From Thuidium tamariscinum (Eukaryota; Streptophyta; Bryopsida; Hypnales; Thuidiaceae), in the NCBI GenBank assembly GCA_947034885.2, contig OX344754.2, positions 6,951,001 through 7,015,000 of the forward strand: 64,000 nucleotides of DNA, written 5' to 3'. The notes beneath the pieces were generated by a model that searched no databases, had not been told where the DNA came from, and was given only the letters and a program-made list of their open reading frames with translations. Below are positions 1 to 64,000 of the stretch, piece by piece (position 1 is the first letter of the stretch; each line of letters begins with the position of its first letter). A program made the position numbers and the translations under genes.

Positions 1-1110
1 CTGCACGGGATCCATCATTAACGGTAAATGAAAAAGTTTATGTGACTTCTTTGACATTGTGATTTCTGAAATTTTCTGTAATTCCCTTGACATTGAAATT
101 CATGTGATTTCTGAAATTTTTGTAATTCCCTTGACATTGTAATTTCTATTATTTCTTTGACATTGTGATTTCTAAAATTTCCTTTAACATTGTACATTTT
201 AGTTTGTAGGAATTTATAGAAAGTCTACTCTACCCTTAACTTTGAAGTCCTTCATTTTTGTGATTTCTTTGACATTGTGATTTGTGAAATTTTTGTAATT
301 TCCTTAACATTGTAATATCTGCAATTTCTTTGACATTGTAATTTCTGAAATTTTCTTTTGACATTGTAAGTTTTAGTTTGTGAGTAGTTTGTAGGAAGTT
401 GTAGAAAGTCTATCCAAAAATAAACTTTGAAGTCCTTCGTTTTGGTGATTTATTTGACATTGTGATTTGTGAAATTTTTGTAATTTCCTTAACATTGTAA
501 TATCTGCGATTTCCTTGACATTGTAGTTTCTGAAATTTTCTTTGACATTGTAAGTTTTTGTTTGTGAGTAGTTTGTAGGAAGTTGTAGAAAGTCTATCCA
601 AAAATAAACTTTGAAGTCCTTCGTTTTGGTGATTTATTTGACATTGTGATTTGTGAAATTTTTGTAACTTCCTTAACATTGTAATATCTGCGATTTCCTT
701 GACATTGTAGTTTCTGAAATTTTCTTTGACATTGTAAGTTTTTGTTTGTGAGTAGTTTGTAGGAAGTTGTAGAAAGTCTATCCAAAAATAAACTTTGAAG
801 TCCTTTGTTTTGATGATTTATTTGACATTGTGATTTGTGAAATTTTTGTAATTTTCTTAACATTGTAATATCTGCGATTTCCTTGACATTGTAGTTTCTG
901 AAATTTTCTTTGACATTGTAAGTTTTAGTTTGTGAGTAGTTTGTAGAAAGTTATAGAAAGTCTATCCTAAAATAGACTTACAAAGTCCTTTGTTTTAATG
1001 ATTTATTTGACATTGTGATTTCTGAAATTTTTGCAGTTCCCTTGACATTGTGATTTTTGAAATTTCTGTAGCTCTCTTGATATTGTAATTTCTGAGATAC
1101 AGTTCTTTCT
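1..1110. repeat. 184-bp tandem repeat array inside an intron
   Basis: A unit starting TTTGAAGTCCTT recurs at 241, 425, 609, 793 and, diverged, about 977, giving a period of 184 bp and a little over four copies. Copies 425-608 and 609-792 are almost identical. Each unit contains several smaller repeats of the form TTGACATTGTAATTTCTGAAATTTT, about 30 bp long, and these continue in degenerate form over 1-240 and 1000-1110. The array ends just before a splice acceptor at 1136, so it lies in an intron of the methyltransferase-like gene. In the related gene at the right of the window the equivalent intron is only 82 bp. Confidence 0.85.
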
Positions 1111-1136
1111 AATATTCAACTTTTCAATGTTTGCAG

Positions 1137-2036
1137 TCTGTTCGATTTTGGATTCAATTGTTTATTCGGCGGGAGATTCCTTCACGGTTTTCATTCCAAG
1201 AAAACCGTGATTCTTCTTATGATGGTGAGCCTTTAGAGAAAAATGATGCTCTCTTCAATCTTACGGATATTGAAAGCCTTTCTATGAATGAGAAAATTCC
1301 ATGGAGAGGTCCACGTGAGAAGAACTTACCCTTTATGCGAGATCTCATCCTACAATTTTGCAAGCCTGGAGATATTGTCCTTGATTGCAAAGCTGCAACA
1401 GGTATTTTTTTTCTTCTACAATTTTAAGTTCTATTCATCATTCTTTGGAGCTGATTTTTCATAATTTATTCATATATTTTTTGTTTTCCAACAGGTTCAT
1501 CCATCAAGGCTTGTTTGGAGACTGGACGGCACATCTTAGCATTAGAAGATGATCCTCTCATTTTCAAGGCTATGATTGCCCCATTTGCCCCTGTTGCAGC
1601 CTCTATTTCTACAACCAAGGATAGAGCCACTACCCCACCGCTTGATCAGCCACCTACAAAGAAGCCAAAGAGGAATCGATTCATCTCTTGTGCGTAAGTT
1701 GTGATTCATTTGTTAAGTCACCATTTTTCATTTTATAAGAATATTTGAATTACATTGTATTTTACTAACCTTTTTTTCTTGTCTTGCAGAGACACCGTAG
1801 TAGAGCAAGTACAAGATGCAAATGAGCAGAGTCCGCCTTTCAATTTCATTCTCCCGGTTTATGCAGAGAGGATTGCTCAAGCATATGTTGATGCTCCATC
1901 TCCAATAGTGAATCAACAAAAGCTTCGATATGATCCAAAGGTAAAAGAGTTCTTGGATATAGAGGCAGATCAAAGAGAAGAATTTGAGATTGAAGGTTCA
2001 ACCTCTAGTGACTGTAGCTCTAGTGGTGGTCTTTGA
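1137..2036 (+). CDS. 3' end of ParB/N4-N6 methyltransferase-like gene, copy A
   Basis: Three exons, 1137-1401, 1495-1693 and 1790-2036, join in frame through GT-AG introns and encode the last 236 residues of a protein whose start is outside the window. The first exon contains the block IPWRGPREKN...KPGDIVLDCKAATG. It resembles the region before and including motif I (AdoMet-binding FxGxG) of beta-class N4/N6 DNA methyltransferases; exon 2 continues with a typical ETGRHILALEDD stretch. The FxGxG signature is altered to CKAATG. Then come a lysine/proline-rich stretch (TKKPKRN) and an acidic serine-rich tail. The sequence aligns over its whole length with exons 60596-61872 of the gene at the right of the window. 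Copy A has no intron where that gene has one at 60714-61032. The first in-frame TTG or ATG near 1131 is intron sequence, not a start. Confidence 0.7.
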
Positions 2037-2039
2037 GTG

Positions 2040-3078
2040 GTTTTCATTTTTCAGTGTATTTCACTATTGTGGCTCTAAATTGCCCTCCAGTTTTATGGCA
2101 TTTGCTTTATCATATATATATTATACAGGCATTTGATTGTGTGTTCTAAATGTTGAATGCTATATCCAAGTGACCCACATATTTAAACTTATTGTATCTT
2201 CTTATCTTGGTGAGTATTCAATTTCTCATTGTGTGAATTTAAACAACAAAAGATTTGTTTCTAAATGATTCACAATTGCTTATAACTTTAATGGTTGCAA
2301 TATTATGCCATAACTATATATGTCTTTTTTTGAGTGGTATTGTAGTATTATAGTTTTTCATTCAATTTCTTTAAGCTACTTGGTCTTTCCATTATAAGTA
2401 TAAGATATGTTTTTGCTCCGTAGGAAACTATTTCAGGGTTCTTCCCTAAAACTGTTCACTGTGCAATGAACCAGCGACTGCTAGTCTGAATTTTTTGAAG
2501 GAAAAAAAAAAAAAAAAATCAGAAAGTTATGAAACAAAAAACTGATTTTTTAAAATTAATAATTAATTAAAAATATAGTAAAATCTAGCATGATAATCTC
2601 TCAACAATGTTAGCCTTCTAAATGCCCCAAAAAAATCTAATGTCTTAAATGACAAAAATCCATGGTCATAGATTTCCTTCTATTTTTATTAAAACTAGAA
2701 ACCATCATTTTATTAGGTATCCAAATTTCCTTAACAATCCACGGCTTTACATGCCCGTTTTAATACAAATTAAATTTTTATGAAAATTATACGGTAATAG
2801 GGTCTCTTAAATTTCATAAATTAAACTTTAATAAATCATTTTTGGTTCTCTTATCTCTATTCTTTGCTCTTGTAGAGAACTTTAAATGTTTGAAATTACA
2901 TGATCATAATGCTTATATCATATAGCTATAGATCTAAGCTTCCAAAATTCCATGGCTTTAGATTAGAATTGGATTGAAAAAAATTCAAATTTAATATTTT
3001 TGGAACAAACTAATTACACGGTTTTAGGTACCCTTTTCCACGGTAATAGGATTAGGTAGGTCTTTTTTCCTAAAATCC
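2040..3078. other. AT-rich 3' flank of copy A gene
   Basis: No open reading frame or RNA gene was recognised. The start will hold the 3' UTR of the preceding gene. A run of 17 A residues lies near 2502-2518. Imperfect copies of a TCCACGG-type motif are scattered over 2650-3050. Confidence 0.4.
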
Positions 3079-3149
3079 CTGCTCCATGCTCACTTTTTCC
3101 TGCTCCCTGCTCCCCGCTCGCTGCTCCCTGCTCACATACCAGCATTCCT

Positions 3150-6100
3150 CCTTCAGGGATTAAAGATGGTATAACTTATAGTTCTTATCCGTTCAATCTA
3201 ATGGTACTCTTAACAATTGACACGGGACAATTGATATAAAACTTGATTTAATTGTTTTCTAGTTGTAATTCAAATCATTTTTTAATTGCATTCTAGTTAT
3301 CTTCTAGTTGCATTTTAGTTGTTTTGTAGTTGCATGTTAGGAATTCTCTAAATAAAGTCTAGTGATTTTTTCCTGAACATTTTCTAATTGCATCCTAATT
3401 GCATTCTAGTTGCATTCTAGTTGAATTGTAGTCAAATTTAGATTCTACCCAACTGTAGTTTGACACTTTGGACTTTATAAAACCTAAAGTGGTCCATGTC
3501 GACAAGTGTGATGGATCTTGGATGTAGAATACGTCGCAAAAATTCTTCTATTACATTCCTGTAATTGAAAACTTTAACTTGCGACTACTTTGCAACTACA
3601 CGCAACTCTAAACTTCAATCTACAATTACTTTGTGACTACAGAAGTGTAAACATTAAATTTGGTGCAAATACAAAGGGTTGTAGTTGTAGGGAAGTTGCG
3701 TAGGACACATAGTTGCATTTAGTTAGTTGCGACAAATGTGATTTTCTTCTAGTGTACATCACTTTTTTTTGTAAGAAAAAAATTGGACTTTTTTTCATAT
3801 CTCACGATCCAAATTTATTTATTTTGGATAATTATTGCTTGACAAAAGCTCAATGATTTTTATTTGTTTTGGGAACAACAAGGGGAACAAGCTTGAAATG
3901 GCCCTTGTTGCCTCAAATATTTTTTAATGCAACCCTCCCTTCTTCCACCCTCCTTTGGAATGGAAAAAAGACAACTATTGATTAATTTTGGAAAAAACAA
4001 GAATCCCCTTCCCATACCATATAATAAGCCCATACGAGGATACAAATATTGATATTGATTTGTACATATATACAAATACAAGTATGGATACCTAAATACA
4101 ATATTACTACAGAAATATGGATATGGATATTAGAATACAATATGGATTTGAAAATACAAAAGCATTAATCCATCTTGAGATTATATTCGAAAATTTCATA
4201 ATAGGGGGCTAATAAATTTACAAACCTCATACTTAACAAACCTCATAAATAAACCATATAATCCTTGTCCTCCCTTTTACGTAGGTAGGAACTAATATTC
4301 TTTGAATATTGAATATTTGAAAAATAAAAATTTCAAATTTTCATCATATTTTTCAAATATTTAATATTTGAAATATATATGTTAAAGAATTGATATAAGA
4401 ATTTTTAAGAAAACTCAGTAAATGAAAACCACTTTTTTATGTGCTTAGAATGTGTTTGTATTCAATTATTATTCAAAATTTGAACAACTTTGGTCCTCAA
4501 GGGACATTAGAGGTCCCATGGCTTCATTGCTAATTGTATGAACAAAATTGCATCCAATAATCAAGAATTTTTGGTGACTATCTTGGTTATAAAGGCCACA
4601 TCTTTCTAGATTAATCCTTCAAAGATGTCTATGATGTTTTTTGTCTTTTGGATGATCAATCAAGACTTTGTGCATATCGGAAAATGGATGATAATTAATT
4701 TGGTTTTGCGTGCTATGTCCATGTCATTGAATTAAATTCAAGACATTTAATTAATTTTAAATTTTTTTATATAGGTTAGTTTGTTAAAAAAAGTTATACT
4801 ATCCAATGAGCTTCATAATACTTTGAGCTTTTTCTTGATTTTTGATATTCAAAACAATTTTGTTTGCTATTGAGCAAAACTAACATAAAAAATCTTCTAA
4901 ACCATAAGTTTTGTTCCACATGGAAATTATGAAAGTTTTTTAAAACAAACATTTTACATAAGCACATTTTATATGGAGTGAAACAAAAAATTCTTTATAC
5001 CATAATGTTCTTCACTACAATTTACTTGTATTCTTGAAATTCTAGATTTTTGAGCATGATTTGTATTTGATATGATTCTTCTTTTGTTTTTCTTCAAAAA
5101 TTCATGGAAATTTGAAATTTTCACAAAAATGTTTGAAAATTCTTATGAAAATATAAGATATATGATTCCATCTTTGAAAATGAAACCAACAAATTTTACT
5201 CACCAAATAGCCCCATGTAGGTGTTTATGAAATGCAACATTAATTTTAAATATTTCTAAATTCTATATAATGTATTTTAAACAACCTAATATAGTGAATA
5301 ACAAACAACATCATAAAAACATTAAACAAAATTATGATACTAAAACTAAGAAAAACACCAATATTAGCAATATAACATCATTGACATAAGAAATTAACAC
5401 TCTAAAAACAGTGTAGATTAACACTCTGAATATGACCTCTATTGTAATATAGAGACTATATATATTTTATCTCTCTATGTATATGCATTTGCAATGGTTT
5501 GAGTTTAGAATCAATGATGCGAGACAACAAGGCCAATGTTCTTAGCAACCTTAGCCGCATGGAAGTGATGGTACCCAAACCTTACAATAATTTCTTAATG
5601 GGTACTTCGTGTAAACACAAATCTCTATAGAACAACCTCATCACAAATTTACAACTCAACTCTTTTGTCTTGGAACAATAGATTCTTACATGTTGTCACA
5701 TAGTTGGCATATTTATGAAAAGATTTGTATGTACATGCTACAATTACTTGCTAGATTGTGTAGGTTTTATCATTCATTTAAAAAAATTGTCTACATTTAT
5801 ATTCATTGTAATACAAAAAATTTGTATGGATCCTATTTGCAGAGGCTTATTTATTAATAAAAATTCCTACTAAATAATATTTTTTCATTGCTTAATTTTT
5901 ATATTATAGGATATGTGGCATTTCAAAGGAGACTTATCCCCTTTGAATTAAATGGACCCTATCTTTTAACTCACATAGTTTTCTAAAAACCACAAGTAAT
6001 TTCCCTAAGCTAGGTCCATGGTGATTGATTTGAATTTTAGCTTCTTTGTCCATCCATGTATTTGCTCCCATTTTGCGACTTGATATAAATGAAAAATTTT

Positions 6101-7050
6101 ATACTTATTTTTTAGAGATAAAATCATATGTCTAGATAAGTAAAAAAAACTTGAAATATAGAAGGAAGAGAAATTTGTAATTACTATGAATTTTTCAAGA
6201 AAATGATGAAAAAAATTCATATCATGTATATTATACATTCAATAAATTAAAAAATTTCACCATAGATGAATATTACATAGGATAAAATTATGGTATAAAA
6301 CAAAATTAGCATGTTCAACTCTAAAAGTCCAAAATCAACAAATCATAGTGATAGACCCAAAGTTAATATTGCTATAAGATAATAAATTTATGAGTTCTTC
6401 AAATTTTGCAAGTGGAGTAGAAAATCCACTTGATAACTTCATTTCTTTAGTTGAATTCAAATTTTTTTTCGAACAATTTTATGGCTACAGTTCATATTAA
6501 GTATAAAATAATAGCAAGAAATGTCCTACATATACAATGCGGTTGGTTTGTTGATTGATCATCTTCTTTTTTGGAAAAGTTAGTAATACCACAATTAGAA
6601 AATATGTGATACTCTCTACTCTCTAAAAATGTATACAAGATTCTTTAAAAAAAAATAGAATGAAAAACTATCAATTCTTCCATCCTACAAACTTAGGTGA
6701 AGTCATCCAAAGAATGTTTGACATTTTCACCAAGGCTTTTTTCATTTTCTATGAAGTACCAAAGTTATGATATAAATTGATACAATAATGCACCAAATTT
6801 CAATATTCATCCATATTGTGAATCAAATTTTAACATTCATCCACATTGAATCGAATTCTAACATTCATCCACATATTGGATAAAAAATATCACATAAACA
6901 GATGTGATATCATCTCTACAATATCATTTTTATCCTCAACTTGATGGTTTCATCCAAGATTTTTTTTAACTCAAAGCTTTATGGCAAAAAGCTTCATAGT
7001 TTGCTACCATTTTTTAGCCAAATTATTTTTTGCTGGAGCAATCTGGCACT
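3150..7050. other. AT-rich intergenic DNA, no gene seen
   Basis: Very AT-rich with stop codons in all frames. At 3240-3440 an 11-bp motif like TTGCATTCTAG is repeated in degenerate form, and at 3590-3740 related GTTGC/GCAAC words occur in both orientations. Nothing else is supported. Confidence 0.5.
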
Positions 7051-7219
7051 TAAGGTGGGTGCACCTAAAAGCACCAGGAATTAGGGTTCGGGTATTTAGG
7101 AAGCAGTATAGTGAAAACTGAATTAAGGTAGTGAAAGAGAACTGGAGGGAGAGAATGGAAGTACAGTAACTTTTTTGATTTTTCAAAAAACGACAGTACA
7201 GTAGGGGCAAAAAGTTTAC

Positions 7220-9600
7220 ACACTAGAGTGATTGAAAGCGCTCGTAGGCTGCCCTAAAATGGAGCAGCGTGATTGCAGTAGTCGCACGCCACACCTGATA
7301 AGAGCGACAGAGAGAAAGGTAGAAGCTGCTCAGAGAACTTTCAGTAAGGTTTGCCATCCATACGACAAGTGGCAGGAAGTAGGGTTTTTACAGTTGGAGT
7401 CGACTTCTCCATGGAGCTTCGAAGTGGCTAACATGTCTTGAAAGCGCCATTGCATGTGTCACTAAATATGCAGAGAGTGGTGGTTTGCGCTTCATTTACA
7501 ACCGTGATGCAGTAGCCACTAATGCGCATCAGAGAAAGAATCATTCTAAATTTCGACATTTGAAACAAGAGAGCGAATCCGATGATATAGGAGATGATAA
7601 GCACTTCTCTCCGTTGCTGCGAGGTTCGCGTGCATCCTGACGCCACTGCATTTTGAAATGCTCATGGATTTAAGCAGGGTTGAGGGTCGGCATTCTTCAT
7701 TTCCGAGCTGCCACTGCCTCTCGTGGTGCATGCTCTGCCTTCATTCCACACTTCCTTTCCCGCAAGCAAACGCGATGAGCTCTGACGATTGCGTCCCAGG
7801 GCTTTATACTACAATTTATCGTGTAGGTCGAGTGTTTGCGAAGGCTCTGTCCGGACGTGCGGACTGCATTTGTAATCGGTTTGAAGAGATGAAGGACGCT
7901 GCATGGATCTGTTGGGCTGCAAACCTTGATGCTAGGGTTCACGCAAGGGTGGCCGTATTTCAAGCGAGGGACCATGTCAACCAACATCGAGCGGTGGAGC
8001 GACAGTGTCGAAGTCGGTGAAGGCAGCGGCTGCGATTGCATCAGTGGCGATGCCCTTGCAAGCGACTTCTACTTCTCCAATGCACCGTAAGTCCGCACCT
8101 CTTACATTCGCGTCATTGTTCTCTTGTCCCACTTTTTTGTTTTCCATGGTTTCTGTGTGTCGCCCATACTTCATGGTTTCGAAATGAAGAACAAGGCTCT
8201 CCCACTGAGGTGGAAATAGAATTCGAGTGTTGTCACTTTGTTGGGCTTGTCGGTTTGTCACTTTATTCCTTCGTGGGGGAGATGGTGCCCGATATGTACG
8301 GAAGTGGTGGCCTCTGCAAAATGCGGAAAATGTACTGCTCTGTATGCGTGAAACTTCTCAGTCGACTTTGTGTGCAGGACTGTTGATGCTGACCTTTGCA
8401 CGGAAATGAGCGGCAGACAGCTTGCTCCAGTTGTCGGCCCCATCTTGCGTTGATTCTGCCGCCATGTAGGACAACATGCTAGCGATGGCATCTGATCTTC
8501 TCAAGCTGTAACTTCATCGGAGCAAGTCCGTATCCTCCACATCGAATTGTGAGTGACGTAAGTAGCGTCGACCTCAGTCCTCTACCTCCTGCGCGTTTGG
8601 GATTTTTTTAATTTCGTGTTGCCTTGTATGCTACGTTTTCGTATTTGAGTGATAGTGTTCGTTGGGTTTTGGTGGCACAGATGCTGTACGACTGAATCAG
8701 TCGTTCTTGCAAATAAAGAACTTCGTCGGCTGCCTAGCTTCTTCGTTTTCTGGCCTGCCTCCATGTAAGTTTCCATTGGACGATTTCTGCAATTTTGAAA
8801 GCATCTTGCTTACAGAAGGAAAATGTTGTGCGTCACTAGTTGTCATTCTCTGAAGCCCTGCATGTGCGCTGCTTTCTTTCCTGTGACATATTTTCGGTGC
8901 TTGCAGAGCTCCTCGGACGATGAAGCATAACAAATGTCGTGGACTGAATTGAGGCCTGCCTATGCCCCCTTTCCATGCCATCATACCTTCACGGTAACAA
9001 TTAACTAGAGTTCTTATGATGTCTTCCGTTTGGCATTGCTTCACTCTTAATGTTGAGTTTAGTTTCGTTGAAAGAGTGAGACGTATGCTAGTGGAGTGCA
9101 CATGGTAGCTGCAGATCGAACTACAGGCTTGTCATTGGTGCATGCTTAGTTTGATGTGGGCTGTGGCTACTCTGAATACTCTCAAATGCTATGCACTGAA
9201 TAGTGACGGTGCAGTACTTCTTGTAAGAGAGAGGGGCTGTTCCATATTTGCCTCTTTTGTGTATGGTGCTTTTCTGTGACTCTTTATCATGTTCCACTGA
9301 AATGTATTTGCTATGATGTCATTTGTATTTATTTCTAAGAACACAAGTGTCTCTCTTAGCTTTCTAGTGTAATTCATATAAGATCTACAACTTTATTTAC
9401 AACATCGAAGGAAAGTGTGCAACACATGTTGCATCCTCTGTTCAGCAGCATCTTCATTTACAAAACTTGCATGTATTTACTTATGTCATGGAGCCATAAC
9501 CCCTACGACTATACATGTTAGTGCAATGCACCCTATACAACTGCATACCTGGGTATGCACATGTGGAGACTATACAAGAGAAAATTGTACGAGTACCTTC
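7220..9600. other. GC-richer stretch without a recognisable gene
   Basis: Composition is clearly less AT-rich than the DNA to the left, and many overlapping open frames of 60-134 codons exist on both strands, but none shows a recognisable domain or a plausible splice structure. It is probably non-coding 3' sequence of the transposon that carries the pogo transposase, or a decayed gene. Confidence 0.3.
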
Positions 9601-10012
9601 GCTTTGAAAGACCTATTGTAGGGGAGGAACATATAGTACTACTAGAGTTTCGACCATGAAGAAGTTCGAGCAAGATCGTGAAGACGTAGCATCAACAATG
9701 GCGTGACAAGAAAGGGAGGTCAGTAGTTTGCGAACTGACAATTGAGGAATCAGTGTCCTCAATACTATTGAAAAGTTGGGTAAATACTGAACCTCTGTGT
9801 GACCCAAGGTAAAGGAGAGCATGAAATCACACTTCTAGGGTTCTTACCTTCTCTCTTAAATTTAAGTCTTAATGCTACCACCTTTTGATTCCAAATGCAC
9901 AATGGTGGGACGGTACCACAGTATGGAGCGTGATACATAGAAGATGGTAGAGTCCTCCCACTATGTACCAATTTCTGTAGATTGTTCCCCCACCCACACT
10001 TCTTCTAGTCAT

Positions 10013-10528
10013 TTAGTAAGCCTTAAGACATTTCTCATTAGCTCTTTCTTTGTTTTTGTCTTTTGCCTCATGTGCTTTCCGTTTCTTCAGTTCTTCTCGT
10101 TCTTTTTGCTTCGCTTCTATCTCCAGTCGCTTAGCTTCTTTTTCCTTTGCAGCAGCTTCCCGTCTGTCTTGTAATTCTTGCAGTTTTTGCAAATGGCTGT
10201 CATCTGTAAGCAATAATGACACAAAGTAATCAATATATGGCTGCATCCTCTCCTGCGTTGATGATGAAGCTGCTTGTTTCTGACCTGCGGACTGCTTCTC
10301 TACATTATTGCCATTGCGCTGTTCGTTACATGTGTTGTCCCTTTCTTGAACGTCTGTGCTATTTCTTGTTGTATTCCGATCACCTTCGAAGTCTACAGCA
10401 GTAACTTCAACTATAGGGAGTTCAGGGTCCTCTAGAACATTTTCCTTCATGTCTCTATACTGTTGTTTCTCGTCCTCATCATCTTCCATGTCGACCAATA
10501 GTTTAGAAGGTCCAAACTTTGAGTCCAT
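10013..10528 (-). pseudogene. C-terminal part of pogo-like transposase, frameshifted
   Basis: An open frame of 171 codons continues the transposase that stops at 10569. It starts just after the point where the first frame is lost; the sequence between the two (10529-10590) still encodes the conserved RFRTT-x-IF segment typical of pogo-like proteins, but in a frame shifted by one base. The rest is acidic and ends in a highly charged coiled-coil stretch (KLQELQDRREAAAKEKEAKR), a usual C-terminus in plant pogo-type proteins. It is not expected to be an independent gene. Confidence 0.7.
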
Positions 10529-10568
10529 CGCATGGGAGTTGAAAAGAAAAATGCATGTAGTGCGAAAT

Positions 10569-11705
10569 CTACTTTCTGATGTTACTGCAGGTCAGAGCTC
10601 TTCTTAGAGAAAGTGAAACCCATTCACCAAGAATACGCTTAGTCACTTTCCTACCTCTGTTCTGTTGAGTCCAAATGTCCCTGTAGATGTGAAATGCTAG
10701 TTTGAAACTTTTAAAGCAACTCACATCTAGAAGCTGCAACTCATGAGATGTGTGCAAAGGTAGAGTTAACAAATCAATTCCTTGAGACCTGCATTTCTCA
10801 ATAACCTGCATTGTGACATGGGAGTTGTGTCCATCTACTATAAGCAAATGCCGATTAGTAGCGGATACACCTCCACGACTCTCCAGATTCGTCACGAAAT
10901 GATCAAGCCATTTGTCGAATAGAAATCCAGTCATCCAGGCATTTTCTTGCATTCCCATTCGAGCCCCATCTTCACATTTTGTAATGTGTGCCTGTTGGTA
11001 CTGCTTCCCTTTAAAAATGTAGTAGTTAGGTATGTTGTCCCCTACAACATTGATATAGGAGAGTGTTGTTACATGTTCACGTTTGTTAGGTGTGATGATG
11101 TGCACATTTCGCACACTAGTCCTGGCTAAGACCTTTGCCCCCCCGCTCTGTCCAACTTGTGTACCGCTTTCGTCTGCATTCCAAATGTGGCTATCACTGT
11201 AACCATTCCTATCATAGAGAACCTGCAAATTGTCGTAGAATGTATCCACATTTTTTGGACATAGACCTTTCGCTCGTGCTACAGCTAGAGGTTGTGCTTT
11301 CCTTAGAGAAATCTGAGGATGCCTCTTCTGAAACCACCTTACCCATCCATTCTCTGGAATGCCATTCTTGAAGGGTGTGCATCGTGTTTGTGTCATCAGT
11401 GCAACCTTAATTCGTAGAGTGAGCCAAGTAACTGGGAACCCTCTATCAACCATATCAAATAAATATTTCACGAGCTCCTCTTCTTCCTCATATGTTAGAA
11501 CTGTGTTACCTCCTCTCTTTCTGGTCAAAGTTCTACCATGCAAATGCCCTCTCAAACTTGTTCTAGGAATATGGTAGTAATCAACAGCTGCGGATATCCC
11601 TACTCCTTTGTCAATAACTTTAAGAGCTGCCTTCAATTGACCATCAGTCCAATTACTGTTCTTTTTCAAGCCCTTCTTCTTTGCTACTTTTGAGTGTTTT
11701 TCCAT
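10569..11705 (-). pseudogene. Pogo-like DDE transposase, main part
   Basis: A 378-codon open frame with the order typical of the pogo branch of Tc1/mariner. Residues 16-60 form an HTH of the psq type. Residues 70-140 form a CENP-B-like second HTH. A DDE_1 catalytic core follows, with acidic residues at D178 (NADES), D291 (VDGHNSH) and D327 (QLLDVSCFK). All three catalytic positions of the usual DDD triad are present. The frame stops inside the conserved NIR-x-FR motif because of a one-base shift near 10570-10580; the remainder continues in another frame down to 10013. The start ATG at 11703-11705 follows an in-frame TAG at 11712-11714. A functional product would need the frameshift to be absent, so this copy looks dead. 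Confidence 0.85.
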
Positions 11706-11711
11706 ACTTGC

Positions 11712-12251
11712 CTATGTGGGTTTGTCTTTATAGTCTTTGTTAGCATTAAGCGTGTGAGCTCCTTCGTTCACTGAACCTCTTCTCTTGCCTTTGGGTTGGT
11801 CCATCATTTGTCCTCTTTGTAACTGCCACATGTTGAATTGTGGACGCTCCTCCTTTTGCAGTTGTGGCCGAAGTTTCATCTTTGACATGTCACCGTTGCC
11901 TTTCTTGGAGCCTAGATTGCCTATACAATTCCCCATACTTTCAACATTGTTCTTGGGATGCTCCAAAATGTTGTCAGCCAAATCAAGTCGCTTTACCTTG
12001 GGTACTACTTGCTTGTCTTCTCTATCTTTGAAACTTCTAAAGCTAGGTCCTTGTGCACCATCTTTAGACCACAGAACCCGCAAATCATGAAACTTATCTG
12101 CAGCGTCTCTGTTGCGAATTGATGCTACTAAATCTATTCCGCCCACTATAGCTTTGGGACGGGAAACCATACGTCTACCTAGAAATTGGACACTGTCGTT
12201 GTCACTTGGGCCCTTCTTTTCCATATGCAAATTCTCATACTGACGATCCAT
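11712..12251 (-). CDS. Upstream ORF in frame with the pogo transposase
   Basis: An open frame of about 179 codons from an ATG at 12249-12251 ends in TAG at 11712-11714. It is in the same reading frame as the transposase ATG only six bases further on. The product is basic, with no membrane segment and no domain that I recognise. It may be an N-terminal extension of the transposase cut off by a nonsense mutation, a separate element-encoded protein, or chance. I cannot choose between these from sequence alone. Confidence 0.35.
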   Translation of the reverse strand: MDRQYENLHMEKKGPSDNDSVQFLGRRMVSRPKAIVGGIDLVASIRNRDAADKFHDLRVLWSKDGAQGPSFRSFKDREDKQVVPKVKRLDLADNILEHPKNNVESMGNCIGNLGSKKGNGDMSKMKLRPQLQKEERPQFNMWQLQRGQMMDQPKGKRRGSVNEGAHTLNANKDYKDKPT

Positions 12252-12829
12252 CTTTCTGTACAATCTTCCTATCCTCCCACTACAATAACCTTTCAGAAAT
12301 GCCTTGCAATGGCCAAAATGATTGATTCAGAACTTCCTAATCATCACTCTCTCTTGCACACTGTGTTCACAAATGATACAGTACTTCTTCCTTCCATAAT
12401 TCAAGCAATGCTTCAAAAATCTTTTGTATAATGTGTACTTTTAATTACATGTTGTAAAATCGCCGGCTACACTTCTTCGTAGGGTCCCTCCACAATTAAG
12501 AAGGTGCGCCATTTTAGCCTTGTAGACAATTTTATATGCCATTTAATTTGCCCCGTCATTTTTCCTAAGTCACCAGTACGTATCACAAACACAGTTTCTT
12601 AGGACACAATTCATTTCTGCTCTTTCACTGGTAATTGTGCTGCCGACATTTAAACAAATTCCATGGTGTACCTTGAAATGAACAACTATGATGAGTAAAT
12701 ACTCTTTCCTTGTCAGTAACCGCCAAATACTTCATACTGACAACTTCTACCACATGTAAAAACAATTTCAGGGCTTCTTCTAGCTGGCGGTTTCAGACAC
12801 CGCGTGATTTTGGGTGTACCCACCCCCTC

Positions 12830-13242
12830 AAAAGCCCTTGTCCTCAGCAGCATCTCAGTCAATACATAACGAACCGGATATGAACAAACGGAGGATCTCA
12901 ATCAACAGCAAGGCGGGCATCACCTCCATGTCTGAAGTCACAGAACGCGGCGAAGTGTCTTCGAAGCAACAAAATTCGTTGATGCTCCTCGCCAGTTCTT
13001 CGGCAGCGGAATCTCCAGACCTCCAGCCATTTCGATTTTCTTTCTCTAGCTTACTGCGGTGCATCTCAAATTCTTTCAGTGACTGTAGATCCGAGCGCAA
13101 TATTATTGGATATTCCTAGGGTTTTGAAGTGATCGAGCTTCGCAAAGAATTTTGGTGGGTTTGGAATTCGCGATTCGTTGCTGGCGAATTGGATTAGGGC
13201 GTGGGACGAATTGTCCAGCAGTGATTTTTATTTGCAGGCACC
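12830..13242 (+). promoter_or_regulatory. Upstream region and 5' UTR of VHA-d
   Basis: Between the pogo-bearing segment and the VHA-d start lie about 400 bases of moderate GC without a coding gene. A pyrimidine-poor TTTGCAG at 13229-13235, eight bases before the ATG, looks like the acceptor of a leader intron. No TATA box was identified with confidence. Confidence 0.35.
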
Positions 13243-16200
13243 ATGTCGATGTACGGGTTTGAGGCGATGAATTTCAACGTGGATAGCGGGTACTTGGAGG
13301 CCATCGTGCGGGGCTACCGTTCAGGGCTGCTCACGTCCGCCGATTACAACAACCTTTGTCAGTGCGAGACTTTGGACGACATCAAAATGCACCTGGGTGC
13401 CACAGATTACGGACCTTACCTGGCAAACGGTAGGTCGTTCATTTCCGCTGTCAGTCGCCGGGGTTCCAATACCCATTGCAAGGGCTTGTCAGTGTCTCCC
13501 AAGTCGCGGTTTGTTAGGGTTCAGATCGATTCATGCATTTGGTGGCCTTCAATTTGTTTTCGATGCATTTCTTTTTCTACTCTGTGGTGAGACCTAAATT
13601 GAATTCTTTTACTGATCTCTGTTCGCCGTCTTGCTATGCTGAGCTCTTAGAGAGATGGCCTGCAGTGGAGTGGAGTTGTTTATTGTAGTCTCCAAATTAT
13701 TTCACAAGCTGTGTATCTGAAGGCTTTTTCCGGAAGTCCAGGGGAATTGTCATAATTTTACGAGTTATCACTATGCTACACTGGTCGTGAAGCCATAACC
13801 AGGGTTCTCAATTTACCGGATTATCCATGTGTGCAGAACCCTCGCCTCTTCACACAGCGACGATCGTGGAGAAATGCACACAGAAGCTGGTGGACGAATA
13901 CAACCACATGTTGACGCAAGCCACGGAGCCGCTGTCCACGTTTCTGGAGTACATCACGTGAGTGTTGCTCCATTTTTCCGCGATTCCATTTTCTGATTGC
14001 TCTAGGAAGAGAGTGGCGATCACTAGGCGTCTCCCGTGGCACTGGACGTGTGGTCGGCAATGAGGGATGAATCTAGGGTCTCCGGGTAGTCCTTATTCTC
14101 AAACCGTTGATGAGCGTCACAGGAACCTGATTATTACCAATACGATCGGAAAAAGCTAATTTACAGGAATTTTAGATCGGGCTTTAGATAAACCAAGATT
14201 TTCATTTGCTCTAGAACAAATTCTTCGATCCATTTCTTGTCGAAAATTTCCGTGATCTTATCGATAACGAGTAGAACCAATTTAATTTTATCAGAGTTGC
14301 GGTAGAATCATACCACATAGTCCAGAGTTGGTTTATGAAGCTGGGATGGTGTTTGAGTTATGGAGGGGTGCAGTGTATTTGTGGACTGATGCGACTTTCA
14401 CCGGTTTTGGATGTGGCAGGTACGGTCACATGATTGACAATGTGGTTTTGATCGTAACGGGGACGTTGCACGAGCGAGATGTTCATGAGCTTCTGGAGAA
14501 GTGCCATCCTCTGGGTTTGTTTGACAGGTATTTGTTGGAGCGCGGTCCTTGGTGTTTATTGTCGTCGTTGATACTCTTGCCGCTGGTGTCGGTTTTCAAG
14601 ATGTCAGTTTTGGGAGCTGGGGATAGCTCTTTTCCCGGGTTCTTTTTATTGCTGGTTTTCTGGAGAATTGGTGGCAGCATTGTAATAGTGCACGTCAGTT
14701 GGTAATTTTTGTGCTGTGTTTGGAGAGGAATGTATTGTCTTGAATTGAATGGCAACCGAAACTCCCATATGCTAGATTTGTGCATGGTGTTTGACTATTG
14801 TGACTGGTATTGGAGCGAGATATGTGATTCAAGAAAGTATGGTCCGTATTTGGGGCCATCTGATCGTTTGGATGGTGTTGCTGCAGCATTGCCACTCTTG
14901 CAGTCGCCCAGAACATGCGGGAGTTGTATCGCCTGGTGCTCGTGGACACCCCGTTGGCTCCTTATTTTTCGGAGTGCATCACCTCCGAAGTAAGCGGATC
15001 GTTTCTTTGTGTCGCTGGGATTTGAGTTTGGTTGAAGTGGTGGTTTCGTTTTCTGGAAAGCAGTGAGGTATTGCACTGGCTATGAGTGTGAGACGGACGG
15101 ATGGTGGAATGGAGTGTTGAGGGCCCTGGATGCTGGTGGAAGATGTGAGTTGGTTTTCGTTTTTTATGAAGTGCAGATGAGTGGAGTTTTTTTGCAATTT
15201 CTGAGAAGTTTGGCGACCGTGTGTAGGATCTGGACGACATGAACATAGAGATAATGCGGAACACTCTTTACAAAGCGTACCTGGAGGACTTTTACAGGTT
15301 TTGTCAGGTACGCGGAGTATTCAATGAATTTGTGTAAATGGTGGTGTGTAGAGATTACGCTTTTGTGGGAGTTTTTCTTCCTTCTTGAAAGATTGTTTAA
15401 TGTCTTGTGCGTTGAATGGTAGCTATGGTTTGGCTTTTCTGTGCGGCTTTTCTGTGTGTTTGCGATGCCGTTCTTGAGTGTGAAAGCATGAAGTAAGTTG
15501 AGCGTGGTTTTGTTTTGTTGTGGTTGTTGTGGAGCAGAAACTTGGAGGTGCAACGTCGACGATTATGTGTGATCTCCTGTCGTTTGAGGCGGATCGACGT
15601 GCTGTGAACATTACTATCAACAGGCAAGCATTTGATTTGAGTGCATTTTTGTGACTGTGTCTTGCTGATGTACTTATTTATGTGCGGCTCAACTGTAGAC
15701 TTCTCAACTGGGTGATGTGGTCATACTAGTCGGAGACTCGAGATGCCATGTTGTGGAGAGCTGACCCGTGAGATCGTGTGAACGTGTGCAGCATCGGAAC
15801 GGAGCTGACTCGTGACGATCGAAGGAAGCTGTACTCGAAATTCGGTATCTTGTGAGTTGATCCGAATTCTGATTTCCTTTTCTGGCAATGGATGTATGTA
15901 AGATATCGAGAGGAGGGTGTCGGGGTTGTATTCGTTTATTGCAGTGGTGGATATGAAGCTTCTCTTTATGGATGATTCTTGGCAGGTTTCCATACGGGCA
16001 TGAAGAGCTTGCAGCTTGTGACGATTTTGACGCGGTACTCATTTTGTCCATCTGCTTTATTCTAATTGTTTACTGGTTGTACAGTACAACCTCAAGTCCA
16101 TCTATTGTGGGCCACTTTCTTGTAAGAGATCTGTTCACTGCACCAATTATCTTGCGTCTAACTTTCTTGAATCTAATGGCTTCATGACGATACTATTCAC

Positions 16201-17041
16201 ACTACTATACTTTAATACTAGATGAAGATGCTTCAATTCTTTTGCAACCCACACTAAGAAGAGAGAAGAGTGTAGTGCTTTTCGCAACGGTGATGAATGG
16301 ACGCACAAATCGCGTAGTGTCTTTTGTGTCGAGCATTGTTAGTAGTGTATCCAGATATTTGAGAAGGCGCCACCTGAGAAGTAAGACTTACGGTGGGTGT
16401 TGTTTACTGCATTTTGCTGCTCCTCAGCTGTCACCTTAGTTGTGGGATCTCGCAGACGAGAAAGCGTTGTTTCCCGATGCTGTTTGGCATGACAAGAAGA
16501 TGCTGCTACTATTTCAGTGCTGCGAACTCACGGACGCATTGTATTGATCGTGACACAGGTCCGAGGAGCTATGGAGAAATACCCTCCATACCAGGCAATA
16601 TTCTCGAAGTTAGCCTTCGGAGAGAGTCAGATGCTGGACAAGGCTTTCTATGAAGAGGAGGTGAAGAGGTTGACCCTCTCGTTTGAACAGCAGGTGCGCT
16701 GCAGCTGTCCCGGTCCCAGATAATTTGACAAGGATGGTGCTGGTCATGTTGCCCTGGATGAGTATAGAAGTCCTTCGTTGCTTGTGATGATGAGGAACCG
16801 AGTTATGTTTTCGAGAAGGCCGTGTATGTAGTGAGTGATGCTCGTGATGATTGTCTGTTCGTGTTTTTCTGGATTTCGCTTCTGACATGGGCGGGACTCT
16901 TTGTTGCAGTTTCACTACGCGGTTTTCTTCGCTTACATGCGATTACGGGAGCAGGAGACTAGAAACTTGATGTGGATTTCAGAATGCGTAGCTCAGAACC
17001 AGAAGTCACGAATCCATGACGGCATCGTGATGACATTTTAG
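13243..17041 (+). CDS. VHA-d: V-type H+-ATPase subunit d
   Basis: Ten exons (13243-13429, 13837-13957, 14420-14527, 14887-14989, 15227-15307, 15538-15623, 15792-15851, 15986-16034, 16559-16693, 16910-17041) join to 1,062 bases, or 353 residues. The plant subunit is about 351. The product matches the family from start to end: [77 protein letters not shown], and [17 protein letters not shown] near the end. Subunit d is the soluble cap on the proteolipid ring and couples the central stalk of V1 to the V0 rotor on vacuolar and endomembranes. Introns are GT-AG except after 15623, where the donor is GC (GCAAGC). The start was taken at the first ATG, two codons upstream of the usual MYGF start; a CAG acceptor just before it suggests a 5'-UTR intron. 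Confidence 0.96.
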
Positions 17042-17352
17042 GGGAGCTGACGGTGTGGTAGCACAGATTGAACAGCTCACAAGGTAGTATGAAGGATGTA
17101 TTTTCCTATTGTTGCAATTGTATTAATAAACAACCAAATTGGCCTCTCAGAAATCGAGTTGTGCGGGTGAATTGCTACATTTACCGAACTAGACACCACA
17201 GTCGGGGTGGAGAGTGGATGTTCGCGTGCGACTGAAGTACTCACACGATTCTCTCTTAATACACAACAGGGTCTGAAGCCATCTCGCCCCCTTCTGTAAG
17301 GTACGCCTACCCATCCCTTGCGCTCCTGCAGTCTGCTTATAATAATGTATTA

Positions 17353-17939
17353 CTCCCTCTGTCCCACTAAAAACCTCCGAAAATCTTCTCCTTGAAGGGC
17401 TTAAGGGATTAACTGTATTTTTAGTCATAGTGTGAGCAATGTATATGTTCAAGAATAAGTAACCCATCCCTTAGTTTAGTGCAAAACCTTCAGCTTAGGT
17501 GTTGTCATTTAGGCACCCAAAATCCATGTGGAAAGTATGACATTTTAGAATAGATTTTCAATGCTGTGAGCTGTTTAGAATAGATTTTCATCATTTTTTA
17601 GATGAATTGAAGGGTGATGGCAACAATGGGTGATTTTAGAAATACGTCCCAACCTAATAAGGAAACCCAGCCCACTTCATGAACAAGTTTTCATAGTGCT
17701 AAAGTAGTCATTGAATGCATCATCAATATTACTAAATGTGGAACTAATTAGTGCAAGGTACTTCACTTGAGCAAGGCCAACTTTACTAGGTCAGAGGAAT
17801 GCTCCTAAGCTGTTTCACTTGCCCCACAAAGTCGTTCAATACAACAAACACTTACTGAACAGTCAAAACCAAGAAATGGAGCTTCCTAGCGGAACAAAAA
17901 TTTTGCCTGGTTTGGAGGGTTTTAGTGGGACAGAGGGAG
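17353..17939. mobile_element. Stowaway-like MITE, 587 bp
   Basis: The ends are inverted copies: CTCCCTCTGTCCCACTAAAA at 17353-17372 and its complement ending GGGACAGAGGGAG at 17939. The similarity extends about 28 bases (…AACCTCC). The element is flanked by TA on both sides (17351-17352 and 17940-17941), as expected for Tc1/mariner-related MITEs. It has no coding capacity and lies between the convergent 3' ends of VHA-d and the GH31 gene. Confidence 0.9.
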
Positions 17940-18005
17940 TACAACAGTTACACTACGTTTCTTGTCCTTTTGCTAATTCACGGTTGAGAAGTACGAGTTA
18001 ATCAA

Positions 18006-21000
18006 TCAGCTAACAAAAAGCTTGAGATTTTCATGAACGTTTGACACCGTGGACCAGACGATCTCCATCTCATTGCCGAGAGGATGGTTAATCCCACTAA
18101 TCTCAACCGCAGGACTCCCAGAGTTCACCTTCGTGGTAACGGACGACTCGACTCGCCCGTTCACATACACCACTTTTGGCGTTTCCGTCATCCCCAGCAC
18201 TTTAACAGAGTCCACGACGAAGCCCGCTTTCAATGCATACGCCGGCTCGTTCACGAAGGACTTCAACGTATAGAAGCTACCAACCCGCGTGGCCTCGAAT
18301 CTAAAGAAACTCGCCCGCCCTGCCGCGAGCTTCATCTCGATGTGACTATCATCATCAACGAACAGGTGCCCTACCGCATCCTCCCGATCCGCGTCCCAAG
18401 AAGACGTGGATAGAGCTTCAGGTGCGCGCTCGAAGGCAACCAGCAGCGTGAACGGCGTGTGCCGCGCTTCTGTGGTTGTCAAGGCGAATTCTTGCAAGGG
18501 CACAATGGTTCCTCCGCGGATGTGCACATTGACAGCGTCCATGGGCGTGGAGATCGTCTCCCAGCCAGCTTGAATGGGCTGCGTCACGCCAAAGAGGTCG
18601 TGCCAGACGCCGCGAGGGAAGTACGCGTGCACGGAGGTCGTATTCTCCTTCAACACGGGCGAGACGAGAATGGCTTCCCCGATCATGAACTGGTGGCTGA
18701 TATTCCAGGTTTGCCTATCTTCCGGAAACGCGAAGAACAGCGGTCTCACATACGGCGCGCCTGTGGTGTGGGCGTCATAGTGAAGCGTGTACCAGAACGG
18801 CAACAACCGATACCGCCAGTATAAGACCTTCGCCCCGGCTTTGCTTACCGACTCCCACAGAAAAAGCTCTTGATTCGTAGTTACGGTGTCAGAATGCGAA
18901 CGGGAGAATGGATAGAAGGCGCCCACTTGGATCCAGCGTCGACAAAGCTCCTCCGTGGTGTTAAACATGAACCCGCAGATGTCCGCTCCCACCATCGGCA
19001 TGCCGAAGAATCCCAAGCTCATAATAGTGACGAGGGAGTGTTCCAGCTCCTCCCACAATGCGCCGTTATCCCCTGTCCAGTGGGATGCAACAGAGCCCGC
19101 GCCGAAGAAACACGAACGGGACAACACAAACGGCCGCGTGCCCGTCACTTCCTCCAAGGCCTTGTGCGTCACTCTAGCTTCACTCGTCCCGTAGATGTTA
19201 TGTGTGTCGTAAATCTTCGACCCGTCGTGGTGCAGCGCATTCATGGAAACTGTTCTCACGTAGAAAGGCAGTTTCTCAACGAAGCTGTTGATGGCGTAAG
19301 GCGGATTGTCCCATCGACTCAACCGTGACACGTTGTTGTCACACTTCATACAACATTGCCAAATAGTCTCAGGACACACCACGTTCGGCTCGTAGTAGCA
19401 GTTAGGCCCGGAGCAGAAATTCGCTGGTTCATTCATATCGAGCCAGAGACCATCGAACGGGATGACACCATGAAAGTCCTGAATCTCTCTCGTCCACCAC
19501 TGCTGCGCATTCGGGTGAAGAAAATCAGCGATATTGGAAGCCCCTGGCCACACTTGCGCGATGTAGCGTCTCTCAGGGTCACTCCCGTTGCGGAGAAACA
19601 CGTCCAACTCGACTCCGCGAACGTACGTCTTGTAAGTTTCATCGATCTTCACGTTGGGGTCCAAGATCATGATGAACTTCTGGTGGTGGGAATGGAGGTC
19701 GTCCACGTAGGGACGCAGCTTCGACTCCGGGTACGTGTCGGGATGTAGTGTGAAATCCATGTAATTGTGCATGTGATCAATGTCGGCAGAAATGGACTCC
19801 AGGGGGAGATTCGCTTTCTTGTACTCTCGGGTTACGTGCTGGAGCTCTTCCACGTTCTTGTAACCGAAGCGGGCTTGGTGAAAGCCGAGAGACCAGTATG
19901 GAAAAGCGGCAGGGCGCCCGACGAGCGATGTCAACTGGTCGACGACTGCCAAAGGCGTTGGCCCTGAGAAGATGTAGAAGTCGAGGACACCGCCGATGAC
20001 CTTGAAGGTGACGAAATTCTTCTCGTACCTGAGTCAGTGATGCTGTGAGTTTCAATATCCTTACTGCCTTCATAGCCGTTTCTGGTTGAATGTTCTAGAG
20101 GAATTCTCCAATGATTTTGTAGCAACTTACAATTCTTTCGCTCGTTTTGACATTGTTCGTTCGAAATCCTACACATTGCACCCCAAAAGCTCGTCTGATG
20201 AAATTAGCGAAGATTTGTTCGCATGTAGCCATTTGGCTGAATCCGTGCAAGAGAGTTTCAGTGCAAGGTAACTGCCCCTTTTTGAAACAGACCCCCACAG
20301 ATTCTTGGCTAAAATGTATCGCCTTGCCTCTATTCATGATAACCTAAGGTTAATTGTTGTTTAATCAGATGCAATTAGGTGTAGTTCCCTCCCCTAATGT
20401 GCATGCCGATGCTCAATTGCTTATGCAGACTGCAATCAGGTGTAGTTCCCTTACCTGATGTCCATGCTCTTGCTCAATTGCTGATTCAAACTCAACCAAT
20501 TAAGAGTCTAGTTCCCATACCTAATATCCATGCCATTGCTGTTGAGCAGGAGCACGCCATGCGCCTTCGCGCTCTCCCTCATGTCCATAATAAACGGGTA
20601 GCTGCTGTAGAGCCCAATGTCCGTGTGCCAAGTCGCAGTATCCGTCGCCCAGAGCGTGAACGTCTTGTTCGGCAGGAGCCGTAACCCATCAGGTCTGGTA
20701 GATTCCCCCAACCCATACAAGAATGCACTCTCCGGCACACGAGACGAAATTTCCAGGTATTGATCTTTAAACACCAAGCTCTTAAAGTCCTCCCCGAGTG
20801 TATCAAATAAAACCTCCTTGTCCGACCTTCTCGTCACGGAGAATCCAAACGGACTGACTTTGTACTTAATCTCCATGGGGTGGAATGAACTCCAGGGTAC
20901 CGAAAGTTCTTGCCAACCGTCTCCATGTGCTGGTGGTGGTTTCCTGGATGGAGGACGGGCTTCGAGAGAGTTTACACTGAGGCGAGGGACGATCGACTGC

Positions 21001-21302
21001 GGAATCTCCCATCGAGAAGAGTTGGAGTCGGTGAGGTGAACATGAACCGTGTTGTTATCTTCGTAACGGGCGATCACTTGAAGCTCACGGATGTCTTGGC
21101 CGTAATTCAGCTCCAACGGGTGTCCTTCGATTAGGTCGAGTTTTGCGACGATCCCTGACCCGTCACGAAGCTCACGGATGGAGCTCACTCGGTAGCCGCC
21201 GCCACCGACGCAGTGCGCAACATGAGTGACAGACAGCGTCACCACCAGCCAAAGCTGCAGCAGCAGCAGCAAATGTCGGAGTAATCGCGGAGCCCATTCC
21301 AT
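18006..21302 (-). CDS. GH31 alpha-glucosidase / alpha-xylosidase
   Basis: Two exons, 20521-21302 and 18006-20028, join in frame (AG|G) over a 492-bp GT-AG intron to give 934 residues; plant family members are about 900-915. Residues 5-30 form a leucine-rich signal peptide, so the enzyme should act in the apoplast or a vacuole. The GH31 catalytic barrel contains the nucleophile in GLWLDMNEP (D458) and the acid/base in HWTGDN (D581), plus IYGTSEARVTHKALEE and the YPFSRSH block. The enzyme cleaves terminal alpha-linked glucose or xylose. After the nucleophile comes a cysteine-rich insertion (NFCSGPNC...CCMKC..N), which resembles plant alpha-xylosidase XYL1 (xyloglucan trimming) more than starch-type alpha-glucosidase. 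Specificity is not certain. The start is the first ATG before the signal peptide. Confidence 0.93.
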
Positions 21303-21439
21303 GGCGCACCACCTTCACAACTCAGGGGAGTCGAACTACCTTAACGAAAACGGTTTCAACGCTACCCGAAATACTCCACGGGTACGAGACGAATCGGTGG
21401 GAAATCAATTGTAACTAACTGGCAGTCTGCACAGAGATA

Positions 21440-22130
21440 AAAATAAATTTGAATCTTCTCTTGAAGAGGGGGAGCAAGCAGGGGAGCGACTCCGAAACGT
21501 CACACGGGAAATTTAAGTTAAGACCCTCTCGATCTCTAGACTGGAGATCGATCGTTCGATCAGTGCAATGATGGTCTGCTGTTTTGGTTGTGTTACCTCC
21601 ACTGAAACACCACAGGGCAACAACGTTCTCGGATCTGCAAATCACTGCGATGTCCTCTACTGCTGTGCTACCTTTACTGAAATGTCACATGCGAGCAAAG
21701 ACGACGACGTCAAATCGGTGGGGTAGCAACTGTAGTCGACAGCTAAAATGCATGAATCTATATTGAAACTTAAAATTCGTCTTGGAGAGGGGGAGCGAGT
21801 GAGCGAGCGAGAGATTCCAAAATGCCGCAGGGGTACAGCATCTCTGCAGATCACTGTTAGGTCTACGGTTGCTCTAGCTACCTCCACCGAATTGTCAGAC
21901 GAAAACAAATACAACGGTAAGGACTACGTCGAATAGGGGAGGGGGGATAACCTCTAAACGTCGAGAGTTACTGCACAAGGGAACGTACACAGAATTTGAA
22001 ATCCTGTGCACGTCTTGGGGAGGGGGAGCGGCAAGCTAGCAACTCCGAAAAGCATGCCAAACGGATGGTTAACAGATTCACTATATGCAGGTCCCTCTAC
22101 CAAAATATCAGACGAAGGCTAGCTACTGAA
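21440..22130. repeat. Degenerate tandem repeat upstream of the GH31 gene
   Basis: A block beginning with CTTGGAGAGGGGGAGC occurs near 21455, 21780 and 22012. A second landmark, GCTACCTCCACTGAAATGTCAC and variants, occurs near 21588, 21667, 21877 and 22094. Copies are strongly diverged and spacing is irregular (about 230-330 bp). The array lies 140-830 bp upstream of the start codon of the minus-strand GH31 gene, so it may contribute to its promoter. Open frames of 60-115 codons in it have no recognisable domain. Confidence 0.6.
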
Positions 22131-22721
22131 GAACCCAAGACGAAGTCAAAGAACAATAATGAAGATCGAGTCGACAACGTAAAGAATCTGGTCGAGAATC
22201 ATGCTCGAGAATCTGATGTTCTTCTACAAGATGTTCTTCTCATCAGGATCCGTCGACGGAAGCGAACTAGTCTAGCGCGCGACTGTGATGAAAGACCGAA
22301 GATGTCTCCGGAAAAAACTGCAACGGTGTCTACAAGTATGTGATGAAGCTTAAAATCTGGCAAGCTTCCGCTAAAATCAGAACCTTGGCCAGTGAGTCCT
22401 GCATGCAACACATTTTATCAACGGTTCAGGGAAGACGACGTGGCGGAAGTGCGGAACCGCGGCTGTCGACAGGTGTCGACACGAATATGTATTGAATATT
22501 GAACCTACGGCTCAGAGAGCGGGGGCGAGCATATGGAATCAGTGGCGTTTAATGCGCCCACTCTGTGCTGCTCAGTGCCCGCCCCAGAAGGCTGTTTTCC
22601 CTTGCATAGGACATGGGGTAATATAATAAGGAGAATCATCAGGACAGTCGCAACCAGTGGTTCCAAAGCAGCGGTTAGGAAAGCTTTTGGAGTGTTGCCG
22701 GCTTTTTTCCTTCAAATCCCA

Positions 22722-22835
22722 AATCGAACCAGTTTTTTGTGGGTTTTTTTTTAAACAAGTGCGTTGAATCGAACCAGTTTTTTGTGAGTTTTCTTCTGAC
22801 ACAAGTGTGTTGAATCGAACCAGTTTTTCAAGTCC
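22722..22835. repeat. 45-bp tandem repeat
   Basis: The string AATCGAACCAGTTTTT starts at 22722, 22767 and 22812, a regular 45-bp period with about two and a half copies. Confidence 0.85.
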
Positions 22836-22839
22836 AAAG

Positions 22840-25370
22840 TCCGGTTACTTTCTCTATTTTTCACTCAAAATAGAATTTTGGTAGATTTTGCCACAGGTTG
22901 TTTTGGCCGATCATTTCAAATTGCAACAGGATTTTTTCCCAAACATGACTTAAGCTTAGTTCCGAATGTGGGTTTCAGAGTTAGCTCAAGTGCTCAACCG
23001 TAGGAAAGAGCTAGAAAAGCAGGGTTTGACATTGATGAGTTTACATTCTGTAGCAACTTTTTTAAAATTGGTAGAATTTTGCTAAATTTAGCCACATTTC
23101 TGAACTCTGTTATTAGCAATCTTAGCCGGCGGGCAGTGTGCTGAAGCTTCTATTTCATTACTCTCCAACCGGGAGCCTTTTTAGGGGTTTTGTGAGCACA
23201 ACGATGACGAAGTGAGATTTGCGTGGATTAAAAGCGGGGGAGTGCAACAAATTGAACCAATGCCAAAACTTGAAATTTGTCTTCGACCAAAAATCAGCGA
23301 GAGCAAAAGGTTTCTTGATCTGGAATGCCCTTTCCATATGTAATATCTTGAAATTCGTGTCCACAAGTGGAATCTGAAAATTTTATGCAAATAATTAAGT
23401 TAGTACCTGATTTGATCTTGGTTTTGTTGGACACTGTATTTGAGAACTAGGGATTTGGGTTTTTGAGTATTTCTTCTCATCCCAACATACGGTGGAAAAA
23501 CCCAAAACTGTCCAAATAAGGAATTCAGCATAGTTGAAGGCAGTTTTTTCTTTAAAAAAATATTTTATTAGTATTAGCGAGTGAAAATCATGAATATTAG
23601 ATTTTTTTTTTTAAATGGATGTTGTATGTAATTTCTATGATTTCCCAAAGTATTGGCTCCCCTAAACCACTAGAATTGTTCAATAGATGCCCCAAATCTA
23701 AACTCTGCTTAAATCAACAATGAGCCAATTACATTTTGGTATGTATCCTTAATATATATTAGCAAATTATAGTGAAGTATTTGGTAAACACATTAACCGC
23801 AGTCTAGAGACGGTTTTGGATGAATTTAAGGTCCACACAGGGATGATTTTAGGTGTTTCTCCCAAAATTAACTAATAGAGGACATTAATGAAGCACACAT
23901 GATAAGGTTTACAACATTGCTTAATTGGTTACACTACTCCCTTAAACTAACTAATTGAGGGCATTAATGAAGCACACGTGATAAGGTTTACAACATTGTT
24001 TAATTGGTTACACTACTCCCTTAAACTAACTAATTGAGGGCATTAATGAAGCACACATGATAAGGTTTACAACATTGCTTAATTGGTTACACTACTCCCT
24101 TCTTTGGAAACATATAAGGTAATCTGCTTGGAAATTGATCATTTTGAGGGCTGGTTGCATTTTAAGGGCTAGTATGGACAAAAATAAAATTTTCTTGTTT
24201 TTTAGAGAGAGAAAATTTTTTGTTGCATGCAACAAAAATGGTTATATAATTTTCAAAGTGATATTGAATTATTTATGATTTTTCTCAAATGTCAATCCTA
24301 GATGCCTATTTCTGACCACATGTTTGACAAAATGCCTACTTATGTGGAATGTAAAGAGAGTAGAAATCTAGAAGAAGCTTGTTGACTTGCAATGAAGAAC
24401 AAGGGAGGGTCTTTAAAGTAACCACTGACAACTTTTAACATTTTAAATTCTATTTGCTTTTCTTAGAGGTTGTTGGCTAGTCATTGTAGTCAAATCTGAT
24501 TTAAATACATTAATGTATGCACGTTACAGTTTTTTGAAATGGACCACATTGCATGTTAAACCAATCTACACTACAACCCAAATATATTACTGACACACTT
24601 GGATGCACCCTCACTTCTTCTCCATCCCATTAATTGGCAATTAGTTCCCCTTTAGAACTACATCAATATCATATCTATTTTATCCTAAAGTGTAGGATTC
24701 ATTTGAAGACAATGGTCATTTTCAAAGTAGACTACTATAATTCTTTCTTTAGAACCTTTCGAAGAACCTAGCTAGCTCAAATGAAAAGTCCCTATTGGTC
24801 TTTCCAAAGTGTTGGCCAATGTTTATCACTAAATTTGCATGGCCTTTTTTGAGCTATGAGTTTTTGGAATTTGCTCTAAGTTGAACAAAATCCAACATTT
24901 TCATAAGTTTGATTAATTTTTTGGAAATTGTAACGATGCAAATTTAAACTGGACATGTTAGAAATTATGTAGAAAAAAAAATACAATGATATTATTGATG
25001 GATTGAATGATTATAATGTTTGATCATGAAGGTGGTAAAATAGCAAAAGTAATTTAAAGTCTTTCAATCTTGTCTTCACTCTTCACATGTTTAAACTATA
25101 AAATTGGCCACCAAAATAAATATGAGGTTAAAGGGCATAATATGTAAAACTCCAATCAATTTATAGCTTCTAGCCCCATGCTACATTCGTAAACAATGTT
25201 ATGCAGTTGTCATGAATCTTTGAGAAAAAGAAAAAGAAATATTGTTATTCAATATTCTTATATCTGCTTCATTATCTCTACTTCATAGGCTCAAAAACAT
25301 TTATAATCCACCTAGTTGATATTGGCTCCCTTTTAGTTAATTGTGCTACGGTTGGCTCCACTTTGTTGAT
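22840..25370. other. AT-rich intergenic DNA, no gene seen
   Basis: No coding gene is supported. The only ordered structure seen is the 79-bp tandem repeat near 23870-24115. Confidence 0.5.
23868..24115. repeat. 79-bp tandem repeat, three copies
   Basis: The landmark CATTAATGAAGCACAC starts at 23883, 23962 and 24041, giving an exact 79-bp period. Copies differ by only a few bases, so the expansion is recent. Confidence 0.92.
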
Positions 25371-25371
25371 A

Positions 25372-25452
25372 CTTTCTTTGTCTCAAAACAAATTTGTAGT
25401 TTCTCATGTAAAATTGTGGGATTACTACAAATCTATTTTGAAAGAAAGGAAG
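25372..25452. mobile_element. Small Stowaway-like MITE
   Basis: About 81 bp with imperfect inverted ends: TACTTTCTTTGTCTCAAAAC on the left, and on the right the complement of a closely similar string ending GAAAGGAAGTA. It is flanked by TA. It can fold almost completely back on itself. Confidence 0.65.
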
Positions 25453-26130
25453 TAGTAAGGTAGGAAGTTCTAAAAGTACTCAGGCTTTAAAATTGCCCAC
25501 CTCATTAAACGTACACTATCTTTATATGTTGCTTTTTCATAGCCTTCACCAATGTACAAAACAATATACATCCTACGAGGTGGCCTAGGAGATGAGTGAT
25601 CTTCGAGCCCTATGCAATTTCAACTTCAAATTTTCATATCTAATTCCAAAAAACTCTAAAAAATATGAAACAAGTTGCATTAATTGCCAATCCCAGCAGT
25701 CCAAAAAAAATTTACTGAAAATTACTTCAAGATATTTTACCTCCCCAAAATTCAGTTCCAACCTTTAAATGGTCAATTTATGGACCTCCTACCTTACCTT
25801 TCAACAGAGAAAATTTGTGCGCAGTTTTTCTTGATCTTGAGATCATGGATTTCAGACAGTGAGTGGTTGTGGTTGCAAATGGAGTTTTCAAAATTTTCAG
25901 GGCCATGATTGAGAAGTCAACAACTTGAGTGAATTAGGGTTGGGAGTGCATTTGGACTTCCATGCAGAACAAGAGCATCTGACTTTTAAAAAGCCTGAAA
26001 GCAAAACACACATCTGTCACGTTTGGAAGCATAAAATTCTTGGATTTCAAGGCAGCAGATTGTTGGTTGGCTTGGCTTCCCTTTTCAAGTTATCGTACAG
26101 TCAGTAGGACATCTTCCATGCAAGTTTGCT

Positions 26131-26300
26131 CATGTATTGTGCACCACTGAAGAAGGTTTCCCTGATTTGTCCATGTATTGTGAGCCATTGAAAGAGGAAT
26201 ATATTCTTGTTATAGTGATTTTGCCAATGTGTTGTGAGCCATTGAAATGGGTATGTACTTTAGTTGTTCTTGTGATTTGCCCATGCCATGTATTGTGGGC
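26131..26300. repeat. Irregular repeat of CATGTATTGTGAGCC
   Basis: Variants of CATGTATTGTGAGCCATTGAA occur at 26131, 26172, 26226 and 26287 with spacing of 41-61 bp. The open frame running across them is a product of the repeat, not a recognisable gene. Confidence 0.6.
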
Positions 26301-26338
26301 CGCTGCATCACAAATATATTCTTGTCACAATAGTATTA

Positions 26339-26614
26339 TAAGGTAGGTACACTCAAAATGGCACCTGACCTTAAAGCGCCCTGTACAATGTGCATACATT
26401 TTCAAAATCAGTCATGTACCCAGACTGTAGATGGCGCTTTTAGAAACACACTTTGACTGTTAATAACTTTTGCATATGGTATCCAAATCCACTGTTCTTT
26501 GGTGTGTTGGAACATGCTTTCACTAACCAACAAGACTGTAAAAAATCTAAACAACATAATAACAGGAACTAGGCACAGTATGAAAAACTGGCACTTTTGG
26601 GTGTACCTACCTTA
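26339..26614. mobile_element. MITE with TAAGGTAGGTACAC termini
   Basis: The 276-bp element starts TAAGGTAGGTACACTCAAAA and ends with the complement of TAAGGTAGGTACACCCAAAA. A TA lies at each flank (26337-26338, 26615-26616). It has no coding capacity. Its termini resemble the motifs at the two margins of the pogo-bearing segment (7051 and 12823), so it may be a short non-autonomous relative mobilised by a pogo-type transposase. Confidence 0.8.
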
Positions 26615-26619
26615 TAGAA

Positions 26620-29600
26620 GGGCCTCCCTTTCTATTCTTAGAAAAGCTCCAAGGGTGCACTGTGAAAGAACATTGTAGATGTTTTGTACCTTTGATCTCC
26701 AGTGATCCCCAAAATAGGCTAAATTTTGCTCATTTTCTACTTAATTTGTTCATGCCTTTTGTATAAATTTTGAAAAATCTTCCAAAAATGAACATTTGGC
26801 TAAAAAACCTAAATCTGTTTTGAGATCACTACTGATCTCCTTTGTCATAGGAAGATCAATGGAGCAAAACATTTACAATATTGCTTTACAATGCAGCCAT
26901 ACGTGGTCATGCTCTTAGATTGTTTAAGTTTTATTGGGAGTTAATTTGGGATTAGACATTAATTTCTCCTAAAATGCAGTTCTTAGACTCAAAATGAATA
27001 AACTATAAGTCTTCAAAATGTTGAAACAAGGTGTTTATAAAATCAAACCGTAAATACCATGAACACAAATTATAGATTACCAATATGAATTTTTTTTCAT
27101 CTATTTTAGAAAGAAGTCACCTTCAGATGTAGTAACCTTAGAGAAAATATTGTAATCCACACATCATTGCAATTCAATACTTCAAAGTATGATGTATTCT
27201 ATTTGAATTTTGGGGGCATTGTCAACAAGGCATGTTGCATGCCATCTAATCAATTCAAGCTAGCTTCTTCATAATTAGAGGTTTGCATCCCACCTTTGCA
27301 AAATGAAAGAATCAAACTCAAATTGTACTACTTGAAATGCTTAATTTTTTGTTTAATCCCTTCTCTTGCAAAGGTAGGACTTGAACTACCATTTAGTGGG
27401 GAAGCTTATTAGATGTGATTAGATTGCATGTAATATGCCTTGTTGAAACTTCATAAAAGTCCAATCCATGTCTTGTTGTCATTTCCAAAAACATGGAAAT
27501 ATTGTAAAAGTTCAAATGCTTTTTAGACTTAGTATTCAAAGAAGCATAAACCACATGGTCTTTGTATTACACATGACTTAATAATTAATTCTTTTACTCC
27601 CAAGGAACCACAAATTGGATTTCAAAGTCAAAAAAGCAAAAATAACTGATAATATGAAAGGAATCGGAAGTGAGTTTGGAAATGGAGTTTACTAATTTAC
27701 TTGATAGAAGATGAATTGGAGCAATCCAATCCAAAAATATAATTGTATGCAAAAACTATATGCACTTATACATGAGTATATTTATCAATCTCCATATAAC
27801 ACATAGAAATACATAGAAAGAATTGAAAAGGATGTATCCTTTTCTTTAATCTTAAACAACATTGGTGTTGGATGGTGTTTGGAGGCAGGTAAAGAATGCA
27901 CAAAGATGGCAATAGTGATTAGGCACTTTTTAGAAAAAAAAATCATAGTAAAAAAAAACATGGCATACAATACTATAGCCTACTAGTGAGTTCAACACAT
28001 CAACGATGATCATTTATCCAAAGTCTAAAAGCAAAGTTAGACAAGATTAAATTTAATTTCTTTTATTTTGACAACCATTCAAAATTAAACAAGGTATAGT
28101 CATTTGGGTTGGTGTAGATATTTCATTTGATGGTTTTAAAGAGGATAAGAAAAGGATATTAGGCAAGAAGTATGAGAATTATTCACTAGCAAAGTTGTTA
28201 GTAAGGTATAGTATTGTATATAACAATGTTTTTAGTATTTTCATAAAGGACCAAGGAGACAATTTTGGGCTTTTTGAGAACTTGGATTAGCTCTATTGAC
28301 TTCATAATTTGGAATTTTGGCATAAATTTTTTGAAATGGATGCTACTCAATATAACTTGTTTTTGAAGTTTTGTTTCATATCATTCCAATATTAATTATT
28401 TTTTTGGTATTTTAAAGATTGATACTCACTCAAAAACTTTTGAATCATTCCATTTTGAATGTAAGGTAAGAATCATAAGGAGTTTTATTTTGCAAGCAAT
28501 GAAGATTGAAGATACATATAAGAGTTATTTTTTACTTTCAATTTTGAAATAAAAATAAAAATAAAGGTGTTGATTACTAGAACATTTTCACCATAAAGAT
28601 TAACAAGTATCAAATTCACCCCAAAGTTATGATCATATTAGTTTTATCTTTCATCCAACAACACCTCTTACTATATAATTTTTGAAAATGAAAAAGAAGA
28701 AATTTTTTTATTAAACTTTCTTATGTATTATCAACTTTATTTTCCAACATATTGATTAAAATGAAAAAGTCATAGTCATAGGATATTCCTATTTTTTCTA
28801 AATTGTTGATGGACAAAACTTCACCTTTTGGAAGAGCTAGAAAAGCCAAAATTTTGAAGTTTAGGCACATTGAACTCATTCAAAGGATGACATGTATCAA
28901 TTTATTTCAAAATTGAATTAATTTTCTCCAAATCTAACCTTTGGATATGGTATTTTGAAGTAATTTTAGGCTTCTAAACAAGAAAGAATTTCAGGGATTC
29001 ATTAAATGATCAACAATGTGTTATTTCCATGTCTTTTTATATTTTTTGTTTTAGACATTGGCTTCAACTACTCCTATGTAAGTGTCAATTAGTCACAAAA
29101 TAAACTACAACTAAACTTGTGTCAATTTTGAGAAAAAGATTTTGTGTAAGATATTCAATCTATGACAAATATAACTCTGTAACTCTAAACGTGCCTATTG
29201 TAGTTCCAAAAATTCTTATAGTGTACATGTGTTTCGTAAAATATACCATTCAAAAAGTGTAACTACATTAGACTTGTCTAAAGTTGTCTCTATCATGTGT
29301 GAAATTACCTTATGCTAAAGAAAGCGTTCCTTATATTCAAGGTTTTTTTGACAAACAATTCAAAATTTTAGTAGGATGAGATATAATAAGATTAGTTTTC
29401 CTAATATTTTATCATACTCATATCAAGATGCTATAACTTTTCTAAACTTTTCATGTCAGGATAATAATATTTTCTTTTAGTTTTACTATTATAATGTCTA
29501 GGACGTATATCTTGAAGACCTATTCCTTGTTATCATGGAACATCTCAATTGTTCTCACTCAAAGTACAAAACTTATTCATTCTAAGCAACATGTGGCTAC

Positions 29601-29880
29601 ATTGAATGGTCTATTTAACCTCTAAAGGATCAACATGCGTTTTTTGGTTGTATAGAAAATTTGGGCAGGTACGTGTGATTATAGATTTATATATTTTTGG
29701 CCCAAACTTTTTAGAAGATGGGGGCAAGGAATATCTTTCATATGTACTAAATTTTTTGACATTTGAAAATACAAGTAAAAAATTATGACCTTATATATTG
29801 TTTTTTTGTAATTGGGCAATTTGGGGCAAATAAGAGAAAATCACTTTTTTCAAAAACAAAAATTTGAAATTGATTATTAG
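26620..29880. other. AT-rich intergenic DNA, no gene seen
   Basis: No coding or RNA gene is supported. A diverged piece of the dispersed repeat described at 29964-30195 is present near 28430-28510. Confidence 0.5.
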
Positions 29881-29882
29881 AG

Positions 29883-29883
<1 letters not shown>

Positions 29884-29963
<80 letters not shown>
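29884..29963. repeat. (TA)n microsatellite
   Basis: About 40 uninterrupted TA dinucleotides. The tyrosine/isoleucine open frame across it is an artefact of the repeat. Confidence 0.98.
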
Positions 29964-29967
<4 letters not shown>

Positions 29968-30540
29968 TGAAAAACTTTGAATCTTTCCATTTTGATCAAT
30001 GAGTGAAAAGTTATGAGGATTTTTTGTTCGTGGGCAGTTATAGATTCTTTACTCTAAAATAAACTTTGAAGTCCTTTATCTTACGTAATTTTAAATATTT
30101 AAAAAAATATATAAAATCATAAGATATAGATTGTTTATTAAAACATTGCAACCATTGGGATTGGCATTTTTCAATTCCATAATTAAATTCTTAACAATTT
30201 AATATTTCTAATCACTCTCTACTACTGTCTACTTACTATTTTATCCTATATATTTTACAATTCCAAATGATGTGAAAATTTTCAAACATGTGGCCAACTT
30301 GTCTAGGAAAGAAAATCCAAAGAAGCACCACCATTTTGGACATTTTTTCATAGAAAAGTGAGCTTGCAAAGTACAACTGCCCTATTTTTTGCGAGGCCCA
30401 AAAAATAATTTTAGTGAATTTGAATGCTTATATCTTTCAACCCATATGGTGAAAATGTCTGAAATTTTTACCACATCTTCTCAAATCAGCATACTACACA
30501 ATCCTACAATTACATGTGTCAAAAAATGCTTTTTTCCAAA
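29964..30540. repeat. Dispersed AT-rich repeat, inverted partner at 44620-45215
   Basis: The stretch GAAAAACTTTGAATC... to TTTACTCTAAAATAAACTTTGAAG and on to the ATATCTTTCAACCC...TTTCCA part matches, in inverted orientation, 45215 down to 44620. A third diverged copy lies at 43240-43480, and part of a fourth near 28430. No coding capacity or clear termini were found. Confidence 0.7.
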
Positions 30541-30542
30541 AA

Positions 30543-30793
30543 CAACGGTGCTAGTATGTGAGCATGAAAGTGTGAGCATGAAAGTGTGAGCATGTGAGCC
30601 TTGAGCATATAGATAAGTATGTATATGCAACCATTTGAAGGTGTTTATAACATAAACACCTATAATATAGGAGCTTATAGCATATATACACTATTAACAT
30701 AGAAGGTTACTATAGTATGGACACTTATATCATAGATGTATAGTCTTCTAGGCTCATAGGCTCACACGTTTATGCTCACATAATAGCAACCCT
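30543..30793. mobile_element. MITE sharing termini with the 17.8-kb element
   Basis: The left end reads CAACGGTGCTAGTATGTGAGC. The right end is the complement of AGGGTTGCTATTATGTGAGC. These match the two ends of the large element at 45993-63808 (CAACGATGCTAGAGTGTGAGC; complement of AGGGTTGCTAAAGTGTGAGC). Behind the left end, GTGAGCATGAAA is repeated three times. The interior is non-coding and AT-rich. I do not see a target-site duplication. It appears to be a short non-autonomous derivative of the same family. Confidence 0.65.
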
Positions 30794-30799
30794 CGATCA

Positions 30800-31340
30800 A
30801 GATATAAGCCCAAGATCTAATCACACGAGTTCACACGAGTTCAGACTTTGACAATATACAATACCGGTGCACAAGAATGCGATATCAGTAAGTATAACAC
30901 TCAGTGTATAAATGCAGCATCTCCACATTTACAAGAGATACCAAACTCTACAGGTTTATAGAATTATTACTCCGAAATTCCTAGAGCTCCGCCAGACATA
31001 AAACGAAGAGTGCCACGGACGGAAAAGACATGCAATAGTTCATCAAAAAATTTATAGAATCATTTCAGTACCAAGAATTTCAAACACAATGTTACAGACA
31101 AAATCAGACCATATCGCAGGAGTCATGAGGGCTTCTGATCAACAATTAAAATAATATTTCCCGTGGAGCCCAGATATGAAACCCAGAACAGGCGTGTCAA
31201 TTTGCCTGAGTCCAAGTACTGGCAACTACAAAATTGGCTAAACAAAACTCTGAATTCATTTACCAATCTCTAGTTTCATCTAGATTGCTGCAGACACTCC
31301 ACGTACAAGAATACTTGGTGCCTGTAGAAGCACAGTCCAA
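30800..31340. other. Intergenic DNA and 3' flank of RPS24
   Basis: No gene is recognised. The right part should contain the 3' UTR and polyadenylation region of the minus-strand RPS24 gene. Confidence 0.4.
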
Positions 31341-31342
31341 GC

Positions 31343-32474
31343 TTACTTCTTCTTCTTGCCATCTCCAGCGGCCTTCGTCTGTAAGAGCAAGTCAAGGACA
31401 TGCAAATTGTCAGAATTTAAAGAAACACAAGCTCGAGATTCGTAACTGTTGCATGTATGGAAAAGACTGCAAGCACCAAGCCTCTGATACCTAAAAGGCC
31501 AAGGATCCATGGTTTTAGAATGACCAGTTTGATACATTATACTGGGAAAAATAACTAACTAATATATAGTTCAATTCTATATCACTTGAATCAGTGAAGG
31601 ACATTGCTTGTGGTGGTGACAAATGATAAAATTGACTACGGAAAGTCCCGATGACAGCTACTCAAAACTGCTTAAAAAAATGAGACCTAATTTAGCCCTC
31701 TGGGAAATAATGGCTTTGTCCAATCCTCAAGCCATGCCATTCGCTACTGACGTACCTTCTTCACACCCCTGATCTTCTTGGAACGGTTCTTGCGCTCCTT
31801 AATCTGCTTCCTGGACTTCTCTACCTTGGTGGCCAATCCATTCTGCACATACCAGTAACCCCCAACCCAAGGTGTCGGTACCAAACTATAGTCAATATTT
31901 GCCGTCGAAAAAGCAACCAGAATGCCTACGACAAAGGCTACCCTAAAAACAATAACCAGAAGAACTCACCCTGATGAGCCTATACTTGGGCTCGTATTTC
32001 TTCGCAGAGTCCACGGAATCGTAAATGAGGCCAAAGCCAGTGGACTTGCCGCCTCCGAATTGCGTCCTGAAGCCGAACACGAAGATGGTCTGGGCATCCC
32101 GAACCTCATACAGCTTCTGCAGCTTCTCCTTCAGCTCAGCCTAATGCGGCAACCAATTCGAACCCTCAGCTTCACCTTTAACCTAATATAAAGTCACCCT
32201 AATCCTTAACCTAAAAAATTCTACCAAAACATGAGCAAAAGGCATGAACTCACCTTAGCCACATTCGCACGTCCCGGGTGCAACACGTCGATGACCTGAA
32301 AATTATACACATCCCATCATCAGAAATGCCACCAGCCACAACCCTAAACCCTCAAAACCCCAGCACTAACAAAAAACAACGGTGTCGCAATTCGTTGCTT
32401 ACGAATTGCTTGCGGGCCAACAACCGATTGGTCATGAACTTCCTGGTACGCACGGTGCACGCCTTTTCCGCCAT
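31343..32474 (-). CDS. RPS24: Cytosolic 40S ribosomal protein eS24
   Basis: Five exons (32403-32474, 32254-32295, 31970-32140, 31756-31842, 31343-31378) are all joined in phase 0 through GT-AG introns and encode 135 residues, the usual plant length. The product starts [20 protein letters not shown] and contains [31 protein letters not shown], and [18 protein letters not shown], followed by a lysine tail. It is a structural protein of the small ribosomal subunit, acting in the cytosol and nucleolus. Intron 1 and the upstream region carry AAACCCTA words, and a TGGGCT site II lies upstream, both normal for plant ribosomal-protein promoters. A Copia element is inserted 245 bp upstream of the start codon, in the same orientation. 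Confidence 0.97.
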
Positions 32475-32555
32475 CGCTGCGGGCCTTGGGAGAAGAAGAT
32501 GCACGCAGAGGAAAGAGACGGAACGGTGGGCACAGAGTTGCTGTTAGGCGGCCCC

Positions 32556-32564
32556 AAACCCTAA
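32556..32564. promoter_or_regulatory. Telo-box of the RPS24 promoter
   Basis: AAACCCTAA lies 82-90 bases upstream of the RPS24 start codon. Telo-boxes in this position are known from plant ribosomal-protein and other growth-related genes, where they act with site II elements. Confidence 0.7.
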
Positions 32565-32689
32565 TTCTCACTGACGAACGGAGACGTTCATCCACATATC
32601 TGTAGGTGAAACAGTTATAGTTCATTCATCCACAACGAACTCCTCCACTTTCAGCTGACTGAAATGGTTCCACACTAATGAGGGAAACC

Positions 32690-32695
32690 AGCCCA
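32690..32695 (-). promoter_or_regulatory. Site II element (TGGGCT)
   Basis: The minus-strand hexamer TGGGCT lies about 216 bases upstream of the RPS24 start and 25 bases from the Copia insertion point. Site II elements are bound by TCP factors in plant ribosomal-protein promoters. A single hexamer can arise by chance. Confidence 0.45.
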
Positions 32696-32719
32696 TTTCC
32701 ATTTGCAACCCAATTCCAC

Positions 32720-32980
32720 TCTTGTGACAAGAAAGAAAAATAGAGAGCAAAGAGATCAAAGCAATACTACAAAGCAATACAACAAAATATTTTCAACTGT
32801 CTTTCATCGATAAGGATGATCCATCTATATGCTAAGATGGGTGAACCTATCGAGGCTTGTTACCTATACATAACTCCCAGTGGGAGTTGAGTTTAATCAC
32901 CAGTTGGATTGGCAGTAACTGGTGTTCGCTTAGTTTATGGATAACATCTTTAGTTTATGGATAACATCTTTATTTTAACA
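32720..32980 (-). repeat. 3' LTR of the Copia element
   Basis: In element orientation it starts TGTTAAAATAAAG and ends near CTTGTCACAAGA; the partner LTR ends CTTGTCACAACA. It is 13 bp longer than its partner because CTACAAAGCAATA is duplicated. The purine-rich CTCGAGGAGGAG just inside (32981-32992) is the polypurine tract. Confidence 0.95.
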
Positions 32981-33156
32981 CTCCTCCTCGAGCACTAAGT
33001 TACTACTAAAAAATTTTAAGCTTTGTATACTAGTGATTGCTATGGCACCTAAGAGTAACTCCTCTTCAATCGCTAGGATACCTTGTTAAAAACTATCTCT
33101 GAATAGAAAAACCTTGATAGCAAGGAAAAATGTGCAGAGTATAGAAAAGAGTGTAT

Positions 33157-34770
33157 CTATGTGGAAGTCAGCTCGTGTAGGAGCTTCATTCCGGCTTTTT
33201 GGACAAGTCTGCGATGTATGTAAGCAGGGAGGGCTTTCGTGACGAGATCAGCAAGGTTGTGAGCAGACTCAATTTTCTTGACTTTGATTTGCCCGCTGGA
33301 GATCAGCTCCTGAGTGAAGCTAAAAATTTGAGGATCAATATGTTTGACACAGTCACTTTTGATGAAGCCGGCGCCTACCTGAGCTACGCATGCGGCGTTG
33401 TCTTCGAAGACAATGGTTGGCATGGATGCCACGCTCAGGCCGCATTGTTGCATGATGATCTTGTGTAGGTTGCGGAGCCAAACAGCTTCCCGAGTTGCTT
33501 CATGAAAGGCGATAAGTTCGAAGTGATTTGTTGATGTTGCGGTCACTGTTTGCTTGACGGACTTCCATGAGATCGGGGCATTGTTTTGGAGGAAGATATA
33601 ACCGGTTTGTGACTTGCCGGAAACCGCGTCAAACTTGTATCCTACGTCTACATAGCCCACAATCTCTGATATTCCATCCTTCATGTAGTGAAGTCCTAAA
33701 TCTTCGGTGCCTCGTAAGTATCTGTAGAAGTGTTTCACCGCACTCCAATGTCGGGTTGATGGTTTTTGGTTGTGCCTCGCTAGCACACTGACCGCGAAGG
33801 AGATGTCCGGCCTAGTAAAAGTTGAGAGATAGAGTAGTGCTCCTACGGCCGCAAGGTAACGTGTTCTATCGAACTCCTCCTCCTCCTCGCAAGGATGATA
33901 AGGATCATCTTTGGTCTTGCTTCAGCCGATCATTGGAGTTGACAAGGGGCTGGCCTTGTCCATTCCAAAGCGCTTCAACACCTTCTAAATATAAGTGGTC
34001 TGGTGTAGAAATAAACTTCCATCCGGTAGATGTTCAACTTGGAGCCCTAGACAATAGGAGGTCTTACCCAGTAGCTTCATTTCGAAGCGGTCAGTAAGCA
34101 AGTTCACTACATGCAAGCATGTAGCCGCGGTTCCTATGAGGTTCAGATCATCTACGTACATAACTACTATGGCAAATCCTATGGTATCACAAGGTAGACT
34201 TTGATCATGTTGAAACTTATGATCAATAAGAAAGGAATGAAGATGGGAGTATCACATCCGGCCGGCCTGTTTCAAGCTATAGAGAGCGTGTTGGAGCTTG
34301 AGGCCAGAATATGAGTGAACAGAATCAACTGGGATGGACTGGGTTAGATAATCAGGTGGTGGCTTGATGTACAAGTATGCATCTAAAGGACCATAGAGAT
34401 AGGCCGTGACTACATCCAACAAGTGGGTTTCTAAGGTATGCTGGACTACCATTCCCAACAAGTACCGGAATGTAGTTGAATCCATGACTGGAGAGTAGGT
34501 AAAGGTGTAATCAACACCTGAACGTTGAGTAAAACCCTGGGCAACTAGACGAACTTTATAACGAACAACTCGACTCTGGGCGTTTCGTTTCTTAGTGAAG
34601 ATAAGCTTGTCCCCAACTGGCTTGGTGGCCAAGTTGGTCACAAGTGGACTAAAGACTTGATGCTTTTGCAAAGATGCATACTCATGCTGAATGGCTTCAG
34701 ACCATTGGGGCCAATCTGGCCTGGCCTTGGCTGCCTCTAACATAAGGGGATCAGAGGATAAAGTAATCAA
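33157..34770 (-). pseudogene. Copia reverse transcriptase and RNase H
   Basis: The frame at 34770-34252 contains the reverse transcriptase start (DWPQWSEAIQHEY, KLIFTKKRN, VRLVAQGFTQRSGVDY, LLDVVTAYLYG). The catalytic YVDD box is still visible near 34160-34149 (VVMYVDDLNLIGT) but in another frame. The last frame, 33786-33157, is Copia RNase H (GYVDVGY, SWKSVKQTV, FEDNAA, VTKALP) and ends normally near the 3' LTR. Several frameshifts make the polyprotein non-functional. Confidence 0.9.
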
Positions 34771-34889
34771 GCTAGTAACAAAAGATATGACTGAAAGAGT
34801 TTCATCTGGTGTGGGCGCTTCATTCCCACCTTTGGAATTAAGCGATCACAACCAGGCTCTGGTCCTAACAATTCTACTACCTACGGGTG

Positions 34890-36000
34890 TCTAAGCGTCA
34901 ATCCATTGTGCCTTCTAAGCAATGGATCTTTTTTACTGTCCTACCTATCCTACCAAGGGTTTGTTTCGTTCTCTTGTCCTACTCTTATACTTTGTTCTTG
35001 TTTATCCTACTTCTACGTGTTTGGGTTTGTTTTAGCCCACTTTACTTATGGTATTTCCTACCCTATCTCTACGTCTTTGTATTTTTATCCTATTCTACGT
35101 ATTGGTATTTATCTTAGCCTATACTACGTCTTTATATTTTTATCCTATTCTACGTATTTGTCTTGGTTTTAATCTACTCTACATATTTGTGTTCTTTTGC
35201 CCTACTCTACGTATTTGTCTTGGTTTGAGTCTACTCTACGTATTCGTGTTCTTTCGTCCTACTCTACGTATTTGTCTTGGTTTGAGTCTACTCTACGTAT
35301 TTGTGTTCTTTCGTCCTACTCTATGTATTTGTCTTGGTTTTAATCTAATCTACGTCTTCTTCTACTCTATGTATTCTTCTACTATACGTACTTGTATTTG
35401 GCTTAGTCTAATCTACGTCTTCTTCTACTCTATGTATTCTTCTCCTATATGTATTCTTTTACTTCTACGTTTGGGTATTCATTATTTTCCTTCTCTTTAT
35501 GGTTGTCTACCTATTCGTGATTGCTAATCACCGGACCTTAACCCTACCTGGGATGTAGACTTTTCCACTAACTAACTCCCTATTGCATCAATTAATTCAA
35601 ATCAAAGGAAGGTTTAGAGGCCCACCTCCGTTCCGTGGATCCGGTCCTCTTTACTCCACGCCACGTCCATCATTGCCATGTCTTGGCCCCGGCTCTTTTA
35701 ATTATTCCCTTCCAGATGCTTCTTACAATTAGGTTTTTTTTGCAACGACTTCCTAGCTCAACTAATTTCTATACTATCCCCTCAACCAACTAGTTTCTAT
35801 ACTATCCCCTAAACCAACTAATTTCTATATTTCCCCCTAAACTACCTAATTTCTATATTTTCCCCTAAACTACCTAATTTCTATACTATCCCCTAACCCA
35901 ACTAGTTTCTATACTATCCCCTAAACCAACTAATTTCTATATTTTCCCCTAAACTACCTAATTTCTATACCACCCAACTGCTGCGGCCCTCCCACTGCTG
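34890..36000. repeat. Tandem repeats inside the Helitron
   Basis: From 35094 to 35345 a unit TACGTATTTGTCTTGGTTT repeats with a 57-bp period. The surrounding 34895-35530 is a looser pyrimidine-rich repeat. From 35755 to 35965 a 28-bp unit like ACTATCCCCTAAACCAACTA repeats seven to eight times. Long open frames rich in tyrosine, leucine and phenylalanine across this stretch are repeat artefacts. Confidence 0.85.
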
Positions 36001-38320
36001 CGGCCCTCCCCTCCCGATACCCGGCCCCCCCGATACCCACGCGGGGCGGCTCTGGGGGGCTTTGCTTTGCGGGGCTATTCCGATGGGGCTGGCTCTCGGG
36101 GCTAGCTCCGGTGGGTTGGCCTGAACTGGGGCTGGCTCTGGTCTGGGGCTGGCTCCAAATGGGGCTGGCTTTGGACTGGGCTGGACCCTGGTTTTTGACT
36201 CCTAATGCAATGCTAAGATGTATGCTAAGTGTTTGGGTGGGCACTAGTTGCTCCTAATCTAGGTGAGGACTTGCTTACTAAGTTGTTGGAAGCTAAACGT
36301 TGGGTTAATTTCCAAGGTGTTGGAAACTAAACGTTGTTGCTATTGTAAAAGGACTTGCATTTGACACCCCGCTAAGACTTAGGGGGTTCAAAGCTTCGCC
36401 GTGAGGATGTATTTTTGACACTTGACTAAGACTTCTAATTGCCTAGAGACTTGGGGGGGCCATAGCTCCGCCGTCCCTCATGGGACTAATCTATTCTCGT
36501 GGACAAGAGAAGGGGGAGAAGAGAGGGACTTCCTATGCACCAAGGCTAAGTATTTAGAGGAAGGTCAAGGCTCCGCCGTCCCTCATGGGACTAGCCTAGC
36601 CTTATGCACAAGAAGAAGGGGGGAGGAGGTAGGTACAAATTGCAAGCATACTCTCTAAGTCACCTCCCAAGTCACCCCTCAGTTCCTCACTAGTCTCTCC
36701 CACAACAACTTTCACTTGTTTCACAATACAAAAGGTGGACCACCATCAATTAACAAAAGTTCCAACAAGACTTGGGGGGGTCTCAAGTCCCCAAGTAAAA
36801 ACCACAAGAGCCAAGGGTGCAACAACCCCAAAACTATCAAAGGCTCCTTTGGCATCAAAAGCCAAAGGAAATCCGGCATAACCCGGGCCCAATAGTGCTC
36901 CTCCCTTAAATGGGTAGGAGTGAGAGAGAGAGAGAATGAGAAGAGAATGCCACCCCTTTTATACTCAAAAGGGAGCAACCCCCCCCCCTTAATCTACTAA
37001 GAATAACTAGATGAGGGAATTTAGGAGGTCCGTACATGTTTACCCATCCCAAATCTAATTATCCACCTAAAATCTACACAATTTGAATTGAGAAATTCAA
37101 ATCTTACCTAACCTTACAAGAACTTGCAAAACCGTCTAATTTACCTTCCCCAAAATCTACAAGTTCTCACATGGGAAAAGTTCCCATGTGTTCCCACCTA
37201 CTTAATTTGAAATTACTTACACCAAAGCACATGAGCCACCTCCACTAAATTTTTGAGGTGGTACTTGCTCTCACATGTGCCCGGAGTTCCCCACACGTTC
37301 CCTACGCGTTCCCCACGGCCATTGGGGCCAAAACTCCCCAAAAAAGCATTGGGGGGCCTTAAACCCCCATTTCTTCTCCATGTGCTGTTCCCAAAAGACT
37401 AACTTTTGGAGTTTAGCTTCAAATGGCAAACGGATTGCGCCATTGGCTCCGGAAGGCCATAATTAGCCTGAAAAGAATCCCTTACCCCTTAAACTATGTC
37501 CAAATTCTCGAGGAATCTTAGCGTAAGCTAGGGTCAAAGTTGGGATAAATTCCCAACTTTTGGAGTTTAGCAATTTTGGACCCCAAACCTTCACCAATAT
37601 TCCAAGTAGATGGAAGGGGGTAGGAATAGACCCAAGATAGGCTCCGTTCCGATGTCGTATGGCCCCGGTACGCCGGTCAACTGCAACTTCCGCCATTTAA
37701 TTTGTCAGTTGGGGAGGAATGTCGCCGATTCGGGATGTTCCAACTATCGATTCGTCTTGAAACTTGGGGAAGCGCTCCGTTGGTGTGAGACCGCCTTGCC
37801 GGATTTTTAGTGGGATTTTACCGCATTTTGGGATATTCTTTCGAATTCCCACCCAAAGTCCACCGCGGTTGACCGTCTGGGAAAATATCCAAACAATGTC
37901 GGAAAATTCCCAAACTTTAGAGGGGACCACCCATGGGATCCCCCCACTTGGATGCAAATCTGCATCTCCACTGCATGCTCCAAGAATTAGGCAATCGCCC
38001 GGTACCTGCATTTCATGGTTAGTATTTTGTCCGTCTTCTCTTTGATGCTATGGGGAGTGGGGGATTCCTCCTAGTTCCCCCTATGAGGACTTCCTAGCCT
38101 AGACAGGGCCTTTTTAGGCTTCTTACCCTAATCCTGCACATCTCTATCAGTTTGGCGTCTATTTAGCTAAGACAAGGCCCGTTTTGGATGTAAACTATCC
38201 TAAATCCCACCTAATGACCAAATGGCACATTAGTATGTGTAATGCCAATACCGGTTTAATGCCCTTTTGTGGGTGTTATAAGCCTAATTACGCCTTAATT
38301 TATGTACAAATTCGAAAAAA
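36000..38320. other. Helitron interior without a recognised gene
   Basis: The left part (36000-36180) is G-rich on one strand with repeated GGGGCTGGCT. A duplicated block, CTCCGCCGTCCCTCATGGGA, occurs at 36465 and 36571. The rest shows no recognisable host-gene fragment by eye. Confidence 0.45.
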
Positions 38321-38438
38321 GAACCCGTGAGTCTCCGGTGACGAATCGGGGACTCACATCTAGTGAGCAAGGTAAAGGATCAGATTGGTCAAGGAAAGTA
38401 AAAATTTCCCCATGGTGGTTGGACCTAGGCTTCTTAGC

Positions 38439-39641
38439 TTAGGGAAGTAAAGAGGAGATGGTATGTCTATGAGGTAATATGCTAAGGGAGGGCTGACCTA
38501 CCCCAGGAAGGGGATTCCTTGTAATGCGTTCAGAGTCATTGAATCCATCAGGGAGCTTGTCAGCTAAAGCCTTGAGCTCAAGCAATCGTTGGACCTTGGA
38601 ATCCGCAAGGCCATTACGTGGATCAAGATGCAGTGTGAATGTTTTTGGAGCAGAAAATATAAGGGATGAGGTAGGTCCAATTAAGGTGAGAGAAGAAAAG
38701 ACACGCTCATCAAATTGACAATTCTGGAACTGAGCCTTATGCAAAGTTCCGGTTTTGGGAGAGACATATCTAATGATACTTAGAGAGTCAAAACCAATAT
38801 AAATACCTTCATGGTGATGTGACCCTATTGTTTTACGTTCAGGCTCAAGGATAGGCATCCAAACTCGGCAACCAAAAACTTTGAAATGAGAGACATCTGG
38901 AGGGCGTCCGGTCAGAATCTCTAAAGGTGAATGCTCATTAAGCAAGGTAGGGTGGTACCTTAGCAGGGTTGCTGCATGGAGTACTGCGTGTGACCAGAAA
39001 AAGGAAGGGAGTTTAGCATGGAGTAACAAGGGGCGGCTGATAAGTTGGATCCTCTTGATGAAGGCCTCAGCTAGCCCGTTTTAGGCATGCTCATACGGGA
39101 CAGCGTATGTGAGTGAGATGCCTGTTGCTACACAATAGTCCTCAAACTTTTGTGACCTAAATTCCTTAGCATTGTCCATACGAAGAGTTTTGACTGGGTA
39201 GTCTGGGAAATGGGTTCTGAATTTCAACAGGGATGCTAGGACTTTAGCAAAAGCTATGTTTCGAGTACTTAGCAAAGAAACTTCAAAGTGAACCCCAGCA
39301 GCATCAACTAGAACTAAGTAATACCTGAAGGGTCTTGATGCGGGAGTGATGGGGCCACAAATGTCACCTTGAAGTCGTTGGAGCGGAGGTGGAAGCTCGC
39401 TTGGCAGCTTCCAACGTGAAGGCTTCAAAATCAGCTTTCCTTGGGCACATGCATCACACGCTCCAACCTTATTTGCATCACTGGTACAAACCTCATGTCC
39501 CACAAGCAGGGGCAACATCCTCCTGAACATCGTAGCTCCTGGGTGACCCATGCGTCCATGCCATAAGTTGGTCTTATTTGAAGCGATCACTGAGTATGAA
39601 GAGCCTCCACTAGGTGGAACAGTTTTACGTCCGCTAGGCAA
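38439..39641 (-). pseudogene. Copia integrase, interrupted by a stop
   Basis: The first part (39641-39081) has the pre-integrase zinc motif (LWHGRMGHPG ... CDAC) and the catalytic GDICGP and RMDNAKEF aspartates. A TAA near 39078-39080 replaces the glutamine of the usual EHAQNGLAE block, so the catalytic glutamate lies after the stop. The second part (39029-38439) continues with FFWSHAVLHAATLL and FKVFGC. The frame ends at the right border region of the nested Helitron. Confidence 0.88.
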
Positions 39642-39869
39642 ACGGGAGATTACACACTCATACAGGCCACTTGCTCCGCATTGTGCGGTGGCAAGGCAAA
39701 TTTGTTCTTGCCAAAGGTCAAGTGTCTCCTTACCGTCCTTAATCGAGGTTAGGACGTGAATACCATTTGCTCGGAGGTCTCAAAAGTTGATCAGGCTTCG
39801 GTTAGCCTCCGGCGCGTACATGGCATAGTTACAAATGAGGGTGGCATCTCCAGGCAGTGTGACACATGT

Positions 39870-40076
39870 CTAGCCCTCACGGAACTTGAATGTCCGTCTT
39901 CCAACTACTGTGCTTAGTTCACAAGTCTGCCAGGTACCAATTTCAGAACCATGTCTCGAAAATTCAAAGTACTTTGGATCCCTAAGGATCGTGTGAGTGG
40001 ATCCACTATCAATCAGGATTATGTCCTCATCTGCCTCTAACTTGCTAGATGTGTGATAAACTGACGTGATTGTCAT
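39870..40076 (-). pseudogene. Copia aspartic protease fragment
   Basis: The frame contains the active-site signature LIDSGSTHTILRD and ends in a TAG at 39870-39872, after which the same frame continues with Copia-like sequence. It should be one polyprotein with gag and integrase, so this is a broken part of it. Confidence 0.8.
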
Positions 40077-40169
40077 GTAGTTTTGGGGGTCAGTTCCATC
40101 TAGGGATGGAGCATCTAGGAAGTGAGACTCTCTCGGATCCTTCCTAAATTGTTGTACGTAGCTCCTTGT

Positions 40170-41123
40170 ATATCTTAACTAGATACTCACCGGCCCGACA
40201 ATTTTGTGCTACATGGCCTGGTCGGCCACACTTTTGACATTGACCAGTTCTACAATCCTTAGATGGATGACCGAAACGACCACACTTGCTACATTCGGTG
40301 GACCGACAATTTCGTTGCAAGTGACCAGGGCATCCACACTTGTGGCAATTGCGAGTTTCTGATCTAGACTAAAAGCTAGAAGAATTGTAATCAGATAACT
40401 TATCATTTGATTTTGGAGGGTATGGTCGGTTGGGCTATTATCGCCTCCACTTCTGGTTGCCCCGTGTTCTCCTAGTCGGTAGCTCCGTGGTGTTGACCTC
40501 CCTGGCTGGTTTGCGTTCCTCATTCTTCAAGAGCAATTGTTGTTCCTTTTCGGCTAGTAGCAAGTAGGACATTAGTTCCAAGTGTGTTGTAAACCTCATG
40601 TTGCGATATTGCTGAGCTAACAAAGTAGAAGCAGAGGGAAAAGTTTGGAAAGTCTTATTAAATAGCTCCCGTTCGGTGACAGTCTCCCCGCATAGGCGCA
40701 GTTGAGCAACTATTCGGTGCAACTCGGCATTGAAGGAAACCAAGTTGGTGAAATCCAAGACTCGAAGCGCCACCCAATCGTTGCGTGCTTGCGGGAGAAA
40801 AATAGTTCTCTCATGTTGGAACCTAGCTGTGAGCTGCCTCCATAGTTCTGCCGGATCATCAATCTGGATATATTGCTCCTGGAGTGCAATGTCCAAGTGT
40901 CTTCGGAGAAGAACCAGCACCCAACTTTTTGTTGCAGTTGATATGCCCCCGGTATTGGAGAAATCAGGGCGCCTTCCCACCCCTCCGCAGTCATATGTGT
41001 CCTAGCATCGATGCTCTACCTCATATAGTTGTTGCTGTCAGCCTCCAATGGTCCAAATAACAACGGTTGCAAGCATGGAGCCTTTTTCTTCTCTGGCAAA
41101 TTCTTTGAGGTTGATGCAGCCAT
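40170..41123 (-). pseudogene. Copia gag with three zinc knuckles, broken
   Basis: The gag start codon is at 41121-41123. The first frame reads into a TAG at 41016-41018, within the conserved NNY-x-x-W-SIDAR region, where tryptophan is expected. A frameshift near 40980 then leads into the frame 40980-40438, which contains a typical capsid-like UBN2 domain. A further shift leads to three CCHC knuckles between about 40345 and 40200: CHKCGCPGHLQRNC, CSKCGRFGHPSKDC and CQKCGRPGHVAQNC. The order is normal, but three knuckles are more than the usual one in Copia. Confidence 0.85.
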
Positions 41124-41212
41124 GGTCTTGCAAGTCTAATAGCAAAAACAAAAGAAAGGGCAAAAGGCAATTGAACTCTAAGGAAGAGAGATTAGCTATC
41201 GTGCTGATAACG

Positions 41213-41460
41213 TGTTGTGACAAGAAAGAAAAATAGAGAGCAAAGAGATCAAAGCAATACAACAAAATATTTTCAACTATCTTCCACCGATAAGGATGAT
41301 CCATCTATATGCTAAGATGGATGAACCTATCGAGGCTTGTTACATATACATAACTCCCAGTGGGAGTTGAGTTTAATCACCAATTGGATTGGCAGTAACT
41401 GGTATTTGCTTAGTTTATGGATAACATCTTTAGTTTATGGATAAAATCTTTATTTTAACA
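41213..41460 (-). repeat. 5' LTR of the Copia element
   Basis: The 248-bp LTR has the normal TG...CA ends in element orientation. Directly inside, on the minus strand (41212 downward), lies CGTTATCAGCACGA. Strings of this kind are found as primer-binding sites in plant Copia elements. Confidence 0.95.
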
Positions 41461-41465
41461 TCCAC

Positions 41466-44400
41466 CAACTAGACCCATCATTCTAGTTTTGGCCCCATTT
41501 CCATCTAAAATCTCCCCAATTTTTTTCATTCTATAACAAAATCTGGAATTTTATGATAAGTTGGGGAAATGAGTTACTCCTTAAGGATTAAGGTCTTTGA
41601 TTTTGGAGTGCATCACAACTCAAAACATCCATTGGGCCCTGGAAATCTCAAGTTCAATGGATCAATATGCTAGGAAATCAAAAACTATACATCACCATTT
41701 TCCATCGATTGTACAATACCAAAGACAAGGAATACGACAAAAATGAAATATACTTCACATATAACACAATTGAAATGCTCGTTCCAAATCATGCACAAGT
41801 TTGGGAAATAAGGTAACTCTAACTTACACTTAACCTAGAAGTATTTCGACATTTAATTTTTAGACAGTGTATAGATTGAAACTCTTATTTCTTTCTCATT
41901 ACAAATTGGATGAAAGTCATCCATATTTTTAGAAATATTTTATGAAGTTGTTGTCCTATTCAAGGGTTGGATTTGGTGTCACTAGAATACAATTATTTCT
42001 AAAATTACAAATGCTGAAGATTGTCAAGTGGTTGGCCAAGCCAAAATTGCATTGACTCTAGTTCAAATGTGGAATTGCCAAAATGAAATCATATTTTAAG
42101 AATACAAAAATTTCCAAAAGTCACTTATAAGTAGAACTTCATATCAAATCCATTCCAACAACATTTATCCAAAAAAAGACAATGTTTTGTTTGTAATTGA
42201 ATTTATAAGGAATTTTGAAGTTTCTCCTTCAAAATTTATGAAAAAATATTGATGATAGTATTGGTGAATTTAACCATATAGATAGAACCTAAATTTTTAG
42301 TTCTACACCTTCTATTTGCATCTCAATTCCACATTCTTCCTAGTAGTACTTTATGATGATTTTTCCAAAATTGTCAACTCTGGAGATGCGTCTTAACACT
42401 CAAGGGTTAATCCCTAACTACCAAATAGACCATTTATGGTAGATTTGAAATTTTAGGCTTCTTTCTATATGGACAATTGAATTCCTTTGGCTATTTTAAA
42501 ATTTGGAGGGGGCAGTTTTAAAGGTTACCATATTTGTTTTCTAAGAGATCTTCAAAGGCATACATGTACCTTCAGTGAAGAATAAAGCTTGTCAATTCTA
42601 CTTCATATTCTATCTTTTTGGAAAGTTTTCCAACTTCATTTGAATTGAGATGTAAGAAATCATTAAAAGAATTTTTGGCCTCTAAGAGATTGTTTCAAGG
42701 TGGTTTCCTAAAACTATTCTTATTGCTACAAACTAGCTACTGTTGGTCCAAATTTTTGAATCATAAAAAAAATTTTAATTGAAAATTATAAGATATATTG
42801 AAAAAATATATATTTAAAAAAATAATAAATAATATAGTTAATTAATTAATATTATTTGACGTGGCAATTGGTCGACCACGTTAAATTGCTAATACGGTAG
42901 CATTTCAAACATTCAAGAACTAATAGTCACCCAAAGGCTCAAATCTCCCTACAGTGTATTTGTCCATTCGATGAAATTGGTCCAAATGAAATGAGTAAAA
43001 TTTCACTATTGAAAATTTAAACATGCTAATGTTGAATTGGAGTTAATGATGTCTTGATGATGTCTACTACAAAAAAGACGCATTGCTAGCTTCACAATTG
43101 ACATGTTGATGCAATATAAATATCAATGTGTGATTTGAAGCTTCCTTTCGCAATCCACATCCTAAAAAATTGACAATATATGTGGAATTGCATTTTAACC
43201 CCTAAAGGTTTTTGACGATGTTTTCACCAAAACTACTCCAAAATTGTCATTTCTAAGATAACTACCAAATTTTAGAAAAAGAAAGATATCCTAAATAGTG
43301 TAACCATTAGGATCTTTTAGTGCACTAGTTTGAGAAGATGTAGAAAAAATTTCAGAAATTTCTACTATATAGATTGCAATATATTAGTGTTAGAAGTGAC
43401 AAAAACAACAAATCACACAATAACTTTTTAACCACAAAGTCAAAAGTTATGAGAATTTTTAGGTCTTAAGGCTACTCCTTGGGCACATGTTGTATGAAAA
43501 TTTCAAAGAGGAAAAAACTCCATTTGTAGAGAACTACCCAAAATTGCTATCTTGCCAAAAAATGCAATTTGGTCCTTTAGGGGTTAAATGTTTATACTGT
43601 ATGAGTTTACAAAAATTCAACTTACTTAAAGTGTTTTTGCACTATTTAAATATATCTTTGTATCCTTAAATGCACATATTACACCAAGAAGACAAGTGTT
43701 TTCATTATCTTGTAGGGATTAGTTTTGAAGGATATTGCCAAACACTTTGATAGGAAACAATGTGTTTTTTTATTAGGAAGTAGGTCTTGACTCTTTACGG
43801 ATATTGCCTAGGGAATATTTATCCACTAATGAAGAGGTTGTGAAGGATATTGTCCAATGAATACTATTCTATTGGAAAAGTTAGTCATGAAGGATATAGC
43901 CTCTCTGTTCTATATTAGAAGAATGAAATATAAAACATTATAGAAATAAAAATAAGTAATATGCGTATGAATTGATAATGTAGACAAATGTGAAAATTAT
44001 TAATAGTAATTAAGATAGCAATGAGTACAAATTAAAGCATGCAATCAAAAAAATAAGTTTTAGAAAAGTTTTCCAAAGGCTCTATTCTATCTTTCAATAT
44101 TTTTAGGAAAAAGTACAAGTTTCCTACTATTTAAGTAAGTTCATGATTTGTTGCAAAATTAAGTTAAGAATTTATAGAAAAATGAATTAAAAAGCTTTTG
44201 TAGCTTAAAAAAAGAACTAAATCATACATGTACATTTCTTTACCTAAATAAAAGCAAACAAATTGAAACAATACCTATATAAAACAAGCATGCTTCCTAT
44301 TATTAAATTGTAAAAAAAAATTAGATCTAGAGGGTAGTCAAAAGAAGATTCTACATTCTTTTAAAATGCATTATGTTATATTGTTGAACACATCATTGAT

Positions 44401-45980
44401 TGATAAATGAATGTTTATGGATGAAAATTTTTTAATTATTGTATTTCAAACCATCCCCACTAAATTCTTTTCTATGGCCATGTTCCTATTGTCATTTGGA
44501 AGGTGATACAAGGATAGGGAACATTCTTTCCAACTAGAATGCTTAACGTCTTAAGTTCCTTGACTATGTTTATTCCAAAAATGGTCTAAAATTGCCATTT
44601 CTAGTATCAATATCTTTTTTTCTTAAAAAACATTTTTTGAGATTTATAACTATAGGATGTTATAGTACATTAGTTTGAGAACACATGGAAAAAATTTCAG
44701 AGTTTTTCAATGTGTAGATTGCAAGATATTAGTATTTGAATGCTCAAATTTTTTTTTCACCCTACAAAAAATAAGGCAACTACTCTTCAGTAGCAACAAT
44801 CATATGAATAATGGTCAAAAATTGTTGTACTTCATTGAATTCAATATTAAAGCCAAGTAGGGTACTTTCCTAAAATATTTGAAATTATTTGAAATTATAC
44901 AACATATAGGAAAAAAATAATAAGTAAAAAGAATGTTTTTAAATAGGAAATGATTTTAAATACAAAATTGTTAAGAATTTCACTAAAGGATTGAAAAATT
45001 CCAATCCCAACTACTATAATGTCATAATAAACAATTCACATCCTATAATTATATTTTTTTGAAAAATATTGCAAATTGAGTAAATTAAAAGGCTTCAAAG
45101 TTTATTTTAGAGTAAAGAATCCATGATTGCCTACAAACAAAATCTCCTCTCAACTTTTGACTCATTAATCAAAATGAAATGATTCAAAGTTTTCCATACA
45201 TATATAAATGAAGAAAAGAAATTTCAAATTTTTATTTTCAAAAGAAGTGTTTTTTTTCCAATATATTGGGACTATTCATTTACGACAAAAAGTAACATAT
45301 TAGGCTATAAAGTTTTACTCATATTTCCAAATGTCTTGATTTTTAGTACATATGAATGATATTTCTCATCCCCATGTTCTATTAAAATTTGGGCTTGGAT
45401 ATGGAAATCTCTACTTACAAGTACCTATCCAAAATTGATATGTTGCCAAATTTAGTAGGCTAGTCCTTCAGGAATTAATATGTAGAAAGGTGATTTGAAT
45501 TTTGTATAAATAAGAGCATGGGTCCCTTTCCATACTAGAGGTCTAACACTCTCTAAATGTGGATGAAAAGTGTTATATACACCTTACAATATTCTCATAG
45601 CACTCAATTTTAGTGTCTATGAATAGCCCTTAAAATCACCATTCATCCTAAGTTTAGTTTCTTTATCCTTTACTCTATTTGATGAGTGCTTAGTCAACTA
45701 TTTATAGATCATATTTGGTCCCATGGGGTGCACTATATGGAAAGTTTATTGATCACATGCGAACAAGCCCCTATTATTTGAGGGCTATGTAGGTGATTTT
45801 CTTGAATTTATGAGTGGGCTTACTTTACCTAAATTTCTAAAGTTCACTTATTCCACATACTCAAACATTTAGTTGAAATTTTTTTAGGAGCCAATTTTTA
45901 TACCCTATATTCATTATAAATACAGCATTGTAGAATATGTCATATAAATAGTTGAAAGGGTTAGGAGGGATATTTTTGCT
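41466..45980. other. AT-rich intergenic DNA
   Basis: No gene was recognised. It contains copies of the dispersed repeat at 43240-43480 and 44620-45215, the latter inverted relative to 29964-30540. Confidence 0.5.
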
Positions 45981-45981
45981 A

Positions 45982-45992
45982 GAATGTTTGTA
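45982..45992. repeat. Left target-site duplication
   Basis: GAATGTTTGTA, identical to 63809-63819, directly precedes the left inverted terminus. Confidence 0.75.
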
Positions 45993-46481
45993 CAACGATG
46001 CTAGAGTGTGAGCGGGGAGCGATGAGCGTTGAGCAGGGAGCGTTGAGCAACTATATTTGAGCATTCACTGCAAGGATTAATACTAAAAATAAATATGTCA
46101 GAGTAATAAATATTGATGTCAAACCCTCATATTAGCAATTTAAAATCTCTAATATAAAAATTATTAAAAACTAAATTATTTAAAATATTATTTAAAATGT
46201 TTCATTTAGTTAATACTCAGAGTATAAATGAGAGAAATGAAGGATAATTGCTTCTTTCAGGAAGAATGTTACTACCATAGACTTGATGGATGAATGCACT
46301 TCATCTATGTCATCCATTCAACATTCATCCAAAGAAGTTCTTTTTTTACCATTACAATGTACATGCCCCCAAAATGGAATGACATATAGATATTTTGTAG
46401 AAGAAAAAAATAATTTTCAAAAAACTATAGAAATATTTGTTATTAAAATAAAGCATTGTCAATTATTTTGAAGATGCTTTC

Positions 46482-46766
46482 ATGCTCCTCGAAATCGAGG
46501 AGCACCTTCAAGCTTCATTTATACAATTGAAGCAATTAATCATATACTATTCTCTGGTTGTGTTTTGTTGTTCTTTAAAACCAAGAAGCACATTTGAAGG
46601 TCACCAAGACACATATAATAATGAATTGTATAATATTAAATGGCCATGTTTTAGTCCTCCTCGAAACCGAGGAGCACAATTCAGGTTCATTTAGAAAACT
46701 ATAATATATAATCAAACACTATTAATTGGCTCTTGTTTAGTGCTCCGAGGTTGGAATCGAGGAACA
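46482..46766. repeat. Left subterminal palindromic repeats
   Basis: Four copies of a palindrome of the type CTCCTCGAAATCGAGGAGCAC lie near 46484, 46570, 46655 and 46741, with a period of about 86 bp. The spacers (ATTCAAGGTTCATTT..., CTATAATTATATA...) are also related. The second and fourth copies are more diverged. Confidence 0.8.
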
Positions 46767-46948
46767 AATTCAAGGTTAATTTGTATAGTTGTAAAATTCA
46801 TCACACAATAGTTTTGGCTAAATTTAGCCTTTTTAAATATATATTTTTTTTATGTTTAGGATTTTACAAATGATTTGAATGGTCCTTGGAGTGCCAAGAA
46901 CTATTTCTACTTTGAACTGAATAGCCTACGAGATACATAACTACTACT

Positions 46949-49900
46949 CTATAGGTTGCTACTTGCTAGTAGTAGCTTCACTTCATCAAAACTGAAACTT
47001 GGAGCATGTATATATTTGTCATCCTCTAAGTTAGCTTTGCAAAGAAACCTAAAAACATAATACAAATGCTTGCAGTTCACCCATGATTTCCTACTACCAA
47101 GTGCAGCCGTACTCATTGTTATAAAGTCTTCACAGGTACAAGCAGGAAAGTCCGAAATAGTGATTCGATAGACTTTGTAGACTGGAAATATACCAGACTT
47201 CAAAGTTATCACTCTACCATAGCCAGGGTATGGAATAACAATAACGGATTCAACGACAACTTTCAAGTTTCGTGCTGTCTCCCATTTGTTGCGGTGGTCA
47301 ACAGTAGGCACATTAGGGTTACGTCGAACGGTCCTCCCTAGCCGCTTTGTGGGATGCATGTCAGCATTCGATGGCTGCAGATCACTATCATACTGCTTTG
47401 GATGAAGTAAAGGCACACCTTTCAATCTACTTTCTTCGTTGAAGAGGTGGAACACTCTGTCACTACTCTCTTCAGTTTGCAATTGAAACCCTGCTTCTTC
47501 TAAAGAAAGTATCTCTGATTTTGTAAGATGCGTCCCACATGCTACAGGCCAAATATTTGGGAGAGATGGCCAATCGTGAACCCACTTCACTTTAGAGCCT
47601 CCAGCACAACGAAGAAGATCATCTGCACAAAACCAAAAATCAAAATTAATGATGGCCTTCGTTCCATACTCTGTCATGCGACCATTGTAGGTAGGTGCTG
47701 CTGTTCCATTCTTCTTCAACTTGTTTATCTTAGCTCCACATTTCTTCTTCATTCCGACTTGAACTCCATAACAAGTCTTCCCTTCCTTCTTACACCTAGC
47801 AATGTGCCATAAAGAAGGGTTGCAGTCAGTTTCAACTATTTGGATAGCATGAGGACATAGTGTACTTGGTCCTCCTTCTATTGGCGTTGGTGTTGATGCG
47901 CCTCCTTCAGTGCGTGCTCTAGTTGAGCGAGTCTCAACTCTAGGTGCTGAGAAATTCACAGTATCATGGTGGTGAGAGTCACCATCTGATCCAGGTGGTA
48001 GATCCAATTTGCGCTTTGTGGAGCCAAATACTTCTTCACCTTCCAAGTGGGGGACCCTTGTTGTCAATAGGTCAGCTCCTGGTAGTTTTGCAATGGCCTC
48101 TGCAAATTTTGTTGGATCTTTTAAATGTTTGGCAACTCGAAGGCGAAGTTCATCCAAATGGGGACCAGTGCCAGATGCATACCCCTGGAGGTATGCCCAA
48201 TAATTAGTCGATTGTTGAAATGCCCGCATCATGTCATCTATAGTGGCAACATACAAACAAGTTCCTCTCTTTCCAGACATTTGTAGCCACTTGTTGTGAA
48301 CTGTCTCTGCTAAGTTGCATGATGGCATTTCAGTTAGTTCTTCTAAGTTGAGTTTCTGCACAAACAACAACAATTTCAATTGCTAAGGTAAGGGTTCTTT
48401 GGTCCCGAAATGCCTCTTTCAAAAAATAAAAATAGGATATCAATTATTGATATAAGAGCAAATTCTATAAATGAAAATTTAAAGAAACTAAATGAATGAA
48501 AACTTCATACCCATAATACTTGTCTATAAACAGAGAAGTTAAGCATTCATATATAGAAAATCAAAATGAAAGTGAAAAATCACTTACTAACTGCAAAAAG
48601 CCACCCCATTGCCGATAACGGAAGTACCAGAAACCAAGCCAATCGTCTAGTTGCCGAATGGAGTCCTCTGATGCAGCCCTTGAAGATAGCCACCAACCCT
48701 TGATTCCTAGGTATCTCTCTTCTGCTTCTGCCATTGAGTTTGCATCCTTGTATTGTTTACAAAGCTTCTTGTGAGTTTCTTGGAGCTCTAGTCGAATGTG
48801 CTTCTCTGTATGTCTGTTCAATGATGTCGTCCAATGAAGTAGACAAGAGCGCTCTCGATCTTGCATTGGCTCATGTTTGTTGCCACTTCCATATACCACA
48901 CGAACAGCATGCCAGTTGGCCATTGCATTGTCAGCCATGAAACCTTTGAAATTTGGTGATGAAATTCCATGGCGCGCCATTACAGAGTTAAGGGATCGCC
49001 ACATTTGCTCTTGTGATTGAGCGTCCTCACTCATCATGTCACAAACACATATAGTTTGGACTCGACAAAACTCAGAGTCACAGACATGGGCAGCCATAGA
49101 CGTCCATCCTTTTACCCTTTTCACATGATCAAACATGCACCAAGAATTCTGTAAGTCTCCACCAAGTTGCATACGCCTAACCAAATCCACCCCGCTTCTT
49201 GGACCTTCCTCAGACATTTTGAAAAGGTAAACCTTATCCTTCCCTTGGCCTGGGAATACACTATCTTGAATAAAAGAATATGTGCTTCTCATTTTTAATG
49301 ACATAATGTTGTCAATGGGTCCCCCACTTGTATTGTGACGAAAAGTAGAAATGGTATTTCTAATACTTGGTGAGCTGAATATCCGAAACTTCTCCATGAC
49401 TGCTTCTAAAGCCTCTCCGCGAAGGGGCTTCAAATCTCTTTGCAACCCATCTTCACAAAATAACTCAGATGCTAGAAACTCTTTACCAACAGCAAGACTA
49501 ATGGCCGAATTGGTTGCAGATGGTGTTTTAGAAACCTGCTGACCAATCAGAGATGTTGTTCGCTCAACAGAATCATGACAAATGCCCCTACCTACAGGAT
49601 GGTTGTGATGGCCAACATGGATACAAGCTCTCGGAAAACCATTAGAGTTCAAGACTCTATACATGCGACAAGGACATATAGACTTGCAAGAAGGAGAAAC
49701 CTTACAAATCCGACATACAAGATTAGACTTCGCTGGAGATTGGTTCCCCACAACAAAGATAGTAGGTGACGATCCCTCCCACTCAGTCTCGTTTTGACTT
49801 CCGCCTCTCCGAACTCTAGGGCAATCTGGATTCTCACAAACTAAATGGCCAACACACAAAGAGTAGCGGAACTTAAGTCCAAAGTCATTAGCAATGTTTG

Positions 49901-50717
49901 TAGTGTGTGTATGGGTCCAATTATGGCCATCAAACTTTCGGTCCATGCCCTCTAGTTGTCGACCTACAGACAAAGAAGATGTTGATCTTGTCAGACCAAC
50001 AGAAGAAGATGCTGGAGAAGAAATAGGAGGCAACTCAAAAAGAACATCTCCATTAAATGACTGAGGAAGATGAGATACACATTCACATCGAAGTGTATTC
50101 AAGTCTAAGAACTTCAACTCATTTCGTGCGCGTGGTCGATTCTGTAAACTTTTAAGGCACTCAAAAACACTTTGAAACTTGGATGCATTCTTGGGACTTA
50201 TAAGAGGTACTTTGCTACCATGAGCGCTCTCGTTCAATACCAAATAAGTGTCATCATCCATCTCAAGTATAGGAGACAACCGAGGAGCCAACTCTCTAAT
50301 CGCTTCACTAACAAGAATAGTATCATCATCTGAAGACTCAGTAAGAGTAACGTGACTATGATCTTGGGGCTCTACTTTAATACGAGTTTCCCACGGAATT
50401 TGTATAGAAGAGGTTGCAAACCCAAGTGTGAGAACATCTGTTGACACCAATCTAATGACATTTGGAGTACCAAATACATGGTATTTTCCTGGGGCAAGTC
50501 TCCAAACATCTCCTTCCTCATTCTTGAACTTTAGTTGCATGATAGTTGATACAATTTCTACTCCCTCGGAATCGAATAGCTCCTCCTCTACACACATAGA
50601 TGTCAACTTTAGATTGAATCTCACACTAAGAATTATAGAAGATACCCATGCCACACCATCATCTCCGCAAGGAAATGAAATAGGAACACTCAAACCATCA
50701 CCACGCACCACAGCCAT
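46949..50717 (-). CDS. MULE-like transposase with SWIM zinc finger
   Basis: Two exons, 48588-50717 and 46949-48355, join in phase 0 over a 232-bp GT-AG intron to give about 1,178 residues. Residues 290-375 form a cysteine/histidine-rich DNA-binding region (CENPDC, CRIC, CPCRMY, ACIHVGHHNHP) like the WRKY-GCM/FLYWCH zinc fingers of MULE proteins. Residues about 530-640 look like the MULE DDE core, with a likely second aspartate in FMADNAMANWHAV (about residue 596) and RSCLLHW after it. Residues 1116-1141 are a SWIM finger (CTC ... CKH). An IKVEPQD motif near residue 113 is a possible SUMO site. The frame is intact. It should act in the nucleus on the element's own ends. A domesticated protein is the alternative, but the surrounding termini favour a transposase. 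Confidence 0.82.
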
Positions 50718-51969
50718 GTCTATTCTTGGATTACCATACAAACTATAGACTTGTACTCAAACAATTGCGCATTGGTGCTAGTGCTAATTCTAAAATTCTA
50801 AGATGTTGAGGTTTATGATATGAATACAAGCTAAATTCCATACTAGTATTCTTGTCGTTTAAACTTGATATTCAATGGCTTAGGCGCCATAGTTCTGAGC
50901 ACCGCCAAGAATTGCGTAATTATATATTGCAGCCGTTGGCATTCATATGACAATATAGTGCCACATTTAGAGATTATGGCGTGTCAGAAGCCACCCAAAT
51001 TAATTATTTTGGGTGATTGTAAGAAACACTTGTATTATTTGTTGTATTTTTAACAATACTCATGATTTTTTTGAGGAGTACTTTGAAATTAAAACACTAT
51101 TAAAAAAATTTTAAATGATTAATGTATACACCTCTAAGACAAAGGTTTTCACCAAAAAAGATGGATAGAAAATTTTTCAAAGTAGGAGAACTTGGAGAGT
51201 GCCAAATCTGAAGTAAATAGGTACTTTGATTCAAAAATTAATTTAAATAGTATAAATAAGTTACACAAGAAATAAAAACCGGCTATTTGTAACAACTTTA
51301 TGGAAATGGTAAATCATCAAAAAACCCATGAAAAGAACATTTTATATATTCAAAATGCAAGTAGAAAGAAGCTCACTTTGTAGACTTCTACACCACATAG
51401 AATTAACTATTTTTGAAATTCCTTGGTGAAAATTTGAATTTCTATAGTAGAAAGCACTCTACAAAATTTCACAATATAACTTGTCAAAAAAGGTTTTCAA
51501 TAGTACTAAAAACCTCCAAATTATCAAGTGTGACATACATTCTGGGCTTATTTTTGGATTGTAAATTATTTTTGAAAATTATCAAAAAATTACGGAAGTT
51601 GCATGATAGTCATCAGTACCTTCACAATAAATCTTAAGTCATTCGGAGTTAAAACTCAAAAGTTATGGCCAAAAAATTGATCAGGATGCAACATGTGACA
51701 CAAAATAGTACAAGTGTTTTTTGCAATCACCCTTCTATAATATAGATTTGATAATTTGAAATCCAAGAATTTATGAGAGGTGGTTCAACAAAAAAAATTA
51801 GATTTTGAATGACCGTTTCAATGTTATTGATTTGAATTTTATTTTGCCTTCATCTTACTTCATTGCGTGGATGAAAATACATTCATTATTTTTGAGTGAT
51901 GGTATGTAATGGAGAGTTTCTAGAGGAAGAAGTTCATTTACTGTTCTCATAGTGAGTTTGTCTGTGAGG
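50718..51969. promoter_or_regulatory. Divergent intergenic region between the two element genes
   Basis: About 1.25 kb separates the two divergent start codons and should hold both promoters. The sequence is AT-rich without obvious repeats; no specific promoter element was identified. Confidence 0.4.
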
Positions 51970-54900
51970 ATGCCAGAGGGTTCTTGTAGAAAGAGACGCA
52001 AGCGTGGTTTGCTTTTTTCTAGCAAAAAACAATTAGAGAAATCAAAGATGGTAAGACACTTATGTAGGATTAGTGGAGCTGAGATAAGTAGCACTGTTCG
52101 AACCTTGTCCTATGGAGATCATAGAGTTGAATTTGGAGATTTAGGATCTAGAGTGAGTTCAATAGAGAATAGTGATGGAATGAACACCACCAAGCTTGAT
52201 AGTGTGGACGAGAATGAAGAGAACTTACGCCAGTCAAATGCAAGAAAGAATGCCATCTTGCTAACAAGTGTAAATTCTGTAAGTTGATTCATTTGTTGCT
52301 TTAGCTAGAGTCCAAGTCAAGTAGCTTGTACAAAAGCAGTTGCCTGTCTATTTGTGTAACATCTATTTGCATTCTAATGATTACACCAAATGTTATTATT
52401 GTGTAGAATGATGTAATTGTGCCTATTTGTTCTAGATAGTACATGTAGGATTAAATGCTTTGAAAGATTTGAAGACCTGTAAAAAAAATGGATTATCTCA
52501 ATAACTTACAAAAAATACGATAGTTATTATGATAATGTGATTGATACTGATTAGGATATGAAATAATAGACATGTACTAATTTATGTTTGAAATAATACA
52601 TAATATGACATACTCCGTTGGCATGATTTTGAATACATATTCTAAAGTAGGCTACATTGGATAGGATAGAGTTGATTTTAGAAGTAGTAACTCAAAGCCT
52701 CCAAAACAACTATATCAATGGATTTCTTATAAAATAGTATAGCTCCAGCAATATAGCAAGTAAACTAAATCTAAATTTATTACTATCACCTCCATCTTTT
52801 AGACAAATTTTTAGATTGATCTCAAAAATATCTTCAATTATTGAGACCTTTAGATAAGGAATAGATTCAAAAACAAATTAATCCTTTAAAAAACGAACTA
52901 AAGTTCAATTGTTCCTTCGATTTTTGACATTTGTCTTTCTGTGGAGGACACTTTTTTTATTTGAACACAATGTCAACACGGTGAATTAGTAATTGTGCTT
53001 GCTATAATAGATTGATTGTACAGGGTAAATTGCCTTCAAACCCTAGTAAAAGATTTCCTCCAATCCCTAATCAGGGATTACCTCCAAGCCCTAATCAGGG
53101 ATTACCTCCAAACCCTAGTGGAGGCTCACTGGCGCTTGTTTCTTAAACGTTTACTCCTTCCTGGAGTCGTCCTACTTATGCGGATCTGAAGCTTTTGTTT
53201 ATTCTTGATTTCAGAATATGGATGATTGTGTTCGTGCGGCCCCACAAGAGCTGGAGCATGAGGACGGTACAGCAACTGCGCCACTTGACAAGCCAACTGC
53301 GCTACTTGACGAGCAAACTGCTTGTACAATTTTGGTACGCTTTCAAATTGCTTCCTTGTTTTTTTGGAGGTCTTATTGTATGATTATAAGGATTGAGTAC
53401 AAGGTTTAGGTTCAAATTTTTGAAGCGCTGATTGACCAATTTCTACTTTAGGATTGTAGATCGTAAATCAATCCTACTGCAAAGTTAATCATTGGGAAAA
53501 CTTTCTTTTTGTTCAAAAATCTGCTAGTACTGTACTGAGCTAGGTTAACCCCATTTCCATCTGTGCCCCCAGCAACCTAGGTTTAGCAGTCTGTAGAGGA
53601 TAGGCCAGCCCCCCAACAACCTGCCGTAGATGTGTTCAGCGAGTTTGCTTACGGTCCCAACGATTAGTGATAATTAGGGGAGCCAGCTCGATTTAGAGAG
53701 AAATAAATTCCTATGTTTAGAAAAACATTATTGGTGTTTAGATTCTTTGTCTAGCTTGAGTACTATTCTTCTGTCTTGCATATCCAGGGTTGGGTTGCTT
53801 GTAACTTAGATCTCGTGGTCTATTATAAAACTACAAAGAAGGAAATATGAACTGGAAACCTTGAGGAGCCAACGGAATCAGAATTGCATCTCGAGGTTGC
53901 TCCATTTCGAAATTGTTGTCGCATGCAGTGCATTTACAACTTAGGGTGTCAGTTCTTTTGCACCTCCTCGGAACCCGAGTAGCCTGAGGTCTGTTCCGAA
54001 GAGCTAATGGAACCTCCCTGAGCTTCGGCATCCTGCAGCGGCCCTGCTTTCTGGGTGCCTGAGCTTTTGGCCAGCAAAGCCTTGCTTTGTCCTGTGCCGT
54101 GTCTTGGTGTCCTTTGCTTGTGTTGTCGATCTGTTTTGTAGCTAACTTAGCTTTGTTTGCTTCCTTTGATTGGTTCTCCAAGCCACCTGTGGCTGGGGTT
54201 TCTTATTTTACTTCTGCAATGAAATTCTGTTTCATTTGTGCAGAAAATTTATAAAATAGCTAATGGTCTGTCCCAAAGAGCCCCATGATTGTCCTAGAAC
54301 TTTTGGGAAGTGAACATGTTAGCTCTGACCTATTGAGATTAAGGATAAGAATGAGATTCCCAAAGCTAGCTATAAGCTTAAAATGCTTTTTAATTTGTTT
54401 AACTCAAAAAAATTTGGGGCCTGATGAACCTCACTTGGGTTTGGAGGAGTGTTCTGAGGTGAGTTAGGTCCTCGTAGTTTTCTTAATTATTATCTTGTCT
54501 TTCTCATCCTTTCTCAAGCCATCAGTAGTTTAGCACATGTTGAACCTTCACCAACCAAAAGATGAATTCAAGCATGAATTCCTATTTGTTAATTCTCAAG
54601 CATACATGTTGACCTTGCAACCATTACAAGAAACACATCTGATTCTATATTCATGAAGATGTGCATGAATACCAAGAGTCTCAAAACTAGAGTGCTGGAT
54701 TGTTAAGGCTTGCAATTTCAATTCAAGCTTTGAACTTTTTGTTTTCTAATTGTTCTTTATTGTGGCTTGTCTTTATTTATCCCTCATATGCTGGTAAATT
54801 AAACATCTCAAGTAGGGTACCTAATAGATTTTTTGATTTGAAATTCAGATCCCTGCTTTATGTGGAAAAGCAAAGGAGATTTCGATGGAGGATAACAGTC

Positions 54901-57900
54901 TTCAGGTTTGAAGCTCATCAAATGGTTTGAATTAGATATGGATTGTTTTGTTTTGGTTAGGAAACATATATGGTACTCCCTTTGTCCCACTAAAAGCTTC
55001 CCAAATTCTTCTTGCAAAGCCTGTAAATCAACCTAATTAGTAAGCTTTTAGTGGGACACAGGGAATTCTAATCATTTTAGAATCATTAATAACTTGTGGT
55101 ATTTCGCTTGTAACTTTGGCAATTTATTAATGGGAGCATCATTGCTAAGCATTGGTCTTCCTCATATCTTATAGAAGAATATTTTGGCTTCATTATGTTT
55201 TTTTTTAATTGCATCACAAGGTTTAGTGGAGAACTGTAATATGCTCCTCGAAACCCAATGAGGGATTTGGGGTGCAAAGAAAGGTTCATAGGGTTTTGAA
55301 GTATTGACCAAATAGAGTCAAATTTTTTATTACAATATAATTGGAATGTTTTGGTAGGATTACTTTGACAGTTTTGATAATGTGAGAGTTTTGGTGAGAT
55401 TACTACACACCCAAACTCCATCTTCCACTTAAATATGTTCACTTCTAATTCTACAAGAAGACAACAATGACTGTTGTGAATATAGGTTTCTTATATGAAA
55501 TTCAATAGGGTTTGAAATTATGAACTATGCTAGTCCTAGTCTCGGATCCGAAGAGCATTTATTTGCTTTCAAACCATAGTGTTCGCATCTTCATTTGTAC
55601 TCTAATGTATTCTCCTTGGATGAAGATTGGTCATAATCAAAGTGCTTGATTCTCCTTTTCGATTCCGAGCCACTTGTTTTGAATCCACAAAATGCAATCA
55701 TTGAAGATCTTAGATATTCTCATTATGTTTTGAAGAGTACTTTGTAATCAATAATTAGATCTAATATATCCATTTTTTTGTCTTTTAGGATTCTCTTTTT
55801 AAAAATTGGGTGATTTTTTGATTGAAAGCATGAAACTTCTCAAATCCATGTCCAATATGGAACTGATTTGAGCCTCTTTGGTTCCGAGGAGGCTTTTACA
55901 AGAAGGATGTGTTGTTGAGGTTTAGCTATTTTAGATGTATGACATTTATTGTATTGATGTAATGTGAAATGTTAGATTTTGAATTATGAAATTGGGGTCA
56001 TTTGCTGAGATGTCAATTTCATTGCAATGAAGTCATGTGGCTATGTTTGATGTTCTAAATTTGATTTGGTATTCTTGTTAGCCACATGATGGTGCTGGGT
56101 CACAGACTATAGAAGATGTTGCAACTACAGTTGCAGAATTGCTAGAAACAACAGAAGGCAATCTTCATCAAACCTTTATAGAGGATCCATCATCCCATGG
56201 TGGCCAAATTCAACAGGTAATCCGAAAGCCTTGGTTAAAAGCTTTCAATACATTCTATTCATTAGTACTTTCATGGTAGTTGTTTGAATTTAATATTGTC
56301 ATAAGCAACTTGATTAATTTTTATATTGGATCTTGAATTTGAATTAGACAAGCCTCTTAAGATGCTAAATACCCTTGTTGGTATTCCGAAGAGGCAGCCT
56401 TGGGTTTTGGAAGGGATGTGTTGATTTCTTATATCTTTGCTCTTCGGAATCCGAAGACCCCAACTAGGATTCCAAATAGGCCTTCTTCGGTTCCGAGAAG
56501 GGTGTGATTGCCTTACTATACCAAATTGCTTTAAATCTAAACATCTTTTCTTGGGCTCAAAAGAGGCCACCTAGGGTTTCGAGGAGACTCCTTGAGTTGT
56601 TTGAATATGCAAGTTTATGAGGTTTTTAAGTTACAGTTAGTGTAGTATGGGTGATATTTTTAGTTGGACTTTTCCAAGCTACTTTGTATCAATGAAGGCC
56701 TAGTTTATTTAATGCCTAGTTGTAGTAAATGGTTATGACTTTAAATCTCATTCGATATCAAATAATATAGGATCTATAAAATTAGGAATGAAATTGAAAT
56801 GCTATGTGATTTGCATTTGTAGAATTTGACATTTAATTTTGAGGAATAATTGAATGAGGTAGTGTCCAAGAATAGGGGATCACAAATCTTGGGAATGTGC
56901 CCTAATAGAATAATAGTTTTCAATAGGATGTTTAAATATGTAATTTAAATTGTCTAAGATGTCTATTGTATGTGCTTAGACTTTATCAGAATTTAGTCTC
57001 AAAGTATTTGTATTGTTATATATTATAACAAATTTGAAATTGAAATTTTTGTGATATATCAGGAACCTCTTGTAACCGATGCCCCTATTGAACTAGAGTT
57101 GACACATGACGAGACTGTGAATGCATTTCGAACAAAAGAAAAACTTGATTTCAACACCATCATCCGCAAGTATCGATTCCAACCAGCAAGGTCTTCTCGC
57201 TTCAAAATCCCACTCTGTCGATTGATATCATTGCCACTTATAAGGCCAATTCTACAGACTGATGTAGTTCGCCTTGAATCTGACTTTGTTCACAGGTATA
57301 TAGAGGGTGATCGAGTTTTTTATGTTTCACTTCACAATGACAAAGGTATGAGCCAAAAGGTGACGGATGAGATTTCTTCTTCTTGGGATGCTATTTGGTT
57401 GGCCAAGAATGCAAAATTTGAGAATGAACTACAAGGCCATGAGGATCGTTCTAGACTATCAGGCTTCATGTTTTTTGTGTGGGATGGAAACCACCGCTTC
57501 AAGGCTTGGACAAATTACATCAACAGAATGAAAGTCGAAGATGAAGACATGCATTGCAAAGTGGATTCTATTCTATTGGAGACTAAGGGATCCACGGGTC
57601 TCTTGATGCATGCAATGAATGACGTCAACAGGTAATAGTTTTTCATTTGTAAATTTGTGATGGTACAATTGATCTAGTGATTATTGGGCTCATGGTTTTT
57701 TTCAAATGAAAGATATATATTGTGCAATTTGAGTGAAATGAGGGACCATTTGTATTCCTAATTTTGATTTTTGAACTTCTTAGGTCTACAGAAAATGCAC
57801 ATGTGAAGACAAATGTTGTGCACCGTCTTCATAGAATCAACACATATGGATCCCTCAAACTTCAAGACTTCAAAGAGTTACTTTTAGAAGATGAATACAA

Positions 57901-60900
57901 AGCTTGTGAGACTCGAATAAAACCGTATCCTTGGCACCCTCTAACTTCCGATGTCTTTATACGGTTTCTTCATCGGTTATGAGTCTATCAATTTATCTTG
58001 TCTTTGAAATTGTAAGCTATTAGCTAAGGTTGAGTTCTCTAACTATATTTTTCTATTGCTTTTGTGATTGTACAATTTGTTTGTAGGGAGATTCTTCCCC
58101 AATGATTTGTGCTTATTAATTAAGGATTACATATGTTCTTTATTTGCTAGCTTTGTAGTATACATACTTTCATTTTTATAAAATCATGTAGTATTCTATT
58201 ACTTTCATGGTGCAACTTGTTTAGTTGCCATATAATTTTTGGATAACTTGCTGAAAATGGACAATGTCATTCATCATGTAAATAAATTTAACTTTGTGTA
58301 TTATTGTATTGTAGCAAGAAGTGTCTGCGGCTGCTGAAGAGGCAGCTAGACTATACGAAGAGCGAACACTACCAATTGATAGGACATCGAGGGCACTAGA
58401 AGAAGCAATGACAGATGCTACTAATGGGAAGGTGAAATCCCTACGGACCGAGTTCGATAAATTGAGTGCAGTTGGCAACCCCAAGCACGGTCCTCGTTGG
58501 CTTGAAGAGGTTTGTTTTCTACTTCCTTGTTAATTAGGATTTCAAGTGCTTATTTTATTTAGTTTTATTATTTTGATTTCTTCTTTTTCATTTTTCATTA
58601 TCTTTTTCATTTTTCTCTTATGCATAATTTGTCCATGAACTATCAGATTGTGATTCATTGGAGCAAGCATGAAAGGCCAGATATGACATTGGATAAGCTA
58701 CAAAGTATAGCTGCAAGCATTGTTCAACCAGTTTACAAGAGTCGTTGGTTATCTTGGTGGAACTCTAGTGAAATGAATCGTGGAGCTTTAAGATTTCCTA
58801 TTCCAATTGCAACAGAAGACAAATTGAAGGCATGGCTACCAAAGGCTACGTTTTGGGCTGAGGTAGGACTTCTATCTAGGTCCATTAGTTTCTATGATTA
58901 ATTGAAAACTAATTTTTCAGATGTCCTATTCCTTTTCATTATTTCCTTTTGAGATGTTGTATTCTTTTTTCTTTTTTAGTGCTCTCATGCTATCATTTTA
59001 ACAATTATCATCAATATTTTTTAATTTTATTCTACATTTTTGTCATGCAGCTTGAAGAAGCAGCTTGTACGTGGATTAAAGCAACTCTTGAATCAGAGCG
59101 TATAGTTGTTGATTGGAATGTCGATGAAGGAATGGATAATATTGGTGACTATGTGGAACGCTACAGGATTATACTTTGGGATCATGCTTTCTATTCTTTC
59201 TTTGTGAAGAGTGGAAAGTACTCCCGTCTCTTACCATTCCTTGGCCAAGAGGGATGTGAGCAAGCTATGCAACGTTGTGTCTATAGGTATTTACATTTGT
59301 TAGTTTCTTCAATTAAGTATTCATTTCTGGTATCTAATGGCAATTTTAGTTTTCTTAATTCATTGTACATCTTTCCATTATTATTTTACAATATCTCATT
59401 TATTATACTTTTTTTTGTGTCTAATGAGGTGTTTTTTTTAGGTATTTCTATCGTGAGTTGGCTGCTAAGGGAGGGATTCAAAAGCGTGCTATACCCAAGC
59501 TTCTTGGAGCTTGGACTGATAAGAACCTACCTTCTTGTTTTTTCACAACAACTCAAATTCGTGGTTTTTCTCTACCAGAGCTAGTAGACTGCCCTTGGTA
59601 CATTGAATGTAGGAGGACATATGCACCAGCAGAGGAGCAGAATGCAAAAGAAGAAGCAACAACTAATAAGGCTATAGTAGAGGATTTGTCTTTTGAGGAG
59701 GAAGAAGAAGTTGCCCAACCAATTCCCGACCCAAAGAAGAAAAAGGGAAGAGTTCAAAAGAAGAAGCAACCCGAGAAGAAAGCCCCTGCGAAGGTCACTA
59801 GATCTTCTTCAACACATCAAGGTGCCGCATCTTCGGCTCGTTCTGATGTGCCTGCTTCAGAGTCACATGGTGGTCTTGGCAATTCTAAAGTACCATCGGA
59901 GTTTTTTGTTCCTTCTCAATGGCAGGCAGCTAGTTCCCTTCGCTCGGAGACAATAACTAGCGATGTAAGCCAACTCATTCTTCAGTACTCCATTCGAGAT
60001 GCAATGGACTACATGATGAAAACTCGCACACAATCTCCGCAACAAGTGCAGATTCTAGACTTTGCTAAAAAGGTAAGGATACTTTTGTAATTGGTATTTT
60101 CAATTGTTGGAGTTCTATGCATTATTTTTTTTTGGTTTCTGATATTTTTGTATAAAATGATGTAGGCAGGCAGAGGACGCACTCGTTGCTTTGGTGGTGT
60201 GGCAAAGCGTGAAGCATGCCTTGATTTGATAATTGGAGACATGCCTGACGGTCTACCTATCCCCAACATTTCTCATCCACCTCTAAATGTTCCTTCTTGG
60301 AACATTTATAATGATGAGTTTGCAGAGTGTATCTTTGAGTTTGCAAGTGGTACACTTCAAGATGATGGAGCAATATTGCTTTTTTTGCCCGACAATTCAA
60401 AAATTCGTCATTCAGTTGATAAAGATGCTAAGCTGCATGGGTTCAAAGTGCATACTGATTGGTGGGGCGTAAATGAGTTACGTATGACCTCACACAAGGA
60501 CATCAACTTCACGGTAAAGATTTGTTTTCAATTGATGTATCTATGTTTAAAATTCTTTATGTTTCAATTTTTGAAAACTCAATGTTTATGTACAGACAAA
60601 ACGCTTTTGGATTGTCCTATACATCCGAGTTATGTTTAAAAAGACAACGATTGAGTCAACATTTTCCGTGGAAAAAAATCAAGAGCTTAGTGGACTTGCT
60701 ACGGACATATGTGGTAAGAATTAGGCCACATATAACAACTTTCTTCAATTTAGATGTTTGTTATAAATTTGTCAATTGTGATTTAATCTTGGCTATGTGA
60801 ATTCCATTTTCCTATTGTCATTAAATGTCTACTCCATTATTAGAAATTGATTTTGTAGTGGCCATGTGGAACTCATTTCAATATACCCTCATTTTTGAAA

Positions 60901-61872
60901 CCATTTTGTAATAACTAAAATCTTTTGTTAGTTAAATTGTTCACTCTAAGTTTTCAATGTGAATTTTGTACCATGAATTAAATGTTATGTGTTGATGATT
61001 TGATGGACTAAATATTTGTGAAATTATTTTAGGAGAAGGATTGTTGCATAATTTTACAACTGCCACTAGCCAGCTGATGAAAGATGGCATCCCATGGCAT
61101 GGATCACGTGAAAAGGATCCTCTTTTCTTACAAGTACTAATCGAGAGTTTTTCAAAACCCAATGATGTAGTACTCGATTGCACTGCTTCCACAGGTTGAA
61201 ACTATTAGCCTTCCATTTATAATATATTTGTTTTCATTGTAGGTTTATTACTTTTAATTTAATGTCAATGATTTTGAATGGTTTAAAACTCTATGTATGG
61301 TTTATACCTTACAAAGTATTTTGATTTTCCACAGGGGCTACTATCCATGCTTGTCAAAGGAGTGGCCGACACCTCATTGCATTGGAGTCTGATACGGAGA
61401 TTTTTACACACATTCTCACTCCACTCATTGACTTGCCTGCACCAAATGAATCGGTTCAGAAGAAGCGAAAACGTCAAGTTTCATCAAGTGATGAGGATTC
61501 TGAGAGTCCCGTGAAGAAGGTCGCCCAAAATCGCTTGGGTTCGTAAGTCTAACACTATTACTCTATGCTATGAATTTTTTCAATTGTCAAAGTTAATCCA
61601 ACTTTTAAACCCTATAAATTTTAATTTTGATGATCATATTTCTATTGTGGTGCAGGTTGGTGAAGTATGTGATTAGCCCTTCAAAGTCTTGGTCATTGCC
61701 TTGCTATGCTGAGGCACTAGCTGCAATTGATATTGAAATGACATCACTTTCTGCCTCAAAAGAAGCTACTTATAACCCTCATGTTATGCAATTTTTAGAC
61801 GTTGAGGCTATAGAGGATAGTATAGATAGTGACCATAGCCATAGCTCCATAGGCTTGAGCTCTTCAAACTAG
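51970..61872 (+). CDS. ParB-like / N4-N6 methyltransferase-like protein
   Basis: Exons: 51970-52278, 53215-53334, 56082-56216, 57063-57631, 57784-about 57982, 58315-58509, 58647-58862, 59051-59286, 59442-60072, 60166-60513, 60596-60713, 61033-61194, 61335-61542, 61656-61872. All introns are GT-AG with matching phases except after exon 5, where phases do not match. The product is about 1,220 residues. Residues about 236-350 resemble a ParB/sulfiredoxin-like fold (RFKIPLCRLISL ... FFVWDGNHRFKAW). A basic linker (KKKKGRVQKKK, about residue 720) is a likely nuclear signal. Residues about 890-1090 follow the beta-class N4/N6 DNA methyltransferase order: motif IV region DLIIGDMPDG (DMPD instead of DPPY), then IPWHGSREKD, VVLDCTASTG and SGRHLIALESD. 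Altered motifs IV and I suggest lost or changed catalysis. The fusion resembles phage ParB-methyltransferase proteins. Domain calls rest on motifs seen by eye. Confidence 0.68.
53960..56590. repeat. Palindromic repeats within introns
   Basis: Palindromes like TTCGGAATCCGAA or CTCGGATCCGAAGAG occur near 53963, 55246, 55541, 55655, 55872, 56383, 56441, 56482 and 56570. All but the last lie between exons 2 and 3 or in the following intron of the methyltransferase-like gene. They are of the same type as the subterminal arrays at both ends. Confidence 0.65.
54976..55064. mobile_element. Short Stowaway-like MITE in an intron
   Basis: Inverted ends CTCCCTTTGTCCCACTAAAAG and the complement of a closely similar string (CTTTTAGTGGGACACAGGGAA) enclose about 90 bp. 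The ends match those of the MITE at 17353-17939. The left flank is TA; the right is mutated. Confidence 0.75.
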
Positions 61873-62399
61873 GGATCCATATATTTTATTTGACCTTTAG
61901 TTTGTATTTTCATCTATTATTATATGCATACTTTATTGAATGGATTGTCTACTATATCAATATAGAATCATCAATGCATTCAATGGGATTGGTTTTATGT
62001 CTTCATTCACTATTATTTAATTTGTATCTTTGGAATTCTTCATTGAATTTCATTATTTAATTTCAATTCAATTAGTTGAATATTTGTGGACTCTGTATAA
62101 CAATTTGTTTTTTCCATCCCCCCCTTGTTTGCCTCTTAAGTTCAAAAGCGACTTTTTTGTTTATAGGATTGAGTATTTAATTCTACCAATGAAACTATTT
62201 GGAACCTGGTCTTTGTTTTGTAGAACATGTAAGGTTGTGATTATTTTGAGAATATTTGAATTTTTTAAGTCAATGATATAGGTAGTAATTTTTTTTTAAT
62301 TCCCCTCAAACCTTACTTGAATCAAGTACAATTTTTAATCTAAATTGGTATGAATCATTCGGTTTACAAAGAGTTTCTTTTAAATTGAGGAGACTTACT

Positions 62400-63400
62400 A
62401 GTCCATATATACTTATCGATTGCTATTACAAGAGCCTCCTCGAAATCGAAGAGGTGTTTAGATCATCTATGACCAAGCATTTTATCTTCAATAAGCATCC
62501 TCAAAATCTGAAGGGGCATACAGTTTATCATTTCTTTATATCATTGTCTTCTTATCAAGCTACTCAAAATTAAAGAGGCTCATAGGCAACCCTTTTGAAT
62601 GAGGTTGTAAGATGATTTTACTACCTTAAAGGCTTAAATCCTATCCAATCAATTTGTAGGTGTTTCTAAAGACTTTGCTAGCCCAAATAAAAATAAATGT
62701 GAATTCTAGACTTTAACAATTTAATTTAGGCCATACTTTTTCTCTGTAATTGTCTTCATATAAGGCTCTTCAGAACCAAGGAGGCCATTCCAATTCCCTT
62801 GTAAATGTGGTATGTAAATTAATTTTATTGCATTGTATCCTATCCAATCAATTTATAAGAGACCTTAGAAAGGCTTTACTACTAATAAAACAAATGTGTG
62901 ATTTTCAAAATTTAACAATCTAATTTAAGCCATCCATATTTGTGATTATTGTTCTTTAAAGGCCTCCTTAGAATTGAGGAGACTTATAGAAACTCCTTTG
63001 AAATGGAGTTTGTAAGATGGACTTCATTACTTCAAATCTTATCCAATCAATTAGTAGATGTTTTGAATTTAGAAAGCTTTGCTAACCCTCTCAAAGTTTC
63101 ATATAAATTTTGGATTTCATGAATCTATATTACGCTATATTTATTGTTTGTTATTGTCTTTTTATTAGCTTTCTCGGGACCGAGGAGGCCATAAAAGACT
63201 TCTTATAAGTGTGGTATGCCAAATAATTTTACTATCCTAAACACTATCCAATCAATTTGTAGGAGACTTTGAAAGGGCTTTACAACTAAAAAAACAAATG
63301 TGTATTATTTTGAAATTTTATCAATCTAATTTAAGCCATTTATATTTGTGATTCATGTCTATTGAAGGCCTCTTCGAAATCGAAGAGGCTCTTAGGTATA
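62400..63400. repeat. About 200-bp tandem array with one palindrome per unit
   Basis: Palindromes of the type GCCTCTTCGAAATCGAAGAGGC lie near 62430, 62762, 62963, 63170 and 63368, about 200 bp apart in the last four. Other landmarks keep the same period: ATCCAATCAATTTGTAGGAGA at about 62642, 62848, 63028 and 63247; TAATTTAAGCCAT at 62722, 62930 and 63330. About five diverged copies lie 0.4-1.4 kb from the right end of the transposon. Confidence 0.85.
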
Positions 63401-63808
63401 CATTAATGGTTGATATGTGTATACTAATGCAAACAATTTAACTAACATGCATCCACAATTTCACGTGATATGAAATATAAATCCAAACAAAAATTGTCTT
63501 CAAATTAGATGCATTAGAATGCCTCTAATTTATTTTAATAAGAAAAATTAAGGGCTATTTCTTTTCATCCACCAATATTCATCTACATTCATCTATCACT
63601 ATCTTCATCCATCCAAACAATGAATGGAAGTCAGGAAAAAAGTGACCTACATCCAAATTTTTTTGTAGTTTTTGAGTTGCATTTTAAAAGAATAGATTTA
63701 ATAGTAAATACAAAATCTCTAAAATCTAGTAATTAAAAATTTTACCGCTCAAATGGGAATGCTCAATGCTCAACGCTCGTCGCTCGCTGCTCACACTTTA
63801 GCAACCCT

Positions 63809-63819
63809 GAATGTTTGTA
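63809..63819. repeat. Right target-site duplication
   Basis: GAATGTTTGTA directly follows the right inverted terminus and is identical to the copy at 45982-45992. Confidence 0.75.
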
Positions 63820-64000
63820 TAGATGTTACAACATACTCTGTAGATATTCCTGAATGGTATATTTGCAAACTATATTCATAGTTATAGTAACAACAAAGAA
63901 TTATACTAATTGCAATAAAATAATCCCAACTTTGAAGCAAAAACTAGTACAATGAACAAAACAATGCATACATTACTATACAAGTTTAGGTCTTGAGGAC
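63820..64000. other. AT-rich flank
   Basis: DNA outside the transposon; nothing is recognised. Confidence 0.4.

Follow-up and report, generated by a model that had tools for sequence, protein, structure and literature searches.

A two-gene MULE-type transposon family with a ParB–methyltransferase-like gene and subfamily-specific palindromes in a plant genome

Element A, a complete two-gene DNA transposon of 17,817 bp, was located at positions 45993-63809 of the window, i.e. the whole 64,000-nucleotide stretch of DNA analysed here. With somewhat better than even confidence, it is interpreted as a copy of a large two-gene family of the MULE superfamily, in which the product of the second gene, as we infer for both binding and function, would bind the family's own palindromes and regulate its own family. 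ParB–methyltransferase accessory proteins are known from algal transposons of other superfamilies (PMC12477816). New are the MULE-type carrier in a plant genome, which escapes the Pfam MULE model, the altered catalytic motifs in the copies read, and the subfamily-specific palindromes of ~20 bp upstream of the ParB exon.

Borders, termini and copies

The borders were set by a 97% copy elsewhere in the genome, which aligns with element A exactly, border to border. Of the predicted span 45993-63808, the left border was retained and the right border was moved to 63809, since the 97% copy ends in ...ACCCTG before its own duplication TAGTTGATCC and the G at 63809 is therefore an element base. Likewise, the predicted 11-bp border repeat proved to be a target-site duplication, with a length of 10 bp (AATGTTTGTA at 45983-45992 and 63810-63819). 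The left terminus (45993-46065, plus strand) starts with CAACGATGCTAGAGTGTGAGC and continues into 7-bp GAGCNNN repeats, and the right terminus (63757-63809, minus strand) consists of GAGC repeats and GCTCACACTTTAGCAACCCTG. Inverted termini (46 nt, 85% complementary), GAGC-rich subterminal DNA, read in the sequence as GAGCNNN arrays, and two divergent genes were all found as originally predicted. The right-hand part additionally contains ~200-bp repeats (62435-63388), several of them with a palindrome (62435, 62765, 62963, 63169, 63369). Rfam gave no match anywhere in the window.

Genome-wide, the terminus pattern GCTANNRTGTGAGC occurred 1576 + 1559 times against 16 + 11 for the reversed control, a count beyond chance. 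Element ends read CAACGRTGCTA... and SAGGGTTGCTA..., carry GAGC repeats, and are flanked by duplications of 9-10 bp: 10 bp in the two near-identical copies, and 9-10 bp in a much more diverged 12.8-kb element (C2:794339-807159), where ends of this kind again enclose both genes. Together with the 97% copy, this element supplies the further copies with both genes between such termini that the original prediction called for. Copy B (1-3149 of the window) is partial and diverged, with methyltransferase-like C-terminal exons at ~1137-1400, 1496-1693 and 1790-2036 and a matching terminus. A family MITE of 0.25 kb (30543-30794) has the left end CAACGGTGCTAGTATGTGAGC and, in reverse complement, the right end AGGGTTGCTATTATGTGAGC, with no clear duplication. 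MITEs of the family are short and carry the family ends only; among the 20 fetched, duplications were typically 9-10 bp, as scanned with free offsets and without a shuffle control.

Comparison with empty sites, which had been proposed as a check, was made for the 97% copy only, against repeats within the same genome. All 40 paralogous sites that were scored matched the joined flanks of this copy without interruption at the join, and 32 showed no length change at all, which confirms the borders of this one copy. A 99-aa frame across the joined C4 flanks had no Pfam match. In the 363-Mb genome, at least 63 transposase copies were scored of 991 candidates, 150 ParB exons of 613, and 150 methyltransferase regions of 1188; 34 places, chosen from the top of the methyltransferase candidates, were inspected.

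The ParB–methyltransferase-like gene and the palindromes

Gene 2 lies on the plus strand. Exons 1-4 (51970-52278, 53215-53334, 54849-54905, 56082-56216) are followed by exon 5 (57063-57631), which encodes a domain of the ParB/sulfiredoxin fold with a WDGNHR motif. At the end of exon 6 (57784-57976), a GT donor is present in three relatives and TT in the window copy; judging from these letters, the donor seems to have been lost. Exons 7-10 (58315-58509, 58647-58862, 59051-59286, 59442-60072) encode a linker, exons 11-14 (60166-61542) an N6/N4-methyltransferase-like domain (PF01555), and the last exon with the stop codon is at 61656-61874. PF01555 was the sole Pfam match of gene 2 (35.4 bits, cut-off 26.7), and PHROGs methyltransferase families also matched. 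As a protein query the full-length gene 2 returned no relatives because candidates were limited by length; the single ParB exon returned 33.

Canonical methyltransferases have a motif IV of the form (D/N/S)PP(Y/F/W) and a SAM motif I of the form FxGxG. Neither was present in the copies read: motif IV is DMPDG in the window and DVPEG in the relative L090, versus DPPY (2 of 2 copies), and motif I is LDCTASTG (window), LDCKAATG or MDCTASTG (3 of 3). These alterations suggest that the protein's purpose may lie elsewhere than in modification. It appears rather unlikely that the gene 2 product, with its unusual motif IV, is instead active as an N6-adenine or N4-cytosine methyltransferase and marks the transposon that encodes it, a role proposed for the algal proteins. 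The PF01555 match speaks for activity, as does the conservation, between diverged copies, of a GRHxxALExD stretch and of two motif IV residues (the first D and a P), and the Ectocarpus authors suggest that the protein binds and epigenetically modifies its own transposon (PMC12477816). Against these stand the replaced aromatic residue of DPPY in both copies read (n=2), the lack of FxG in three copies, and the PF01555 score of L090, which at 24.7 bits is below the cut-off that copy B just reaches (26.7). A standard DNA-modifying role retains some plausibility.

The predicted palindromic arrays were present (11 sites at up to 4 mismatches) but not perfect, being imperfect in the window. The 20-bp palindrome GCTCCTCGAAATCGAGGAGC is at 46484-46503, with a second, imperfect one at 46656, and further imperfect ones are in the introns of gene 2 (53963, 55873 and 56482; 53963-56501). 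Only three near-perfect palindromes were found in the window, two of them of this motif; at 5 mismatches its consensus had 28 sites, 18 inside element A and 10 outside. Spacing is roughly 100-250 bp, and part of the palindrome number reflects tandem duplication, since the palindromes sit in repeated units.

Among relatives, the ~20-bp palindromes differ between subfamilies. In the 1.5 kb fetched to the left and right of the ParB exon, they occur upstream of it and not downstream; for most copies, the region seen comprised the two exons and ~1.5 kb to each side of them. The palindromes lie almost only at elements of their own family. The 30 ParB loci surveyed (29 copies, as L046 and L058 are pieces of one) included eight without an upstream core and six more whose only cores were non-palindromic at 2 mismatches, namely five from the window's own group plus L062; the clean arrays therefore belong to subfamilies other than that of the window. 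Nor is the core exclusive to the ParB side: 30 transposase loci contained 47 sites (34 downstream of exon 1 at a few fixed places, 8 inside, 5 upstream), with an arm pairing of 2.00 of 5, against 2.83 upstream of ParB.

Positions of the palindromes also bear on whether gene 2 serves transposition, its ParB domain assembling on the palindromes and bridging the far-apart ends. ParB proteins are known to form bridging clusters, element A has palindromes inside both ends (46484, 62435-63369), and in the C11 copy two strict sites flank the two genes on their outer sides. This role is nonetheless unlikely: in other subfamilies the arrays adjoin the ParB exon, the fetched ends of the C2 element contain no near-perfect palindrome, and end recognition seems not to need palindromes, because the short MITEs, flanked by duplications, carry ends only (20 fetched). 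The clustering of palindromes almost only at the family's own copies suggests rather that gene 2 controls its own family.

The transposase gene and its linkage to gene 2

Gene 1 is on the minus strand. Exon 1 (48588-50717), which has no stop codon, encodes a PB1-like N-terminus, a GCM-like zinc finger and an RNase H core (D530, D596, C625xxH628, W704), and exon 2 (46949-48355) the catalytic E (NLAETVHN), which we place at residue 727 after splicing, together with a SWIM-like CxC...CxH motif. This motif was recognised by eye (CTC...CKH), also in L001 and P0002; the Pfam SWIM model gave no match, and the best hit of this half of the protein against PDB sequences had an E-value of 0.41. A C-terminal SWIM finger is common, not universal, in MULEs, and MULE target-site duplications are of ~8-11 bp, a range that holds the duplications of element A (10 bp) and of the diverged element and MITEs (9-10 bp). 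The "MULE-like" designation was further supported by the predicted IS256/MULE-type fold with an IS256-related DDE domain, by a zinc finger of the WRKY-GCM1 type, and by the D-D-E spacing with a CH motif and W between the second D and E. This spacing was compared with Muta1, for which duplications of 8-9 bp are given (PMC5225508).

The support holds although PF10551 misses gene 1. No Pfam match was obtained for the protein at E-values up to 10, nor for the unspliced exons; PF10551 was listed for none of 53 transposase alignment members, of which two matched Transposase_mut (best E 0.034); and none of 33 PF10551 matches in the genome was within 3 kb of the 63 listed transposase copies. The missing Pfam match and the distance of the PF10551 loci would fit a separate superfamily of RNase H transposases, a reading which we regard as distinctly improbable. 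Viral contigs contained no relatives of either protein.

As predicted, the second gene travels with the element, and both genes recur together in other family copies. The ParB exon was head to head within 40 kb in 35 of 63 transposase copies, versus 0.7 expected by chance (the count used 63 of 70 transposase rows, leaving out seven second pieces, and 149 of 150 ParB rows, the remaining one being an overlooked second piece of a copy that was listed). Although MULEs often capture host genes, it is very improbable that gene 2 belongs to the host or was picked up as a passenger. This reading is disfavoured by the divergent order, by the retention of the first exon next to ten further transposase copies, by two diverged full-length elements whose ends are precise, by the hundreds of candidates for both parts of gene 2 (613 and 1188), by a ParB-exon dN/dS mostly below 1 (above 1 in 3 of 43 pairs, all involving the short interrupted piece L058, and in the closest pairs L010-L011 and L040-L044, excluded as too close), and by the occurrence of this domain pair on other transposons (PMC12477816).

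Proposed role and known systems

In the favoured reading of a self-regulating family, the gene 1 transposase would cut and paste family members and their MITEs, and the gene 2 protein would bind the palindromes of its own subfamily as candidate sites and alter the element's epigenetic or transcriptional state. It would most probably work against silencing or in self-regulation, with no methylation activity of the standard kind, perhaps comparable with VANC of VANDAL elements in role, not in descent. A more specific and tentative version, possible at best, is a ParB/parS-type system, in which the protein would load on palindromic, parS-like arrays that adjoin its gene and are specific to the subfamily, and would spread along the element, a catalytically dead methyltransferase domain serving as DNA or SAM sensor; it would exclude host silencing or control copy number, and arrays and protein would co-evolve into separate specificities.

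The transposase shares its catalytic fold with the IS256 family (ISCth4), which is bacterial, in contrast to this plant element, and to our knowledge has no GCM finger or SWIM. Gene 2 resembles bacterial ParB/Noc with parS in the ParB/sulfiredoxin fold and in palindromic sites near the gene, and phage DNA methyltransferases through the PHROGs families; it differs from both in its eukaryotic transposon and altered catalytic motif, and the ParB likeness is one of fold. MuDR is likewise a two-gene MULE (mudrA/mudrB), with long TIRs instead of the short TIRs with GAGC repeats found here. As far as we know, mudrB is unrelated to gene 2 in domain content, and VANC is not a ParB/methyltransferase-like protein.

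VANDAL/VANC, as described in PMC5735166, shares the MULE-type element, an accessory DNA-binding protein (binding being predicted here) and short repeated non-coding motifs that change between related families; the motifs here are ~20-bp palindromes, and binding and de-silencing are only inferred. DNA transposons with TET/JBP genes (fungi) or SET methyltransferase genes (oomycete Harbinger, MuDR) also bear genes for chromatin- or DNA-modifying enzymes, with other enzymes and in other hosts (PMC12730594). PMC3493329 and PMC3671162 were set aside as ParB literature, "ParB" matching in the text seen only through an abbreviation. A literature search, which was not exhaustive, returned no MULE with a ParB–methyltransferase-like gene.

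The closest parallel is algal. The original prediction listed no methyltransferase-like accessory protein as a known precedent; such proteins have already been published from algae, on transposons of other superfamilies (PMC12477816, here and below). Sola1-1_Ec32 of Ectocarpus, a giant element of 21.5 kb (17.8 kb here), carries ParB-like and N4/N6 methyltransferase domains in one protein of ~1100-1230 aa, like that of gene 2, on the strand opposite the transposase. Red and green algal cases are cited there (Petroll et al. 2025; Iyer et al. 2011), as are red algal EnSpm elements of giant size that carry accessory genes. The likeness is by description, not sequence, and neither palindrome arrays nor loss of DPPY is mentioned in the sections available. 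The cases named there are only algal and on other superfamilies, the carrier being Sola-1, or EnSpm in red algae, as opposed to a MULE-type transposase in a plant genome. The accessory proteins are proposed there to bind and modify their own element, and this proposal becomes directly testable here because the palindromes are candidate binding sites.

Borders and empty sites of the two-gene element

The predicted MULE-type transposon at window positions 45993-63809 (17,817 bp) proved to be a real element, with inverted ends, direct repeats and a matching copy on contig C4 of the same genome. Its inverted ends pair at 85% across 46 nt, the left end being CAACGATGCTAGAGTGTGAGC and the right end (reverse complement) CAGGGTTGCTAAAGTGTGAGC, each followed by GAGCNNN repeats with a period of 7. 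The C4 copy, 97% identical in the transposase exon, has ends (L092, L093) that align to the window exactly from 45993 and exactly up to 63809; outside these limits its sequence is unrelated to the window, and TAGTTGATCC flanks it on both sides. Because the match stops exactly at these two positions, the duplication of the window element is 10 bp long (AATGTTTGTA); the border repeat of the original prediction is thus retained, and its length of 11 bp corrected.

When the flanks of the C4 copy were joined into a 301-base sequence, with the element and one duplication removed, all 40 places scored of 106 candidates in the same genome matched straight across the join at 93-98% identity, with no length change in 32, one base in one and three bases in seven. 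The join is read through by a single open frame of 99 codons, with stops in the other five frames. On the basis of the uninterrupted matches and the open frame over the join, the C4 copy is therefore inserted in a repeat that commonly occurs without the element. This host repeat is abundant (G000, e.g. C6:26607338-26607638), and its open frame had no match in Pfam.

Elsewhere in the window, ORFs resembling a pogo/Tc1-type DDE transposase with HTH (10013-12326), ORFs of Copia-type retrotransposon pieces (33157-41001, minus strand) and an alpha-glucosidase-like gene within GC-rich DNA (18006-21314, minus strand) were recognised by eye.

Other copies and MITEs

A diverged full element of 12,821 bp was identified at C2:794339-807159, with start CAACGACGCTAAATTGTGAGC, end GCTCGCAATATAGCAACCCC and GCTATTGAAG flanking both sides. 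It contains a transposase exon (49% identity), a ParB exon (40% identity) and methyltransferase-like exons, and accordingly both genes do occur together between such termini elsewhere, as had been proposed.

The terminus pattern was found at 3135 genome places, versus 27 for the reversed control. Twenty MITE-like pairs on contig C1, chosen among the first 100 entries in the list of pattern matches, typically had duplications of 9-10 bp: a perfect repeat of at least 9 bp in 12, one mismatch in four, and none in four. At the fixed offset 7/7, their mean identity was 0.71 over 10 bp. The window MITE (30543-30794) had no clear duplication at its ends; a 14-bp tandem repeat in its left end (TGTGAGCATGAAAG, 30557-30594) is a variant of the GAGC array. 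A two-exon relative of the transposase (42-45% identity) is encoded on the 4.1-kb contig CADCWO010000080.1 (L001, 1-4101). This contig is assigned to a cyanobacterial MAG and probably represents eukaryotic DNA binned with bacterial sequences. Together with plant-like genes and a genome of 363 Mb in 19 contigs, the relative would fit a bryophyte source.

Linkage of the two genes and selection

A ParB exon, marking gene 2, was located within 40 kb of 40 of the 63 transposase copies, in divergent order in 35; the corresponding means over 1000 random placements were 2.7 and 0.66 copies (maxima 10 and 5). Since the ParB list comprised the best 150 of 613 candidates, the linked share is a minimum estimate. 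For the methyltransferase part, at least 201 matches were obtained genome-wide (150 scored of 1188 candidates), and 26 of 34 places from the top of the match list were on the same strand as a listed ParB exon, ca. 3-4 kb downstream of it. Among 30 transposase loci examined, exon 1 of gene 2 was located next to the start of the transposase in 11, including that of the window (L010), and was not found in the remaining 19 at E 1e-4. In the partial diverged copy at window 1-3149, a 184-bp tandem repeat (200-1051; 4.6 copies, 94%) lies immediately 5′ of the first methyltransferase-like exon that is visible.

Median pairwise dN/dS was 0.19 for the transposase (<1 in 89/90 pairs) and 0.36 for the ParB exon (<1 in 40/43), calculated for non-independent pairs with dS of 0.03-1.2, interrupted copies included.

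Subfamily palindromes and the gene 2 protein

With up to four mismatches, CCTCNTCGRWWYCGANGAGG was present at 11 sites in the window element, at one site elsewhere in the window, and at 0-2 sites in each of 50 Markov shuffles. Of 30 ParB loci, 22 carried TCGN4CGA cores within the 1.5 kb that precede the ParB exon (119 cores in all), and none was found in the 1.5 kb downstream. Of these cores, 59 were palindromic at no more than two mismatches (16 loci); those of the window's own group were imperfect. In transposase loci, 47 cores were also present, with 34 occupying a small number of fixed positions downstream of exon 1.

Palindrome arms and centre vary between subfamilies, symmetry being largely retained: the window group has CCTCCTCGAAATCGAGGAGG-like forms, the L047 group CCACCTCGTCAACGAGGTGG at ca. 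115 bp spacing, L060 TGCCCTCGGCGCCGAGGGCA and L063 TCCTCTCGGCGCCGAGGGGA. Arm pairing was 2.83 of 5 over 54 distinct unfiltered sites. Genome-wide, and counted without a reversed control, 10 of 11 places with the window-group form and 34 of 38 with the L047-group form had a listed copy no more than 20 kb away.

The core was absent from the 1.5 kb upstream region in L041, L043, L054-L057, L059 and L068 (8/30), although L043 had four looser palindrome sites. L054-L057, L059 and L068 represent one ParB subfamily, ca. 44% identical to the window. A different palindrome, TTCCGTCGGATCCGACGGAA or near it, is situated just 3′ of transposase exon 1 in L024, L025, L029, L030, L032-L034 and L036.

The gene 2 protein is inferred to bind the palindromes of its own subfamily and to control the state of its own transposon family; its altered motifs would likely mean a loss of methylation activity. 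The 21.5-kb Sola-1 element of Ectocarpus is described as encoding, on the strand opposite the transposase, a 1104-aa protein with ParB-like and N4/N6 methyltransferase domains (PMC12477816), and gene 2, as judged by domain content, is therefore of a kind already noticed. Transposons carrying TET/JBP or SET genes are likewise known (PMC12730594). In VANDAL elements, a MULE-carried protein is reported to bind motifs within the tandem repeats of the element itself and to remove methylation, protein and motifs changing together (PMC5735166).
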